Source of the DNA: Rhodothermus marinus DSM 4252
GTDB lineage: Bacteria; Bacteroidota; Rhodothermia; Rhodothermales; Rhodothermaceae
NCBI RefSeq assembly: GCF_000024845.1
Contig: NC_013501.1
Span: forward strand, 1,492,001 to 1,556,000
Reading direction: 5' to 3'
DNA length: 64,000 nucleotides
Shown here piece by piece: positions 1-64,000 of this stretch (its first letter is position 1; each line of letters opens with the position of its first letter). Position numbers and translations under genes: made by a program. The notes under the pieces were generated by a model, which did no database searches, was not told the DNA's origin, and saw only the letters and a program-made list of their open reading frames with translations.

Positions 1-1205
1 GCATCCACATCCTGCGCGGATTCGAGAAAATCTTCGGGGCGCTGGACGAAGCCATCCGGATCATCCGCGCCGCGCGCGACAAGGCCGACGCCGCCCAGCG
101 CCTGATGCACCGCTTCCAGCTCGACGACGTGCAGGCCGACGCCATCCTCGAAACGAAACTCTACAAGCTCTCGCGGCTGGAGATCGAAGCGATTCGTCAG
201 GAACTGGAAGAAAAAGAACGCCAGGCGGCCGAACTGCGGGCACTGCTGGCCGACGAAGCCGCCCGCTGGGGACTCATCCGCGAGGAATTGAAGGCCATCA
301 AAAAGCAATTTGCCGACGCGCGGCGCACCGTCATCGCCGGACCCGACGAGGGCTTCGAATACAACCAGGAAGCCTACATCGTGGACGAAGACGTGTACGT
401 CATCGTCACGCGGGACGGCTGGGTCAAGCGCCAGCGCTCCTACACGGACGTGCAGAGCATCCGCGTCCGCGAAGGCGATACGGTGGGCTGGGTGCTTCCT
501 GGTTCGACCCGTGCCACCGTCGGTTTCTTTACGAACTACGGCCGCTGCTACACCACGCGCATCGACTCGCTTCCCAGCACGACGGGGTACGGCGATCCGG
601 TGCAGAAGCTGTTCGACTTTTCGGACCGGGAGCGCGTTGTCGGCGTGGTGGTCTTCGACGAGCGGGCACTTCCCCGACCGGTTCCGGAGCCCGAAGTCGA
701 ACCGGCACTGTTCGAGAACGGGGAGCAGGAAGCGCCCCGTGTGCATGTGGTGGCCGTCACCCGTAAGGGCCAGACGCTCCGCATCCCCATCGATGGCTTC
801 CGGGAGCCGTCCACGAAAAATGGCCGCCTTTTCATGCGCCTGGAGAAAGGCGACGAAGTGCTGGGTGTCGAGGTAGCGGCCGGCGACGAGAACGTCTGTC
901 TGGCTTCACGCGAGGGCTACGTGCTCATCTTCCCCGTGCACCAGATTCCGCCGGTCAAGTCGGCGGCCAAAGGCGTGATCGCCATGCGTCTGGGCAGGGG
1001 CGACGAGGTGCTGGGCTTCACGCTGGCTTCGGCCGCCCGCGAGGGGCTGGAGGTGGAGACCAGCCGCGGCCGGCGCGAGATCGTCCGCACCACGAAGTTC
1101 GAGGTGTCGCGCCGGGGTAACCGGGGCCGGCAGATCATACGGCGCGGCCAGCTCGTCCGGGTCATCCCGGCACCGGTGGAAATTCGACTGAACGGACAGG
1201 GATAA
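1..1205 (+). CDS. Type IIA DNA topoisomerase subunit A (GyrA/ParC family), C-terminal part
   Basis: This is the 3' part of a DNA gyrase or topoisomerase IV A subunit; the reading frame is open from base 3 to the window edge, so the N-terminal catalytic-tyrosine domain lies outside. What remains is the end of the coiled-coil tower (a helical stretch with DDVQADAILETKLYKL) followed by the DNA-wrapping beta-propeller blades, with repeats such as EDVYVIVTRDGWVKR, GQTLRIPIDGF and GYVLIFPVHQIP. No canonical GyrA box is seen; a degenerate SRRGNRGR lies in the last blade, so gyrase versus topo IV cannot be settled here. It is 13 bp upstream of the B subunit, suggesting co-transcription and a dedicated A-B pair. 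Confidence 0.9.
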   Translation, partial: IHILRGFEKIFGALDEAIRIIRAARDKADAAQRLMHRFQLDDVQADAILETKLYKLSRLEIEAIRQELEEKERQAAELRALLADEAARWGLIREELKAIKKQFADARRTVIAGPDEGFEYNQEAYIVDEDVYVIVTRDGWVKRQRSYTDVQSIRVREGDTVGWVLPGSTRATVGFFTNYGRCYTTRIDSLPSTTGYGDPVQKLFDFSDRERVVGVVVFDERALPRPVPEPEVEPALFENGEQEAPRVHVVAVTRKGQTLRIPIDGFREPSTKNGRLFMRLEKGDEVLGVEVAAGDENVCLASREGYVLIFPVHQIPPVKSAAKGVIAMRLGRGDEVLGFTLASAAREGLEVETSRGRREIVRTTKFEVSRRGNRGRQIIRRGQLVRVIPAPVEIRLNGQG

Positions 1206-1218
1206 GCAGACAGAACCT

Positions 1219-3165
<1,947 letters not shown>

Positions 3166-3220
3166 TCGAACCGTTTTTTCCGAACGGCTGTCGTATTCGG
3201 GACTGCAACTTTGCGCGTAG

Positions 3221-4099
3221 TCAGGCGCGGACGCGGGCGACCAGCCCGGTACCGGCAAAGATCAATCCCATGCCCAGCAGGCTCAGCGGCGTGGGGATCT
3301 CGCGGAAAAACAGCAGGCCCCAGAGTGCACCGAAGACGACCTGCAGGTAGTTCATGGCGACCGCCCGGCCGGCCTGTTCTTCGGCCAGGCCGCGGGTCAT
3401 CCAGACCTGCGCGATCTGGGCGCTGAGCCCCACGCCCGCCACCACGACGAGCCAGTCGAGCGGCGAGGGCCAGACGGCCGTGGGCAGCGCCATCGGAAGC
3501 GAGCCGATCGTCGAGACCAGCGGGAAATAGAACACGATGGTCAGCGGGTGCTCGGTGCGGCGAAGTTCGCGCACGATCGTGTAGGCGCCGGCGCTGAAGA
3601 TAGCCGCGCCCATGGCGGCGGCCACGCCCAGCGGATCCAACCCGGCCGTGTGGGTGCCGAACAGAAAGCCCGGCCGGGCCACCAGCACCATGCCGAGCAA
3701 GCTGAGCAGAATGCCGGCGATTTCGTGGCGGCCGATGGGTTCTTTCAGCCAGAGGGCGGCCAGCAGCGTGGTGAAGACCGGGCTCGTGTGCTGAAGCACC
3801 AGCGTGTCGGCCAGCGGCAGCCGCGTCAGCGCAAAGTAGAGGCAGCTCAGCGACACGAAGCCCACCACGCCGCGCAGGATCAGCAGGCCCGTCCGCTGTC
3901 CCCGCCACGAGACCCGTTGCCAGCGGAGCAGCAGGTAGCTGTAGAAAAGCGTGACGACGCTGCGGATGAGAACGATTTCCTGGCTGGGCAGATGGCGGCC
4001 GGCCACTTTCACGAACAGCCCCATCAGGCTGAACATGAAGGCCGAGCCGATCATATAGCGCAACCCGCGCGAGAGTCCGAGCGTCGCCGGCGTCGTCAC
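3221..4099 (-). CDS. EamA/DMT-superfamily transporter
   Basis: This is an inner-membrane drug/metabolite transporter family protein of 292 aa with about ten hydrophobic helices arranged as two EamA repeats. The first repeat starts around residue 13 (MIGSAFMFSLMGLFVKVAG) and the second around residue 150 (GVAAAMGAAIFSAGAY). The substrate cannot be told from sequence; relatives export metabolites, amino acids or nucleosides. It is convergent with the topoisomerase B gene, with 55 bp between the stops, and is transcribed alone. The long opposite-frame reading frame in this interval lacks coherent domains. Confidence 0.85.
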   Translation of the reverse strand: MTTPATLGLSRGLRYMIGSAFMFSLMGLFVKVAGRHLPSQEIVLIRSVVTLFYSYLLLRWQRVSWRGQRTGLLILRGVVGFVSLSCLYFALTRLPLADTLVLQHTSPVFTTLLAALWLKEPIGRHEIAGILLSLLGMVLVARPGFLFGTHTAGLDPLGVAAAMGAAIFSAGAYTIVRELRRTEHPLTIVFYFPLVSTIGSLPMALPTAVWPSPLDWLVVVAGVGLSAQIAQVWMTRGLAEEQAGRAVAMNYLQVVFGALWGLLFFREIPTPLSLLGMGLIFAGTGLVARVRA

Positions 4100-4285
4100 T
4101 TCCCTGCGTCAACGGTCTGGCGTCCAGAGGAACGCCGCAAAAACGCGCAGCCGGCCGTTTTGTGGCTTGAATTCCAGAAAAAGGCGTCCGTCGTGGAGAT
4201 TGCGTAAAAGTCCGGCAGAAGTCGGGAGTCCGACGGGAACGAAGCCACGGGTGGCGGTGTTTTAGCGTCGCGCTCAGAGATTGAC

Positions 4286-4358
4286 AGGTCCGTAGCTCAA
4301 CTGGTAGAGCAGCGGACTCTTAATCCGCGGGTTGGGGGTTCGAGTCCCCCCGGACCTA
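4286..4358 (+). tRNA. tRNA-Lys (anticodon CTT)
   Basis: A full cloverleaf can be drawn by hand. The acceptor stem AGGTCCG pairs with CGGACCT, the D-arm contains GCTC/GAGC, the anticodon stem GCGGA/TCCGC encloses the loop CTCTTAA with anticodon CTT at 34-36, and the T-stem GGGGG/CCCCC encloses TTCGAGT. The discriminator is A. The 3' CCA is not encoded (the next bases are CA). A strong hairpin terminator follows 5 bases later. Confidence 0.96.
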
Positions 4359-4363
4359 CAGAG

Positions 4364-4401
4364 AAAGGGTTGCTGGTAAAATAGGCCGGCAACCCTTTTT
4401 T
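4364..4401 (+). terminator. Rho-independent terminator of tRNA-Lys
   Basis: AAAGGGTTGC-TGG pairs with CC-GGCAACCC across a short loop and is followed by six Ts. It lies immediately after the tRNA and fits intrinsic termination. Confidence 0.85.
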
Positions 4402-4617
4402 GTATCGTGACAAACGATAGGCTCTGTCGGGCGGTGTTTTCCCGGCCAATGAGGGTCACCGCCGGTAGGTCGAACGTGTAGCAGGCCAGGTGCGGATGCG
4501 GGCGGGGCACTTCCATGCAGAGCAATCCTGTCGCATAACGTGCGGTACGGGGAGCCATCGAGCCGTTTCGCCAGGACTAAAAGATTGAAGGTATACGTCA
4601 GGCTTCACATCAAAGGA

Positions 4618-5748
4618 TCAGGTCGTATGTGGTGCAGGCGCCAGTGCTTCCATCCGTTTCCGTGCGTGGCGACGACCGGCTTCGGTCAGGTGGACCATGC
4701 GGCCTTCAAGGCGCAGCCAGCCTCGCCGCCGGCCTTCTTCCAGAATGCGGGCAAACTTTTCGTCGGTCCAGTTCAGATGAAGGGGCAGCGTGGCGCGATG
4801 GCGTTCGGCCGTGGCCTCCGGCCTGTGCTCGTGGTGCAGCAGATGGATCAAAAGCAGGTCCAGCGCAAAATCGCGCTGCTGCCGACGATGGCGGCGCCAA
4901 CGGGCCAGTAGTCCGGTCTCCGGAGCCAGCAGCCAGACCAGGCAGAACAGCACGCCCACCATGGTGGCCATTGATCCGGCGATCGACACGTCCAGCAGCC
5001 GGGCCATGCCGTAGCCCGGTACGGCACTCAGCACGCCGAAAAGCAGGCTCCCCAGCAGGTAGGTCGGCATCCGGCGGGCCAGCAGGAGAGCAGCAGCCGG
5101 CGGGCCGATCATCAGTGCAATGACCAGAATGGCGCCCACCGCATGGAAGGCGGCCACCACCGTGACGGCCACGAGGCCCATCAGCAGGTAATGCAACAGC
5201 ACGGGTCGAAAACCCAGCACGGCTGCTGAGGCCGCATCGAACGTCGCCAGCACCAGCTCCTTGTAAAGCAGTCGGATCAGCAGCGCGTTGATCAGCAGGA
5301 GGCCGGCCATGGTCCAGAGCGCGCGCGGACCGAGGTCAATCCCGCGCCAGATCAGCCGATCGAACGGCACGAAGGCCAGCTCGCCCAGAAGCACGGCGTC
5401 GGTGTCCAGATGCACCTGGCCTGCAAAGCGAGCAATCAGCAGCACGCCCACGCTGAACAGCGCGGGGAAGACCAGCCCGATGGCCGTATCCTCGCGCAGC
5501 CGGCCGGTCTTTTCCAGCAGTTCGATCAGGTAGACCGTGAGCAGTCCCGAAGCTCCGGCCAGCACAAGCAGCAGCGGATGCTGAAGGTTTTCGGTGAGAA
5601 AGAAACCGACCACGATCCCGGGCAACACCGCGTGGCTGATGGCGTCGCTGACGAGGCTCATGCGGCGCAGCACGAGAAAGGCGCCGGGCAGCGCACACGC
5701 GGCCGCTGTCAGCATGGCTACCAGCAGGATCTCGAGAGCCGGACTCAT
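4618..5748 (-). CDS. Metal ABC transporter permease (TroD/MntD-like) with C-terminal winged-helix-like domain
   Basis: This is a membrane subunit of an ABC-3 family Mn/Zn/Fe importer, 376 aa. Residues 1 to about 280 hold roughly eight to nine helices with the family signature SDAISHAVLPGIVVGF. From about residue 285 (basic linker RRHRRQQR) to the end there is a soluble extension absent from ordinary ABC-3 permeases. It ends in a wing-like segment, RMVHLTEAGRRHARKR, similar to the LTEAGRKIA wing of the MntR-type protein in the same operon. The ATG at 5748 (MSPALE) was chosen because its first bases overlap the upstream permease stop (ATGA). Last gene of a five-gene operon. Confidence 0.88.
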   Translation of the reverse strand: MSPALEILLVAMLTAAACALPGAFLVLRRMSLVSDAISHAVLPGIVVGFFLTENLQHPLLLVLAGASGLLTVYLIELLEKTGRLREDTAIGLVFPALFSVGVLLIARFAGQVHLDTDAVLLGELAFVPFDRLIWRGIDLGPRALWTMAGLLLINALLIRLLYKELVLATFDAASAAVLGFRPVLLHYLLMGLVAVTVVAAFHAVGAILVIALMIGPPAAALLLARRMPTYLLGSLLFGVLSAVPGYGMARLLDVSIAGSMATMVGVLFCLVWLLAPETGLLARWRRHRRQQRDFALDLLLIHLLHHEHRPEATAERHRATLPLHLNWTDEKFARILEEGRRRGWLRLEGRMVHLTEAGRRHARKRMEALAPAPHTT

Positions 5749-6812
5749 GGCGTGTGAGATGAACGTTCGGTAAGTTGCCAGCCCTGATCCGGCGTGCGCC
5801 GGACTTTCCCGCGCCGCTCCAGATCGCGCAGGATGGCCTCGACGGGAACGTCGGCGCCCAGCGCCGCCTGGATGGTGGCGGTGGGGTGCGGATGCTCTGC
5901 GTCCGGATGGCGATGCGCCAGCTCCTGAAGGACGGCCATTACGGCCTGGCGGGCGGTTTCCCGGGCCCGTCGCCGTCGAACGTATTGCCAGAGCAGGCCG
6001 CGTGCCGGGGCAACCAGCACCGACAGCAGGGCCAGCGCGGTCAGCAGTAGTACGATGAGGGGACCGGTGGGAAGCCGGGGGGCAAGGCTGCTGATCCAGG
6101 CGCCCAGCGCGCCACTCAGCAGCCCGAACAACCCGGCCAGCAGCAACACGCGGCCGTACCGGCTGCTCCACTGGCGAGCAGCCGCCGCCGGGGCCACGAT
6201 CACAGCACTCATCAGCACGACGCCCACCGTTTGAAGTCCGATGATGATGGCCAACACGAGCAACACGATCAGCAGCGTCTGCAGCCGGCGCACCGGAAGC
6301 CCCAGCGTGGCCGCGTAGGCCTCATCGAACAGTACGAGCTGGATTTCTTTCCAGAAGGCCAGCACCAGCGCGAAGGCCAGCGTGCCGGCCGTGGCCATGA
6401 CGATCAGATCCTCCCGAAGCAGCGTGGCCGCCTGGCCGAAGAGGAAGCGATCCAGCCCTGCCTGTGCCGCGCCGGCCGTATGCTGAGCGGCCGAAAGCAG
6501 CACCACGCCGAGTCCGAAAAAGACGGCCAGCGCCATGCCCAGCGCTGCGTCGAAGCGGACGCGCGTTGTGCGCAGGATGGCCTGCACCCACAGCAACGCC
6601 AGCGTGCCGCTGACGGCCGCGCCGAGTTGCAGGACCACCGGAGCTTTCGAGCCGCTGAGCAGAAAAGCCAGCACGATACCCGGCAGCGCCGCGTGGGCGA
6701 CGGCATCGCCGATCAGCCCCTGACGCCGGAGCACGGCCAGTGTACCCAGCGATCCGGAGATCAGCCCGAGCAGGGCCGCCCCGGTCATCACGATGCGCAG
6801 CGTGAAGTCCAT
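5745..6812 (-). CDS. Metal ABC transporter permease (TroC/MntC-like) with C-terminal extension
   Basis: This is a second ABC-3 permease, 355 aa, probably forming a heterodimer with its neighbour. It has the signature GDAVAHAALPGIVLAFLL and about nine helices up to roughly residue 278. After the basic linker RRRRARETAR comes a soluble tail of about 77 residues with helix-turn-helix/wing character (VPVEAILRDLERRGKVRR, then GWQLTE). The start is the ATG at 6812 (MDFTLRIV), 2 bp past the ATPase stop; upstream in-frame sequence is the ATPase gene read out of frame. The 3' end overlaps the next permease by 4 bp (ATGA), which suggests translational coupling. Confidence 0.88.
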   Translation of the reverse strand: MDFTLRIVMTGAALLGLISGSLGTLAVLRRQGLIGDAVAHAALPGIVLAFLLSGSKAPVVLQLGAAVSGTLALLWVQAILRTTRVRFDAALGMALAVFFGLGVVLLSAAQHTAGAAQAGLDRFLFGQAATLLREDLIVMATAGTLAFALVLAFWKEIQLVLFDEAYAATLGLPVRRLQTLLIVLLVLAIIIGLQTVGVVLMSAVIVAPAAAARQWSSRYGRVLLLAGLFGLLSGALGAWISSLAPRLPTGPLIVLLLTALALLSVLVAPARGLLWQYVRRRRARETARQAVMAVLQELAHRHPDAEHPHPTATIQAALGADVPVEAILRDLERRGKVRRTPDQGWQLTERSSHTP

Positions 6813-6814
6813 GG

Positions 6815-7558
6815 CTACGTCGGATTCACCGTCGGAGCCGGGACCACCATGCGGCCGCCGTAAGTGCGCCGCAGATTTTCGGGGGTGAAGGCCTCGGCCA
6901 CTGGCCCACAGGCAATGCACTGGACGTTCAGCAGCACCACCCAGTCGAAGTATTCGGCCACGGTGGACAGGTCGTGATGGACCACTACAATGGTCTTGCC
7001 CTGCTGCTTGAGCCATCGTAGCACGTCGAGCAGCGTGGCCTCGGTAGGGGCGTCCACGCCCTGAAACGGCTCGTCGAGCAGGTAAAGCTCCGCTTCCTGA
7101 GCCAGCGCGCGGGCTAGCAGCACGCGCTGTTGCTGGCCGCCGGAAAGCTGACCGATCGGCCGGTCCGCCAGCTCGGCCATCCCGACGCGTTCGAGCGCCG
7201 TCCGAGCCAGGGTACGTTCGGCTGCTCCGGGGCGACGCAGCCAGCCCACGCGTCCGTAGGTGCCCATCAGCGCCACGTCGAACACGGTCGCCGGAAAGTC
7301 CCAGTCCAGTTCGGCCCGCTGAGGCACATAGGCCACCCGGCGTTCCCGGGCACGAAACAGCCGGCCCAGCACCCGGATGCGCCCGGCGGCCGGCCGCACA
7401 ATCCCCAGCACGGCCTTGAGCAGCGTGCTCTTGCCGGCGCCGTTGGGGCCAACGATCGCGGTCATCTGGCCGGCCGGAATCACCGCGTCCACGTCCCAGA
7501 GCACCGGCTGCTGCTGGTAGGCAACGGTCAGGTCTTCGATTTCAATCGCCCACTTCAT
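6815..7558 (-). CDS. Metal ABC transporter ATP-binding protein (TroB/MntB/ZnuC-like)
   Basis: This is the cytoplasmic ATPase of the Mn/Zn importer, 247 aa. It carries Walker [10 protein letters not shown], the ABC signature [15 protein letters not shown], Walker [13 protein letters not shown] and a switch histidine in VVVHHDL. It follows the binding-protein gene with a 4-bp ATGA overlap and precedes both permeases. This is the order binding protein-ATPase-permease-permease seen in tro/mnt-type systems. Confidence 0.95.
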
Positions 7559-8502
7559 GGCAGGGTCGCTTCACGAAGGGCTTCGACGATCGTGTCGATG
7601 TTGGTGCGGATCATGCCTGTGTAGGTGCCGGCCGGCGAGCCCGGGTCGCCCAGCGCATCGGAGTAAAGCGGACCGGCCAGCCGCACCGAAAAGCCACGCG
7701 CCGCCACGGCTTCCTGAAGCGCCCGCAGGTAGCGCTCCGGCACGGAGCTTTCCACGAAGATGGCCGGCACGCGACGGGCCACGATGAATTCGGCCAGTTG
7801 CTGGACGTCGGCCGCACCGGCTTCGGAGGCCGTCGAGACGCCCAGCAGGCCGTGCACTTCCCAGCCGTAGGCGTCGCCGAAGTAGCGGAAGGCGTCGTGC
7901 GAGGTGATCAGCACACGCCGCTCCGGTGGCAACAGGGCAGAGCGACGGCGCACGTAGGCGTCGGTGCTGTCCAGTTCGGCCAGATAGGCGGCAAGTCGGT
8001 CCCGGAAGAACGCGGCCCGCGCCGTGTCCATGCGGGCCAGCGCGTCGGCCACGCAGCGGGCCGCAAATTGCCAGCGGCGCACGTCCATCCACACGTGCGG
8101 GTCGTAGACACCCCCGAAGCCGGAGGCGCGCAGCCGCAGGCTGTCGGGTACGCACTCGGCCACGGCCAGCGTTTGCCGTCCCAGCGCCCGCATGCGCTCG
8201 AAGACTTCGGTCATCTTGCCTTCCAGGTGCAGGCCGTTGTAGAGCACGAGGTCGGCCTGCTGCATGCGGGCCACGTCGCCTTCGCTGGCGCGATAAAGGT
8301 GGGGGTCGATGCCCGGGCCCATGAGCGCGGTTACCTCCACCGCCTCGCCGCCAAGCTGACGGGCCAGATCGGCCACGATCGTGGTGGTGGCTACGATGCG
8401 CAGCCGCCCGTCCGTCCGGGACGGAGTGGCCTGACATCCCACCAGCACCAACAGAACGACGGCGGCATAGCCGCTCAGGAGGAAACTTCTTCGACGGCCC
8501 AT
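7555..8502 (-). CDS. Metal ABC transporter substrate-binding lipoprotein (TroA/MntC/ZnuA family)
   Basis: This is the high-affinity periplasmic Mn/Zn-binding lipoprotein, 315 aa. The signal peptide ends in a lipobox (LVGC, Cys22). Family metal-ligand regions are visible: [10 protein letters not shown] (first His), NGLHLEG (second His), and the C-terminal lobe with SHDAFRYFG and FVESSVPER. The short His-rich loop typical of ZnuA is absent, slightly favouring Mn or Fe over Zn, though specificity cannot be read with certainty. The 5' end overlaps the repressor gene by 28 bp and the 3' end overlaps the ATPase by 4 bp. Confidence 0.92.
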
Positions 8503-9131
8503 ATCGCTTCGGCAAGTTCTCGAGGAAGGAGAAAGCGTTCATCACCCACGGCGAGGCGGACGCCCGAGGCGGTGTGTTCGAGCACATGCACGCGCGTGCC
8601 CGGACGCAGTGACAGACGCGCCAGCAAATTCAACGTATCGGGGTCCTGAGCCCGGACGCGGACGACTCGGGCAACGGCTCCCATCGGCAGCAGCGGCATC
8701 GGACGGCCCGGTTCGATGGCCGGAAACGTCAGTTCCGGCGTGGGAATCGGGTCGCCATGCGGATCCCGCTCGGGGTGCCCCAGCCATTCCGCCATGCGGG
8801 CTTCGAGGCGCTCGCTGATCACGTGCTCCAGCCGTTCGGCTTCGTCGTGCACCTCGTGCCAGTCGAAACCCAGCGCTTCGGCCAGGAAGGTTTCGATCAG
8901 CCGGTGGTGCCGCAATAGCTCGATGGCGATCTTGCGGCCGGCTTCGGTCAACCGCGCACCCTGATAGGGCCGGTAGTCCACCAGTCCCAGCGCCGCCAGC
9001 TTCTGCAACATGCCCGTCACCGAGGCCGGGCGCACGCCCAGTCGCTCGGCCAGCGCCGTTGTCGAGACCGGCTCGCCTTCGCCCAGCAGAAAAATCTGCT
9101 TCAGATAGTCCTCCTGTGCTTCGGACAGCAT
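8475..9131 (-). CDS. DtxR/MntR-family metal-dependent transcriptional repressor
   Basis: This is a 218-aa metal-sensing repressor. The N-terminal winged helix (MLSEAQEDYLKQIFLL, TTALAERLGVRPASVTGML, LVDYRPYQGARLTEAG) is followed by the metal-binding dimerisation domain (HHRLIETFLAE, HDEAERLEHVISERLEARM) and a C-terminal FeoA/SH3-like domain from about residue 145. It is the first gene of the importer operon and overlaps the binding-protein gene, so repressor and transporter are made together. A DtxR-type palindrome in its promoter suggests autoregulation. Confidence 0.93.
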   Translation of the reverse strand: MLSEAQEDYLKQIFLLGEGEPVSTTALAERLGVRPASVTGMLQKLAALGLVDYRPYQGARLTEAGRKIAIELLRHHRLIETFLAEALGFDWHEVHDEAERLEHVISERLEARMAEWLGHPERDPHGDPIPTPELTFPAIEPGRPMPLLPMGAVARVVRVRAQDPDTLNLLARLSLRPGTRVHVLEHTASGVRLAVGDERFLLPRELAEAIWAVEEVSS

Positions 9132-9165
9132 TTTTAGGTGAAGACTTGTTCTGATTGAATCGTAA

Positions 9166-9197
9166 TTTAGTTTATCCTAAAAACAAAAGCAAGTCAA
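9166..9197 (-). promoter_or_regulatory. Promoter and DtxR/MntR-type operator of the metal-importer operon
   Basis: Read on the minus strand there is a -35 TTGACT (9192-9197), a 17-bp spacer and a -10 TAAACT (9169-9174). Overlapping the -10 is the imperfect palindrome TTTAGTTTATCCTAAA (9166-9181), close to the TTTAGG/CCTAAA half-sites bound by DtxR-family repressors. A further TTTAGG half-site (9133-9138) lies just before the start codon. Binding by the adjacent repressor would block RNA polymerase. The binding is inferred. Confidence 0.6.
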
Positions 9198-9226
9198 AAA
9201 AAGAACGCCTCCCACGTGGGAGGCGT
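9195..9226 (-). terminator. Rho-independent terminator of the CHRD-protein gene
   Basis: A perfect 22-bp inverted repeat (ACGCCTCCCAC / GTGGGAGGCGT, 9205-9226) is followed, on the minus strand, by a T-run at about 9195-9204. The T-run abuts the -35 of the metal-operon promoter, so one transcription unit ends where the next begins. Confidence 0.8.
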
Positions 9227-9301
9227 CCGCTGCAGCGCTACCCGGAAGCCGGACCCGTTTTCCCTCAGGCGGGTAGCGCTGCGAAGGCGTTCTGGCGCGA
9301 T

Positions 9302-10741
9302 TCAGCGCAGATGCATGAGCGTGCGGCTCTGGTTTCCGTAGGGCGTTTCGAGTCGGTACTGGTAGAGGCCAGCCGGAAGCGTGGCGGCGTCGAACACGAT
9401 CTGGTAGCGGCCGGCCGGCAGGAAGCCATCTACCAGCGTCGCCACGCGCTGGCCCAGCAGGTTGTAGACGGCCAATGTGGCCCGGCCGGCCTGCGGGAGC
9501 GCGAACGTGATGGTGGTGCGGTCGCGGAACGGATTCGGGTAGTTCGGCGCGAGCGTCAGGGTGGCTGGCGGTTCGCCTTCGAGCGATTCCAGGGCGGTCA
9601 GTACGAGCTGGCCCGGACGAACCTGTCCCCGAATCTCCCCGGCCGGATACTGGGCGGTGTGGATGTTGATGTAGATGTTGCCGGCCAGCAACTCCCGGAT
9701 CAGTTCGTCGGTCAGCGGCTCGTCGTCGCTCGGGCGCCAGACGCCGGAGGCCGTGTTGCCCTCGAGCGGGATGGTCCGGACGACGGGGCCGTCCTGGCCG
9801 GCAGGCGCCTGATGAAAGTGAGCAGCCTGGACGGCGCCCGTCAGCCCGGTAACCGTGAGGTGGTAGACCAGTCCGGCTTCGGTCAGCGCCAGAAACGCCG
9901 TGCCGCGTCCGTTGCTGGTGACCGTGCCGGTTTCCTGCATGGGATCGAGCGACACGACGGCCCCGGTGCCGCCGGCCAGTTGCACCTGTCCGCGGATTTC
10001 GCCGGCCGGATACTGGGCGGTGTGTACGTTCAGGTAGAGCTGGCCGAGCAATAGCGCCATGATGAGCGAGTCGGGGAGGTCGGTCCAGACGCCGGCGGCG
10101 GTATTGCCCTCGAAGGTAATGGCGTGCACCACGGGACCGCTGACGCCGGCCGCGCCGTAGTGGAAGTGGGCGGCCTGGATCGGGCCGGTCAACCCTTCTA
10201 CCGAAATCTGATAGACCAGACCGGCCTCGGTGAGTGTCAGGTGGGCCGTGCCCTGTCCGTTGCTGGTGACGGCGTCGGTTTCCTGCTCGGGCGTGAGGTC
10301 GGCATGCAGGGCGGTGCCGCCGCTGAGCCGCACTTGGCCGCGGATTTCGCCGCCCGGATACTGGCTCGTGTGGATGTTGATGTAGAGCTGGCCGAGCAGC
10401 AACGCCGTGATCAGCTCGTCGGTCAGCGGCTGGGCGTCGGCGGCCGTCCAGATGCCCGTGGCCGTGTTGCCTTCGAACGTGATGGCGCGGACCACCGGTC
10501 CGTCGGCGCCGGGGGCGGCCTGGTGAAAGTGGGCCGCCTGAACGGGGCCCGTCAGGCCATCAATGGTGATGACGAACTGCAGGCCTTCGTCGGTCAGGGC
10601 CAGTGCGGCTGTGCCGCGTCCGTTGCTGGTGACCGTGCCGGTTTCCTGTTCCGGGGTAAGCACGGCCGAAAAGAAGGTCTGGGCATGGACGGGCAGGGCA
10701 AACAGGAGCAGCCAGGCTCCCAGGGCGTAGCGCGTGCGCAT
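9302..10741 (-). CDS. Secreted protein with three CHRD domains and a T9SS-type C-terminal sorting domain
   Basis: A 479-aa exported protein. The signal peptide (residues 1-20, cleaved after AHA-type VHA) is followed by three tandem CHRD domains (about 22-143, 144-260, 261-378). Each has the pattern QETxxVTSNGxGTA, GLTGxxQAAHFH, GPVVxxI and YPxGEIRGQV. Residues 395-479 are a FlgD-like/Por-secretion sorting domain beginning NYPNPFRDRTTITFALP with GLYQYRLETP near the end. CHRD domains are of unknown biochemical role. The three copies are very similar at the DNA level, so unequal recombination could change the copy number. It has its own terminator. Confidence 0.88.
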   Translation of the reverse strand: MRTRYALGAWLLLFALPVHAQTFFSAVLTPEQETGTVTSNGRGTAALALTDEGLQFVITIDGLTGPVQAAHFHQAAPGADGPVVRAITFEGNTATGIWTAADAQPLTDELITALLLGQLYINIHTSQYPGGEIRGQVRLSGGTALHADLTPEQETDAVTSNGQGTAHLTLTEAGLVYQISVEGLTGPIQAAHFHYGAAGVSGPVVHAITFEGNTAAGVWTDLPDSLIMALLLGQLYLNVHTAQYPAGEIRGQVQLAGGTGAVVSLDPMQETGTVTSNGRGTAFLALTEAGLVYHLTVTGLTGAVQAAHFHQAPAGQDGPVVRTIPLEGNTASGVWRPSDDEPLTDELIRELLAGNIYINIHTAQYPAGEIRGQVRPGQLVLTALESLEGEPPATLTLAPNYPNPFRDRTTITFALPQAGRATLAVYNLLGQRVATLVDGFLPAGRYQIVFDAATLPAGLYQYRLETPYGNQSRTLMHLR

Positions 10742-10888
10742 GGTTCCGGCGGGTCAGGTGAACGGGGTGTTTGCTTCGTGAAGTACCTGAGCCACGCCGA
10801 ATGCCTACCGGGGGCAGAACAAAAAGAACGAAGCGGGAGGCCAGGCGTTTGTAAGGCCCCTGTAGTGAAACACGACGGACGGGTCTGA

Positions 10889-11515
10889 ATGCACCGGTTC
10901 TGGCTTGAACGGCGTCCGCACAACGGCCTGACTTACGAAGCGTACGTGGCGGCCTGGGAGGAAGCGCTCCGGCAGCCGCTGGCCGGACTCGACGCGCAGG
11001 CGCGGCGCTATCTGTACTACCGTCGCTACAACTACGAGCGGGCGCAGCGCGTGGCCGAGGCTTACCGTATGTCCGAGCGGCTGGCGCGGGCGCTGGAGGC
11101 CATCGAGCAGCCGCAGCTCTGGATGGTGCTCACCGAGGACTGGTGCGGCGACTCGGCCTACAGCTTACCCGTCATCGCCGAAGCCGCCCGGCGCAGCCCC
11201 CTGATTACGCTGCGCATTCTCCGGCGCGACGAAAATCCGGACATCATGGACCTGTACCTGACGCGCGGCGCCCGGAGCATTCCCAAGCTGGTGGCCTTTG
11301 CCGAGGACGGGACAGAACTGTTTACCTGGGGGCCACGTCCGGCCGAGGCGCAGGCGCTCCGGGATCGGCTGAAAGAGGAAGGTGCGGATGCCCGACAGCT
11401 CACGCAGGCGCTGATCGACTGGTACGAGGCCTGTGGCTGGCAACAGGTCGATGCGGAGCTGGCCGAACGGCTGGAGGCCGTACAGGAAGCTCAGCGCCTG
11501 TCGTCTTCCAGATAG
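10889..11515 (+). CDS. Thioredoxin-fold family protein lacking the second active-site cysteine
   Basis: A 208-aa cytoplasmic protein with no signal peptide, of the Thioredoxin_9 type. The helical N-terminal region (1-75) precedes a thioredoxin fold with LWMVLTEDWCGDSAYSLPVI and the cis-proline region ARSIPKLVAF. The usual CxxC is replaced by CGDS, leaving a single cysteine, so a classical dithiol-disulfide mechanism is unlikely. The partner is unknown. The 3' end overlaps the convergent fxsA-like gene by 25 bp. Confidence 0.75.
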   Translation: MHRFWLERRPHNGLTYEAYVAAWEEALRQPLAGLDAQARRYLYYRRYNYERAQRVAEAYRMSERLARALEAIEQPQLWMVLTEDWCGDSAYSLPVIAEAARRSPLITLRILRRDENPDIMDLYLTRGARSIPKLVAFAEDGTELFTWGPRPAEAQALRDRLKEEGADARQLTQALIDWYEACGWQQVDAELAERLEAVQEAQRLSSSR

Positions 11516-11982
11516 TGGGGGCGGGGGCGCGCCTGGCCGGACCAGCCGGATGAATCGGGGTCGGCGGGATCCGGGGGCGTAAAGCCGCCAAACGAAACGT
11601 AGAGTCGGGCGGTCTGCTGCTGAAGGGCCTGTTGCAGACGGCGCATCAGGTAGCGGCGGATCAGCGCACGTGTAGGAGGCAGCAGGCCGATCAGTCCCAG
11701 CAGGTCGGTCAGCACGCCCGGCGTGATCAGCAGGGCGCCGGCAAGCAGGATCAGCACGCCGTCGATCAGTTCGCGGCCGGGTAGCTTCCCCTCGGCCAGA
11801 CGTTGCCGAAAGGCCCGCCAGGTGGCCATGCCTTCACGACGGGCCAGAAAGCTACCGGCCAGCGCTGTGGCAAAGATCAATCCGATCGTGGGCCAGAGCC
11901 CGATCCATCGACCGATCTGGAGCAGCAGGGCCAGCTCGACGGCCGGTACGATCAGAAACAGCAGAAACAGGCGTGCGCCCAT
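11491..11982 (-). CDS. fxsA: FxsA family membrane protein
   Basis: A 163-aa inner-membrane protein of the FxsA family. The N-terminal helix FLLFLIVPAVELALLLQIG, the GLWPTIGLIFATALAGSFLARREG segment and the ILLAGALLITPGVLTDLLGLIGLLPPTR segment are family hallmarks; a soluble Gln/Pro-rich tail follows. In E. coli FxsA suppresses F-plasmid exclusion of phage T7; its general role is unknown. Convergent with the thioredoxin-like gene. Confidence 0.88.
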   Translation of the reverse strand: MGARLFLLFLIVPAVELALLLQIGRWIGLWPTIGLIFATALAGSFLARREGMATWRAFRQRLAEGKLPGRELIDGVLILLAGALLITPGVLTDLLGLIGLLPPTRALIRRYLMRRLQQALQQQTARLYVSFGGFTPPDPADPDSSGWSGQARPRPHYLEDDRR

Positions 11983-12379
11983 TCATCTACCCGCAAGGTT
12001 TACCCGGTTCGGCTCTGCAAACGGATCCGCTCGGGAAAGGATTCCATTGGCCCGGCTCGATTACGGAGGATGCTTCAGAATCAGGATAGAACGCGGCTCG
12101 ACGTAGCAGATCTACACAGCCGTATACGTAGAGAACGAAGGCTGTTCTGGAACGTCGGTCTGAAACTGCTTGCAGTTGCTATGTCTGGATTTGCTTTACA
12201 GAGAATCGTAATTGTTTCGTCAAAATTATTGACAAAGTATATATCTTCTTATGTTAAACGCTTACAAATCAATGATTAACCAATTTTTATGCATGCAATC
12301 TTAATGTTTGCTCTTTTACTCTGTAAAAAAAAATTCTATCGTCTTTGCAGCATCTTTTCTACACAAACCCTTCGATGCC
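11983..12379. other. 397-bp intergenic region with a compositional change
   Basis: No convincing gene is seen. The first half is GC-rich and includes ACAGCC/GGCTGT arms around 12115-12150. From about 12180 the sequence becomes markedly AT-rich and leads into the atypical islet. A candidate promoter lies at 12229-12255. An in-frame ATG at 12308 would extend the next protein by 24 residues, but those residues look unlike a signal peptide. Confidence 0.6.
12229..12255 (+). promoter_or_regulatory. Candidate promoter of the islet genes
   Basis: A perfect -35 hexamer TTGACA (12229-12234) is followed 15 bp later by TATGTT (12250-12255); other -10 registers (ATGTTA, TGTTAA) give 16-17 bp spacing. 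It sits in AT-rich DNA about 125 bp before the lipoprotein start. Confidence 0.4.
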
Positions 12380-13384
12380 ATGAAGCGGATGTCTCTTCTA
12401 TTAAAGCCGGCGTCTCTGGCGCGTCTTTGCCTGTTGGTGCTGCTGGTGGGCCTTTCCGGTTGCGAGGGCTGGACGCCGGTCTCGAAGGAAGCCACCGAGT
12501 CGGATCCGTCGCGTTTTCGTCGGGCGCTGGTGGCCGAGCAGGCGCGTCTGGTGCGTTTTGTAGTCGGTTATGTGCGGCGTCAGGAGGCGATTCGATTGGG
12601 CAAGCGACTGGATCGGGTGGAAGTGGATCGGTTGTTTGAGGAGGCGCTACAGGCCTATGAGCGGGCCTACGGAGTGCAGGGTGTGGTGGTGGGGTATCGT
12701 CGGGCGCAGGCGGCGTTGCGGGGGCCGAGGTCAGGGGTTGGGTTGCAGGCGTGGTGGGACAGTCTGGGATTGGAGGCGGAGCAGCAGGCGTGGATGGCGC
12801 GGTTGTGGGAGGAATTTCGGACATCGCATACGGTGAAGGAGCTTGATGTGCGGCTGAGTCGGTATGAGCAGGAGGTTGTCGAAGCGCTGGGGACAGGACG
12901 GTCAGAGGTGTTGCTCTGGAATGCGGCGGTGTTGTATGGTATGACAATGCTGGCGTTTGGCCAGGAGGATTGGGCAGAGGATCTTCGAGCGATGCTGAAA
13001 ACCCTGCAGGGAGAAGTCCGCCGGGGAAGTTTGACGCAGGAGATTAGAAGAAGCTTGCTGATGCGACCGGTTCTGCAAGGGATCAGCTGTAACCCGGATG
13101 CCGCACCGCAATTTGGAGATTACTGGTCTTTTGCCGGGCTCACAGGAGCAGTTATGACAGGTTGTGTGTCAGGTATTGGGTATTTAGGTCCAGCAGTTTA
13201 TATTCATCCTGTTGAAATGGGTGCTGCGTGTGCGACATTTGGTGGGGTATTTGCCGGCGCATATATGCTTATGGCCTATAGTGATTACCGTGGAGATATG
13301 ATCCAATGGTGCAGAGGAAACCGTGAGCCTTGCAGAAATAATGATAGATATCATTCGATTTGTAATGAATTTCTTACAAAATAA
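12380..13384 (+). CDS. Hypothetical lipoprotein with Gly/Ala-rich hydrophobic C-terminal segment
   Basis: Function not recognised. Starting at the ATG at 12380 the protein is 334 aa, with a lipoprotein signal (MKRMSLLLK then a hydrophobic core) ending in lipobox LSGC. The middle is helical and rich in Arg, Glu and Gln. Near the C-terminus is a glycine-rich hydrophobic stretch (FAGLTGAVMTGCVSGIGYLG and a second segment around FGGVFAGAYMLMAYSDY), then a cysteine-containing tail (WCRGNREPC, ICNEF). The 5' half is unusually G/T-rich and the 3' end AT-rich, unlike neighbouring genes. The membrane protein follows after 8 bp. A secreted effector or bacteriocin-like role is possible but speculative. 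Confidence 0.6.
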   Translation: MKRMSLLLKPASLARLCLLVLLVGLSGCEGWTPVSKEATESDPSRFRRALVAEQARLVRFVVGYVRRQEAIRLGKRLDRVEVDRLFEEALQAYERAYGVQGVVVGYRRAQAALRGPRSGVGLQAWWDSLGLEAEQQAWMARLWEEFRTSHTVKELDVRLSRYEQEVVEALGTGRSEVLLWNAAVLYGMTMLAFGQEDWAEDLRAMLKTLQGEVRRGSLTQEIRRSLLMRPVLQGISCNPDAAPQFGDYWSFAGLTGAVMTGCVSGIGYLGPAVYIHPVEMGAACATFGGVFAGAYMLMAYSDYRGDMIQWCRGNREPCRNNDRYHSICNEFLTK

Positions 13385-13392
13385 ATATAAAA

Positions 13393-13851
13393 ATGAAAGA
13401 CTTTCTTAAAAAGTATCCAGCGTCTCGAATGTTTGTGCTCTGGCTGCTGGTTGCTGTTATCAGTGCAACATTTCGTGCACTCGATGTGTATACGCCATCC
13501 AGTGCTATAGATATTCGATTTTTTTCTGTAGAAAATCTGGTAATCAGTGCAATTTTTGCTGTGTTTTCGCTGATTGCGATAGGTGTTATTTATTCCTTTT
13601 GGAGATTGTGTAAAAATTCATCTGAGCCTATACTGCTTCTTGCTCTCTACATGTCTGTGCTTATTTTTTCAATAATAAAAATACCATCTGATATTAATCA
13701 ATATTTTTCTCCAGAAAAAGATTCTCTTTATTCTTATTCAGGATATCAAAAAACAATGATTTTTGTTTTTGTGGGTATATATATGATTTCGTATATCTTT
13801 ATTCTGATTAGTAAGAAATATTCGGGCAGAGAAAATCAGAGAGATAAATAG
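13393..13851 (+). CDS. Hypothetical four-helix membrane protein
   Basis: A 152-aa protein without recognised family. Four hydrophobic segments are visible: FVLWLLVAVISATF, LVISAIFAVFSLIAIGVIY, PILLLALYMSVLIFSI and MIFVFVGIYMISYIFILIS. The N-terminus (MKDFLKKYP) is basic. Its AT-rich codon use (many AAA, ATT, TTT, ATA) contrasts sharply with the flanking GC-rich genes and suggests recent transfer. It starts 8 bp after the lipoprotein stop, so the two are probably co-transcribed. Confidence 0.6.
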   Translation: MKDFLKKYPASRMFVLWLLVAVISATFRALDVYTPSSAIDIRFFSVENLVISAIFAVFSLIAIGVIYSFWRLCKNSSEPILLLALYMSVLIFSIIKIPSDINQYFSPEKDSLYSYSGYQKTMIFVFVGIYMISYIFILISKKYSGRENQRDK

Positions 13852-13905
13852 GTTCATTGTATTTCAGAAGACTCAAAAAAATGGCAATGTCCTATTTCAT
13901 ATGTT

Positions 13906-13929
13906 TGGCGTATCTCCCTGGATACGCTA
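13906..13929. other. Hairpin after the islet genes
   Basis: GCGTATC and GATACGC form a perfect 7-bp stem around TCCCTG, extendable by two pairs. No T-run follows on either strand, so it is not a canonical terminator. It marks the right edge of the AT-rich islet. Confidence 0.4.
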
Positions 13930-13967
13930 CCCGCGACCGACTCGTATTTAATTAAATTTATGTCCAG

Positions 13968-14864
13968 TTATTCCGAGGCCGTCCCCGGTCGGGGTGGCAG
14001 TTTACCGACGGTCGGGATCGGGCGAGCGCCCGGCGGCAGGCGATCGGCCGGGACGGCCGCCGGCTTCGGCGTGGCCGCGGGCTGAGCCGCCTTGCGGGTC
14101 GTTTTCTCCGCGCTTTTCTGCACGAAGTACTGCTCCTCGCGGATGAACGCGTCGGCAAAGCCGGCGCGGCGCAGAATGCCCCGCACGTTCTCGATCATCT
14201 GAGGATGGCCGCAGGCATAGGCCACGGCCGTCTCGGGCGTGAAGTCCTCGGCCGCGTCCAGATACTTGCGCACGATGTCGTCCACGCGGCCTGTCTCGCC
14301 TTTCCATTCGGGGTCTTCCCACGGCCGGCTGACGGTGGGGATGTACGTCAGCCAGTCCACTTCTTCGGAGAGTTTTCGGAGCTCGTCCAGATACACGCCC
14401 AGCTCTTTCGAGCGGCTGGCCCCGTGGATGACCAGAAACCGATGGGGCGGCGACGCGCCCCGTTCGATCGCGTGGCGCTGGGCGCGGATCATGCTCAAAT
14501 AGGGCGCAATGCCGGTCACGGTGGCCAGCATCAGATGCCGCGTGCGCTTCGTCTCCAGCGTGAAGTGTCCCACGATCTTCCGACGCATCCACATGGCGTC
14601 GCCCTCGCGCAGCTCCCAGATGCGTGGCGTCAGTTTCCCATGCGGCACCAGTTCGATGAAAAACTCCAGCAGCGGCTCGTGGGGGGCCGAGACGATCGAG
14701 TAGGCGCGCGGCACCAGTTTGCCTTCTACCTCGAGCGCCAGCGTGGCGTACTGACCGGGCGTGAAGCTTACAGGCTCTTCGGGCTGAAAACGAAACAGCG
14801 CCAGGTCGTCGGTGAAGTCAATGCGTTCGACCAGGCGAACACGACAGAATTTGTCCGTCGGCAT
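13968..14864 (-). CDS. fpr: Ferredoxin/flavodoxin-NADP+ reductase (Fpr family)
   Basis: An FAD-dependent oxidoreductase passing electrons between NADPH and ferredoxin or flavodoxin, 298 aa from the ATG at 14864 (MPTDKFCRV). It has the FAD-binding motif RAYSIVSAPHE, a nucleotide-binding loop in TVTGIAPYLSMIRA and the C-terminal YACGHPQMIENV. A proline/alanine-rich tail of about 45 residues (from roughly 255) extends beyond the usual end of the family and is probably disordered. An in-frame ATG 24 codons upstream gives no recognisable extension. It stands alone between the islet and the moxR gene. Confidence 0.9.
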   Translation of the reverse strand: MPTDKFCRVRLVERIDFTDDLALFRFQPEEPVSFTPGQYATLALEVEGKLVPRAYSIVSAPHEPLLEFFIELVPHGKLTPRIWELREGDAMWMRRKIVGHFTLETKRTRHLMLATVTGIAPYLSMIRAQRHAIERGASPPHRFLVIHGASRSKELGVYLDELRKLSEEVDWLTYIPTVSRPWEDPEWKGETGRVDDIVRKYLDAAEDFTPETAVAYACGHPQMIENVRGILRRAGFADAFIREEQYFVQKSAEKTTRKAAQPAATPKPAAVPADRLPPGARPIPTVGKLPPRPGTASE

Positions 14865-14968
14865 GGCAACTCCGGCGTCGGTGAACGGAAACCGCTTACG
14901 AAAGCACGGTGCCAAACCGTACTTTCCGCTCCACAATACGGCGCAATCGGCTTGATGTCAAGGGCCGC

Positions 14969-15973
14969 TCAGGCTTCGGGGAGCGTTTCGAGCAGGCGTT
15001 CGATCAGTTCCACGGCCGAGATGCCGTCGGCGTCGGCGTTGAAGCTGGTGACGATGCGGTGACGCAGGACGGGCACGGCCAGGCGGCGCACGTCGGAGAT
15101 AAGCGGTGTGGCGCGGCCGTCGAGTGCGGCCAGCGCCTTGGCCCCCAGAATCAGGTACTGAGAGGCGCGGGGGCCGGCCCCGTAGCTCAGATAGGTGTTG
15201 ATGAACTCGGGCGTGTCGGGGCGTCCCGGACGCGTACGGGCCACCAGGCGTACGGCGTATTCGATCACGTGATCGGCCACCGGAATCTGGCGGATCAGGT
15301 CCTGAAAGGCCAGCAGCTCTTCGCGACTGACGACGGGCTCGACGGTCGGCGGCGGACCCGAGGTCGTATTGCGCACCACCGCCACTTCTTCTTCGAAGGA
15401 AGGGTAGTCGAGCCACAGGTTAAGCATGAAGCGGTCGAGCTGGGCTTCAGGCAGGGGATAGGTGCCTTCCTGTTCGATCGGGTTCTGGGTGGCCAGCACG
15501 AAAAACGGCGGTTCGAGCGGGAAGGTCTGTCCGGCCGCCGTCACGTGCTGCTCCTGCATGGCTTCGAGCAGGGCGGCCTGGGTCTTGGGAGGAGTGCGAT
15601 TGATCTCGTCGGCCAGCACGATGTGGGCAAAGATGGGGCCTTTGACGAAGCGAAACACCCGCTGGCCCGTGGTGCGGTCTTCTTCAAGGATTTCGGTGCC
15701 CGTGATGTCGCTGGGCATCAGATCGGGCGTGAACTGAATGCGACTGAACTTCAGGTCGAGCGCCTGCGCCAGCGTGCGCACCAGCAGCGTTTTGGCGAGG
15801 CCGGGCACGCCGATCAGCAGCGCGTGGCCGCGTGCCAGCAGGCACACGACAAGCTGCTCGATGATGGCCTCCTGACCGACGATGACCTTGCCGATCTCCC
15901 GACGAAGGCGCACGTAGGCCTCGTGAAGTGCTTCCAGAGGATCACCGGTGCGAAGCGCGCTCGGAGCAGGCAT
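14969..15973 (-). CDS. MoxR-family AAA+ ATPase
   Basis: A 334-aa cytoplasmic AAA+ chaperone-like ATPase. It has Walker A GVPGLAKT, Walker B VLADEINRTPPKTQAALLEAMQE, sensor 1 in FFVLATQNPIEQEGTYPLPEAQLDRF and a C-terminal lid. MoxR proteins assist maturation of metalloproteins or envelope complexes, often with VWA-domain partners; none is encoded here. The start is taken as the ATG at 15973, though a TTG at 15988 overlapping the upstream stop (TTGA) is also possible. It follows three foldase genes on the same strand. Confidence 0.92.
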   Translation of the reverse strand: MPAPSALRTGDPLEALHEAYVRLRREIGKVIVGQEAIIEQLVVCLLARGHALLIGVPGLAKTLLVRTLAQALDLKFSRIQFTPDLMPSDITGTEILEEDRTTGQRVFRFVKGPIFAHIVLADEINRTPPKTQAALLEAMQEQHVTAAGQTFPLEPPFFVLATQNPIEQEGTYPLPEAQLDRFMLNLWLDYPSFEEEVAVVRNTTSGPPPTVEPVVSREELLAFQDLIRQIPVADHVIEYAVRLVARTRPGRPDTPEFINTYLSYGAGPRASQYLILGAKALAALDGRATPLISDVRRLAVPVLRHRIVTSFNADADGISAVELIERLLETLPEA

Positions 15974-15984
15974 AGGCGGCAGGG

Positions 15985-17361
15985 TCAACGTTGGGCCAGC
16001 GTCGAAGTAACGATCTTGTCCGGATAGCGTTCGGCCAGCTCGCGGGCCTTACCGGCCAGACGGATGACCACCGACTGGCGCAGCTCGTTCAGCCACTGAC
16101 GCAGCACGCGCTGACGCTTTTCCTGAAGCGCCAGCTGTTCGATGCGGGCGTAGTCGGTTTCGAGGCTGACGCGGTGGCTGGGCACGAAGCGGTCGAGCCG
16201 CACGATGTGATAGGCACGGCGTCCGTCCAGCAATACCGCTTCGGCCGGATGGCTGATCTCGCCGACTTCCAGCGTGTCGATGGTGCGTTGCCAGGTCGGA
16301 TCCAGTGCGCTGAGCACCAGGTCGCGTTCGCCCGTGCGGGGATCCACCACACGGCCGCCCTGGGCCGCCGTGGCTTCTTCCTCGGAATGACGGCGGGCCA
16401 TGAGGCCAAAGGGAATGTTGTACTGCAGGATGGAGTCGCGCACGGCCTCCAGGTAGGCGATGGCCTCGGACGGGTCGGCCTGGCTTTCGTCGATGCGAAT
16501 CAGGATGTGGTTGAAGTCGATCAGATCCCCCTGGCGGCGGTTCACACGGAGGATGTGCACCCCGAAGGGCGTCTCAAACGGCTGGGAGATCTCGCCGATG
16601 GGAATGCGAGCTGCAACGGCGGCAAATTCCGGCACGAGGTCGGCCAGGCGCGTGTCGGGGATGTGTCCGCCGGCCGCCGCCGAGCCGGGGTCTTCCGAAA
16701 AGCGTCGGGCCATGTCCTCGAAGCTCGAGCGGCCGCTGACGATCGAGTCGCGGATGGCCGAGGCGATTTCGAAGGCTTCCTGACGGGCCTTTTCCGAGGG
16801 ACGCGGATAGCGCACGATATGGCTCAGGCGCACCAGGTCGGGTAGGGTGGGGAGCGAGTCGGTGGGGAACTGCTCGAACCAGGCACGCACTTCCGAGGGC
16901 GTGATGCGGATCTGCTGAAGCTTGCGGTTGCGGAAGGTTTCGGCCAGCATCTGCTCCCGGAAATCCTCGCGCAGTTCGGCCTTGAGCTGGGTGAGCGTCT
17001 TGCCGTAGATCTCTTCGAGGCGGGTCTGGCCGCCCACCTGTTGCATGAGCTGGTTGAGGCGTTCCTGCAGGGCCTGCTCGACGCGGTCGTCTGAGATCTG
17101 GATCGTCGTGTCGCGGCGGGCGTGTTCGGCCAGCACCTTCTGGTCGATGAGCTGGTTGAGCGCTTCGAGCCAGAGTTCGTCGGAGTAGGGAATGCGCTGC
17201 TGTTGCAGGTAGCCGGCCAGGAAGGCGTCCACTTCGGAGCGAAGGATCAGCTCGTTGCCCACGACGGCCACGATCTCGTCCAGCACCCGGTCGTCGGCGG
17301 GCGACTGGGCGCGCAGCAGGCCGGGCACAAGCAACAGAAGGATTGTCAGGAACCGACGCAT
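15985..17361 (-). CDS. surA: SurA-like periplasmic peptidyl-prolyl isomerase/chaperone
   Basis: A 458-aa exported foldase for outer-membrane proteins. The signal peptide (MRRFLTILLLLVPGLLRAQ) precedes the SurA N-terminal helical domain (DEIVAVVGNELILRSEVD). Two parvulin domains follow: one about 175-280 (RLSHIVRYPRPS, GGHIPD, FGVHILRVN) and a more degenerate second one about 285-395. A C-terminal helix completes the SurA plan. The nearest PpiC-type gene lies 33 bp upstream. Confidence 0.88.
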   Translation of the reverse strand: MRRFLTILLLLVPGLLRAQSPADDRVLDEIVAVVGNELILRSEVDAFLAGYLQQQRIPYSDELWLEALNQLIDQKVLAEHARRDTTIQISDDRVEQALQERLNQLMQQVGGQTRLEEIYGKTLTQLKAELREDFREQMLAETFRNRKLQQIRITPSEVRAWFEQFPTDSLPTLPDLVRLSHIVRYPRPSEKARQEAFEIASAIRDSIVSGRSSFEDMARRFSEDPGSAAAGGHIPDTRLADLVPEFAAVAARIPIGEISQPFETPFGVHILRVNRRQGDLIDFNHILIRIDESQADPSEAIAYLEAVRDSILQYNIPFGLMARRHSEEEATAAQGGRVVDPRTGERDLVLSALDPTWQRTIDTLEVGEISHPAEAVLLDGRRAYHIVRLDRFVPSHRVSLETDYARIEQLALQEKRQRVLRQWLNELRQSVVIRLAGKARELAERYPDKIVTSTLAQR

Positions 17362-17394
17362 GAGTTCTGGAGGCTTTCGACGGACAGGCGCGGG

Positions 17395-18270
17395 TCAGGG
17401 GCGTTGCGGTTGCTGGTACAGTTCCAGTTCACCACGTACGCGCGCTTCATTGCGCAGGCGTTGAACCAGACGGGCATAGATCTGTTTCCGGGCCTGAATG
17501 CGGGCCTGCTGGGCCACTTCGTCGTAGATCCAGCGCAATTCGGGAAGGGTGCCGGCCGGCAGGCGTTCGACAAGCTGGAGCACGTGGTAGTGGCCGTCGA
17601 TCTCGATGATCGGGGCCACGTCGCCATTGCGCAGCCGTTGCAGGGCTTCCCGCAGGGGGGCGAGCACGGCGGCCGTGAAGAGGCGGGATTCGGGAAAGTA
17701 GCGGCCGGCCAGCAGGCGTGCCTCCTCGGGATTCTCTGCATACCGATCGACCAGGGCCTCCCAGAGCGAATCCAAGACGGCCCTGGTCTCCTGGAGCGTC
17801 CGGTGCACCGTCCGGGCGTCTTCCTCGCGGGTGGTATGCAGGTAGCGCACGCGCACGTAGGGCTCCCGCAGGCGGAGCTGCTCCTTGTAGCGTTCGTAGT
17901 AGGCCTGGACCTCGGCCGGACCGGGCTGGCCTTCCTCGCCGGCTTCCTCTTCCTGATACAACTGTTCCAGCAGGGCGCTGATCAACACGGAGCGCTCGTT
18001 TTCTTCGAGCAGGCGCTGCACCTCCGGGTCGTTCCGGAGGCCGCGGCGCAGCGCTTCCTGGTAGAGCAGCTGGTTGGTGATCCACTGCTCGATCACCTGC
18101 TGGCTCGCCTCGGTCGAGTCCATCTGCACGGGCAGGAGCTGCAGCGCGCGGGCCAGCTCTTCGCGGGTCAGGTAGACCTGACCCACCCGCGCCACCACGT
18201 CGGGCGGGGGCGGTTTTTCCCGACAACCGAGCCAGCTCAGCAGGGCCAGGGCAAGCAGCAGGCGTTTCAT
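17395..18270 (-). CDS. PpiC/SurA-type peptidyl-prolyl isomerase lipoprotein
   Basis: A 291-aa lipoprotein (lipobox WLGC, Cys16) with a SurA-type N-terminal domain (VVARVGQVYLTREELARAL, then a helical ITNQLLYQEALRRGL) and a degenerate parvulin-like domain in the second half (VRVRYLHTTREE, then IIEIDGHYHVLQLVERL). Catalytic residues are poorly conserved, so it may act as a chaperone rather than an isomerase. Its start overlaps the preceding foldase stop by 4 bp (ATGA). Confidence 0.8.
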   Translation of the reverse strand: MKRLLLALALLSWLGCREKPPPPDVVARVGQVYLTREELARALQLLPVQMDSTEASQQVIEQWITNQLLYQEALRRGLRNDPEVQRLLEENERSVLISALLEQLYQEEEAGEEGQPGPAEVQAYYERYKEQLRLREPYVRVRYLHTTREEDARTVHRTLQETRAVLDSLWEALVDRYAENPEEARLLAGRYFPESRLFTAAVLAPLREALQRLRNGDVAPIIEIDGHYHVLQLVERLPAGTLPELRWIYDEVAQQARIQARKQIYARLVQRLRNEARVRGELELYQQPQRP

Positions 18271-20321
18271 TGACCGGCGTTGGCAAGCGTCCGACGTTCG
18301 GCCGCAAAGGCCTGGCGCAGACGCTCCGGAAAGATCCGGGCTCCGTAACGCGCGCGCAGCCCCTGATCCAGTCGGGCTTCCAGTTCCTTCTGGTAGGCGC
18401 TGAGCACGTCGGCGCGGGCTTCGCGGAACGTCTTGGGGCGTGGCGGCTCCAGGCCGTCGTTGTAGAGCAGCACGTGTCCGTTCCAGTAGCGGAACGGTTC
18501 GGTGTAGCGGCCGGCTTCCAGGCGCAGCGCCCGGTCGTAGAAGGAACCCGTGGGCTTTTCGATGTAGACGGTATCGACCGTGATGCCGGCGCTGCTGTCG
18601 GCCGTCAGTTCGGCGATCAGTCGGGCTACCGGCACGCCCTGCTGCAGGGGCTCGTAGACGCGCTGCTCCAGCACCGAATCGCGTTGGGTGCGGAAGCTGA
18701 GCACGCGCGTGCGCTCCGGAAAGACGAATTCGCCAGCATGCGCTTCGTAATAGGCGCGGAGTCCGGCCGTGTCGCGCTCGGCCACTTTCCAGACGGCCTC
18801 TTCCAGCAGCTTGAAAGCCAGCAGCCCGTCGATGAAGTCCTGCATGGTGCGCTGAAATTCAGGATCCTGCTCGGCCCGCCGCAGCGCTTCGTAGCTGAGC
18901 ACCCGGTCGTCAAGGAAGCGGTCGGCCGCCCGCAGCAGGCGTTCCTGTGCGATGGTGTCGCGGCGCGAGGTGCGGCGCAGCAGGTTCTGCTGGTTGATGT
19001 AATCGATCAGCTCGGCCAGCGTGTAGGAGGAATCCTCAACGGAGGCAAACGGCTGGCTCAGGTCGAGCGCGCCCAGCTCGCGACGGCTGACGCGCAGCGC
19101 CAGCGTATCGGGATGGGCGGCCACCTGCAGCAGCGTAAAAAGCTGTGCCGTGTCGAGCCGGACATGCAACCGGCGGCGGAGCTGCGCGACGAATCGATTG
19201 CGGGCTTCCTGCAGTCGTCCCAGCCGGTCGGCCACGGTCAACAGTGTATCGTAGGCCGCCTCGAACGTGGGCGGAATGGGACGCCGATCCTTGAGCTGGA
19301 AGATGTGCAGCCCGAACGGGGTGGTGACGATGTGCGACACGTCGCCGATTTCTTTCAGGGCGAAGAGCGTGTCGCGCACCATGACCGGCATGGGTTGCGC
19401 AAAGCTCAGATAGCCCAGGTCGCCCCCCCGGCTCTTCGTGCGCCAGTCTTCGGAATGCTGGCGGGCCAGTTCGGCAAAGTCGGCCTTTCCGCTCAGGACG
19501 AGCTGGCGCAGGCTGTCGAGCGTGCGACGCACGCGGGCCGAATCTTCGGGCGTGGGAGCGGGCGTGATCATGATGTGGGCGGCGCGCACGTCGTAGGGAG
19601 CCGGCTTCCGGTCGTGCACCTTCAGCACGTGGTAGCCGTAGCGCGTCCGAAAGATGGGCGACAGTTCCCCGACGGGCGTGTTGAATGCATAGGTCTCCAT
19701 CGGCTCGATCGTCTGGCCCATCTTGATCCAGCCGATGTGCCCCCAGCCGCCCCGGGTAGAGCGAGGCGATCTGGCCGACGGGTCGTCCGAGTGGCGGAAG
19801 GCGATCTCGTTGAAGTCGGCGCCCTGGCGAACCGAATCGATCAACGCCTGCAGGCGCCGGTAGGCGGCCAGCGTATCTTCGGGGGTGGCGTCGGTCGGAA
19901 CACGCACGAAGATGTGGCTGATGTCCACCATGTCGGGCATGCGCGCGTAGAGCGTGCGCAGCAGCGGTTCGATGACCTCCTGGCGCATCAGGTGGTTGCG
20001 GGCCAGCTCGAGCTGGTAGGCCGACGCTTCGGCCACGATGGCCGAGTCGCGATCGTACCCCCGGGCGCGGGCCTCCTGCACGCGCAGTCGGTAGTTCACG
20101 TAGCGCTCAAGGAAGTCCTGATAGGCCTGCAGCGAATCGTCGGCCGCTTCCAGCCGGTTGCCCACCGAACGGGCATACTGGTCTTCGAACGTGGTCAGAT
20201 CGATCACTTCCGAGCCGGCCACGGCCACGACTTCCGGATTCTCGGCCGGATTTGTCTGAAGCGTGCGGCAACCCGCCGCCAGCATCAGCAGACTACCGAG
20301 CAGCAAGCAGACCGTACGCAT
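18267..20321 (-). CDS. PpiC-type peptidyl-prolyl isomerase with two parvulin domains (lipoprotein)
   Basis: A 684-aa exported foldase. From the ATG at 20321 the signal ends in lipobox AAGC. An N-terminal helical substrate-binding domain is followed by two parvulin domains: one with VDISHIFVRVP, GGWGHIGWI and YGYHVLKVHDRKP, one with VRAAHIMITPAP, GGDLGYLSF and FGLHIFQLKDRRP. A helical second half of about 300 residues has no clear homology. An alternative ATG at 20357 would lengthen the signal n-region. It leads a coupled foldase run. The large unassigned C-terminal half is unusual for SurA. Confidence 0.85.
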   Translation of the reverse strand: MRTVCLLLGSLLMLAAGCRTLQTNPAENPEVVAVAGSEVIDLTTFEDQYARSVGNRLEAADDSLQAYQDFLERYVNYRLRVQEARARGYDRDSAIVAEASAYQLELARNHLMRQEVIEPLLRTLYARMPDMVDISHIFVRVPTDATPEDTLAAYRRLQALIDSVRQGADFNEIAFRHSDDPSARSPRSTRGGWGHIGWIKMGQTIEPMETYAFNTPVGELSPIFRTRYGYHVLKVHDRKPAPYDVRAAHIMITPAPTPEDSARVRRTLDSLRQLVLSGKADFAELARQHSEDWRTKSRGGDLGYLSFAQPMPVMVRDTLFALKEIGDVSHIVTTPFGLHIFQLKDRRPIPPTFEAAYDTLLTVADRLGRLQEARNRFVAQLRRRLHVRLDTAQLFTLLQVAAHPDTLALRVSRRELGALDLSQPFASVEDSSYTLAELIDYINQQNLLRRTSRRDTIAQERLLRAADRFLDDRVLSYEALRRAEQDPEFQRTMQDFIDGLLAFKLLEEAVWKVAERDTAGLRAYYEAHAGEFVFPERTRVLSFRTQRDSVLEQRVYEPLQQGVPVARLIAELTADSSAGITVDTVYIEKPTGSFYDRALRLEAGRYTEPFRYWNGHVLLYNDGLEPPRPKTFREARADVLSAYQKELEARLDQGLRARYGARIFPERLRQAFAAERRTLANAGQ

Positions 20322-20530
20322 GGCCTGTTTCCAACCGGACGACTTCACGTGCGACATGAGCTCTGGGCTTGCGTAAAACATCAGGCGTTCAAACTTAGGG
20401 CATGAACGCCGGCTACGCAATGCCATATTCCCGGACGTTTGCGTAATTTTCCCACGGAGCCTTCCGGCAAAGCGTTATCTTACCGGGCAATTGCATCGCC
20501 AGAAGAAACGAACCGCAGCGCAGCTTTCGT

Positions 20531-22033
20531 ATGGAGACGCAGACGCACAGGATAGAAGGACCGGTACGCGTGCGCTTCGCCCCGAGCCCGACGGGCTTTC
20601 TGCACATCGGCGGGTTGCGGACGGCGCTCTACAACTTCCTGTTTGCCCGTAAGCATGGCGGGCAGTTCATCCTTCGCATCGAAGATACCGACCAGGAGCG
20701 TTACGTCCCCGGCGCCGAGGAGGACATCATCGAATCGTTGCGCTGGGCCGGATTGACGTACGACGAAGGGCCGGACGTGGGCGGTCCCTGTGGGCCGTAC
20801 CGCCAGTCGGAGCGCAAGGAGTTGTATCAGCAGTATGCGAAGCAGCTCGTCGAGGCCGGGCACGCCTACTACGCCTTCGACACGCCCGAGGAGCTGGAAG
20901 AAATGCGGCGGCGGCTTCAGAAAAGCGGCAACCCGTCGCCCAAGTACGACGCGATCACGCGCATGAGCATGCGCAACTCGCTCACGCTGCCCGCCGAGGA
21001 GGTCGAGCGCCTGCTGGCCGAAGGCGTGCCCTACGTGATCCGGCTCAAGGTGCCGCGCCGCGAGACGATTCGCTTCTATGACCTGATTCGTGGCTGGGTC
21101 TCTTTCGAAAGCTCGGAGATCGACGATCAGGTGCTGATCAAATCCGACGGCATGCCCACCTACCACATGGCTAACGTGGTCGATGACCACCTGATGGGCA
21201 TCACGCACGTGATCCGGGGCGAGGAATGGCTTTCGTCGACGCCCAAGCACGTGCTGCTCTATCGGTACCTGGGCTGGGAAATGCCGCAGATGGCACACCT
21301 GCCGCTGATTCTCAGCCCGAAGGGCGGAAAGCTCTCCAAGCGCAACGCCGAGGAGCTGGGCATTCCAGTGCTGGTGCGCCAGTACCGGGAGCTGGGCTAC
21401 GAGCCTGAGGCGCTCGTGAACTACCTGGCTTTTCTGGGCTGGAATCCGGGCACCGAGCAGGAGGTCTTCACGCTGGAGGAACTGATCGAGGCGTTTTCGC
21501 TGGATCGGGTGCGGCCGGCCGCCGTGCAGTTCAGCCTCGACAAGCTGCAGTGGTATAACCAGCAGTTCATCCGGCGCATGTCGGTCGAGGAGCTGGCCCG
21601 CAAGGCCATGCCCTACCTGAAAAAGCACGGCATCGAGGCCGACGAGGCGTACGTGCAGAAGGTGGCGGCGCTGATGCAGGAGCGCATTACGTTCGTCGAA
21701 GAGCTGGCCACGTTCTGTCGGTTCTTCTACGAAGATCCCACGACGTACGAAGAGAAAGGGGTACAGAAGCGCTGGAAGGAGAACTCGGCCGAATTGGTGC
21801 GGGCCTATGCCGATCGGCTGGAGCAGCTGGAGGAGTTCACGGCCGAGACGGCCGAGCAGGCACTCCGGGAGCTGGCCGAGGAGCGGGGCGTGAAGGCCGC
21901 CGAGATCATTCATCCGACCCGCCTGGCCATCAGCGGGCTGTCGTTCGGGCCGAGTCTGTTCGAGATGATGGAGGTCATCGGGAAGGAGGCGTGTGTGCGA
22001 CGGCTCCGTCGGGCTGCCGAGGTGCTGGGCTGA
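20531..22033 (+). CDS. gltX: Glutamyl-tRNA synthetase
   Basis: A class I aminoacyl-tRNA synthetase charging tRNA-Glu, 500 aa. The HIGH-type motif is [20 protein letters not shown], the KMSKS-type motif is KLSKRN, and the GluRS-specific [29 protein letters not shown] is present. The C-terminal anticodon-binding helices are complete. The start is ATG. The 3' end overlaps the convergent trmH-like gene by 59 bp. Confidence 0.97.
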
Positions 22034-22577
22034 AGCGCGGGTCGCCCTGGAGCCGACGGTAGTGCCGCACCAGGTCGAACACGGCAATCCCGTAGGCCAC
22101 GGCCACGTTGAGCGACTGCTTGCTTCCGAACTGGGGAATCTCGAGCGCCAGGTCGGCCCGTTCGATCAGCGCCGGTTGCACGCCGTAAAGTTCATGGCCG
22201 ACGATGAGCGCCAGCGGGAAGATGTCGTCCGGCAACTGGTGCGTGTAGGTGGGCGTGTCGGTCAGTTCGAGCGCGGCGATCGTATAGCCGGCCTTGCGGA
22301 GCGACGCGACCAGCGGCACGGGATCGCGCACGTACTCCCAGGGTACGGTTTCCTCGGCGCCCAGCGCCGTCTTGTGGAGCTGGCGATGTTCGGGAGTGCC
22401 CGTGATCCCGGTCAGGTAGAGCTTCTCGATGCGGGCGGCATCGGAGGTGCGGAAGATGGAACCGACGTTATAAATCGAACGAATGTTGTCCAGCACCACC
22501 ACGATCGGGTGGCGGGGCAACCGTCGCAGCGTTTCGGGATCGGGACGAGGAATTTCGTGGTGGGCCAGTTTGCGCAT
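21975..22577 (-). CDS. TrmH/SpoU-family RNA 2'-O-methyltransferase
   Basis: A 200-aa SPOUT methyltransferase acting on tRNA or rRNA ribose. The three SpoU motifs are present: [18 protein letters not shown] (motif 1), [12 protein letters not shown] (motif 2) and [18 protein letters not shown] (motif 3), forming the SAM-binding knot. The target nucleotide cannot be assigned. There is no N-terminal RNA-binding domain. Its last 59 bp overlap gltX tail to tail, which constrains both C-termini. Confidence 0.9.
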
Positions 22578-22630
22578 GGCTCGCCTGCAGGTTGCGGCGA
22601 AGAAAAATCGGACCAGACGCGGGAAGTTCC

Positions 22631-23317
22631 GTGATCATTGCCATTGATGGACCGGCCGGGGCCGGCAAGAGCACCACGGCGCGCCGGGTGGCCGAACGCC
22701 TGGGCTACCCGTACCTGGACACGGGCGCCATGTACCGGGCGCTGGCACTGGCGTTGCTTCGCCAGGATCCGACGCTCGATCCGGAGCGGGCGCGCGACAC
22801 CTTGGCGCGGGTGCAGTTGCGCGTTGCCTGGGACAATGGCCGGTTGCGCGTCTTTCTGGACGGCGAGGACGTCACGGAGGCCATCCGCACGCCTGAGGTC
22901 AGCCAGGCCGCCAGTCGCATCAGTGCCTGGCCCGAGGTGCGGGCGCGCCTGCTGGCGGAGCAGCGGCGCATCGGCCGGGCGTGGGAGCGGCGGTACGGCG
23001 GCGTGGTGCTCGACGGCCGCGACATCGGCACGGTGGTCTTCCCGGAAGCCGAGGTGAAGGTGTTTCTGGTGGCCGATCCCGAAGAGCGCGCGCGTCGGCG
23101 GCAGCGCGAACTGGCCGAACGCGGCCAGGAGGTGCCGCTGGAACAGGTGCTGGCCGAAATCCTGCAACGCGACGCGCAGGACCAGCAGCGGGCCGTGGCG
23201 CCGTTGCGCAAGGCCGACGACGCCGTCGAACTCGACACGACTTCGCTGAGTATTGACGAACAGGTGCAGCGCGTCTACGAGCTGGTGCGGGAACGCCAGC
23301 GTCGTTTGCACGTTTAG
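22631..23317 (+). CDS. cmk: Cytidylate kinase
   Basis: Phosphorylates CMP/dCMP in pyrimidine nucleotide metabolism; 228 aa from the GTG at 22631. It has the P-loop IAIDGPAGAGKST, the substrate motif YLDTGAMYRALALA, VVLDGRDIGTVVFP and the lid RARRRQREL. GTG was chosen because the family begins just before IAIDGP and GGGAAG precedes it; a TTG at 22592 would add 13 residues. It is divergent from trmH. In many genomes cmk sits next to rpsA, as here. Confidence 0.95.
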   Translation: MIIAIDGPAGAGKSTTARRVAERLGYPYLDTGAMYRALALALLRQDPTLDPERARDTLARVQLRVAWDNGRLRVFLDGEDVTEAIRTPEVSQAASRISAWPEVRARLLAEQRRIGRAWERRYGGVVLDGRDIGTVVFPEAEVKVFLVADPEERARRRQRELAERGQEVPLEQVLAEILQRDAQDQQRAVAPLRKADDAVELDTTSLSIDEQVQRVYELVRERQRRLHV

Positions 23318-23334
23318 CGGCACGCTTGAGGCGG

Positions 23335-23360
23335 AAACCGGAGCGCGGGCCTCCGGTTTT
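23335..23360 (+). terminator. Rho-independent terminator of cmk
   Basis: AAACCGGAG and CTCCGGTTT form a 9-bp stem around CGCGGGC, followed by a short T-run. It separates cmk from the rpsA leader. Confidence 0.75.
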
Positions 23361-23516
23361 GCGTTCTATGCCCGCGTGTTCGTAACATGTTGAACCCTTA
23401 AACCCGGCCCGTCCGGTGTGGCCGGAGAAGCCCGGACGGGTACACCAAACGAGGAACGGAAGGCGAGGCTCGCTTCTCCTGAAGTGCCCGGGTCTTGCCT
23501 TCGGAAGAAAAAGTCT
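23361..23516 (+). promoter_or_regulatory. Structured 5' leader of rpsA
   Basis: The 156 bases before rpsA hold a perfect 9-bp stem, CCCGTCCGG (23408-23416) with CCGGACGGG (23432-23440). A second small hairpin, GCGAG/CTCGC, lies near 23463-23473. GGAAG lies 9 bases before the ATG. In E. coli, S1 represses its own translation through a structured leader; a comparable role here is inference. Confidence 0.45.
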
Positions 23517-25679
23517 ATGGCAGACGAACAGAAGCAGGAACAGGCAACCCAGGTCTCTGAAATGCCAGAGACGCCCGAAAAACCGCAGGAGGAAGCACCG
23601 CAGCCTGAAGCAGAAACGGCTACGACACCCGAAGCGGCCCAGCCTGAGGCCGCCGAAACACCGGAGGCCACCGGGGCTCCGGTAGCCGAGGCCGAAGCCG
23701 AACCGGAGCCTGTGGCTGAAGCCCCGGCGCAGAAGACGCGTCCGGTCCTTGGCTTCAAGGGCGAGATCACCGGCCCGGTCGTGAAGCTGGAAGACCTTGA
23801 AAAGCAGCAAGAAGCGCGCGAGGTCGATCCCTTCCACGAGCAGCTCCTCCGGCAGATCGAAGAGAGCTTCACGACCGTTAACGAGGGCGAGATCGTCAAG
23901 GGCCGCATTCTGGCCGTCGGCGAGAAGGAGGTCATCATCGACATCGGCTTCAAGAGCACCGGCATCGTCTCGCGCAACGAGTTTGGCGACGCGGAGATCA
24001 AGCCGGGCGACGAGGTAGAGGTCTTCGTCGAAAGGCTGGAGGACGCGCAGGGTCAGCTCGTGCTGTCGAAGCTCAAGGCCGATCGCGTCCGGCGCTGGGA
24101 GCGTGTCGAGGACGCCTACTACAACGAAAAGGTCATCGAGGGTACGATCGTGCGCCGCGTCAAGGGCGGCATGATCGCCGAAATCTTCGATGGCCTGGAA
24201 GCCTTCCTGCCGGGTTCTCAGATCGACGTGCGGCCCGTGCGCGACTTCGACGCCTACATCGGCAAACGCATGGAGTTCAAGATCGTCAAGATCAACCCGG
24301 CCAACGAAAACGTCGTCGTCTCGCACCGGGCCCTGCTCGAGAAAGAGCTCCAGAAGCAGCGCGAGGAGATTCTCTCGAAGATGGAGCCCGGTCAGGTGCT
24401 CGAAGGCACCGTCAAGAATATCACGGACTTCGGCGTCTTCATCGACCTGGGCGGCGTCGACGGCCTGCTGCACATCACGGACCTCTCCTGGGGTCGCGTT
24501 TCGCATCCGTCGGAACTGGTGCAGCTCGGCCAGAAGCTCAACGTCGTCGTCCTCGACTACGACAAGGAGCGCCAGCGTATCTCGCTGGGTCTGAAGCAGC
24601 TCCAGCCCCATCCCTGGGAGAACATCGACGAGAAGTACAAGGAAGGCGACGTGGTCGAGGGCAAGGTGGTCTCCATCACGGACTACGGCGCCTTCGTCGA
24701 GCTGGAGAAGGGGATCGAGGGGCTGGTGCACATCTCCGAGATGAGCTGGACCGACCACATCAAGCACCCGAGTCAGAAGGTCTCGCTTGGCCAGCTCGTC
24801 AAGGTGAAGATTCTGAACATCGACCGCGAGGGCCGGAAGATCTCGCTCGGCATGAAGCAGCTGGAGCCCAACCCGTGGGAGGGGCTCTCCAAGCGCTACC
24901 CGCCGGGCACGGTGCTGCGCGGCAAGGTCCGCAAGATCACCAACTTCGGCGTCTTCGTCGAGATCGAGCCGGGCATCGACGGACTCGTCCACATCAGCGA
25001 CCTGTCGTGGACGCGCCGCATCCAGCACCCGAGCGAAGTGGTCAAGGAAGGGGAGGAGCTGGATGTCGTGGTGCTGGAGGTCGATGAGGAAAACCGGCGC
25101 ATCTCGCTGGGCCACAAGCAGGTGCAGACGAACCCGTGGAACGACTTCGCCACGGTCTATGCGGAAGGCACCGACCATAAGGCCAGAGTGGTGCGGATTG
25201 AAGACAACGGTCTGGTGGTCGAGCTTCCGCTGGGCGTCGAGGCCTTCGTGCCGGCCGGCGAGCTCAAGCACAGCAAGAACTTCCAGGAGTTCTACCACGT
25301 GGGAGACGAGCTGGAGCTGCGCGTGGTCCGTTTCAGCGCCGCCGACCGGGAGATCGTCATGAGCGAGGTGGCCAAGGAGCGCGCCGAAGAGGAGGCGCAG
25401 CGGGCCGAAGAGGAACGGCGTCGCCGCGAAGAGCGCAAGCAGCAGGAAAAGGCCGTCAAGGAGTACCAGCGCAAGGCGGTCACCGGACCCACCACGTTGG
25501 GTGAGCTCAGCGGCCTGGAAGACCTGAAGGCACAGCTCGAAGCGGCCGAGAAGGCGGCGCAGGAGGCATCGGCCGAGACGGAAGAAGCTCCCGAACAGCC
25601 GGCCGCCGAGGCGCAGGCCCCTGAGGCCGAAACCGGGGAAGAGCCTTCGGACGAGACCTCCGAAGACAAGAAAGACTGA
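23517..25679 (+). CDS. rpsA: 30S ribosomal protein S1
   Basis: The mRNA-binding ribosomal protein S1, 720 aa. An acidic Glu/Pro/Ala-rich N-terminal extension (about residues 1-115) is followed by six S1 domains. Domains 3-5 are the best conserved (ITDFGVFIDLGGVDGLLHITDLSWG, ITDYGAFVELEKGIEGLVHISEMSW and ITNFGVFVEIEPGIDGLVHISDLSW are the cores, each shown here only in part). A charged coiled region and an acidic tail follow. The ATG at 23517 is preferred over the upstream in-frame ATG at 23418 because of its GGAAG site and because the additional residues are atypical. Confidence 0.95.
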   Translation: MADEQKQEQATQVSEMPETPEKPQEEAPQPEAETATTPEAAQPEAAETPEATGAPVAEAEAEPEPVAEAPAQKTRPVLGFKGEITGPVVKLEDLEKQQEAREVDPFHEQLLRQIEESFTTVNEGEIVKGRILAVGEKEVIIDIGFKSTGIVSRNEFGDAEIKPGDEVEVFVERLEDAQGQLVLSKLKADRVRRWERVEDAYYNEKVIEGTIVRRVKGGMIAEIFDGLEAFLPGSQIDVRPVRDFDAYIGKRMEFKIVKINPANENVVVSHRALLEKELQKQREEILSKMEPGQVLEGTVKNITDFGVFIDLGGVDGLLHITDLSWGRVSHPSELVQLGQKLNVVVLDYDKERQRISLGLKQLQPHPWENIDEKYKEGDVVEGKVVSITDYGAFVELEKGIEGLVHISEMSWTDHIKHPSQKVSLGQLVKVKILNIDREGRKISLGMKQLEPNPWEGLSKRYPPGTVLRGKVRKITNFGVFVEIEPGIDGLVHISDLSWTRRIQHPSEVVKEGEELDVVVLEVDEENRRISLGHKQVQTNPWNDFATVYAEGTDHKARVVRIEDNGLVVELPLGVEAFVPAGELKHSKNFQEFYHVGDELELRVVRFSAADREIVMSEVAKERAEEEAQRAEEERRRREERKQQEKAVKEYQRKAVTGPTTLGELSGLEDLKAQLEAAEKAAQEASAETEEAPEQPAAEAQAPEAETGEEPSDETSEDKKD

Positions 25680-25707
25680 CGCCTGAAACCAACCGGTAAA
25701 TAAATCG

Positions 25708-25745
25708 ACAGGGCGGCAACCTGCAGGGTGCCGCCCTGTTTTATT
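25708..25745 (+). terminator. Rho-independent terminator of rpsA
   Basis: ACAGGGCGGCA and TGCCGCCCTGT form a perfect 11-bp stem around a 10-base loop, followed by TTTTATTT. Confidence 0.85.
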
Positions 25746-25772
25746 TCTGCCGGATCAATTTCGAAGAAGGCC

Positions 25773-26696
25773 ATGGAACCGGAAAAGAAGCCGGAATCGC
25801 TCTCGGCCGAAGCCGCCGACGAAGCGGCCGAAAAGGTGGCGGCCGAAGCACCTGTGTACCGGGACGTCACGCACCGCTTCCCCGACTGGAAAGCCGTCAG
25901 CGCCAAGCAGCTTGAGCTGGATCGGGCATTGCTGAGCCGCACCGAAGGGCGGGTGCATACGTTGCTGTCGCATCTGCTGGTCGATCGCACGGTGCACCAT
26001 TACCTGAGCTATGCCAATGCGGTCTCGGTGCGGCGGCTGGGCTACAACGATCACGGACCGGTCCACGCACGCATCGTTACCTACAACGCGCTGAAGATTC
26101 TGCGCCTGCTTCATGAAAGCGGCATTCTGCCCTCGATCGAAGCCGAAGAGGTGGGCACCTACGAGGATGCCCAGGTGGCCGTGGCGCTGGCCGCCTTTCT
26201 GCACGATGCCGGTATGGGTATCACGCGTGAGGGGCACGAGCAGTGGGCGCTGACGCTGGTCGATCCGTTCATCCAGCACTATCTGTCGCTGGTCTATGCC
26301 GAGGGCGATCCCATGATCGCCGTGCTGCGGGCGCTGGTGCACGAATGCATCGTGGGGCACATGGGCAACGTCCGCATCCACAGCGTCGAGGCCGGCGTGG
26401 TGCTGGTGGCCGACGGGACCGACATGGCGCACGGGCGCTCACGCATTCCGCGCATGATCAACCGCGATCCCATGATCGGCGACATCCACCGCTACTCGGC
26501 CAGCGCCATCGTGCGCGTGCATATCGGTCCGGGCGAGCGCAAACCCGTGCGTATTGCCGCCTACATGGAGCACGTGACCGGGCTGTTTCAGGTCGAAGAG
26601 GTGCTCATGCACAAGGTGAAGGCTTCGCCGATCATGCAGCACCTGGAGGTCTGCGCCTATGTGGGCAACGATCCGCCGCGCTTCTATCTGCGCTGA
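25773..26696 (+). CDS. HD-domain metal-dependent phosphohydrolase
   Basis: A 307-aa soluble protein. The HD signature is visible: His in GPVHARIVTYNALKIL, the paired His-Asp in AAFLHDAGMGITREGHE and a distal Asp in VLVADGTDMAHGRSRI. The enzyme probably hydrolyses a nucleotide or phosphate ester, but the substrate is unknown. The C-terminal part (about 210-307) resembles a small ACT-like or ligand-binding region without firm match. The ATG at 25773 is preceded by GAAGAAGG at good spacing. Confidence 0.8.
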   Translation: MEPEKKPESLSAEAADEAAEKVAAEAPVYRDVTHRFPDWKAVSAKQLELDRALLSRTEGRVHTLLSHLLVDRTVHHYLSYANAVSVRRLGYNDHGPVHARIVTYNALKILRLLHESGILPSIEAEEVGTYEDAQVAVALAAFLHDAGMGITREGHEQWALTLVDPFIQHYLSLVYAEGDPMIAVLRALVHECIVGHMGNVRIHSVEAGVVLVADGTDMAHGRSRIPRMINRDPMIGDIHRYSASAIVRVHIGPGERKPVRIAAYMEHVTGLFQVEEVLMHKVKASPIMQHLEVCAYVGNDPPRFYLR

Positions 26697-26700
26697 CGGC

Positions 26701-26729
26701 TTGAGCAAACGCTCGGTGCCTGCTATCTT
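26701..26729 (+). promoter_or_regulatory. Candidate sigma70-type promoter of the TrpB2 gene
   Basis: TTGAGC (26701-26706), a 17-bp spacer and TATCTT (26724-26729), in the only gap between the HD gene and the TrpB2 gene. Similar TATCTT boxes occur in other gaps of the window (20474, 54639). Confidence 0.45.
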
Positions 26730-26768
26730 CCAGCGTTTTCCTTCTGTGTAACCAGTCCACGAGCGGCC

Positions 26769-28142
26769 ATGGAAGAATCGGTAAAAATCCTGCTCCCGGA
26801 GTCGGAGCTGCCCACCCACTGGTACAATCTGAATGCCGATCTGGGCGCACTGGGCGTCGAATTGCCGCCCGTGCTGCATCCCGGCACGAAGCAGCCGGTG
26901 GGACCGGCCGATCTGGCCCCGCTGTTTCCCGAAGCGCTCATCGCTCAGGAGGTGAGCACCGAACGCTACATCGAGATTCCCGAGCCCGTGCGCGACATCT
27001 ACCGGCTCTGGCGGCCCACGCCGCTCTTTCGCGCCCGCCGCTGGGAAAAGGCGCTCGACACGCCCGCCCGCATCTACTACAAGTACGAAGGCGTGAGTCC
27101 CACGGGTAGCCACAAGCCCAACACGGCCGTCCCGCAGGTCTACTACAACGCGCAGGAAGGCGTGCGGCGCATCACGACGGAGACCGGCGCCGGGCAGTGG
27201 GGAAGCGCGCTGAGCTTCGCCTGTCAGGTGTTCGGGCTGGAGTGCAAGGTGTACATGGTGCGCGTGAGCTACGAGCAGAAGCCCTATCGTCGCGTGCTCA
27301 TGCAGGCCTGGGGTGCGGCGGTGGTGCCGAGCCCGAGCACCGAGACGGAAGCCGGCCGCCGTGTGCTGGCCGAAGACCCCGACAGCACGGGCAGTCTGGG
27401 CATCGCCATCAGCGAGGCCGTCGAGGAAGCGGCCACGCGCAACGACACGAAGTACGCGCTGGGCAGTGTGCTCAACCACGTGCTGCTGCACCAGACGGTC
27501 ATCGGGCAGGAGGTGATCCGCCAGCTCGAACGGGCCGGCGCCGACTGGCCCGACGTGATCGTCGGTTGCGTGGGCGGCGGGAGCAACTTTGCAGGCTTTG
27601 CCTTTCCGTTCCTGGCGGAACGCGTGCGCTCCGGCCGTACGACGCGCATCGTGGCCGTTGAACCGACGGCTGCCCCTTCGCTGACGCGGGGCGTCTATGC
27701 CTACGATTTCGGTGACACGGCCCGGCTGACGCCGCTCGTGAAGATGTACACGCTCGGGCACGACTTCATCCCGGCGCCCATTCATGCCGGCGGCCTGCGC
27801 TACCACGGGATGAGTCCGCAGGTGAGCGCGCTCTATGCGGCCGGGTTGATCGAAGCGCGGAGTGTGCCCCAGAATCCGATGTTTGCGGCGGCGCTGAGCT
27901 TTGCGCGCAGCGAAGGGATCGTGCCGGCGCCGGAAGCCGGGCATGCCGTCTGGGGGGCCATGCAGGAGGCCCTGGCGGCTCGCGAAGCCGGCGAGGCGCG
28001 CACGATCGTCTTCAACCTGTGCGGCCACGGACACTTCGATCTGAGCGCCTACGAGGCCTATCTGGCCGGTAAGCTCGAAGACTACGAGTACCCGGAAGAG
28101 GCCGTCCGCAAGAGCCTGGAGGCACTGCCGCAGATCGACTGA
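26769..28142 (+). CDS. trpB2: TrpB2-type tryptophan synthase beta chain (PLP-dependent)
   Basis: A 457-aa PLP enzyme of the TrpB2 branch, common in thermophiles and archaea, which converts indole plus serine to tryptophan and may work without TrpA. The lysine that binds PLP lies in [11 protein letters not shown], the glutamate region in [16 protein letters not shown], the PLP-phosphate loop is [11 protein letters not shown], and [11 protein letters not shown] is at the C-terminus. No trp genes adjoin it, so an indole-salvage or stand-alone role is plausible. Confidence 0.92.
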
Positions 28143-28154
28143 CAGGGGCGCTGT

Positions 28155-28931
28155 ATGGAAGCGGTGATCGAGGCCCTGGACGGACACCCCGTCTGGCTGG
28201 GGCTGGTGGGCGGACTGGTCATCGCGGCGCTGAACATGGGCGGGGCCTTCGTGCTGCTGCTCTGGCCCCGCCCCTCGCCGCGTTTTCTGGACGCCGCGCT
28301 GGGCTTTGCCGCCGGCGTGATGCTGACGGCAAGTTTCACCAGCCTGATCCTGCCGGGCATCGAGTACGGCGGGCTGATGCCGGTGCTGGGCGGCCTGGCT
28401 CTGGGCGCGCTGGTGATGGACGCCGGCGACCGCTGGCTGCCGCACGAGCACTTCGTCAAAGGACACGAAGGCCCCGACGTGCAGCGCATCCGTCGCGTGT
28501 GGCTTTTCATCATCGCCATCACGCTGCACAACATGCCCGAAGGGCTGGCCGTGGGCGTCAGCTTCGGCAGCGGCCACTACCGGGAGGCCATCCAGCTCAT
28601 GCTGGCCATCGGCATCCAGAACATTCCCGAAGGACTGTCCGTGGCGGTTTCTTCGCTCAGCGCCGGTCTGGGGGCCCGCTTCTATGCCAGTATGGTCGGC
28701 GTGCGCTCGGGCCTGGTAGAGATTCCGGCCGCCGTGCTGGGGGCCGCGCTCGTGCACTACGTGGCCATGCTACTCCCCTGGGCCATGGGGTTTGCCGCCG
28801 GGGCCATGCTCTACGTCATCAGCCACGAAATTCTGCCCGAAACGCACCGCATGGGCCACGAGCGCCTGGCCACGCTGGGCACCATGCTGGGCGTCATCGT
28901 CATGCTCACGCTCGACGTGGCGCTGGGCTGA
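28155..28931 (+). CDS. ZIP-family metal transporter
   Basis: A 258-aa inner-membrane protein with eight predicted helices. The paired metal-binding helices are clear: ITLHNMPEGLAVGVSFG and IGIQNIPEGLSVAVSSL. Between them, the variable loop contains His residues (HEHFVKGHEG). ZIP proteins import Zn2+ or related divalent metals into the cytoplasm. It follows the TrpB2 gene by 12 bp and is probably co-transcribed; PLP-independent cofactor needs do not explain the pairing. Confidence 0.92.
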   Translation: MEAVIEALDGHPVWLGLVGGLVIAALNMGGAFVLLLWPRPSPRFLDAALGFAAGVMLTASFTSLILPGIEYGGLMPVLGGLALGALVMDAGDRWLPHEHFVKGHEGPDVQRIRRVWLFIIAITLHNMPEGLAVGVSFGSGHYREAIQLMLAIGIQNIPEGLSVAVSSLSAGLGARFYASMVGVRSGLVEIPAAVLGAALVHYVAMLLPWAMGFAAGAMLYVISHEILPETHRMGHERLATLGTMLGVIVMLTLDVALG

Positions 28932-28935
28932 AACG

Positions 28936-28970
28936 AAAAACGCCGGAGTTTCAGGTCCGGCGTTTTTCTT
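28936..28970 (+). terminator. Bidirectional Rho-independent terminator
   Basis: AAAAACGCCGGA and TCCGGCGTTTTT form a 12-bp stem around GTTTCAGG. The A/T flanks make it usable for both the ZIP gene (+) and the convergent hsp20 gene (-). Confidence 0.88.
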
Positions 28971-28994
28971 CTTTACAGCGGTACTTTGCACGCA

Positions 28995-29426
28995 TCACTC
29001 CACGGTGATCTTCCGCGGCTGGTGGGCGGCCAGCTTCGGAATACGGATGGTCAGCACCCCTTCGCGCATTTCGGCCTTGATGCCGGCCGGATCAATCGTC
29101 TGCGGCAGCGTGAAGCTCCGGAAGAACCGGCCGTGTGGCCGCTCCACATGCCGCACCGTTTCCTGATCCCCTTCGTACTCGGCCGGTCGTTCACCCGAGA
29201 CGGTCAGTACGCCTTCGTTGAACTGGATGTCCAGGCTTTCTTTGGCCACGCCCGGCAGATCCATCCGGATCAGGTAGGCTTCGGCCGTCTCCGACAGATC
29301 CGCGCGGGGCGTCCAGGTAGCCGGCGCTTCGGTCGTCGCTTCAGCACCCCGCAGAAATTCGTCAAACAGCCGGTTCATCTCGCGTTGCAGGGTTGTGAAA
29401 CCGGGGAAATAAATGCGGTCGGCCAT
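28995..29426 (-). CDS. Hsp20/alpha-crystallin small heat-shock protein
   Basis: A 143-aa ATP-independent holdase. The N-terminal amphipathic region (REMNRLFDEFL) is followed by the alpha-crystallin domain (PRADLSETAEAYLIRMDLPGV, then EGVLTVSGER) and the GVLTIRIPK C-terminal anchor. It is divergent from the DUF5335 gene, with a 237-bp region between them. Confidence 0.95.
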   Translation of the reverse strand: MADRIYFPGFTTLQREMNRLFDEFLRGAEATTEAPATWTPRADLSETAEAYLIRMDLPGVAKESLDIQFNEGVLTVSGERPAEYEGDQETVRHVERPHGRFFRSFTLPQTIDPAGIKAEMREGVLTIRIPKLAAHQPRKITVE

Positions 29427-29663
29427 GGCTTTTTCCGGTTGGTTTGTTGGAACTTTGCCCTTGAAGCGACAGGCTGTCGCGCCTGCACGCGCCCGGAAGC
29501 CCTCGGGAAAACCATGCCGGGTGCCAGAATGGACGGCGCTGGTGCCGCATGCTGTCGATTCTGGCAGATCGGCCTGTAGCTTGCGCAGGGCAGGCGGCGG
29601 TCAGTATGCCTGCCACTTCGGCAGGTAGGCGGGCAACCACCAACCTAAACCAGAGGAGGCACT
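29427..29663. promoter_or_regulatory. Divergent promoter region between hsp20 and the DUF5335 gene
   Basis: Contains a perfect inverted repeat GCGACAGGCTGTCGC (29466-29480), a candidate operator close to hsp20. It also holds a weak forward promoter, TTGCGC (29581-29586) - 18 bp - TATGCC (29605-29610), which overlaps a CCTGCC/GGCAGG hairpin (29609-29625). No CIRCE element is seen. Confidence 0.4.
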
Positions 29664-30020
29664 ATGGCGGTAACGAAACAGCTTCCGCGTGCGCAGTGGA
29701 AGGAATACTTCGACAACTTCACGAAGGCGTTTCTGGAAGACCTGAACCCTGAGGATGCCGTCGTGGAAATCGTGGACCCCAAACTGGGGGATCAGTTCGA
29801 GTCGGACTACGCCCGCGTGATCGGAGTCACCTACGATCCCAAGGATAACGTCTTCGAAGTGGCGCTGGAAGGGGTGGATCATCTCATCTATCACCCTAAA
29901 GAGATCTGGGTGGTGGAGGAGGACAACGGATTTGTGAGCACGATCGAAGTCGTGCGTGAGGACGGCACGAAGGAAATCATTCGGCTGCAGAGCGTGGGGC
30001 TGCAGCGGGCGCAGCAATAA
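29664..30020 (+). CDS. DUF5335-family protein
   Basis: A 118-aa soluble acidic protein without known biochemical role. The pattern LPRAQWKEYFDNFTKAF, then a GDQFESDYARVIGVTYDPKD core and GVDHLIYHPKEIWVVEE matches small DUF5335 proteins as I recall them. It probably forms a single compact domain. GAGGAGGC precedes the ATG. Its neighbours are hsp20 (divergent) and the histone-fold gene, suggesting a stress-related context. Confidence 0.6.
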   Translation: MAVTKQLPRAQWKEYFDNFTKAFLEDLNPEDAVVEIVDPKLGDQFESDYARVIGVTYDPKDNVFEVALEGVDHLIYHPKEIWVVEEDNGFVSTIEVVREDGTKEIIRLQSVGLQRAQQ

Positions 30021-30109
30021 TTGAACAACAGAAGACTTTTGCCCGGTGATGCGCCCTTCTGGCGCAAAAGGGGAGGGTTTGTTATGTTCAACCAATCGGA
30101 GAAGGTGCT

Positions 30110-30562
30110 ATGGCGGGACTGATGGCAGTTTCCAAGTTCGAGCGGCTGTTTCGCATGGCCGCCGGACTGGATGTCGATAAAGACGATCTGAAGCGGCTGA
30201 GCGAATTCGTCCGGCAGAAAATCTACGATCTGTTGCTGGCCGCGCAGGCCACGGCGGAGGCAAACGGACGCGACATCATTGAAGTGCACGATCTGCCCAT
30301 CACGAACGGCCTGCGCGAAAGCATTCGCGCCTTCGAGGCGCTCGACACCGAACTGGAGCTGGAACCCATTCTGGAACACCTGGCCGAACTGCCGCCGCTT
30401 CGGCTGGGCTACAGCTACGAGGTGGAGACCGAACTCCCGCGCCTTGTCGGTGCGCTCACGGTGGCGCTGGCGCGGGCCTTCAAGATTCTGGATCCGGAGG
30501 TCAAAAACCCGCAACCTCTGCACTGGGAGCGGGCCATGGAGATTTTCAACCTGCTGCTGTAA
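30110..30562 (+). CDS. DUF1931 histone-fold protein
   Basis: A 150-aa protein of the family represented by an Aquifex and a Thermus protein of known structure, in which one chain holds two histone folds. Diagnostic segments are VSKFERLFRMAAGLDVDKDD, NGRDIIEVHDLPITNGLRES and LELEPILEHLAELPPL. Such proteins are candidates for DNA binding, but a function has not been established to my knowledge. It lacks the basic surface expected from a strong DNA packager. GGAGAAGG precedes the ATG at 30110. Confidence 0.85.
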   Translation: MAGLMAVSKFERLFRMAAGLDVDKDDLKRLSEFVRQKIYDLLLAAQATAEANGRDIIEVHDLPITNGLRESIRAFEALDTELELEPILEHLAELPPLRLGYSYEVETELPRLVGALTVALARAFKILDPEVKNPQPLHWERAMEIFNLLL

Positions 30563-30577
30563 CCATCCTGCAGGAGC

Positions 30578-31411
30578 ATGAACGATCTGTTTTTCCTGTT
30601 TCTCATTCTGATGAGCCTGACGCCCGCGCTGCGCCAGCAGATTCTGGAGGCGCGTCGGGCGCAGATCATGCGGCAGCTGGAGCAGAAGCGGGGTTCGCGG
30701 GTGATCTCGCTGATCCACCGGCAGGAGACCGTCTCGCTGCTGGGGATTGGCATTCACCGCTACATCTCCATCGAAGATGCCGAGGAGGTGTTGCGGGCCA
30801 TTCGCCTGACGGACCCCGCCTGTCCCATTGACATGATCGTGCATACACCGGGTGGGCTGGTGCTGGCCGCCGAGCAGATCGCCTGGGCGCTGGCGCAGCA
30901 TCCGGCCAAGGTGACGGTCTTTGTGCCGCACTATGCGATGAGCGGCGGCACGCTGCTGGCGCTGGCGGCCGACGAGATCGTGATGGATCCGTTTGCCGTG
31001 CTCGGACCGGTCGATCCGCAAATCGGCCAGTATGCGGCCGCATCCATTCTGGCCGCCGTGCGCCGCAAGGGCTCCGCTCAGGTCAGCGACGAGACGCTGA
31101 TTCTGGCCGACGTGGCCGAAAAGGCGCTCGGGCAGGTCGAGCACAGCGTGCGGCAGCTGCTCGAACGCAAGATGCCGGCCGCGCAGGCTGCCCGTGTGGC
31201 CCGGCTGCTGACCAGCGGGGTGTGGACGCACGATCATCCGCTCCGGGTCGAAGACGTGCGGGCGCTCGGCCTGCCGGTCTCGACCGACATGCCGCCGGAG
31301 ATCTACTCGCTCATGGCGCTCTATCCGCAGCCTACCCGTATGCGGCCGTCTGTGGAGTACGTGCCGCTTCCGTATCGCTCCGACAGACCAGCCGGAAAAG
31401 GACAGGCATGA
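30578..31411 (+). CDS. SDH-family Clp-fold serine protease (membrane-associated)
   Basis: A 277-aa protein with a ClpP/crotonase fold and an N-terminal hydrophobic segment (MNDLFFLFLILMSLTPAL). The oxyanion region VHTPGGLVLAAEQIA and the nucleophile serine region HYAMSGGTLLALAADEIVMD are clear; Asp and His in GPVDPQIG and TSGVWTHDHPL could complete a Ser-Asp-His triad. Substrates are unknown; relatives resemble signal-peptide peptidases or membrane-linked proteases. The stop overlaps the rhomboid start by 4 bp. Confidence 0.85.
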   Translation: MNDLFFLFLILMSLTPALRQQILEARRAQIMRQLEQKRGSRVISLIHRQETVSLLGIGIHRYISIEDAEEVLRAIRLTDPACPIDMIVHTPGGLVLAAEQIAWALAQHPAKVTVFVPHYAMSGGTLLALAADEIVMDPFAVLGPVDPQIGQYAAASILAAVRRKGSAQVSDETLILADVAEKALGQVEHSVRQLLERKMPAAQAARVARLLTSGVWTHDHPLRVEDVRALGLPVSTDMPPEIYSLMALYPQPTRMRPSVEYVPLPYRSDRPAGKGQA

Positions 31412-32127
31412 TTCCTATTGGCGACGACGTGCCCGAGCGGCACTACCCGTTCGTGACCTACACGCTGATCGGGTTGAACGTCTTCTTTTTCTTCGTGGAA
31501 CTGCTACAGGGGCCGCGCCTGGAGGCCTTCCTGTATCGCTGGGGGACTGTACCGGCCTGGATCATGAACTGGCAGGAGCGGCCCGAAGTGCTCCTGACGC
31601 TCTTCACGTCCATGTTCCTGCACGGCGGCTTTGCCCACCTGATTGGCAACATGATCTACCTGAACGTCTACGGCAAGTCGCTTGAGGGGACGATCGGCTC
31701 CGGGCGCTTTCTGGTGTTCTATCTGCTCAGCGGCCTGGCCGGAGGCATTGCGCACGTGCTCATGAATCCCACGAGCACGGTGCCGGCCATCGGAGCCAGC
31801 GGAGCCATCTCGGGCGTGCTGGGCGCCTACCTGGTGCTGTTTCCGCGGGCGACGGTCTTTCTGGTGGTGCCGTTGCTGTTCTTTTTCCCGATCGTGGCGC
31901 TTCCGGCCGTTTTCGTGCTGACCTGGTGGTTTGCGCTCCAGATCGTGGGTGGATTGACGTCGGCCGCGTTCACGCAGGTGGGCGGCGGCGTGGCCTACTG
32001 GGCCCACATCGGCGGCTTTGTGGCCGGATTTCTGCTCATCGGCCTGTTCTATTCGCGGAAGCAGCGACAGCCTTTCCGCTACTACGGTGTGCCGGATCGG
32101 CGCTACTGGGCCTACCGGGAAGGCTGA
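31408..32127 (+). CDS. Rhomboid-family intramembrane serine protease
   Basis: A 239-aa intramembrane protease with six to seven helices. The catalytic Ser is in GASGAISGVLGAY and the catalytic His in YWAHIGGFVAGFLL; the HGGFAHLIGNMIYLNVYG motif is also intact. It cleaves transmembrane segments within the bilayer. The ATG at 31408 was chosen because it overlaps the protease stop (ATGA) and begins with the family's usual cytosolic stretch. Its 3' end overlaps the convergent antiporter gene by 16 bp. Confidence 0.95.
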   Translation: MIPIGDDVPERHYPFVTYTLIGLNVFFFFVELLQGPRLEAFLYRWGTVPAWIMNWQERPEVLLTLFTSMFLHGGFAHLIGNMIYLNVYGKSLEGTIGSGRFLVFYLLSGLAGGIAHVLMNPTSTVPAIGASGAISGVLGAYLVLFPRATVFLVVPLLFFFPIVALPAVFVLTWWFALQIVGGLTSAAFTQVGGGVAYWAHIGGFVAGFLLIGLFYSRKQRQPFRYYGVPDRRYWAYREG

Positions 32128-34229
32128 GCGGGCGGCTCCACCTTTTCCAGTTCGGCCGTCTCTTCTTCGGAGAAGCCGAGCTGCCGCGCGTGGTGTGCGC
32201 TGAGCGGGGTGCGGAACAGCGAACTGCAGGCCACGAACGCCTGGGCCGGGCCGACCAGCACCAGCCGGTCGCCGGGCCGTACCCGGAAGTCGCCGCCCGG
32301 GCTGGGAATGAGGCGGCCGTCGCGGTAGGCGGCCAGCACGGTGATGCCGTAACGTGGACGCAGCGCCAGCTCGGAAAGCGTGCGCCCGACGGCCGGCGCG
32401 CTGGCATGTACGGTCACTTCGCGCGTGTGCAACTGGTCCTGCGTCAGCGCCGAAAGCACGTGCTTGACCTGCTCCGGGTGGCGGAAGGCCTGATAGTTTT
32501 CGGCTCGGAGCGCCTGGATCTCGGCGGCCACCTCCTCGGCCGAGAGACCGTAGGCGTCGAGCACGTGCGAGAAGAGCCGCAGCGGGGTTTCCAGTTCTTC
32601 GGGCACGACCAGATCGGCACCGGCCTCACGAAGCGTATCGACGTCGCGGAGCAGGCCGGCGCGTGCAATGATACGCAGCGTCGGGTTCAGATAGTGTGCC
32701 AGCCGCACCAGGCGTTCGGCCGCGGCCCGGTCGTCGATGAGAACCACGAGCGCTTTGGCCCGGCGGATGCCGGCGGCCTCCAGAATGGCGCGGCGACTGG
32801 CATCGCCCAGCAGCGTGGGCAGACCGGCCTCGCGGGCTTCCAGCACGCGGTGCGGGTCCAGATCGATGACCAGCATGGGCAGCTGCAGCGGCCTCAGCAT
32901 CCAGGCCAGGTGCTGCCCGTCGCGGCCGTAGCCGACCAGAATCAGGTGGTCTTCCAGCGTGGCCTCCTGACCGTCGGTGGCCAGTTCGGCCGGCAACCGG
33001 ACGGGCCAGCGCGCTTCCAGCCAACGTCCCAGCCGATGTCCGGCCGGGAGCAGCAGCGGGGTGGCCAGCATCAACAGCACCGCCGAGGCGATGAATAATG
33101 CGTCGCCGTCCGGACGTCCCAGCGGCTGCAGGCCCACTTCGCGACCCAGCCGTTCCAGGACGAAGGAAAACTCTCCGATCTGCGCAAGCCCGAGTCCGAC
33201 CACGGCCGCCACGCGCGGTCCGTAGCCAAGAGCCAGCACGCTACCGCCCGTCACCAGCGCTTTCAGCAGGGCAATGAACAGGGCAATGCCAAGCACCAGC
33301 CAGGGATGGGCCAGCACGAAACGCACGTCCAGCAACATGCCCACCGACATGAAGAACATGGCATTGAAGACCGTGCGCAGCGGCAGGATCTCACTGAGCG
33401 TGTGCTCGGCGTAGGGGCTCTCGCTGACGACCAGCCCGGCCAGAAAGGCGCCCAGGGCCAGGCTGATGCCGAACAGCCCGGTCACGAACGCCGTCCCGAA
33501 GCAGAGCGTGACCACGGTCAGCAGAAACAGTTCGTGTCGATAGGTGCGGGCCACGTAGTCGAGCAACCGGGGAATGAGCAGGCGCGCCAGCACGAGCACC
33601 ACGCCGATGATGAGCAGGGCTTTGACCAGGGTGAAGAGTACGTCCGCGGCGGAGCCGCCCGCGCCGCCCATGAGCGGCACGAGCAACACCAGCCCGACGG
33701 CGGCCAGGTCCTGAAAGATCAGGATGGCCAGGCTGGCCTGTCCGGCCGCGCTTCCGGTTTCGCCGCGCTCGGCCAGCAGACCCATGACGAGCGCCGTGCT
33801 GCTGAGTGCCACCAGCGTGCCCGTGAAAATGGCGACAGGCCAGGTCGTCCCCAGCAGGTGCAACAGCAGGGCAACCAGCGCCGTCGTAGCGCCCATCTGC
33901 AGCAGACCGCCGCCCAGCACCAGACGGCTCAGACGTGCCAGTTTCTCCAGACTGAATTCGACGCCGATCGAGAATAGCAGCAGAATAACGCCGATTTCGG
34001 CCATGCGGCCGATAAGCGTTTCGTTCTGTACCAGACCGATGCCGCCGGGGCCGACCAGCACGCCTGCCAGCAGAAAGCCCACCACCGGCTCCAGCCGAAG
34101 CCGATAGCAGAGGTAGGCGATGGCCGTGCCGGCCCCGAGCAGCGTCACCAGTTCGCCCAGAAAGGGCAATTGCAGGCCTGCCGCCAGCAGCATGAAAGTA
34201 ACCGGATGGTTTCCTGTCTGTAAAAACAT
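32112..34229 (-). CDS. Kef-type cation:proton antiporter with TrkA domains
   Basis: A CPA2-family K+/Na+:H+ antiporter of about 705 aa. Residues to about 400 form 12-13 helices with GFLLAGVLVGPGGIGLV and FSIGVEFSLEKL. These are followed by a TrkA-N (RCK) domain, LILVGYGRDGQHLAWML with nucleotide-binding GYGRDG, and a TrkA-C domain (EVTVHASAPAVGRTLSELAL, then RVRPGDRLVLVG). RCK domains bind NAD(H) or other ligands to gate transport. ATG at 34229 or 34193 could be the start; neither has a strong ribosome-binding site. Confidence 0.92.
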   Translation of the reverse strand: MFLQTGNHPVTFMLLAAGLQLPFLGELVTLLGAGTAIAYLCYRLRLEPVVGFLLAGVLVGPGGIGLVQNETLIGRMAEIGVILLLFSIGVEFSLEKLARLSRLVLGGGLLQMGATTALVALLLHLLGTTWPVAIFTGTLVALSSTALVMGLLAERGETGSAAGQASLAILIFQDLAAVGLVLLVPLMGGAGGSAADVLFTLVKALLIIGVVLVLARLLIPRLLDYVARTYRHELFLLTVVTLCFGTAFVTGLFGISLALGAFLAGLVVSESPYAEHTLSEILPLRTVFNAMFFMSVGMLLDVRFVLAHPWLVLGIALFIALLKALVTGGSVLALGYGPRVAAVVGLGLAQIGEFSFVLERLGREVGLQPLGRPDGDALFIASAVLLMLATPLLLPAGHRLGRWLEARWPVRLPAELATDGQEATLEDHLILVGYGRDGQHLAWMLRPLQLPMLVIDLDPHRVLEAREAGLPTLLGDASRRAILEAAGIRRAKALVVLIDDRAAAERLVRLAHYLNPTLRIIARAGLLRDVDTLREAGADLVVPEELETPLRLFSHVLDAYGLSAEEVAAEIQALRAENYQAFRHPEQVKHVLSALTQDQLHTREVTVHASAPAVGRTLSELALRPRYGITVLAAYRDGRLIPSPGGDFRVRPGDRLVLVGPAQAFVACSSLFRTPLSAHHARQLGFSEEETAELEKVEPPAQPSR

Positions 34230-34303
34230 GCCAGAAACGAAGCGTCGCGTTGCCGGTTCATGCGGAGCACGCGGCCGCATTGTAACGAACCGGACATAAC
34301 CGT

Positions 34304-35560
34304 ATGGCGGACGAGCTTCGGGCCACGCTGGAAGTGGAAGCGCCGGTCACAGCGCCCACCGACCGTGAACTGACGGTCGAGGTGGGCTGGGTGCTGGCCG
34401 GCGCTTTCGATGAAGTCGACCGGCGCGCGCTGGCGCTGGCCCGAACGCGTCTGGCCGAGCTGATCACGACGTGGTTTCCCGGCTTTGCCTGGCGCTTTCC
34501 GGTGGTCTGGCGCCGGGAGCTGCGGCCTGGTTCGCCCGTCGAGCCGATCGAATTGCTGGAGGCAGCCACCGACGAGCGGGACCACGGCCGCTGGGACTTC
34601 GTGCTGGTGGTGACGGCCGCCGCCCTGAAAAGCCACTACAAGCCGTTCGCGCTGGGGGCGCCTTCCTCGGCGCTCGACGCTGCCGTGATCTCGACGCAGC
34701 GTCTCGATCCGATCGTGGAGGACGAACAGGCCGAAGAAGATGAACGCATTGAAACGATCGCCCGCCGCGTGACGGCCCTGGCCGTGCACCTCCTCGGTCA
34801 TCTGAACGACCTGCCCCATCAGGACGACCCCGCCGATTTTATGTACGACCTGAAAACGGCGGCCGACCTGGACCGGATGCGCTACCTGCAGGACCGGGAG
34901 CGCATGGAAGAAGCGTTGCGCGAGGTGGCTGCCGAGCGCCTGGAAGAAACGGCCACCTATCGCCGTCCCGGACTGGCACGCAGACGGGGCGCCCGCCTGG
35001 GCTTCGGGCTGCGGGTGCTCTGGCGTGAGTGGCGCAACATCTGGGAGGCCGTGCGTGACGTCGAGCCCTGGCTTTTTCCGCTGCGCTTCAGCCGCCTGAC
35101 CACGGCCGCCTTTTCCGCCCTGGTCTTTTTGCTCATGACGGCCGAGGTCTGGGAGCTGGGCATGAGCCAGCCACCCCTTCGCGTGGCCGCACTGGCGCTG
35201 CTGACACTGGCTGCCACGTCGCTTTATCTACTGCAGCGTCAGCATCTGCTCCGACGTCACCGCTGGGAGACGCGGTTCAGCGAGCAGCGGACCGTGGCCG
35301 GCATAGCCGCCACCGTGTCCGTCGTGCTGGGTATGGCCACGACGTTCCTGCTGATCTTCCTGGCCGTGCTGCTGATCGGCAAATTGCTTTTCTCCTTCCG
35401 GCTCATCAGCGGATGGGCTGCGCTGGAGCCCACCTGGCGGCATTACCTGACCTTTGCCGGCTTTGTGGCCACGCTGGGACTGGTGGCCGGCGCACTCGGT
35501 GCCTCCTTCGAGCAGGAGGTCTATTTCCGGCACGTGCTCCTCATCGACGAAGAAACCTGA
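34304..35560 (+). CDS. Archaemetzincin-like domain with degenerate zinc site, fused to membrane helices
   Basis: A 418-aa protein. Residues about 25-195 resemble an archaemetzincin (M54): WDFVLVVTAAAL, then FALGAPSS and AAVISTQRLDP match the beta-sheet region, and HLLGHLNDLPH (162-172) has the histidine spacing of HExxHxxGxxH with the catalytic Glu replaced by Leu163 and the Gly by Asp169. FMYD (Met180) could be the Met-turn. Residues about 265-400 contain four hydrophobic helices. Zn binding may persist but classical proteolysis is unlikely. Its stop abuts the aldehyde-dehydrogenase stop. Confidence 0.65.
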   Translation: MADELRATLEVEAPVTAPTDRELTVEVGWVLAGAFDEVDRRALALARTRLAELITTWFPGFAWRFPVVWRRELRPGSPVEPIELLEAATDERDHGRWDFVLVVTAAALKSHYKPFALGAPSSALDAAVISTQRLDPIVEDEQAEEDERIETIARRVTALAVHLLGHLNDLPHQDDPADFMYDLKTAADLDRMRYLQDRERMEEALREVAAERLEETATYRRPGLARRRGARLGFGLRVLWREWRNIWEAVRDVEPWLFPLRFSRLTTAAFSALVFLLMTAEVWELGMSQPPLRVAALALLTLAATSLYLLQRQHLLRRHRWETRFSEQRTVAGIAATVSVVLGMATTFLLIFLAVLLIGKLLFSFRLISGWAALEPTWRHYLTFAGFVATLGLVAGALGASFEQEVYFRHVLLIDEET

Positions 35561-37051
35561 TCAGTCCTGCGCCGTGTCGATCTGGGCCCGTTGCAGGCGA
35601 CCGCTGTAGTCGATGTAGACGGTCTTCGTTTCCGTGTAGAAATCGAACACCTCCCAGCCGCCTTCGCGGTGGCCGTTCCCGGTCTGCTTGACCCCGCCAA
35701 AAGGCATATGGGCCTCTGCGCCGATCGTAGGCGCATTGACGTACACGATCCCGGCTTCCAGCTCCTGAATGGCCCGGAAGGCGCGTCCGATCTCGCGCGT
35801 GTAGATGGACGAAGAGAGCCCGTATCGCACGTTGTTGGCCACCTCGATGGCTTCTTCCAGCGAGCCCACCTTCAGCACCGAGAGTACCGGCCCGAAAATT
35901 TCCTCCTGCGCAATGCGCATCTCAGGCCGGACGTCCACAAAGATGGTGGGCTCGAAGAAAAAGCCGTCGTCAAGGCCCGGACCGGTGGCGCGTTTGCCCC
36001 CGAGCACGAGCCGCGCCCCTTCCTTGAGGCCGATTTCGACGTAGCGCTGCACTTTTTCGAGCGCAGCCTGATTGATGAGCGGGCCCATGTCGGTCCCTTC
36101 CTCGTTGCCGTCGCCCAGGCGCAGGCGGCGGGCTTCTTCGCAGAGGCGCTCGACGACTTCGTCGTGTACGGCTTCGTGCAGAATGAGCCGACTGGTGGCC
36201 GTGCAGCGCTGGCCCGTGGTGCCGAAGGCGCCCCAGAGCACGCCGTTGACGACCAGGTCCAGATCGGCGTCTTCCATCACGATGAGCGGATTTTTGCCGC
36301 CCATCTCCAGCGAACACCGCTTGTGCAGCCGGCCGCAGATACCACCGATGCGCGATCCGACTTCGGAGGAGCCGGTGAACGAGATCGCGTTGACGTCCGG
36401 ATGCTCCACGAGCGCCGCGCCGGCTTCGGCGTCGCCGTGCACCAGGTTGATCACGCCCGGCGGCACGCCCGCGTCGATGAGCGTCTGCACGAAGAGCATA
36501 CCGCTGTGCGGGGCGTCCTCGCTGGGTTTGAAGACTACCGTATTGCCGCAGGCCAGTGCGGGGAAGATCTTCCAGCTCGGCACGGCCACCGGGAAGTTCC
36601 AGGCCGTGATGACACCCACCACACCCAGCGGCTGGCGGATCGTCATGTTGAACTTGTCGGGCAATTCGCTGGGCACGGTGTGGCCGAAGAGGCGGCGCGT
36701 CTCGCTGGCCGCGTAGTAGGCCGTGTCGATGGCCTCCTGCACGTCGCCGCGCGTCTCGAAGAATGGCTTACCCATCTCGCGGGTCATCGCCCGGGCGATC
36801 TCGTCTTTGCGGGCGCGCAGCAGATCGCCGGCCCGTCGCAGGATCTCGCCGCGCTGGGGCGCCGGCATGCGACGCCAGGCCGGAAAAGCCGCCCGGGCGG
36901 CCGCGACGGCGCGGTCCACGTCTTCCGCAGAAGACTGTGGAAACAGGCCGATCAGATCGGACCAGCGGGCCGGGTTGCGATCTTCGAACGTGCGACCCGT
37001 GGCTGATGCGACCCACTCGCCGTTGATGTAGTTGTGAAAAATCGTCGCCAT
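35561..37051 (-). CDS. NAD(P)+-dependent aldehyde dehydrogenase
   Basis: A 496-aa ALDH-superfamily enzyme oxidising an aldehyde to a carboxylate. The catalytic Glu is in LEMGGKNPLIVMEDADL, the nucleophile Cys in GTTGQRCTATSRL, and the cofactor motif is FTGSSEVGSRIGG. GQRCT and overall pattern are closest to ALDH7/semialdehyde-type enzymes, but substrate is uncertain. The ATG at 37051 (MATIFHNYING) is used; a longer frame to 37111 adds unlikely residues. It is divergent from the aminotransferase gene, with which it might share an amino-acid catabolic role. Confidence 0.92.
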   Translation of the reverse strand: MATIFHNYINGEWVASATGRTFEDRNPARWSDLIGLFPQSSAEDVDRAVAAARAAFPAWRRMPAPQRGEILRRAGDLLRARKDEIARAMTREMGKPFFETRGDVQEAIDTAYYAASETRRLFGHTVPSELPDKFNMTIRQPLGVVGVITAWNFPVAVPSWKIFPALACGNTVVFKPSEDAPHSGMLFVQTLIDAGVPPGVINLVHGDAEAGAALVEHPDVNAISFTGSSEVGSRIGGICGRLHKRCSLEMGGKNPLIVMEDADLDLVVNGVLWGAFGTTGQRCTATSRLILHEAVHDEVVERLCEEARRLRLGDGNEEGTDMGPLINQAALEKVQRYVEIGLKEGARLVLGGKRATGPGLDDGFFFEPTIFVDVRPEMRIAQEEIFGPVLSVLKVGSLEEAIEVANNVRYGLSSSIYTREIGRAFRAIQELEAGIVYVNAPTIGAEAHMPFGGVKQTGNGHREGGWEVFDFYTETKTVYIDYSGRLQRAQIDTAQD

Positions 37052-37198
37052 GAGGAAACCTGTCGTCTGTTTGGAAGCGTTTCCGAAGGGTTCCTGCTTA
37101 AGATAGGACATCCCGGTGCCTCTTGCCAGAGGCCGGGTGTCTGCTTTTGCCGTGAAGAAAAGCCGTATATTTCAGGTTCATTGCTGCTACGACGAACG
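37052..37198. promoter_or_regulatory. Divergent promoter region with a leader hairpin
   Basis: The 147 bp between the aldehyde dehydrogenase and the aminotransferase hold a hairpin at 37112-37137 (CCCGG..CCTCT pairing AGAGG..CCGGG with a two-base bulge). TATATT near 37165 could be a forward -10. No known riboswitch pattern is recognised. Confidence 0.35.
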
Positions 37199-38431
37199 AT
37201 GAAGCCCATGACGGATCGTTCCGCCCTGCTGTCGTCGCTGGAAGCGCGGCTGGCCACGCGTGTGCGCGTCGTACCGCCCAGCGGCATTCGGCGCTTTTTC
37301 GAGATTGCCGCCACCATGGAAGACGTGATCTCGCTGGGCATCGGCGAGCCGGATTTCGTCTCGCCGCCGGCGGCCATCGAAGCGGCGATCGCCTCACTGC
37401 GAGCCGGACAGACCGGCTATACGGCCAACGCCGGCCTGATGGAGCTCCGGGAAGCCATTGCCGAAGAGCTGGCCCGACGCTACGGTGTGCACTACGATCC
37501 GGCGCGCGAGATTCTCGTCACCGTCGGCGTGGCCGAGGGCATCCAGCTGGCCATGCTGGCGCTGGTGGAGCCGGGCGACGAGGTGCTCATTCCGGAACCC
37601 TGCTTTGTTTCGTACGGACCGACCGCCGTGTTTGCCGGTGGCCGGGTGGTCTACGTACCGACCTCGGTGGAGAACGACTTCCAGGTGACGGCCGCCGATC
37701 TGGAGCCCTACATCACGCCGCGCACGAAGGTGCTCATGATCGGCTACCCGAACAATCCGACCGGGGCCGTGCTGCGGCGCAGGACGATGGAGGAGATCGG
37801 CGAGCTGGTGGTCAAGCATGATCTGTTTGTCATTTCGGACGAAATCTACGATCGGCTGATTTACGGGCGCGCCTACGAGGAGGGGCACGTGTGCGTGCCG
37901 TCGATCCCGGGACTCCGGGAGCGCACCGTGCTGCTGGGCGGCTTTTCCAAGGACTATGCGATGACGGGCTGGCGGATCGGCTATGCCTGCGCGCCTGAGC
38001 CCATTCTGAAGGCGATGTACAAGCTGCACCAGTACATCGTGATGAGTGCGCCGACGATGGGGCAGGTGGCCGCCCTGGCGGCGCTGCGAGAGGCGCAGGA
38101 CGATGTGGAGCGGATGCGCCGGGCCTACGACGAGCGGCGCCGCGTGATTGTGGATGGTCTGCGCGCGGCCGGATTGCCCACGTTCGAGCCGGAGGGCGCC
38201 TTCTACTGCTTCCCGGACGTTCGTCCGACCGGACTGAGTTCCGAGGAGTTCGCGCAGCGGTTGCTGCAGGAAGAACGGGTGGCCGTGGTGCCGGGCGACG
38301 CGTTCGGTCCCAGCGGGGCGGGGTATGTGCGTTGTTCGTACGCCACGTCGCTGGAGAACATCCGGGAGGCGGTGCGGCGGATTCAGCGGTTTGTGGCGCG
38401 CGTGAAGGAGGAGCGTCGGGTGGAAACCTGA
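37199..38431 (+). CDS. Class I/II pyridoxal-phosphate aminotransferase
   Basis: A 410-aa PLP-dependent aminotransferase of the aspartate-aminotransferase-like (MalY/AspC-type fold I) group. The motifs are GIGEPDF, the cofactor Asn/Asp region YPNNPTGAVLRR, ISDEIYDRLIY, the PLP lysine in GGFSKDYAMTGWRIGY and the substrate arginine in GYVRCSYATS. The ATG at 37199 (MKPMTDRS) is preferred; longer frames begin inside the divergent gene. Substrate is not determinable. Its 3' end is very rich in G over C. Confidence 0.92.
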   Translation: MKPMTDRSALLSSLEARLATRVRVVPPSGIRRFFEIAATMEDVISLGIGEPDFVSPPAAIEAAIASLRAGQTGYTANAGLMELREAIAEELARRYGVHYDPAREILVTVGVAEGIQLAMLALVEPGDEVLIPEPCFVSYGPTAVFAGGRVVYVPTSVENDFQVTAADLEPYITPRTKVLMIGYPNNPTGAVLRRRTMEEIGELVVKHDLFVISDEIYDRLIYGRAYEEGHVCVPSIPGLRERTVLLGGFSKDYAMTGWRIGYACAPEPILKAMYKLHQYIVMSAPTMGQVAALAALREAQDDVERMRRAYDERRRVIVDGLRAAGLPTFEPEGAFYCFPDVRPTGLSSEEFAQRLLQEERVAVVPGDAFGPSGAGYVRCSYATSLENIREAVRRIQRFVARVKEERRVET

Positions 38432-38488
38432 GCGGGCGGTTGTCGTTGCCAGAGCCGCCTTGTAGGAAGGCATTGAGTCGAACAAAAA

Positions 38489-38504
38489 TCCGTTATTGCA
38501 ATGC
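38489..38504 (+). repeat. 16-bp motif copy A, over the prfB start codon
   Basis: TCCGTTATTGCAATGC, with the prfB ATG at positions 13-15 of the motif. Identity with copy B extends further left (AACAAAA) and to one more base on the right. The exact core occurs at 52311-52326 and 54252-54267 as well. Confidence 0.75.
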
Positions 38505-39617
38505 AGGAAAAAATTCAAAGCCTGTTAGAGCGTGTGGACACGCTCGGGAGGTTTCTTTGACATCCCCGGGCGTAAAGAGAAAATCGCGAAGCTGAACGAG
38601 GAGCGCCTGGCGCCGGGCTTCTGGGACAACCCGGAGCGGGCGCGTGAGGTCGAAAAGCAAATCGCCGAAGAAGAGTCCTGGGTGGCGGCGTGGGAGCAGC
38701 TGCGTCGCCAGGCCGATGATGTACAGACGCTGCTGGAACTCCAGCAGGAGGAGCCCGACGCGAACCTGGAAGAAGAGATCGCGCGGGAAGTGGCCCGCCT
38801 GGAGCAGCAGCTCGACGAGCTGGAGCTGCGCAGCCTGCTGACCGATCCCGACGACCACCGGAACGCCATCCTGACCATTCATCCGGGGGCCGGCGGGACG
38901 GAAAGCCAGGACTGGGCCGAAATGCTCCTGCGCATGTACACGCGCTGGGGCGAACGACACGGCTACGACGTGGAGCTGCTCGAATACCAGGCGGGCGACG
39001 TGGCCGGCATCAAGAGCGCCACGCTGCGCATTGCCGGACCCTACGCCTACGGCTACCTGAAGGGAGAATCCGGCGTGCACCGGCTGGTGCGCATCTCGCC
39101 GTTCGATGCGAGCGGCCGACGCCATACGTCCTTTGCCAGCGTGTTCGTCTATCCGGAGATCGACGACTCGATTGAGGTCGACATCCGGCCCGACGAGATC
39201 GAAATGCAGACGTTTCGCAGCGGTGGAAAAGGCGGACAGAACGTCAACAAAGTGGAAACGGGCGTCCGCCTGATCTGGCACGGCAAGCTCTCGAACGGTG
39301 AGGAGGCCAGAGTCGTGGCCGAGTGCACCGAAGAACGCAGCCAGCTTCAGAACCGGCAGCGGGCGCTCACCATGCTCAAAAGCCGGATCTACCAGCTGGA
39401 GCGGGAGATCCGCGAGGCCGAAAAGCGCAAGCGGGAGTCCCAGAAGAAAAAGATCGAGTGGGGGAGTCAGATTCGTTCCTACGTTTTCCAGCCCTACACG
39501 ATGGTCAACGACCATCGCACCGAAACGAAAGTGACGGACGTCCAGGCTGTCATGGACGGTGACCTGGACCCGTTCATCCGGGCCTACCTGCTGTCGCAGG
39601 TGAACGAAGCCGCCTGA
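38501..39617 (+). CDS. prfB: Peptide chain release factor 2 (with programmed +1 frameshift)
   Basis: Release factor 2, recognising UGA and UAA; about 371 aa after frameshifting. Translation starts at the ATG at 38501 ([19 protein letters not shown]), meets an in-frame TGA at 38558-38560, and continues in the +1 frame from GAC at 38559. The second frame carries the full protein, with the catalytic GGQ in [20 protein letters not shown]. The RF2 codon-specific loop region lies in [21 protein letters not shown]. The nadB gene follows after 1 bp. Confidence 0.95.
38546..38561 (+). promoter_or_regulatory. prfB programmed +1 frameshift site
   Basis: GGGAGG TTT CTT TGA C: an internal Shine-Dalgarno (GGGAGG, 38546-38551) lies 3 bases before the slippery CTT TGA C. 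This matches the arrangement known from E. coli prfB, where scarce RF2 lets the ribosome slip +1 past UGA. It provides autoregulation. Confidence 0.93.
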
Positions 39618-39618
39618 A

Positions 39619-41220
39619 ATGCCCGAGCGTTATCAGTTCGATTTTCTGGTCATCGGTAGTGGCATTGCCGGCCTGACGTTCGCGCTGCGCGTGGCCGATC
39701 ACGGCTCGGTCGCCATCGTCACGAAAAAAGAAAGCGTCGAGTCGAACACGAACTACGCGCAGGGCGGCATTGCGGCCGTCATGGACGCGGCCGATTCGTT
39801 CGAACAGCACGTGCAGGATACGCTCGAAGCCGGGGCCGGCCTGTGCGACCGCGAGGTGGTGGAAACGGTCGTGCGGGAAGGGCCCGAACGGGTGCGTGAA
39901 CTGATGGCGCTCGGGGCACAGTTCACCCGCGAAAACGGCCGGCTGCATCTGGGGCGTGAGGGCGGCCACTCCCGGAATCGCATCGTGCACGCCGCCGACG
40001 CGACCGGCCGCGAGGTCGAGCGGGCGCTGCTGGCGCGCGTGCGCGCCCACCCGAACATTCACATCTTCGAGTACCATTATGCGGTTGATCTGATCACCGA
40101 GCATCATCTCGGCCAGTACGTCTCGCGGTTGCGTCCCGACATCCACTGCTTCGGGGCGTACGTGCTGGACGAGCGGGCCGACGTGGTGCATACGTTTCTG
40201 GCGAAGGCCACCCTGCTGGCCACGGGCGGTTCCGGGCAGGTCTACCTGCATACCACGAACCCGCCGGTGGCCACGGGCGACGGGGTGGCCATGGCCTATC
40301 GGGCCAAGGCCCGCGTGGCCAACATGGAATTCATTCAGTTTCACCCGACCACGCTTTTCTACCCCGACGGTCCCAAGGAACGCTCGTTTCTGATCAGCGA
40401 AGCGGTGCGGGGTGAGGGAGCCCGGCTCTACAACCTGGCCGGCGAGCGCTTCATGCCGAAGTATGACCCGCGGGCCGAGCTGGCGCCGCGCGACATTGTG
40501 GCGCGCGCCATCGACGACCAGCTCAAGCGGCGCGGCGATCCGCACGTCTGGCTGGACATCTCGCACCGGCCGGCCGAGGAAATCAAACGCCGCTTCCCGA
40601 ACATCTACCGGACGCTGCTCGACTACGGCATCGACATGACACAGCAGCCCATTCCGGTCGTGCCGGCCGCGCACTACCAGTGTGGTGGCGTACTGACCGA
40701 CCTGCACGGTCGCACCACGATTCATGGTCTGTACGCAGCCGGCGAGGTAGCCTGTACGGGACTGCACGGCGCCAACCGACTGGCCAGCAACTCGCTGCTG
40801 GAGGCGCTCGTCTTTGCCCGACGGGCGGCCGAAGACGCCGTGCAGTACATCCAGACGCAGACGTGGCGTACGGACGTGCCGGACTGGGACGACCGGGGCA
40901 CCGAGCGCCCGCAGGAATGGGTGCTCATCGCGCACAACCGGGACGAGCTGCGGCGCATCATGTGGGACTACGTGGGCATCGTGCGCTCGCAGCTTCGTCT
41001 GGAGCGGGCCCTGCGCCGCACCCGACTGCTCTACGAAGAAACCGAGGACTTCTACCGTCGCGCCCGACTCTCGCCGGGGCTGTGTGAACTGCGTAACATG
41101 ATCGCCGTGGCTTACCTGATCATTCGCAGCGCTCTGATGCGCCGCGAGAGCCGCGGCTTGCACTACATGCTCGACTATCCGGAGCCCGTCGAGAGCGAGC
41201 GCCGGCCCACGCTGGTCTGA
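39619..41220 (+). CDS. nadB: L-aspartate oxidase
   Basis: First enzyme of de novo NAD synthesis, oxidising L-aspartate to iminoaspartate with FAD; 533 aa. The FAD-binding [15 protein letters not shown], the family motif [40 protein letters not shown] and the active-site region FHPTTLF are present, with [10 protein letters not shown] and [19 protein letters not shown] near the end. nadA and nadC are not nearby. It is coupled to prfB (1-bp gap). Confidence 0.95.
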
Positions 41221-41306
41221 GGAACCCGTTTTTGAAGCCGTCGTTTATGCCGTCGGGAGTGAGCGGGTTGTGAAGTCGCCTCCACGGAACGGAGTCGGTG
41301 TGCATG

Positions 41307-41334
41307 AAAAGGGGGGCTCAGGCCGCCCTTTTTT
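41307..41334 (+). terminator. Terminator after nadB
   Basis: AAAAGGG-G-GGC pairs with GCC-G-CCCTTTT (one G-G mismatch) around TCAG and ends in six Ts. It is the first of two tandem terminator-like hairpins. Confidence 0.7.
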
Positions 41335-41355
41335 CGTTCAATCCGCTCAGGTAGT

Positions 41356-41388
41356 AACGCCCGGCCGTCCGTGGTGCGGGCGTTTTTT
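41356..41388 (+). terminator. Terminator-like hairpin in the rimP-nusA leader
   Basis: AACGCCCG and CGGGCGTT form a perfect 8-bp stem around GCCGTCCGTGGTG and run into six Ts. It ends only 16 bases before the rimP ATG, so any transcript into rimP from upstream must read through it. An attenuation role is possible. Confidence 0.7.
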
Positions 41389-41404
41389 GCAACGAGCGAC
41401 AACC

Positions 41405-41887
41405 ATGACGCAGACGACGCACGGGACGCCGGCGCTGATCGAGCAGATCCGCGCCCGCGTCGAAGAGGTGCTGCAGGGAACGACGTTCTTTCTGATCGAT
41501 GTCGTCGTGCGCGGCCGACGGGGCGCGCACGTGGTCGAGATTTTCATCGACGGAGATCGTGGTCCCTCGCTTCGGGACCTGGAGCAGCTGAGCCGGGAGA
41601 TCGGCTTTCTGCTCGACAGCGACGACCTGTTGCCCGGCCCGTACACGCTCAACGTGTCGTCGCCGGGCGTCGATCGGCCACTGGTGCATCCCCGCCAGTA
41701 TCCCAAGCACGTAGGGCGGGAGCTGGAGGTGAAACTGGTGGCCGTCGCCGATGCGCCGGCCGAGCGACTGCGTGGGACGTTGCAGCGCGCCGATGCCGAG
41801 GCGATCGAACTGCGACTTCCCGACGGGTCGCAGCGCCGGCTGCGCTATGAGGAAATTCAATCGGCCCGCGTCTGCCTGCCCTGGTAA
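41405..41887 (+). CDS. rimP: Ribosome maturation factor RimP
   Basis: A 30S assembly factor of 160 aa. The N-terminal alpha-beta domain (FLIDVVVRGRRGAHVVEIFIDGD, then LEQLSREIGFLLD) is followed by the LNVSSPGVDRPLVHPRQYPKHVGRE signature and an SH3-like C-terminal domain. The ATG at 41405 was chosen because family members begin shortly before the first strand. First gene of the nusA-infB cluster, 30 bp before nusA. Confidence 0.95.
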   Translation: MTQTTHGTPALIEQIRARVEEVLQGTTFFLIDVVVRGRRGAHVVEIFIDGDRGPSLRDLEQLSREIGFLLDSDDLLPGPYTLNVSSPGVDRPLVHPRQYPKHVGRELEVKLVAVADAPAERLRGTLQRADAEAIELRLPDGSQRRLRYEEIQSARVCLPW

Positions 41888-41917
41888 GGCGGGCCCCAAG
41901 ACCATGACAGGTGAGCC

Positions 41918-43183
41918 ATGCAGAACAGCGAGCTGGTATCTTCCTTTGCGGAAATCGCGCACTCGAAGGGAATCGACCGGGATACGCTCCAGCTGATCGT
42001 GGAGGACGTCTTCCGGGCCATGATCCGGAAGCGTTACGGCTCGGACGAAGCGTTCGAGATCATCTTCAACCCGGATCATGGCGACATCCAGATCCTCCAC
42101 ATCCGGGAAGTCGTGCCCGACTGGGAGCTGGAAGACCCGGTCACGCAGATTGAGCTGAGCGAAGCGCGCAAGATCGACCCCGATTTTGAGGTCGGCGATG
42201 AGGTAGCCAGCGAGGTGAACATCGCCGAGTTCGGTCGGCGGGCCATCATGACCGCGCGCCAGACCTTCAGCCAGCGTATTCGCGATTTGGAGAAGGAAAA
42301 AATCTATCAGGAATATTCCGAACTGATCGGCGAGATCGTCGTCGGCGAAATCTATCAGATTCGCCGGCGCGAGGTGCTGGTCATGCACAACCGCACGGAG
42401 CTGATTCTACCGCGCGAGGAGCAGATCCCGCGCGATCGTTACCGCAAGGGCGACACGCTCCGGGCGATCGTCAAAGAGGTGCGTCGTGAGGCGGGCGGTG
42501 CGCCGCAGGTGATCATCAGCCGGGCCGATCCGGTCTTCCTGGAGCGGCTGCTGGAGCTCGAAGTGCCCGAAATCGAAGAGGGGATCGTAGAGGTCAAGAA
42601 GATCGTGCGGGAGCCCGGCGAGCGCGCCAAGGTGGCCGTCGTCAGCCACGACGAGCGGGTGGACCCAGTGGGCGCCTGCGTGGGTCTGCGGGGGAACCGG
42701 ATCCATGCCATCGTGCGCGAACTCTCCAACGAGAACATCGACGTCATCGAGTGGTCCGACGACCCCCGGGAGCTGATCAAGCGGGCGCTGACGCCGGCCA
42801 GACCGCTTTCGGTCACGTTGAACGAAGAGGCCAACCCGCCGCGTGCCAAGGTGGTCGTGCGGGCCGACGAGGTCAGCCAGGCCATCGGGCGGGGCGGGGT
42901 CAACATCCGGCTGGCCTCGCGGCTGACCGGCTATGAACTGGACGTCTACCGGGAAATCCGCCCCGACGAAGAGGATATCGAAATCGAAGAGTTTGCCGAC
43001 GAGTTGGACGAAGAGATCATCGCGCGGCTGCGCGAGATCGGTTGCGATACGGCCCGGGCCGTGCTCGACCTTTCGGTCGAAGAGCTGATGCGGCGCTCCG
43101 GGCTCGATGCCGAAACCGCGCGGCGCGTGATGCATGTCATTCGTTCGGAATTTGAAGAAGACGAAGAAGAACTGGAAGGCTGA
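41918..43183 (+). CDS. nusA: Transcription termination/antitermination factor NusA
   Basis: Binds RNA polymerase and RNA to control pausing, termination and antitermination; 421 aa. An N-terminal polymerase-binding domain (about 1-130) precedes the S1 domain, KH1 and KH2 ([21 protein letters not shown] and [21 protein letters not shown]), and a short helix-hairpin-helix end ([17 protein letters not shown]). E. coli-type repeats of acidic domains at the C-terminus are absent, as in many bacteria. Confidence 0.96.
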
Positions 43184-43215
43184 ACGCCGATCGCAGGAGG
43201 ACGCAACAGGCGCTT

Positions 43216-45990
43216 ATGGCAAAGAAGTTCAAAATCCGGCTGTTCAAGCTAGCGCGTGAGCTGAACGTCGGGATCGATACCATCGAGCAGCAGCTCGGAG
43301 AGCTGGGCTATGCCCATGCGCTTTCCGGAAAAGGGGCCAATGCCGTCCTGGAGGACGAAGACGCCTACGAGGCGCTGCTGGAGGCGTTTGCCCACGACCG
43401 GAAGGTGGCGGCCCGGCTGAAAGAATTGCGCGAGGCGCGCGAGGCGGCCGCCCGGGCAGCGAAGGCGGAGGCAGAGGCGGCCGAGGCCGTCGAAGAAGTC
43501 GAAGAGGAAGCCGTTGAAGAAGTGCCGGCTTCAGCGTCGGCCGCCGAAGAGACCGAGCAGGAAGCTGCGGAAACGGCCGTCGAAGAAGCCACCGGGGAGC
43601 CGGAGGTTGAAGCGCCTGCTGCGTCTGATGAAGCGGTGGAGGCGGAGGAGGTCGCCGAGGAGGTCTCGGCCGAGCCCACACCTGCCCCTGAGCAGGAAGA
43701 AGAAGTGGAGGCGGTGGCAACAGCGGCTGCGACGGAGGAATCCGAGGCGGAGGTCGAGGCATCTGAGCCCGAAACGCCTGCGGCGGCCGAAGCCGAAGCG
43801 GCTCCGACGGAAGAGGCCCCTGAGTCCGCTGCGGAAGAAAAGAAAGAAGAGGACGAGGTGATCCGGGCGCAGGTGGTGCTCCAGGGGGCCAAGGTCGTCG
43901 GCAAAATCGACCTGTCGAAAGTCGAAGACGACGATACGCGGTCCGGTAAGCGCAAACGCAAACGCAAACGCAAAGCGAAGCCTGCGCCAGACGAAGAAGT
44001 GGTCAAAGTAGCCGTCGAGGACGAGGAGGAGGAAAAAACACGAAGCAAACGCAAACGCAAGCGCAAGCGGATTCGCCGCGTCGACGAGGAGGAAGTCGAA
44101 CAGTCGCTGCAGGAGACGCTTCGTGAGCTGGAGCAGGGCGTCAGCCGCATACGTCAGCGCCGGCGCCGTGAACGGCGTGAACGTCATGCGCAGGAACGGG
44201 AACGGGAGGCATTGCGGGAAGCGCAGGAAGCCCGCAAACTCCGGGTGACGGAGTATATCTCGGTGGGTGAGCTGGCCGAGTTGATGGGGGTCGAGGTCAG
44301 CGAAGTGATCTCGACGCTCTTCAATGCGGGGATGATCGTCTCCATCAACCAGCGGCTCGACGCCGACACGATCCAGTTCGTGGCCGATGAATTCGGCTAC
44401 GAGGTCGAATTCATCACCGACTACAACGAGCTGGAGATAGAAATCCCGGAGGATCGACCGGAAGATCTGCAGCCGCGGGCACCCATCGTCACGGTGATGG
44501 GGCACGTCGATCACGGCAAGACATCGCTTCTGGACTACATCCGCAAGACGAACGTGGTGGCCGGCGAGGCCGGGGGCATCACGCAGCACATCGGCGCCTA
44601 CCACGTGGAGCTGCCGGACGGTCGGTACATCACCTTCCTGGACACGCCGGGGCACGAAGCCTTCACGGCCATGCGTGCCCGCGGCGCCAAGGTGACGGAC
44701 ATCGTGATCCTGGTGGTGGCGGCCGACGACGGCGTGATGCCGCAGACGATCGAGGCCATCAACCACGCCAAAGCGGCCGGCGTGCCCATCGTGGTGGCCG
44801 TCACCAAGATCGACAAACCCGAGGCCAATCCGCAGCGCGTCCTCCAGCAACTGGCCGAGCACGGCGTGCTGGTCGAGCAGTACGGCGGTCAGGTGCAGTG
44901 CGCCTTCGTTTCGGCCAAGACCGGCGAGGGGGTCGATGACCTGCTCGAAAAGGTCCTGCTGGAGGCCGAGTTGCACGATCTGAAGGCGAACCCGAACCGC
45001 CCGGCCGTCGGCACCATCATCGAAAGTCGCGTGGAGAAAGGACGCGGCAACGTGGCCACCGTGCTGGTGCAGAACGGGACGCTCCGCGTGGGCGACCCCT
45101 TCGTGGCCGGCGTGACGAGTGGCCGCGTGCGGGCGATGTTCGACGAGCGGGGCAACCGCGTCGAGGCTGCCGGACCCTCCATTCCGGTGCTGGTGCTCGG
45201 CTTCGACGAACTGCCCGAAGTTGGCGACCAGTTCGTGGTCGTGCCCGACGAAAAAGAAGCAAGGGCGATCGCCCAGAAGCGTCAGCAGATCCGCCGTGAG
45301 CAGATGCTGCGCAAGCAGCGTCGCATCTCGCTCGACGAGATCAGCCGGCGCATGGCGCAGGGCGAGCGCCTGAAGGAGCTCAACCTGATCATCAAAGGTG
45401 ATGTGGCCGGTTCGGTCGAGGCGCTGAGCGACGCGCTCCTGAAGCTCTCGACCGACGAGGTGGCCGTGAACATCATCCACAGCGGCGTCGGCGCCATCAC
45501 CGAAAGCGACGTGATGCTGGCTTCGGCCTCCGACGCCATCATCATCGGCTTCCAGGTGCGTCCCACCAGTAGCGCCCGCCAGCTGGCCGAGCGTGAGCAC
45601 GTGGACATCCGGCTCTACTCGGTCATCTACCAGGCCATCGAAGACGTGCGCGATGCCCTGGAGGGACTGCTGTCGCCCGAAAAGACCGAGCAGATTGTGG
45701 GGGTGGCCGAGGTGCGCGAGACGTTCAAGATCCCGAAGGTCGGTACGGTGGCCGGCTGTCGGGTCCTCGAAGGGCGTATTCGCCGGGGCGACCGCGTGCG
45801 CGTCATCCGCGACGGCGTGGTCATCTACGAAGGCGCGATCTCGTCGCTCAAACGCTTCAAGGAGGACGTGCGAGAGGTGCAGAGCGGCTACGAGTGCGGC
45901 ATGGGTATCGAAAACTTCAACGACATCAAGGTGGGCGACCAGATCGAGGCCTTTGAGATCGTCGAACAGCGGCGCAAACTGGAGGTCTGA
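43216..45990 (+). CDS. infB: Translation initiation factor IF-2
   Basis: The GTPase that brings initiator tRNA to the 30S subunit; 924 aa. An N-terminal helical domain (1-60) leads into a long low-complexity region with Glu/Ala tracts and basic KRKRKRKR clusters (about 75-340). Then IF2-N and the G domain: G1 [10 protein letters not shown]3 DTPGHEAF, G4 as TKID rather than the usual NKID, and G5 SAKTG. Domains II-IV follow. GGAGG lies 15 bases before the ATG. Confidence 0.96.
43951..43974 (+). repeat. CGCAAA hexamer repeat (x4) in infB
   Basis: Four perfect tandem CGCAAA units encode alternating Arg-Lys. They sit in the low-complexity linker of IF-2 and could expand or contract without shifting the frame. 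Confidence 0.9.
44044..44067 (+). repeat. Second CGCAAA/G hexamer repeat (x4) in infB
   Basis: Four near-perfect units (AGCAAA, CGCAAA, CGCAAG, CGCAAG) encode another Lys/Arg cluster, separated from the first by an acidic stretch. Confidence 0.85.
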
Positions 45991-46370
45991 TGAGCAGCAG
46001 CATCCGGGTGCAGCGTGTGGGTAGTTTGCTCAAGCGCGAGCTGGCCGACATCCTGCAGTTTGAATTCGGGGACCAGCTGCCGCCTATGACGACGGTCACC
46101 GACGTGCAGCCCACGCGGGACCTGTCGATCGCCAAAGTGTACGTGAGCATCTATGGTACGCCCGAGCAGAAACGGGCGGCGTTCCGGCGGTTGCAGGAGC
46201 TGACGCCTCAGATCCGTGCGGCACTGGCCCAGCGCATCCGCTACCAGCTCCGCTTCATGCCCGAGCTGCGCTTCGTCCTGGATGAGACCCTGGAGCGGGC
46301 ACAGCGGGTCGAGGAACTGCTGGCGCGCATCCGCGAAGAACGGTCCCGCCGCGAAGATCAGAGTTCCTGA
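45990..46370 (+). CDS. rbfA: Ribosome-binding factor A
   Basis: A 126-aa KH-type protein for 30S maturation and cold adaptation. The start of the family pattern (RVQRVGSLLKRELADILQ) and the core LSIAKVYVSIYG are present, with the C-terminal FVLDETLERAQRVEELLARI. Its ATG shares a base with the infB stop (TGATG), so translation is coupled. Confidence 0.93.
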   Translation: MSSSIRVQRVGSLLKRELADILQFEFGDQLPPMTTVTDVQPTRDLSIAKVYVSIYGTPEQKRAAFRRLQELTPQIRAALAQRIRYQLRFMPELRFVLDETLERAQRVEELLARIREERSRREDQSS

Positions 46371-46373
46371 TCC

Positions 46374-47123
46374 ATGCCCGCTCCGCTGCCGGAGAACCCT
46401 GACGCGCTGGTGTACGGCTATCCCCGGCTGCCCGAGCGATGGGATGCCGCCGTGCTCCTGATCGACAAGCCGAAAGGCATCACCTCCTTTGACGTGATCC
46501 GGCGGCTCCGGAAACTGCTGCGCGTGCGCAAGATCGGACATGCCGGCACGCTCGATCCCATGGCCACCGGCCTGCTGATCTGTTTGATCGGGCGGGCCAC
46601 ACGCTGGATGACGCACTTTATGGCCCAGGAGAAGGAGTACGAGGGTGTCATGCGACTCGGCGAGATCACGCCCTCGTACGACGCCGAAACCGAGGTGGTG
46701 GAGCGCAGGTCCTGGGAACATCTCACCGATGCGGATCTGGAGCGGGTGCGTCATCAATTTGTCGGAGAGATCGTGCAGCAGGTGCCAGCCTATTCGGCCG
46801 TCAAGGTGAAAGGCAAACGCCTGTACGAACAGGCCCGGGCCGGGAAAGCGGTCGAACGCCCGAGTCGGCGCGTGCAGATTTACGCGTTTGAACTGCTGGG
46901 GCGTGACGGGGCCGACGTGGCCTTTCGGGTGCGCTGTTCAAAGGGCACGTACATCCGCAGTCTGGTGCACGACTTCGGGCAGGCGCTGGGGTGCGGCGCT
47001 CATCTCGTCGAACTGCGGCGCACCCGATCGGGACCGTATCGCGTTGAACAGGCCTGGACGCTGGAGGCGCTGGCCGAGGCGCTGCAAGCCCGGACATCAT
47101 CCCAGCCGGAAAGAAAGTCATGA
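46374..47123 (+). CDS. truB: tRNA pseudouridine-55 synthase
   Basis: Makes pseudouridine 55 in the tRNA T-loop; 249 aa. The catalytic Asp is in GHAGTLDPMATGLL, and KPKGITSFDVIRRLR and VPAYSAVKVKGKRLYEQAR are family motifs, with the RCSKGTYIRSLVHDFG C-terminal signature. A PUA domain seems missing, as in shorter bacterial TruB. The stop overlaps the ribF start by 4 bp (ATGA). Confidence 0.95.
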   Translation: MPAPLPENPDALVYGYPRLPERWDAAVLLIDKPKGITSFDVIRRLRKLLRVRKIGHAGTLDPMATGLLICLIGRATRWMTHFMAQEKEYEGVMRLGEITPSYDAETEVVERRSWEHLTDADLERVRHQFVGEIVQQVPAYSAVKVKGKRLYEQARAGKAVERPSRRVQIYAFELLGRDGADVAFRVRCSKGTYIRSLVHDFGQALGCGAHLVELRRTRSGPYRVEQAWTLEALAEALQARTSSQPERKS

Positions 47124-48058
47124 AGTTCGAACGAGGCCTGGAACAGGTCGCGCACGACGCGCGATCGGTCGTGACCGTCGGAACGTTCGACGGGGTGCAC
47201 CGGGGGCATCAGGCCGTGTTGCAGTTTCTGATGGCGCGGGCGCGCGAGCGCAACGGCGTCAGCACGGTGCTCAGCTTCGATCCGCATCCACGCGAAGTGT
47301 TGCGCGCCGAGCCGGTATCGCTGCTGACGACGATAGAAGAACGGGCTACGCTGCTGGAAGCGCTGGGTATCGAGCGCTTTATCGTGCTGTCTTTTACGCC
47401 GGAGCTGGCGGCCATGCCGGCCCGGCAGTTTGTCGAGGAAATCCTCGTGCGCCGCATCGGCCTGCAGGCCATCTGCGTGGGCTACGACCACACGTTCGGC
47501 CGCAACCGGGAAGGGAACGTGGCCCTGCTGCAGCAATTGGGATCCCAGTACGGGTTTGCGGTCGATGTCATTCCACCGCAGGTGGTGGGCGACCGCACCG
47601 TATCGTCCACGCTGATCCGAACCATTCTGCTGCGTGATGGCGACGTGCGGCAGGCGGCCGAATTGCTGGGGCGGCCCTATATGCTCCAGGCCACGGTCGT
47701 CAAAGGCGATGGACGGGGACGGGTACTGGGCTTTCCCACGGCGAACCTGCATCCCAGTCATCCACGCAAACTGGTGCCGCGCAACGGCGTCTATGCCGTG
47801 CGGGTATGGCTGCCGGGCGAAGCCGAGCCGCGAGGTGGCATGATGAATATCGGCATGCGGCCCACCTTTGCAGGCGATCGGCGCACGCTGGAGGTGCACC
47901 TACTGGATTTCGAAGGCGACCTCTACGGACAGGTTCTTCGGGTGGATTTCATCGAGCGGTTGCGCGACGAACGCCGCTTTCCATCGATCGAGGCGCTTCG
48001 CGAGCAACTTTTTCGCGACCGGCAGCGTTGTATGGAGGTACTGCAGGCCTCGGTATGA
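47120..48058 (+). CDS. ribF: Bifunctional riboflavin kinase/FAD synthetase
   Basis: Converts riboflavin to FMN and FAD; 312 aa. The N-terminal nucleotidyl-transferase has VGTFDGVHRGHQAV and the STLIRTILLRDGDV region. The C-terminal kinase has GDGRGRVLGFPTANL, MNIGMRPTF and DFEGDLYGQ. The start is the ATG at 47120, overlapping the truB stop. Conserved in the nusA cluster of many bacteria. Confidence 0.95.
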   Translation: MKFERGLEQVAHDARSVVTVGTFDGVHRGHQAVLQFLMARARERNGVSTVLSFDPHPREVLRAEPVSLLTTIEERATLLEALGIERFIVLSFTPELAAMPARQFVEEILVRRIGLQAICVGYDHTFGRNREGNVALLQQLGSQYGFAVDVIPPQVVGDRTVSSTLIRTILLRDGDVRQAAELLGRPYMLQATVVKGDGRGRVLGFPTANLHPSHPRKLVPRNGVYAVRVWLPGEAEPRGGMMNIGMRPTFAGDRRTLEVHLLDFEGDLYGQVLRVDFIERLRDERRFPSIEALREQLFRDRQRCMEVLQASV

Positions 48059-48145
48059 GGCCTGATCTTTTGACACGCGGCTTTACCTGGAGTTGCGGGT
48101 CAGCTTCTTTAGCATGGTATCAATCTAAAGAGGGGACCACAGCAC

Positions 48146-48412
48146 ATGATCAGCAAGGAACTCAAGCGCGAACTGATTCGCAAGTACGGCACCCACGAAA
48201 ACGACACGGGCCGGCCGGAAGTCCAGATCGCCATCTTCACGCACCGCATTAATGCGCTGACCGAGCACCTGCAGCGCCATCCCAAGGATTTTTCCACGCG
48301 CCGCGGCCTTTTGAAGCTGGTCGGTAAGCGGCGCCGCTTGCTCGACTATCTCATGCGCGAAGATTTTGAGCGCTACCGCGCAATTATCGAGGAGCTGGGC
48401 ATTCGTAAGTAA
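48146..48412 (+). CDS. rpsO: 30S ribosomal protein S15
   Basis: An 88-aa primary 16S rRNA-binding protein, full length. The sequence [21 protein letters not shown] and the [19 protein letters not shown] core are typical. It lies 87 bp after ribF; TTGACA at 48070-48075 in that gap may serve as a -35, though no good -10 is placed. AGAGGGGA precedes the ATG. Confidence 0.97.
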
Positions 48413-48418
48413 AAGGGC

Positions 48419-48446
48419 CGGCGGCATCCCTGAGCGGATGCCGCCG
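48419..48446 (+). promoter_or_regulatory. Perfect hairpin between rpsO and pnp
   Basis: CGGCGGCATCC and GGATGCCGCCG form an 11-bp stem around CTGAGC. No T-run follows, so it is not a normal terminator. It sits where E. coli has the terminator and RNase III site through which PNPase regulates its own mRNA. Confidence 0.6.
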
Positions 48447-48492
48447 CGCTTATTGGGCCAGCAGGCCCGCAAAAACAGGGTAGAGAACGGTT

Positions 48493-50811
48493 ATGATGAC
48501 GCAGACAACCATTCACGAAATCGAATTCGCCCCGGGGAAGTCACTGCGCCTGGAGACGGGGCGTCTGGCCAAGCAGGCCAACGGCGCTGTGGTCGTCCGC
48601 CAGGGCGACACGATGGTGCTCTGCACGGCCGTGCTGGCCGACGAACCCCGCGAGGGGCAGAGCTTTTTCCCGCTGACGGTCGAGTACCGCGAGAAATTTG
48701 CCGCCGGTGGCCGAATCCCGGGCGGCTTCATCAAGCGTGAGGGACGTCCGACGGATAAAGAAATCCTCTCCTCGCGCCTGATCGACCGGGCCATCCGGCC
48801 GCTTTTTCCGGATGGCTTCTTCCACGAAGTGCAGATCATCTGCTACGTGATCTCGGCCGACGATCGGTACGACGCCGACGTGCTGGCCGGTACGGGCGCT
48901 TCGGCCGCGCTGCTGCTGGCTGGCGCGCCCTTCGACGGACCGATCGCCGAGGTGCGTGTGGGACGCGTCGACGGCCAGTTCGTGGTCAACCCCACGCTCA
49001 AGGAGCTCGAGCAGAGCGACATCAACCTGGTGGTGGCCGGCAAGGAGGACGCCATCGTGATGGTCGAGGGCGAGATGAAGGAAGTCAGCGAGGAGGACAT
49101 GCTTGAGGCCCTCGAGGTGGCGCATGAGGCCATCCGCAAGCTCTGCCGGGGCCAGCTCGAATTTGTGGCGGCGCACGGTCGTCCGGAACCCTTCCCGTAC
49201 CAGACGACCACGCTTCCGGAGGAGCTGGTGGCGCGCGTGCGCGAACTGGCCGTGCCCAAGCTGGAAGCGCACCTGCGTGCACCCTACGACAAGCAGACCT
49301 TCTACGAAGGACTGGAGCAGATCGGTGAGGAGACGGTCGCGGCCCTGCTGGGCACGACCGACGCGGAAGGCAACCAGGTGCTGGCCGAGGCCACGCCCGA
49401 AGGGTGGACGGCCGACCAGATCCGCAAGGCGGTCTCGCAGGTGACCCGCGAGGTCATGCGCCAGATGATCCTGCGGGAAGGTCGCCGGATCGACGGCCGC
49501 AGCCTGGACGAGATCCGGCCGATCTGGATGGAAGTGGGCTATCTGCCCCGCGTGCACGGCTCGGCCATCTTCACCCGCGGCGAAACGCAGGTGCTGGCCT
49601 CCGTGACGCTGGGCACGTCGAAAGACGTGCAGATGATCGACCAGATCTTCGTCCAGGGCGACAAGCGGTTCTTCCTGCACTACGAGTTTCCGCCCTTCTG
49701 CACGGGCGAGATTCGCTTCCTGCGTGGACCGGGACGGCGCGAGATCGGCCACGGCTATCTGGCCGAGCGGGCGCTGGCCGCCATGCTGCCGGACGAATCG
49801 TCGTTCCCCTACACGATCCGCGTGAACGCCGATGTGCTGGAGTCGAACGGCTCCTCGTCGATGGCCAGCGTGTGCGCCGGCTCGCTGGCGCTCATGGACG
49901 CCGGCGTGCCCGTCAAGAAGCACGTGGCCGGCGTGGCCATGGGCCTGATCAAAGAAGGCGACCAGGTGGCCATCCTGACCGACATCCTCGGCACCGAAGA
50001 CCACCTGGGCGACATGGACTTCAAGGTGGCCGGCACGCGCGACGGCATCACGGCCTGCCAGATGGACATCAAAATCGGTGGGCTGACGCGGGAGATCATG
50101 CAGCGCGCGCTGGAGCAGGCCCGTCGCGCCCGGATGTACATCCTGGATCTGATGGAGCAGACCATCGAAGCGCCGCGTCCAGAGCTTTCGCCATATGCGC
50201 CTCGCCTGACGCAGATCACGATCGATCCGGAGTTCATCGGCGCCGTGATCGGTCCGGGCGGCCGCGTGGTGCAGGGCATCCAGCGCGAAACGAACACCAC
50301 GATCGAGATCGAGGAACGCGACGGCGTGGGCGTGGTCACCGTGGCGGCCACGAATCAGGAGAACGCCCAGCGCGCCATCGAGATGATCAAGCAGATCGTG
50401 GCCGTGCCCGAGGTGGGCGCCGAGTACGAGGGCATCGTGCGCAGCATCCAGAGCTTCGGCGCCATCGTGGAGATCATGCCCGGCAAAGAAGGGCTGCTCC
50501 ACATCTCGGAACTGGACCACGGCTACGTGAGGGACATCCACGACTACCTGAAAGTCGGCGACAAAGTCCGCGTCAAGTTGATCGAAATCCGCGAGGACGG
50601 CAAACTCCGTCTCAGCCGCAAGGCCTTCCTGCCGCCGCCGGAGCCCGAAGCGAAAAACGGCGAGCCGGCACGCGAGCAGGCGAGCGCTGAGCGGAGCGGG
50701 CCGCCGCGTGATCACGCTTCCGGACGCTCCCATGGACCCGGACACGGCCGCGGAGGCCGGAGCGGACGGGGCCGCGGACCGGATCGCGGACGCGGTGGAC
50801 GCCGTCGCTAA
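48493..50811 (+). CDS. pnp: Polyribonucleotide nucleotidyltransferase (PNPase)
   Basis: A phosphorolytic 3'-5' exoribonuclease of the RNA-decay machinery; 772 aa. Two RNase PH domains flank a helical domain. The second has FTRGETQVLASVTLGT and ESNGSSSMASVCAGSLALMD. They are followed by KH (IGPGGRVVQGIQRETN) and S1 (YEGIVRSIQSFGAIVEIMPG) domains. An Arg/Gly-rich tail (SGRGRGPDRGRGGRRR) ends the protein and may bind RNA. ATG at 48493 or 48496. Confidence 0.97.
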   Translation: MMTQTTIHEIEFAPGKSLRLETGRLAKQANGAVVVRQGDTMVLCTAVLADEPREGQSFFPLTVEYREKFAAGGRIPGGFIKREGRPTDKEILSSRLIDRAIRPLFPDGFFHEVQIICYVISADDRYDADVLAGTGASAALLLAGAPFDGPIAEVRVGRVDGQFVVNPTLKELEQSDINLVVAGKEDAIVMVEGEMKEVSEEDMLEALEVAHEAIRKLCRGQLEFVAAHGRPEPFPYQTTTLPEELVARVRELAVPKLEAHLRAPYDKQTFYEGLEQIGEETVAALLGTTDAEGNQVLAEATPEGWTADQIRKAVSQVTREVMRQMILREGRRIDGRSLDEIRPIWMEVGYLPRVHGSAIFTRGETQVLASVTLGTSKDVQMIDQIFVQGDKRFFLHYEFPPFCTGEIRFLRGPGRREIGHGYLAERALAAMLPDESSFPYTIRVNADVLESNGSSSMASVCAGSLALMDAGVPVKKHVAGVAMGLIKEGDQVAILTDILGTEDHLGDMDFKVAGTRDGITACQMDIKIGGLTREIMQRALEQARRARMYILDLMEQTIEAPRPELSPYAPRLTQITIDPEFIGAVIGPGGRVVQGIQRETNTTIEIEERDGVGVVTVAATNQENAQRAIEMIKQIVAVPEVGAEYEGIVRSIQSFGAIVEIMPGKEGLLHISELDHGYVRDIHDYLKVGDKVRVKLIEIREDGKLRLSRKAFLPPPEPEAKNGEPAREQASAERSGPPRDHASGRSHGPGHGRGGRSGRGRGPDRGRGGRRR

Positions 50812-50841
50812 GCGCCACACCGAACGCAGGATGCGTAGAGG

Positions 50842-50871
50842 AGGCGGGGGCTGATGGCTCTCGCCTTTTTT
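50842..50871 (+). terminator. Rho-independent terminator of the rpsO-pnp unit
   Basis: AGGCGGGGGC pairs with GCTCTCGCCT (two G-T wobbles) around TGATG, followed by six Ts. It ends the nusA-pnp block. Confidence 0.85.
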
Positions 50872-50986
50872 GTGTAAGAACGGACATAGGCAGCCACGAA
50901 GTGACCGGTGCGTAAAAGCGGCCACAGGCGCGTTAGAGGCGCACCGGCTTGTGGTCATTCCGAACGTGTGAACAACCGAACGAACG

Positions 50987-52243
50987 ATGTCGGTACGGAT
51001 CGAAACAGATACGGTGACCTATCAGAAGACGGTGCTGCCCTGCGGATTGCGGGTCGTTACCGAAACGATCCCCTCGGTGCGCTCGGTGGCCGTCGGTCTC
51101 TGGGTGGATGTGGGGAGTCGGGACGAGGCCGAGGAAGAGGCCGGCATCACGCATTTCATCGAACACATGGTGTTCAAAGGCACCGAGCGACGCCGCACGC
51201 ACCAGATCGCCCAGCGCATCGAATACGTCGGCGGCTACCTGAACGCTTTTACCACGAAAGAGCACACCTGCTATTACGTACGGGTGCTGGATGAATACCT
51301 GGATCGGGCACTGGACACGCTGATCGACCTGGCCTTCCGACCGCGCTTCCCGGAGCGCGAAATCGAAAAGGAGAAAGAAGTAATCCTTGAAGAGATGAAG
51401 ATGTACGAGGACACGCCCGACGAGTACATCTTCGATCTCTTCGAGGAACTGGTCTATGCCGGGCACCCGCTGGGACGGCCGATTGTGGGGCGGGAGGAGA
51501 CGGTGCGTTCGTTTACCCGGGCCATGCTGCTGGATTTCATGGCGCGGCATTACACGCCGGATCGCATGGTGCTGGCGGCGGCCGGACGTCTGCGGCACGA
51601 GCGGGTGGTGGCCCTGACGGAACGGCTGTTGCGGGGCGTGGCCCCGCGTCCGACCAACAACCGGCAGCGGCAACCGGTGCCGGCCTACCGACCCGGCGAA
51701 CGCATCGAGCGGCGCAGCGTGCAACAGGCGCATCTGGTGCTGGGCGGGCGCGGGTACGACCTGCACCATCCGCGCCGCGCCGCTCTTACCGTGCTTAACA
51801 CGTTGCTGGGTGGCGGCATGTCGAGCCGGCTGAATCAGAACATCCGGGAGCGGTACGGTTACTGCTACAACATCTACTCGTTCGTCAACCTGCATGCGGA
51901 TGTCGGGGACTGGGGCGTCTATATGGGGACGGATCCCCGGCGGGTGGCGCGGGCCGAGCAGCTCATCCGGCGCGAGCTGGAGCGGCTGGTGCAGGAGCCG
52001 GTGGGGCGGCGCGTGCTTACGCATGCCAAGAACCAGGTCAAGGGTACGCTGATGCTGGGCCAGGAGAACATGAGCAGCCGGATGATGCGCCTGGGACGGC
52101 AGGAGCTGTATTTCGGTCGCTATTACAGCCTGGACGAAGCGCTGCAGGAAGCGGATCGGGTGACGGCCGAGGAGGTGCAGGCGGTGGCGCGTGAACTGTT
52201 TGCCGAGCAGCCGTATTCGAAGGTCGTGTTATTGCCGGAATAG
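50987..52243 (+). CDS. M16-family zinc peptidase (processing-peptidase-like)
   Basis: A 418-aa pitrilysin-family metallopeptidase. The inverted zinc motif HFIEH (in GITHFIEHMVFKGTERR) with the downstream Glu in KEVILEEMKMYED forms the active site, and the R/Y pair lies in GGGMSSRLNQNIRERYGYCYNIYSF. No signal peptide is seen. It resembles mitochondrial processing peptidase beta-type bacterial homologues. The gene becomes very G-rich over C toward its 3' end, just before the motif copy at 52311. Confidence 0.93.
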   Translation: MSVRIETDTVTYQKTVLPCGLRVVTETIPSVRSVAVGLWVDVGSRDEAEEEAGITHFIEHMVFKGTERRRTHQIAQRIEYVGGYLNAFTTKEHTCYYVRVLDEYLDRALDTLIDLAFRPRFPEREIEKEKEVILEEMKMYEDTPDEYIFDLFEELVYAGHPLGRPIVGREETVRSFTRAMLLDFMARHYTPDRMVLAAAGRLRHERVVALTERLLRGVAPRPTNNRQRQPVPAYRPGERIERRSVQQAHLVLGGRGYDLHHPRRAALTVLNTLLGGGMSSRLNQNIRERYGYCYNIYSFVNLHADVGDWGVYMGTDPRRVARAEQLIRRELERLVQEPVGRRVLTHAKNQVKGTLMLGQENMSSRMMRLGRQELYFGRYYSLDEALQEADRVTAEEVQAVARELFAEQPYSKVVLLPE

Positions 52244-52310
52244 TCTGGCGGAAGGGGCTTTTGCGGGCTGGGATTATTTCGTAGCTTTGGGCAAGATTCT
52301 GTCAACAAAA

Positions 52311-52326
52311 TCCGTTATTGCAATGC
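52311..52326 (+). repeat. 16-bp motif copy B, over the epimerase start codon
   Basis: TCCGTTATTGCAATGC with the epimerase ATG at positions 13-15, exactly as at prfB. The left flank AACAAAA is shared with copy A. Confidence 0.75.
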
Positions 52327-53255
52327 AAAAAGTGCTGGTAACCGGAGGCGCCGGTTTTATCGGGTCGCACGTAGCCGACGCCCTGCTCGAAAGGGGATAC
52401 GAGGTGCACATTCTGGACGATTTCTCTTCGGGACGCGAAGAAAACGTGCCGGCCGGCGCCGTGGTCCATCGGATGGACGTCCGAGATGAGGCTGTGGCCG
52501 ATCTGTTTGCGCGTGAGCGGTTTCCGATTTTGATCCATCACGCGGCCCAGATGGACGTGCGCCGCTCGGTGGCCGATCCCAAGTTCGACGCGGACGTCAA
52601 CATCATGGGACTGCTGAACCTGATGGAAGCCGGGCGGCAGCACGGCCTGCAGAAAGTGATCTTCGCCTCGACGGGCGGGGCCATTTACGGCGAGCCGGAC
52701 TACGTGCCCCAGGACGAAGACCACCCGGTGCGGCCGCTTTCGCCTTACGGCATTACGAAACTGGCTTCGGAAAAGTATCTCTACTTCTACGAACAGCAGT
52801 ACGGCATTCCGTACGTCGCGCTGCGCTACGCGAACGTGTACGGCCCCCGGCAGAACCCCCACGGAGAAGCCGGCGTGGTGGCCATCTTTACGCAGCGCAT
52901 GCTCGAGGGCAAGCAGCCGGTCATCTACGGCTCGGGCGAGCAGACGCGCGACTTCGTGTACGTGGGCGACGTGGTGGAAGCGAACCTGGCCGCGCTGGCC
53001 TATCCGGGCTCGGGCGTTTTCAACATCGGGACAGGCATCGAGACCAGCGTCAACCAGCTTTTCCGCACGCTTCGGGATCTGATCAACCCCGAAGTGCCCG
53101 AAGTGCACGGCGAGGCCAAGCCGGGCGAACAGCAGCGCAGCGTGCTGGGCTACGAACGGGCCCGCCGCGAGCTGGGCTGGGAGCCCCGGGTGTCGCTGCA
53201 GGAAGGACTCCGACGCACGGTGGAGTGGTTCCGCGCGCGGGTGACCGTCGGCTGA
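52323..53255 (+). CDS. NAD-dependent sugar-nucleotide epimerase/dehydratase (extended SDR)
   Basis: A 310-aa extended short-chain dehydrogenase, probably a UDP-glucose/GDP-sugar 4-epimerase or related. It has the Rossmann motif GGAGFIGSHVADALLERG, the catalytic Ser-Tyr-Lys in ASTGGAIYG and SPYGITKLASEKYL, and RYANVYGPRQNP. The exact sugar cannot be read. The ATG at 52323 lies in the repeated motif; upstream in-frame sequence is intergenic. Could supply the glycosyltransferase at 58.1 kb, though the distance gives no direct link. Confidence 0.9.
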   Translation: MQKVLVTGGAGFIGSHVADALLERGYEVHILDDFSSGREENVPAGAVVHRMDVRDEAVADLFARERFPILIHHAAQMDVRRSVADPKFDADVNIMGLLNLMEAGRQHGLQKVIFASTGGAIYGEPDYVPQDEDHPVRPLSPYGITKLASEKYLYFYEQQYGIPYVALRYANVYGPRQNPHGEAGVVAIFTQRMLEGKQPVIYGSGEQTRDFVYVGDVVEANLAALAYPGSGVFNIGTGIETSVNQLFRTLRDLINPEVPEVHGEAKPGEQQRSVLGYERARRELGWEPRVSLQEGLRRTVEWFRARVTVG

Positions 53256-53258
53256 GCC

Positions 53259-54005
53259 ATGTATCGCGTTCGGCTTCCCGTCTTCGAAGGTCCCCTGGAC
53301 CTGCTGCTCTACTTCATCCGACGGGATGAGCTGGACATCTACGACATTCCGGTCGCCCGCATTGCCGACGAGTTTCTGGCCTATGTGCGCCTGATGGAGG
53401 AGCTGGACCTGGACGGCGTGGGGGATTTTCTGTACCTGGCCGCCGTGCTGCTCCATATCAAGGCGCAGATGCTGCTGCCGCGCCCGCCGGCGCCGGCCGA
53501 CAACGAAGCGGAGCCGGTCGATCCCCGCCAGGAGCTGGTGGAGCGGCTCCTGAATTACCTGCGCTATAAGGACGCCGCCGGACGGCTGGATGCGCAGGTC
53601 GAGGCGCGGCAGCAGCTCTACACGCGGGGCGCGGCGGCCGGGGATGAAGGGGGCGAGCAGGGACCGCCGCCGCTGGCGCCGGTATCCCTGTTTGAGTTGC
53701 TGGATGCATTGCGGAGAGTGCTGGAGCGTCGGGTCGAACCGCCAGCGCATACCGTCCGGCGAGAGATCTACAGTGTGGAGGCGCAGATGGATTACGTGCA
53801 GGCGCAGCTGCAGGACGGCCGGGCGTGTCCGTTTGGAGAGCTGGTGGCCGGGCGTCCGCGTGGATTCGTGATCGCCACGTTTCTGGCCGTGCTGGAGCTG
53901 GCCCGGCAGGGCAGGATATGGATTCGGTTGCTGGACGGCCGGGAAGATTTTCTGGTGGAAGCCTGCGAAGCAACGGCGATGGAGGAGGCCGATGTCGCAG
54001 CCTGA
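53259..54005 (+). CDS. scpA: Segregation and condensation protein A
   Basis: The kleisin subunit bridging the SMC heads in chromosome condensation, 248 aa. The family start FEGPLDLLLYFIRRDELDIYD, then AVLLHIKAQMLLPRP and the C-terminal winged-helix region (FVIATFLAVLELARQGRIW) are clear. It overlaps scpB by 14 bp; smc itself is not in the window. Confidence 0.93.
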   Translation: MYRVRLPVFEGPLDLLLYFIRRDELDIYDIPVARIADEFLAYVRLMEELDLDGVGDFLYLAAVLLHIKAQMLLPRPPAPADNEAEPVDPRQELVERLLNYLRYKDAAGRLDAQVEARQQLYTRGAAAGDEGGEQGPPPLAPVSLFELLDALRRVLERRVEPPAHTVRREIYSVEAQMDYVQAQLQDGRACPFGELVAGRPRGFVIATFLAVLELARQGRIWIRLLDGREDFLVEACEATAMEEADVAA

Positions 54006-54627
54006 GCGCAATGGAATGGCGGCCACGCCGCTGATGCAGGGGATCGAGGCGTTGCTGTTTGTGGCCGATGCGCCGCTTTCGGCCGAAGAGCTGGCCGCGC
54101 TATGGGAGCGGGCCTACGGCACGCGGCCGGAGGCCGGAGAGATCGAGCAGGCCATCGCGGCGCTCAACGACGTGTATGAAAAGACCGGCCGCATTTTCCG
54201 GATTTATCGCTGGGGGGGCGGTTTTCGGCTGGCCACGATGGCTTCAGTAAGTCCGTTATTGCAATGCTACAAACAACAGGAAATCAAACTATCCCAGACA
54301 CTGCTCGAAACGCTCGCGATCATCGCCTATCGCCAACCAATTACCAAACCTGAAATCGACCACATTCGTGGGGTCAACTCCGACTATGCCATTCGACGAC
54401 TGCAGGAACTGGAGTTGATCGAAATAAAAGGGCGCAGCGATACGGTCGGACGGCCGTTGCTGTACGGTACCACGCGACGTTTTCTGGAGCACTTCGGGCT
54501 GAACAGCTTGGACGATCTCCCGGAGCTGCCGGAACTGCAACAACTGCTCGAAAATCCGGAGATCCAGCGCGAGCATCTGCGCCTGCTGTATCCCCTTGAA
54601 CCCGAGCAGGACGAACCTTCCGAATAG
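53992..54627 (+). CDS. scpB: Segregation and condensation protein B
   Basis: Winged-helix partner of ScpA-SMC, 211 aa. The first winged helix (GIEALLFVADAPLSAEELAAL) and second (LSQTLLETLAIIAYRQPITKPE, then RGVNSDYAIRRLQELELIE) are complete. At about 54240, mid-gene, base use changes abruptly from G-rich to C/A-rich and a copy of the 16-bp motif lies inside the coding sequence (PLLQC). The reading frame is uninterrupted. Confidence 0.93.
   Translation: MSQPERNGMAATPLMQGIEALLFVADAPLSAEELAALWERAYGTRPEAGEIEQAIAALNDVYEKTGRIFRIYRWGGGFRLATMASVSPLLQCYKQQEIKLSQTLLETLAIIAYRQPITKPEIDHIRGVNSDYAIRRLQELELIEIKGRSDTVGRPLLYGTTRRFLEHFGLNSLDDLPELPELQQLLENPEIQREHLRLLYPLEPEQDEPSE
54252..54267 (+). repeat. 16-bp motif copy C, inside scpB
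   Basis: TCCGTTATTGCAATGC within scpB coding sequence, encoding PLLQC. Its flanks differ from copies A and B. It coincides with the compositional break in scpB. Confidence 0.75.
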
Positions 54628-54638
54628 AAGACACCCGC

Positions 54639-54644
54639 TATCTT
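54639..54644 (+). promoter_or_regulatory. Candidate -10 box (TATCTT) before rluB
   Basis: TATCTT in the 87-bp scpB-rluB gap matches the -10 proposed before the TrpB2 gene. The -35 (CTTCCG region) is weak. Confidence 0.3.
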
Positions 54645-54714
54645 CAGACAACCGGGCACTTCCGACGCCGGCATTTCGTTTACTCCGACAACCCGCACTA
54701 CCGGAGGAAAAAAT

Positions 54715-57022
<2,308 letters not shown>

Positions 57023-57036
57023 AAGGACCGAATTGC

Positions 57037-58107
57037 ATGACCGCAGCGCGCATTGCCCGCATTCAGGAGCGACTGAGCCAGACCGACGCCGACGCCGCGC
57101 TGATCTCGGCACTTCCGGACATCCGATGGGCCTGCGGCTTCAGCGGCTCGAACGCGCTGCTGCTGGTCCGACGTGACGGGGCGCATTTTCTGACGGACGG
57201 TCGCTACACCACCCAGGCCGAACAGGAAGTGCAGGGCATTCCCCGACATGCGGCCGGCTCCGATCTCATGGGCTACGCAGTAGCGCAGGGACTGCTGGAA
57301 GGGGTGCGGCGCCTGCTTTACCAGGCCGACCACCTGACCTGCGCCCGCCTCCAGGCGTACCAGGAACTGCTTCCGGATGTCGAGTGGGTCGGCGTGGAAA
57401 ACTGGCTGTGCGAGCTGACGGCGGTCAAGGACGAAACCGCTCTGCAGGCCATCCGCCAGGCTCAGGCCATCACGGAACAGGTCTTCGAAGAAATTCTGCC
57501 GCTGATCCGCCCGGGCGTCACCGAGCGCGAGCTGGCCGCCGAGATCGTCTACCGCCATCTGCGTCTGGGTGCCGAGCGCATGGCCTTCGAGCCGATCGTC
57601 GCCTCGGGGCCGAACAGCGCCCTGCCGCACGCCCGTCCCACCCATCGCGCCTTTGATGTGGGCGACGTGGTGCTCCTGGACTTCGGCTGCCACGTGGACG
57701 GCTACGCGTCCGACATGACCCGGACCGTCGTTATTGGCCCGCCTTCCCGAGAAGTCGAGCAGGTCTATGAAACGGTCCGTGCAGCCCAGGAGGCCGCACT
57801 GGCGATCGCCCGTGCCGGCATAACGGCCGCCGAGCTGGATCAGGCGGCCCGCGCGGTGATCGAAGCGGCCGGGTGGGGCGAGTACTTCACCCACAGCCTG
57901 GGCCACGGCGTCGGTCTGCAGGTGCATGAATGGCCACGGATCGCCTCCGGCAACGAGGAGGTGCTGCCTGTCGGTGCGGTCGTCACCATAGAGCCCGGCA
58001 TCTACCTGCCCGGACGTTTCGGCATTCGCATCGAAGATCTGATTGTACTGAAGCCCGACGGCCACGAGAACCTCACCCGCCTGCCCCGTACGCTGCTCAT
58101 CCTGTAA
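57037..58107 (+). CDS. Xaa-Pro aminopeptidase/M24-family metallopeptidase
   Basis: A 356-aa cytoplasmic pita-bread metallopeptidase removing residues N-terminal to proline. The metal ligands are visible in LLDFGCHVDGYASDMTRT (Asp pair), SLGHGVGLQVHE (His), TIEPGIYLPG (Glu) and IRIEDLIVL (Glu). An N-terminal creatinase-like domain (FSGSNALLLVRRDG) is present. ATG at 57037, 14 bp after guaB. Confidence 0.93.
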   Translation: MTAARIARIQERLSQTDADAALISALPDIRWACGFSGSNALLLVRRDGAHFLTDGRYTTQAEQEVQGIPRHAAGSDLMGYAVAQGLLEGVRRLLYQADHLTCARLQAYQELLPDVEWVGVENWLCELTAVKDETALQAIRQAQAITEQVFEEILPLIRPGVTERELAAEIVYRHLRLGAERMAFEPIVASGPNSALPHARPTHRAFDVGDVVLLDFGCHVDGYASDMTRTVVIGPPSREVEQVYETVRAAQEAALAIARAGITAAELDQAARAVIEAAGWGEYFTHSLGHGVGLQVHEWPRIASGNEEVLPVGAVVTIEPGIYLPGRFGIRIEDLIVLKPDGHENLTRLPRTLLIL

Positions 58108-58110
58108 GCC

Positions 58111-59400
58111 ATGCGCCGGGTGCTGCTCATCGCGTATTATTTTCCCCCGATGGGGCTCAGCGGCGTGCAGCGCATGGCCAAGTTCGCCCGCTACCTGCCG
58201 GACTACGGCTGGGAACCCATCGTGCTGACCGTCCACCCCGGCGGCTACTTCGCCTACGACGAGACGCTGCTGGCCGAAGTGAAAGCCGCCGGCGTTTCCA
58301 TTCACCGGACCCTTTCCCTGGACCCGACCCGTCTGTTTCGAGGCCGAAAGCCGGTTCCATTGCCCGCTGAATCCATACGGCGACGCTGGAGTCGGCTCAA
58401 CGGCTGGCTGTTCATACCGGACAACAAGATCGGATGGCTACCGCCAGCCGTCTGGACCGGCCGACGCCTGATCCGCTCGGCCCCGATCGACGTGATTTTT
58501 GCCTCGGCACCACCGGCCACGGCCCTGCTGATCGGCGCGCTGCTGCACCGGTGGAGTAGCCGCCCGCTCGTGCTCGACTATCGCGACGACTGGCTGGAAA
58601 ACCCCCGCCAGATCTATCCCACCCGCTGGCATCGCCGGCTGCATGCCCGCCTGGAGCGGTGGACACTTCGACACGCCGCCTGCGTCACCACGATCAACCC
58701 GCACTTGCAACAGGCAATCGCACGGCGCATGCCGCCCGGGGGGCCGTCCGTCCATGTGATTCCGCACGGGTTCGATCCGGCCGACTTCGAGGCTGTGGCC
58801 CCGGAGCCGCGCTCTGACCGCAAACTGCGCCTGCTCTACAGCGGCGTGTTCTACGATGCCCAGCAGCCGGACGACTTTCTCCGGGCGCTGGCCCGGTGGC
58901 TGGCGGAGCAGCCTGAGGCACGCGCCCACATAGAGGCCGTTTTCGTCGGACTCGTTCCACCCCACACGCCCGCGCTGATCGACCGGCTGGGGCTGCACGA
59001 TGTGGTGACGCTGCGCGGATACCTGCCACATCGCGAGGCCATTGCTGCATTGAAGGCAGCCGATGTGCTCTGGCTGACGGTCGGCGAACAGCCGGGCGCT
59101 GCCGGCATCAGTACGAGCAAGCTGTTCGAATACATTGGAACCCGCAAGCCCATTCTGGCGCTGATACCGGAAGGGGTAGGGCGGCAGGTACTCGCCGAGT
59201 ACGGCGCGGCTTACCTGACACCCCCGCACGACGTGGAAGCCATCGTGCAGGCGCTGCAGCGTCTGTACGAAGACTGGAAAAGCGACCGGCTGCCGAGCGG
59301 AAATGCTTCGATAGTGGCACGATACGATCGACGGCGGCTTGCCGGTCAGCTGGCTGCCCTTCTGGAAGAAACCTTGCAACAGACATGCAAAAGCGCCTGA
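58111..59400 (+). CDS. Glycosyltransferase (GT-B fold, GT4-like)
   Basis: A 429-aa cytoplasmic glycosyltransferase. The N-terminal Rossmann domain begins MRRVLLIAYYFPPMGLSGVQRM, as in GT4 enzymes of polysaccharide assembly. The C-terminal domain has VHVIPHGFDPADF, LLYSGVFYDAQQPDDFLRAL and the nucleotide-sugar motif around GAAGISTSKLFEYIGTRKP. Donor and acceptor are unknown. It begins 3 bp after the peptidase and overlaps the next gene by 16 bp. Confidence 0.9.
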   Translation: MRRVLLIAYYFPPMGLSGVQRMAKFARYLPDYGWEPIVLTVHPGGYFAYDETLLAEVKAAGVSIHRTLSLDPTRLFRGRKPVPLPAESIRRRWSRLNGWLFIPDNKIGWLPPAVWTGRRLIRSAPIDVIFASAPPATALLIGALLHRWSSRPLVLDYRDDWLENPRQIYPTRWHRRLHARLERWTLRHAACVTTINPHLQQAIARRMPPGGPSVHVIPHGFDPADFEAVAPEPRSDRKLRLLYSGVFYDAQQPDDFLRALARWLAEQPEARAHIEAVFVGLVPPHTPALIDRLGLHDVVTLRGYLPHREAIAALKAADVLWLTVGEQPGAAGISTSKLFEYIGTRKPILALIPEGVGRQVLAEYGAAYLTPPHDVEAIVQALQRLYEDWKSDRLPSGNASIVARYDRRRLAGQLAALLEETLQQTCKSA

Positions 59401-59789
59401 AAATTGCCAGCCGCTTCGAAGAAATGGAACAGGCGCTGCTCCAGATCGAAGCGCTGGTGCGCACCCTTCATTTTTCCCCCGAACTGATCGACCGGCTGCT
59501 GGTCGTGGCCAGCGAGGCCATCACCAACGCCATTCGTCATGGCAACCGCGAAGATCCCTCCAAGCAGGTGCACATCACCCTGGACACCCGAGACGACACC
59601 GTCGAACTCTGCGTGGAAGACGAAGGACCGGGTTTCGATCGCGAACGCATTCCCCGCTACAATCCGAACGACCCCGAAATGCTGCTCCGTCCCTACGGAC
59701 GCGGACTTTTCCTGATGGAAGAGCTGGCCGACGAGGTTTTCTACGAAGACGGTGGGCGACGCGTGCGCATGCGCCTGCACCGCCGCTAA
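59385..59789 (+). CDS. RsbW-like anti-sigma factor/serine kinase (HATPase_c_2)
   Basis: A 134-aa GHKL-type ATP-binding protein. N-box ASEAITNAIRHGN and G1 box CVEDEGPGFD, then PYGRGLFLMEELADEV define the RsbW/SpoIIAB group, which bind sigma factors or phosphorylate anti-anti-sigma partners. No anti-anti-sigma partner is encoded in the window. Its stop overlaps the convergent miaA stop by 4 bp. Confidence 0.88.
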   Translation: MQKRLKIASRFEEMEQALLQIEALVRTLHFSPELIDRLLVVASEAITNAIRHGNREDPSKQVHITLDTRDDTVELCVEDEGPGFDRERIPRYNPNDPEMLLRPYGRGLFLMEELADEVFYEDGGRRVRMRLHRR

Positions 59790-60709
59790 TCGAGTTTGAC
59801 CCACTCGAAGTCGAAACGCCGGAACCAGGTGAGCTGGCGCTTTGCGTACCGCCGGGTGTTGCGCTGAATCAGGCGCCGCATGGTTTCCCGGTCGTAAGCC
59901 CCCTGCAGATAGCCTATGACCTCCTCGTACCCGATCGTGCGCAGCACGTCCAGCTCCGGACTGTAGCCGGCCTCCAGAATCCCACGGACTTCCTCGACCA
60001 GCCCGGCCTCCAGCATCTGATCCACCCGGCGATTGATCCGCTCGTAGAGCACAGGCCGATCACGATAAAGCACGATGGTTCGAAACGTGTAGGGCGAAGG
60101 TCTGTGGTGCCGGTGGTAATAGGTGATGGGCCGGCCGGTGCCATGATAGACTTCCAGCGCCCGGATGACCCGCTGCGTCTTGGTGGGATCCAGGCGAGCG
60201 GCGGCCTCCGGGTCGACGCGCTGCAATTCGGCGTAGAGGGCTTCCGGTCCCTCGGTGCGAAGCCGTTCGTTGAGCCGGCGACGGACGGCCGGATCGACGT
60301 CGGGGATTTCCGCCAGCCCGAACTGCAGCGCGTAGAGGTAGAGTGTGGAACCGCCTACCACGAGCGGGACGTGTCCGCGGGACAGGATTTCGCCAATGCG
60401 CTCCCATGCGGCAAAGGCGAAGTGCCCGGCCGAAAACGGCTCGTCCAGATCAAGCTCGTCGATAAAGTGATGCCGCACGCGCTGAAGTGCCTCGTGAGGC
60501 GGTTTGGCCGTCCCAATGGTCATCTGGCGATAGATCTGGCGGCTGTCGGCCGAGATGATTTCGGCCTGCAACGCTTCGGCCAGCTCCAGACTCAGATCCG
60601 TCTTGCCGACCGCCGTCGGTCCGGCCAGAATCAGGAACGGTCCCTGCTCGGACAGATGTCGCCGTTGCCAGGCGGCCAGTTCGGTAAGGATTTCCTTTGG
60701 AGCGGTCAT
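59786..60709 (-). CDS. miaA: tRNA dimethylallyltransferase
   Basis: Adds dimethylallyl to A37 of UNN-reading tRNAs; 307 aa from the ATG at 60709 (MTAPKEI). The P-loop GPTAVGKTDLSLELAE, ISADSRQIYRQMTIGTAKP, the VGGSTLYLYAL region and ARLDPTKTQRVIRALEVY are typical. The extended frame to 60766 would add 19 atypical residues. Confidence 0.95.
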   Translation of the reverse strand: MTAPKEILTELAAWQRRHLSEQGPFLILAGPTAVGKTDLSLELAEALQAEIISADSRQIYRQMTIGTAKPPHEALQRVRHHFIDELDLDEPFSAGHFAFAAWERIGEILSRGHVPLVVGGSTLYLYALQFGLAEIPDVDPAVRRRLNERLRTEGPEALYAELQRVDPEAAARLDPTKTQRVIRALEVYHGTGRPITYYHRHHRPSPYTFRTIVLYRDRPVLYERINRRVDQMLEAGLVEEVRGILEAGYSPELDVLRTIGYEEVIGYLQGAYDRETMRRLIQRNTRRYAKRQLTWFRRFDFEWVKLD

Positions 60710-60748
60710 TTTTCTCTGGAAAACCGGAAAACTTTTTACACGTAGGGC

Positions 60749-60776
60749 TTGCGCACGGCGGCACAATTTTTATAAT
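60749..60776 (+). promoter_or_regulatory. Promoter of the small membrane-protein gene
   Basis: TTGCGC (60749-60754), 16-bp spacer and a perfect TATAAT (60771-60776), 53 bp before the ATG. It is the clearest sigma70-type promoter seen in the window. Confidence 0.6.
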
Positions 60777-60828
60777 TGGTTAACAGGAACGTGGCGGAAG
60801 CGATTTTCTTCAGGACGATCGGGAGATC

Positions 60829-61074
60829 ATGGACTGGGTCTATCAGGTCATCGGGGTGTTGCTGGCACTGGCGCCCATGATCGTGGGAACGATCCTGTGG
60901 CACTTCATCTGGAAGAACAACGATTCCGGCTCGTCACAGGACCCTCCGCCTCCGGGTGATCCGTGGCGGCGGCCGGTACCGCCTCCGCCAAAGTTGCACG
61001 GCGATCGGGGGCCGCGTTCGCCCGAGCGGCCGCGCGTGACCATGCCGCGCAGGCCCGTCCGTCTTTTACGCTGA
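60829..61074 (+). CDS. Small single-pass membrane protein, hypothetical
   Basis: An 81-aa protein. One transmembrane helix near the N-terminus (VIGVLLALAPMIVGTILWHF) is followed by a Pro/Arg-rich, probably disordered tail (PPPPGDPWRRPVPPPPK). No family is recognised. It has its own good promoter and GGGAG before the ATG, which supports it as a real gene. Convergent with the recombinase gene. Confidence 0.6.
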   Translation: MDWVYQVIGVLLALAPMIVGTILWHFIWKNNDSGSSQDPPPPGDPWRRPVPPPPKLHGDRGPRSPERPRVTMPRRPVRLLR

Positions 61075-61095
61075 AGTCTGCTTCAGGCGCCGGTT

Positions 61096-62025
61096 TCAGA
61101 GGTGCACGTAGTCGGCGGCGTTGTCGTCGAGAAAGTCCTGCTGGTGCACGTAAACCATCGTGGTCTGGATGTCCGCGTGCCGTGCCTGAGTCCGCACCTT
61201 GTGCAGCGGCGCGCCGCCCTGTACGGCCAGCGTGATCCCCGTGTGTCGGAGCGTATGCGCGCCGATACGTCGATCCAGTCCGATCTCCCTGGCCAGTCGT
61301 GCCACGATGTTGTAGATGCTCTGCGCCGAAAGCCGCCGGCCCCGTGAGTTGTTCGAGAAGCTGCGCCAGACCGGACCCCGTGCTTCGCCATAAAAGGCCG
61401 CCAGCCGCTCGAGCGACGTCATGCAGTGCGGCGGGATTTTGACGATTTCCTCGGTGCCTTTCTTTGTGCGCGGCAGCCGGAGCACGTAGTGCGCACCGAT
61501 CTTGCGAATGTGCTCGAAGTTCATGGCGGCCGCCTCGCTGCGTCGCAGCCAGCAGTAGAGTAGCACGCGCACAAGCGCTTCGTCCCGAATGCCCGTGCGG
61601 GGATGCGCCCGCGCCGCCTCCAGCATCTGACGAGCCTCCTCGCGCGAAAGCGTCACGATGTGGCGCTCTTTCGAGGCGCGGGGCAACTGCACCAGGAGCC
61701 GGACCACCGGCGAGCGGTCGACCAGTTCGACGGCCTCGGCCCATTTGAAGAACGAACTGACCGAGGAGATCTTACGCCGGAGCGTATTTTCGGCGCAACC
61801 GCTGCGTTTGAGGTGCTCGATGTAAAGGTTGACGTGCGCGAAGGTGACTTTGCTTACGTTCTCCAGCGAAAGCCGTCCGTCTTCGAAAAAAAGGCCGAAG
61901 AATTCCTCCAGGTCGTTGCGGTAAGCGCGGCGGGTGTTCTCCGAGCGGCAGCGCGAAAGAAACAGCGGCAACAGATCGTCGGCAAAGGCGCTGGCTGCAG
62001 GCAGCGGTAGTTTTTCGGGCAGCAT
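61096..62025 (-). CDS. Tyrosine recombinase (Xer/phage-integrase family)
   Basis: A 309-aa site-specific recombinase. The N-terminal SAM-like DNA-binding domain (NTRRAYRNDLEEFFGLF) precedes the catalytic domain with Arg in YCWLRRSEAAAM, Lys in PRTKKGTEEI, HTLRHTGITL (HxxR), RHADIQTTMVYVHQ (His and nucleophile Tyr). Size and isolated position fit a XerC/XerD-type resolvase, though the QARHADI motif differs from housekeeping XerD. No phage genes adjoin it. Confidence 0.88.
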   Translation of the reverse strand: MLPEKLPLPAASAFADDLLPLFLSRCRSENTRRAYRNDLEEFFGLFFEDGRLSLENVSKVTFAHVNLYIEHLKRSGCAENTLRRKISSVSSFFKWAEAVELVDRSPVVRLLVQLPRASKERHIVTLSREEARQMLEAARAHPRTGIRDEALVRVLLYCWLRRSEAAAMNFEHIRKIGAHYVLRLPRTKKGTEEIVKIPPHCMTSLERLAAFYGEARGPVWRSFSNNSRGRRLSAQSIYNIVARLAREIGLDRRIGAHTLRHTGITLAVQGGAPLHKVRTQARHADIQTTMVYVHQQDFLDDNAADYVHL

Positions 62026-62177
62026 AGGCCGGTCTCGTCTGGTTTGTGGGTCAACTTAACAAAAAAGCAGCCCGCATGCCAGTTTTGGGCCATCGGTGCG
62101 CTTCGAAGAAAGCCGTTGAGCATTCAGGTTTTCGTTTTTTAGGTTGAAGCCAACCAAATGTTCTGACAGGACTATCC

Positions 62178-62666
62178 ATGAAGTGGCTCCGAAACTGGTG
62201 GCGGCGGGTGCGACACGACCCTGAATGGCTGCGTCGCCTGTTGAACCTGTACCCGCCATACCTCGGGGCGGGCGTGCGCGTGCGCTCCATCTCGCCGGAT
62301 TTTCGGCGCGTCGAAGTGGAAATGCCGCTGCGCTGGTTCAATCGAAACTACGTGGGCACGCACTTCGGCGGCAACCTCTACAGCATGGTCGATCCGTTCT
62401 ATATGCTGATGCTCATCAACATTCTGGGTCCGGCGTATGTCGTATGGGATCAGGCGGCCGAGATCGTCTTCCGGAGGCCGGGGCGCGGTACGGTGCGGGC
62501 CGTGTTCACACTGACCGACGCGCAGATCGAAGCGATTCGCCGAGAGACCGCTTCCGGCCGGCCCTATCGTCCACGCTTCACCGTGCAGATCACCGACCCG
62601 GCGGGCAACGTGGTGGCCGAAGTTATCAAAGTGCTTTACGTGCGCCGAAAAGAAGCAGTCGGGTAG
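62178..62666 (+). CDS. DUF4442 (hotdog-fold) protein
   Basis: A 162-aa protein resembling DUF4442 acyl-CoA thioesterase-like proteins. The hotdog motif appears as RNYVGTHFGGNLYSMVDPFYMLMLI, with the conserved N-terminal helix region (RLLNLYPPYLGAGVRV). The substrate is unknown. It is convergent with the AGOG-like gene, with 8 bp between them. Confidence 0.8.
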   Translation: MKWLRNWWRRVRHDPEWLRRLLNLYPPYLGAGVRVRSISPDFRRVEVEMPLRWFNRNYVGTHFGGNLYSMVDPFYMLMLINILGPAYVVWDQAAEIVFRRPGRGTVRAVFTLTDAQIEAIRRETASGRPYRPRFTVQITDPAGNVVAEVIKVLYVRRKEAVG

Positions 62667-62674
62667 ATTGTTTC

Positions 62675-63622
62675 TCAAAGGGCGTCCTGCTGTCGCGTGG
62701 CGTCCACCAGTCGTTTTCCTACCTGATCAAGATTGAATCGCTGGAAATAGGCAATCAGATCATTGTCCGCAAGGTTACCGATTTGCCATACCAGAGAGTC
62801 CAGATGGATCATCGTTACAGGCAGCGTGCGCTGCAACTCCTGGAGCACCTGATTCCAGAAGAACCGGATCGCTTCGTCGTCAAGGTTGCGTCTGGTAAGA
62901 CGGCGCGTGAGCATGCGCACCCGAAAGTCCACCGGAATGGGAATCTTTTCGAAGGAAAAATTTCTTTCTCCTGCGATCAGGAAAGCAATGCCCAGACATT
63001 TCATGGCGAAGACGATCGTTTTCTGCTCGGGGGATTGCTCCATGATTCGGGCAAGCTTCAGCCAGATCGTCTGAAAATGCGGCGCCATCGTCGAGGCATC
63101 CGCCAGCCACATCCGCTGAGCCAGATGACTCTGTAAGAACCTCCGCAGGCGTCGCAGCTTTAGTTCGGGCAGTCGCTCTCCGGCGTAAAAGGGCGCGAGC
63201 GCTGGAATAAGGTCTTCTGGGCGGTCAGGGATGGGAGACTGCACCAGATATTTTTTTAGAACAGGCCAGTACGCTTTCTCTGCTTTGCCCTTGAGTTGAA
63301 AGTCGTTCAGTCCGGCGGTTACCATGAGAACGGCGAAAGGTCCCTCGCCATAGGAGGGAAGCAAATCGCTCATGTAGTGCCATTCAGGCTCACAGGCAAC
63401 AATATGCTCCCAGGCCTCCAGTGGAATCTGTTGAAGAATATCGACGATGCGCCGGATAGTCGTAATAGAACTTATCCGGAAAACAAGGGGGAGATTCTGG
63501 TAAACCATCGCTTTGTACTGCGTGTCAGCAGCACGTGTTTGTAAATAAGCCATGAAGGCGTCCGCCAAAGTGGCGCTTCCCAAGACGGCACGCCGCTTTG
63601 CTCCGCGTCGGACTACAGGCAT
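62675..63622 (-). CDS. AGOG-type N-glycosylase/DNA lyase (8-oxoguanine repair)
   Basis: A 315-aa protein matching the archaeal GO glycosylase family (PF09171). EQKTIVFAMK (candidate Schiff-base Lys201), IPIPVDFRVRMLT (catalytic Asp232) and HLDSLVW fit the Pyrobaculum enzyme as I recall it, and the Lys-Asp spacing of 31 is close to its 32. It would excise 8-oxoguanine and cleave the strand. ATG at 63622 is used; an internal ATG at 63553 is possible. Its sequence is more AT-rich than its neighbours, which may mean horizontal transfer. Confidence 0.8.
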   Translation of the reverse strand: MPVVRRGAKRRAVLGSATLADAFMAYLQTRAADTQYKAMVYQNLPLVFRISSITTIRRIVDILQQIPLEAWEHIVACEPEWHYMSDLLPSYGEGPFAVLMVTAGLNDFQLKGKAEKAYWPVLKKYLVQSPIPDRPEDLIPALAPFYAGERLPELKLRRLRRFLQSHLAQRMWLADASTMAPHFQTIWLKLARIMEQSPEQKTIVFAMKCLGIAFLIAGERNFSFEKIPIPVDFRVRMLTRRLTRRNLDDEAIRFFWNQVLQELQRTLPVTMIHLDSLVWQIGNLADNDLIAYFQRFNLDQVGKRLVDATRQQDAL

Positions 63623-63681
63623 GTTGGTCTTGCTGCAAACGGCGGGCTATAAACCTCATATAATTGTAAACTTCTTTAAGA

Positions 63682-63885
63682 TTATCTTCGGGTAACTTCA
63701 TAGACAGCTTGAGGAAGCTTAGCCTGGTTTCTAGACCTTTCAAAAGCTTGTGTAAGTATGGGTAGCTGACTGTCGAACATTTCGAGATTGATCCCGGGAA
63801 GGCACAGGTTGTCAGAGATCAACTCATGACAGGAGGTCAGCAAGGCTGTGCCAAGGCAGATAAGTACAAGCGATAACCGTCTCAT
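63682..63885 (-). CDS. Small putative lipoprotein
   Basis: A 67-aa protein with a lipoprotein signal (MRRLSLVLICLGTALLTSC; lipobox LTSC). The rest (HELISDNLCLPGINLEMF) is not recognised. The ribosome-binding site is weak. It lies just upstream of the AGOG gene on the same strand. It may be a short real gene or a degraded one. Confidence 0.45.
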   Translation of the reverse strand: MRRLSLVLICLGTALLTSCHELISDNLCLPGINLEMFDSQLPILTQAFERSRNQAKLPQAVYEVTRR

Positions 63886-64000
63886 TGTTCTACGCTTTGT
63901 GGTTTAGAAACATGTTCAGGAGAACTGCTCACCGAAGCGATCTGATCTGTCTTTTGCTGCTTTCAAGCAGGTAATACTGGAGACGTGATCAGGTCAGAAA
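63886..64000. other. Window-end region without recognised gene
   Basis: Only short frames are present. It may hold the promoter of the small lipoprotein gene. Confidence 0.4.

Follow-up and report, generated by a model that had tools for sequence, protein, structure and literature searches.

We propose, with a probability of about 0.62, that Rhodothermus marinus and its relatives possess a replication fork trap built on Xer2, a catalytically dead tyrosine recombinase that would act at Ter-like sites and control its own promoter. The sites came to light through a 16-bp motif, TCCGTTATTGCAATGC, present in three exact plus-strand copies (at 38489, 52311, and 54252) in the window, i.e. the whole 64,000-nucleotide stretch of the DSM 4252 chromosome that was analyzed. 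The three copies were confirmed, there are no further matches in the window with up to three mismatches, and the view that they do not arise by chance holds, with none of 100 shuffles containing three copies (mean 0.17). The features of the window are listed below; the gene names prfB, epimerase, and scpB were assigned by eye, and the footprint of copy A was set from an 85-site profile.

38485..38509 (core 38490-38501), plus strand: putative Ter-like polar site, copy A; exact core, over the prfB start
52307..52331 (core 52312-52323), plus strand: putative Ter-like polar site, copy B; exact core, over the epimerase start
54248..54272 (core 54253-54264), plus strand: putative Ter-like polar site, copy C; exact core, inside scpB
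61096..62025, minus strand: terminus tyrosine recombinase of the Xer family (Pfam Phage_integrase, alignment); catalytic residues kept, located in the interval where site orientation flips

In the original prediction, two of the copies were tied to start codons. The ATG at motif position 13 does fall at 38501 (prfB) and 52323 (epimerase), but the link to start codons is incidental; copy C is, as described, within scpB and in frame. Leftward identity between copies A and B extends directly through AAAAT, whereas AACAAAA is shifted by one base, and the 23-24 shared bases that had been claimed are reached only with a 1-base gap. Copy C is the innermost left-arm site of the home genome. The scpB genes of G001, G003, G017, and G026 also hold a site with at most one mismatch, and none was found in those of G012 and G018. 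The main feature, a flip in site orientation, was invisible in the original prediction because it sits just past the window edge.

A fourth exact copy of the 16-mer lies elsewhere in the genome (C1:1576483, minus strand), and a genome-wide check found the motif enriched, with 25 places matching at up to three mismatches versus 6 for the pattern read backwards. It is also kept in related genomes, and the suggestion of a short dispersed family is borne out in that the 16-mers belong to a larger family of polar sites concentrated at the replication terminus. The consensus derived from the 85-site profile is asymmetric and ∼24 bp long, approximately WWWT-CCGTTATTGCAA-nnn-AAAAA. The home genome has 25 sites, 16 of which are within 110 kb of dif. 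Of the 16 sites that occupy the 300 kb surrounding the window, only some fall at gene starts. On the right arm, moreover, three sites are on the minus strand although the genes that contain or border them are on the plus strand. A start-codon or leader element was rejected on these two grounds. Copies at gene starts include those at prfB, epimerase, gyrA, and guaB. When the genes at outlying sites were checked as pointers to a binder gene, no DNA-binding gene was recognized. A GTDB scan with a 17-base pattern, which may omit the home genome and its near relatives, returned 77 stretches, many in unrelated phyla and probably due to chance.

Site orientation reverses where GC skew reverses, around the predicted dif. 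Of the 25 home-chromosome sites (at most one core mismatch), 24 run from origin to terminus, a count that presupposes an origin below 287 kb; a 1-mismatch site at 834876 is wrongly oriented, and one exact site is 0.8 Mb away from dif. The same origin-to-terminus orientation is seen for 24/24 sites in G002, 13/14 in G018, 14/14 on contig C2 of G001, and 13/13 in G012, which has one further site whose arm is not determined. In 10 genomes, all 81 sites in the 0.95 Mb surrounding dif point at it, compared with 3 sites for a reversed control and a mean of 1.7 (maximum 20) for 300 shuffled cores. The predicted dif lies within the orientation flip in all 10 of these genomes and in G011; for G003, G019, G060, and the first part of G002, the scan gave no convincing dif. 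Sites also flip at the GC-skew flip in G060, a distant genome with Xer2 and the one outside the class in which polarity was checked. In the home genome, dif is predicted at C1:1558768, outside the window and 4.7 kb to the right of the terminus recombinase. As in a fork trap, asymmetric sites flank the terminus in two groups of opposite orientation, and the predicted dif lies between the innermost sites. Plasmids hold a compact version of this arrangement (Ter> dif <Ter): on three plasmid-type replicons, convergent sites lie tens of bases to either side of dif, and a fourth has a convergent pair around another inverted repeat. A convergent pair in viral contigs was attributed to chance, its four matches being near-identical pieces of one sequence in which the pair sits inside an open frame, without dif.

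The known terminator proteins do not account for these sites. Neither Tus (PF05472) nor RTP (PF02334) was found in any of 13 genomes with models that did find the E. coli and B. subtilis controls, and both were rejected as binders. A LacI-type gene at the terminus, present in 9/13 regions, was also discarded, as general synteny explains it. The best candidate, judged from sequence, is Xer2 (C1:447886-448821 in the home genome), a conserved protein of the tyrosine recombinase fold family with Phage_integrase and SAM-like domains (Pfam) and a match to XerD in the PDB, which scores with the NCBIfam XerC/XerD models below their cut-offs. Xer2 lacks the set of catalytic arginines and tyrosine of an active tyrosine recombinase. 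Indeed, the catalytic Arg I is gone in 50/50 genomes examined, and Arg148 and Arg247 of XerD align to Ser and Thr. The Arg of the HxxR motif is Thr in Rhodothermales outside family f15, whereas the 10 genomes outside the class retain this Arg and have lost the His, and the Tyr is replaced by Ser in G015, G017, and G036. Another match to Xer2, the 9i5v "RaiA" chain, is uninformative about the dead family, as its own catalytic arginines are conserved in the alignment.

As for the suggested role as a regulator site, the motif probably plays it at one location, the region upstream of xer2. An exact CCGTTATTG is found there in 29/50 genomes, compared with 0.1 of 55 rows expected from shuffles, and it usually sits over a −35-like box, much as the tus promoter is overlapped by TerB. 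If Xer2 is the terminator, as we infer, this corresponds to the Tus-Ter trait of a site in the terminator gene promoter. The element is present in 28/35 Rhodothermales outside f15 (all but G008, G014, G017, G022, G026, G035, and G036) and in only 1/10 genomes outside the class, and it was not found in the three f15 and two f16 genomes. The full 12-base Ter core is upstream of xer2 in G257 and G158; in most genomes the promoter copy diverges from the core after CCGTTATTG. Two Xer2-bearing Bacteroidota with few exact cores (G151 and G222) have CTGTTATTG upstream of xer2. Across 296 genomes, at least six exact cores are found in 21/59 genomes with Xer2 versus 0/237 without it; 38/59 Xer2 genomes hold fewer than six, and G023 and G253 hold none. 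The terminus Xer follows the motif too, which means that this co-occurrence is confounded by phylogeny.

In the proposed scheme, the motif would be a Ter-like polar site, one of ∼25 bracketing the replication terminus, and Xer2 would bind single ∼24-bp copies as an asymmetric target. A bound site would let through a fork entering from the CCG side, which is the arrival side of each arm's own fork, and stall a fork coming from the A-tract side. Forks would therefore enter the terminus, be unable to exit, and fuse near dif, where the separate intact Xer could resolve dimers. Xer2 would keep its own abundance in check by occupying CCGTTATTG where this overlies the −35 box of the xer2 promoter, and plasmids would reproduce the arrangement by placing a convergent pair of sites around a dif of their own. 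From these sequence patterns we infer binding by Xer2, repression of its own promoter, polar arrest, and the face of the site that blocks.

The same protein-site pair might instead orient or unload an FtsK-type translocase or SMC-ScpAB, or aid Xer recombination at dif. We regard this as unlikely, although the polarity data suit any process running towards dif, the plasmid sites are tens of bases away from dif, and Xer2 belongs to the Xer family. KOPS are 8 bp, frequent, and skewed chromosome-wide. The Rhodothermus sites resemble them in being polar and dif-pointing, but GGGNAGGG, which serves as KOPS in other bacteria, is separately present and already shows a leading-strand bias here (49 to 13; GGGCAGGG, 19 to 1), without being the most skewed 8-mer. 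A KOPS reading was rejected considering the length, number, and clustering of the sites near dif; some 25 sites of 24 bp are also too long and too thinly spread to match known loading sequences. A matS/MatP reading does not fit either, as matS is palindromic and non-polar, whereas the consensus here is asymmetric and its orientation fixed. In contrast, site number, spacing, dif position, and the presumed autoregulation all agree with fork traps.

It is improbable that another protein, e.g. the terminus Xer, is the binder, with Xer2 a repressor that shares the sequence only in part. The terminus Xer does sit in the flip interval and track the motif in the order, and the reversed core TTGCAATAA resembles, by eye, the left home dif arm AGTTGCGATAA (8/9 end bases). 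However, dif arms differ among lineages (AGTTGCGATAA, ATGTTTGATAA, ATGCAACATAA, and ACCTGTGATAA) whereas the Ter core is constant, and the motif-rich G060, G119, and G261 have Xer2 but no close relative of the terminus Xer (86-103 bits). Least plausible by far is that the motif controls transcription or translation, or forms a set of dispersed repeats, with no role at the terminus: the several gene-start copies named above are in its favor, but it leaves the uniform dif-ward orientation and the clustering unexplained, and the three minus-strand sites within or next to plus-strand genes on the right arm speak against it.

The putative Xer2 trap can be compared with known systems. As described in excerpts of three articles (PMC13220808, PMC8707476, PMC10331603), Tus-Ter has asymmetric 23-24 bp sites that flank the terminus in two sets of opposite orientation, with dif between the innermost ones, and its terminator gene carries one such site in the promoter. 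The Rhodothermus sites are likewise asymmetric and in opposed groups with dif inside, and one lies upstream of the candidate terminator gene; in contrast, their core is unrelated, the candidate protein is a relative of tyrosine recombinases, and xer2 is away from the terminus in the home genome. In B. subtilis, terI and terII form an opposed pair ∼0.1 kb apart (excerpt of PMC13220808). This pair resembles the plasmid pairs described here, and opposed groups with dif nearby are common to both systems. RTP is a small dimeric protein, to which Xer2 is unrelated. With Xer/dif, the proposed trap shares the XerC/XerD fold family, and dif and an intact Xer are at the array center, but Xer2 lacks catalytic arginine(s) and its presumed sites are single, asymmetric, and numerous rather than one two-arm core site.

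The excerpted text of two reviews (PMC13220808, PMC10331603) limits fork traps to a small set of bacteria and names only Tus and RTP, which are unrelated. We think it somewhat likely, on sequence grounds, that this is a third independent fork trap, for which a tyrosine recombinase without catalysis would have turned into a polar, autoregulated terminator of single half-site-like targets. The trap would extend across Rhodothermales into other Bacteroidota lineages, with a Ter-dif-Ter module as its compact plasmid copy. If so, fork traps had three or more separate origins, a point relevant to why they exist. Because none of 12 Rhodothermales searched has a protein above the XerD model cut-off, a dead-recombinase trap would also tie to the evolution of Xer/dif. 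It would, in addition, supply mechanistic studies with a thermophilic terminator protein and with a compact terminus module from plasmids.

Three exact copies of TCCGTTATTGCAATGC had been noted, and all three are present on the plus strand at window positions 38489, 52311 and 54252. Their suspected excess over chance extends genome-wide, with 25 matches at up to three mismatches versus six for the pattern read backwards. In the home genome, Rhodothermus marinus DSM 4252 (chromosome, 3,261,604 bp; second contig, 125,133 bp), the 12-base core CCGTTATTGCAA has 26 sites with at most one mismatch (25 chromosomal and one on the second contig), versus two for a reversed-core control. A profile built from 85 sites in 12 genomes describes a Ter-like site of ~24 bp, in which an AT-rich stretch (positions -5 to -1) precedes the core; after the core come three loosely constrained positions and then five rich in A. 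Some sites are old, as those in scpB and gyrA recur across genomes. The scpB site is exact in the home genome and two others (G001 and G003), has one mismatch in G017 and G026, and is missing from G012 and G018; the 5' end of gyrA carries a site in the home genome and in G012, from another family. By eye, prfB (window 38501-38570) seems to carry the usual programmed +1 frameshift (GGGAGGTTTCTTTGAC).

Within 300 kb around the window, the eight sites up to C1:1546253 are all plus and the eight from C1:1567182 are all minus. This flip region is the terminus, because the sign of GC skew switches from plus to minus near 1.56 Mb and GC-skew samples elsewhere on the chromosome place the origin at ~20-150 kb. 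A dnaA-like gene was recognized by eye at 93-1673, and the terminus lies ~90-220 kb away from the point opposite the origin. Genome-wide, 24 of the 25 home chromosomal sites (≤1 mismatch) run from origin to terminus, the sole exception being 834876; site 287280 fits this pattern provided that the origin has a lower coordinate. Sites are likewise regular in G002, a close relative (24/24, about position 1678608), G018 (13/14), contig C2 of G001 (14/14) and G012 (13/13 sites assigned to an arm, besides site 207778 upstream of xer2). In 950,810 bases around the predicted dif of 10 genomes, 81/81 sites with at most one mismatch point at dif, as do 53/53 exact cores; unlike the genome-wide tallies, which are unbiased, this sample is biased, the regions having been chosen by a previously seen flip or terminus Xer. 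In the same regions, the reversed core gave three sites and 300 shuffled cores a mean of 1.7 (maximum 20). Three right-arm sites lie against the coding direction, and orientation therefore tracks replication arm, not genes.

Right-arm sites within, or bordering, plus-strand frames that have homologs elsewhere
1567182, minus
1568060, minus
1569344, minus

By eye, terminus gene order is partly common to several families (miaA, LacI-type regulator, purC, guaB, scpA-scpB, epimerase, pnp).

A dif-like 11+6+11 site is predicted inside the flip interval of these 10 genomes and of G011, some intervals holding rival candidates with equal score; no convincing dif was found in G003, G019, G060 or the first part of G002. 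The distance from dif to the frame of the terminus Xer, a recombinase with its catalytic residues kept, is ≤50 bp in 7 of the 10 and ~0.6 kb in G012 and G016; the home dif (C1:1558768) is 4.7 kb off. A phage Gp157-like gene, recognized by eye, lies close to dif in three genomes (home, C1:1556150-1556713; relatives in G014 and G035). The terminus Xer was present in 7/7 regions fetched for the motif alone (the home genome G000 and G008, G012, G014, G016, G018 and G035), including G008, where it has 26-28% identity in a matching gene neighbourhood. The dif arms vary between lineages, and the Ter core is constant.

Similar arrangements occur on plasmids. Three convergent pairs, each spanning 169-171 bp, flank a dif-like site, and a fourth flanks a different inverted repeat; arms are compared with the home chromosomal dif, which was picked for arms identical to plasmid dif arms.

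Convergent pairs of Ter-like sites
Home 125-kb contig, 114569 plus and 114728 minus, around a dif-like site, 0 arm differences
pRHOM17201, 34941 plus and 35102 minus, around a dif-like site, 2 arm differences
G002 chromosome insert, 1678543 plus and 1678702 minus, around a dif-like site, 1 arm difference
G018 contig C2 (35.5 kb), 1041 plus and 1143 minus, flanking another inverted repeat

R. marinus pRHOM17201 was the single similar record in a plasmid search. Comparison of G002 C1:1596946-1745528 with home C1:1546253-1567182 shows that the relative's terminus is longer by ~128 kb, and this added DNA contains the plasmid-type Ter-dif-Ter module. Its GC content is 0.54 in the 20 kb fetched at 1.67 Mb. 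From the part of the region fetched, it looks like a plasmid inserted at the terminus, perhaps via dif.

Neither Tus (PF05472) nor RTP (PF02334) was found in 13 genomes (0/13 each), the E. coli and B. subtilis controls being detected. The candidate binder is Xer2, a conserved Xer-family protein (home gene C1:447886-448821). In an alignment of eight sequences its identity to the R. marinus copy is 60-87%, versus 46-48% for the terminus Xer (four sequences). Aligned to XerD, it has Ser at the first catalytic Arg (Arg148) and Thr at the second (Arg247). The first is Arg in none of 50 distinct genomes; the second is Thr in examined Rhodothermales outside f15, a motif-poor family with diverged Xer2 (38-40% identity, three genomes), and Arg, with the preceding His lost, in 10 genomes outside the class Rhodothermia. 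The catalytic Tyr is replaced by Ser in G015, G017 and G036. In the XerD search, R. marinus yielded two Xer-family proteins (E up to 1e-15); the cut-off was passed in 0/12 Rhodothermales searched and by proteins of G094, G102, G060 and G261.

In one set of 296 genomes from the phylum, with Xer2 called at E ≤1e-35, at least six exact cores occur in 21/59 genomes with Xer2 versus 0/237 without (Fisher p 7e-17), and outside the class in 5/27 versus 0/195 (p 2e-5; four families), p-values that overstate because the threshold was picked after the counts were known and related genomes are not independent. At least four cores occur in 26/59 versus 5/237, and 38/59 Xer2 genomes have fewer than six. 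G060 is among the five genomes outside the class with at least six cores, and its sites on contig C1 (plus, 27788 and 60171; minus, 96926 and 109127) lie either side of a GC-skew flip near 70 kb. The distant Xer2 genome G261 has 17 exact cores spread over several contigs, many with AT-rich bases before and no A-tract downstream.

Exact CCGTTATTG lies within ~220 bp upstream of xer2 in 33/55 rows (29/50 distinct genomes; shuffling expectation, 0.1 of 55 rows), namely 28/35 Rhodothermales outside f15, plus G158; G257 and G158 have the full 12-base core. Because CCGTTATTG runs into TTGAC in 21 of the 28, with TATTAT or TTGATT 17 bases further in 16 of these 21, a bound protein would overlie the -35 box. 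In G008, a Ter-like site lies 2 kb from xer2, and dif is 43 kb away from the gene. We infer that Xer2 binds the Ter-like site and represses its own gene. Tus autoregulation acts via TerB in the tus promoter, as described in PMC8707476.

The economical reading of the array is a replication fork trap, although the same protein-site pair may have another job at dif. The present array was not described in the titles or abstract starts of the matches listed on fork traps, Tus-Ter and terminator proteins (since 2019), or of those listed for Bacteroidetes, Salinibacter, dif and inactive recombinases, and nothing matched on replication termination in Rhodothermus, a scope outside which preprints and most subscription papers fall. 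Under the fork-trap reading, the fork native to an arm would pass the sites there; one that ran on beyond the terminus would come upon far-arm sites from the other face, the putative blocking one as read off the layout, and stop. Forks would therefore meet near dif. XerS and XerH systems offer the comparison for a terminus Xer beside dif, and dimer resolution in Rhodothermales may depend on the terminus Xer adjoining it.
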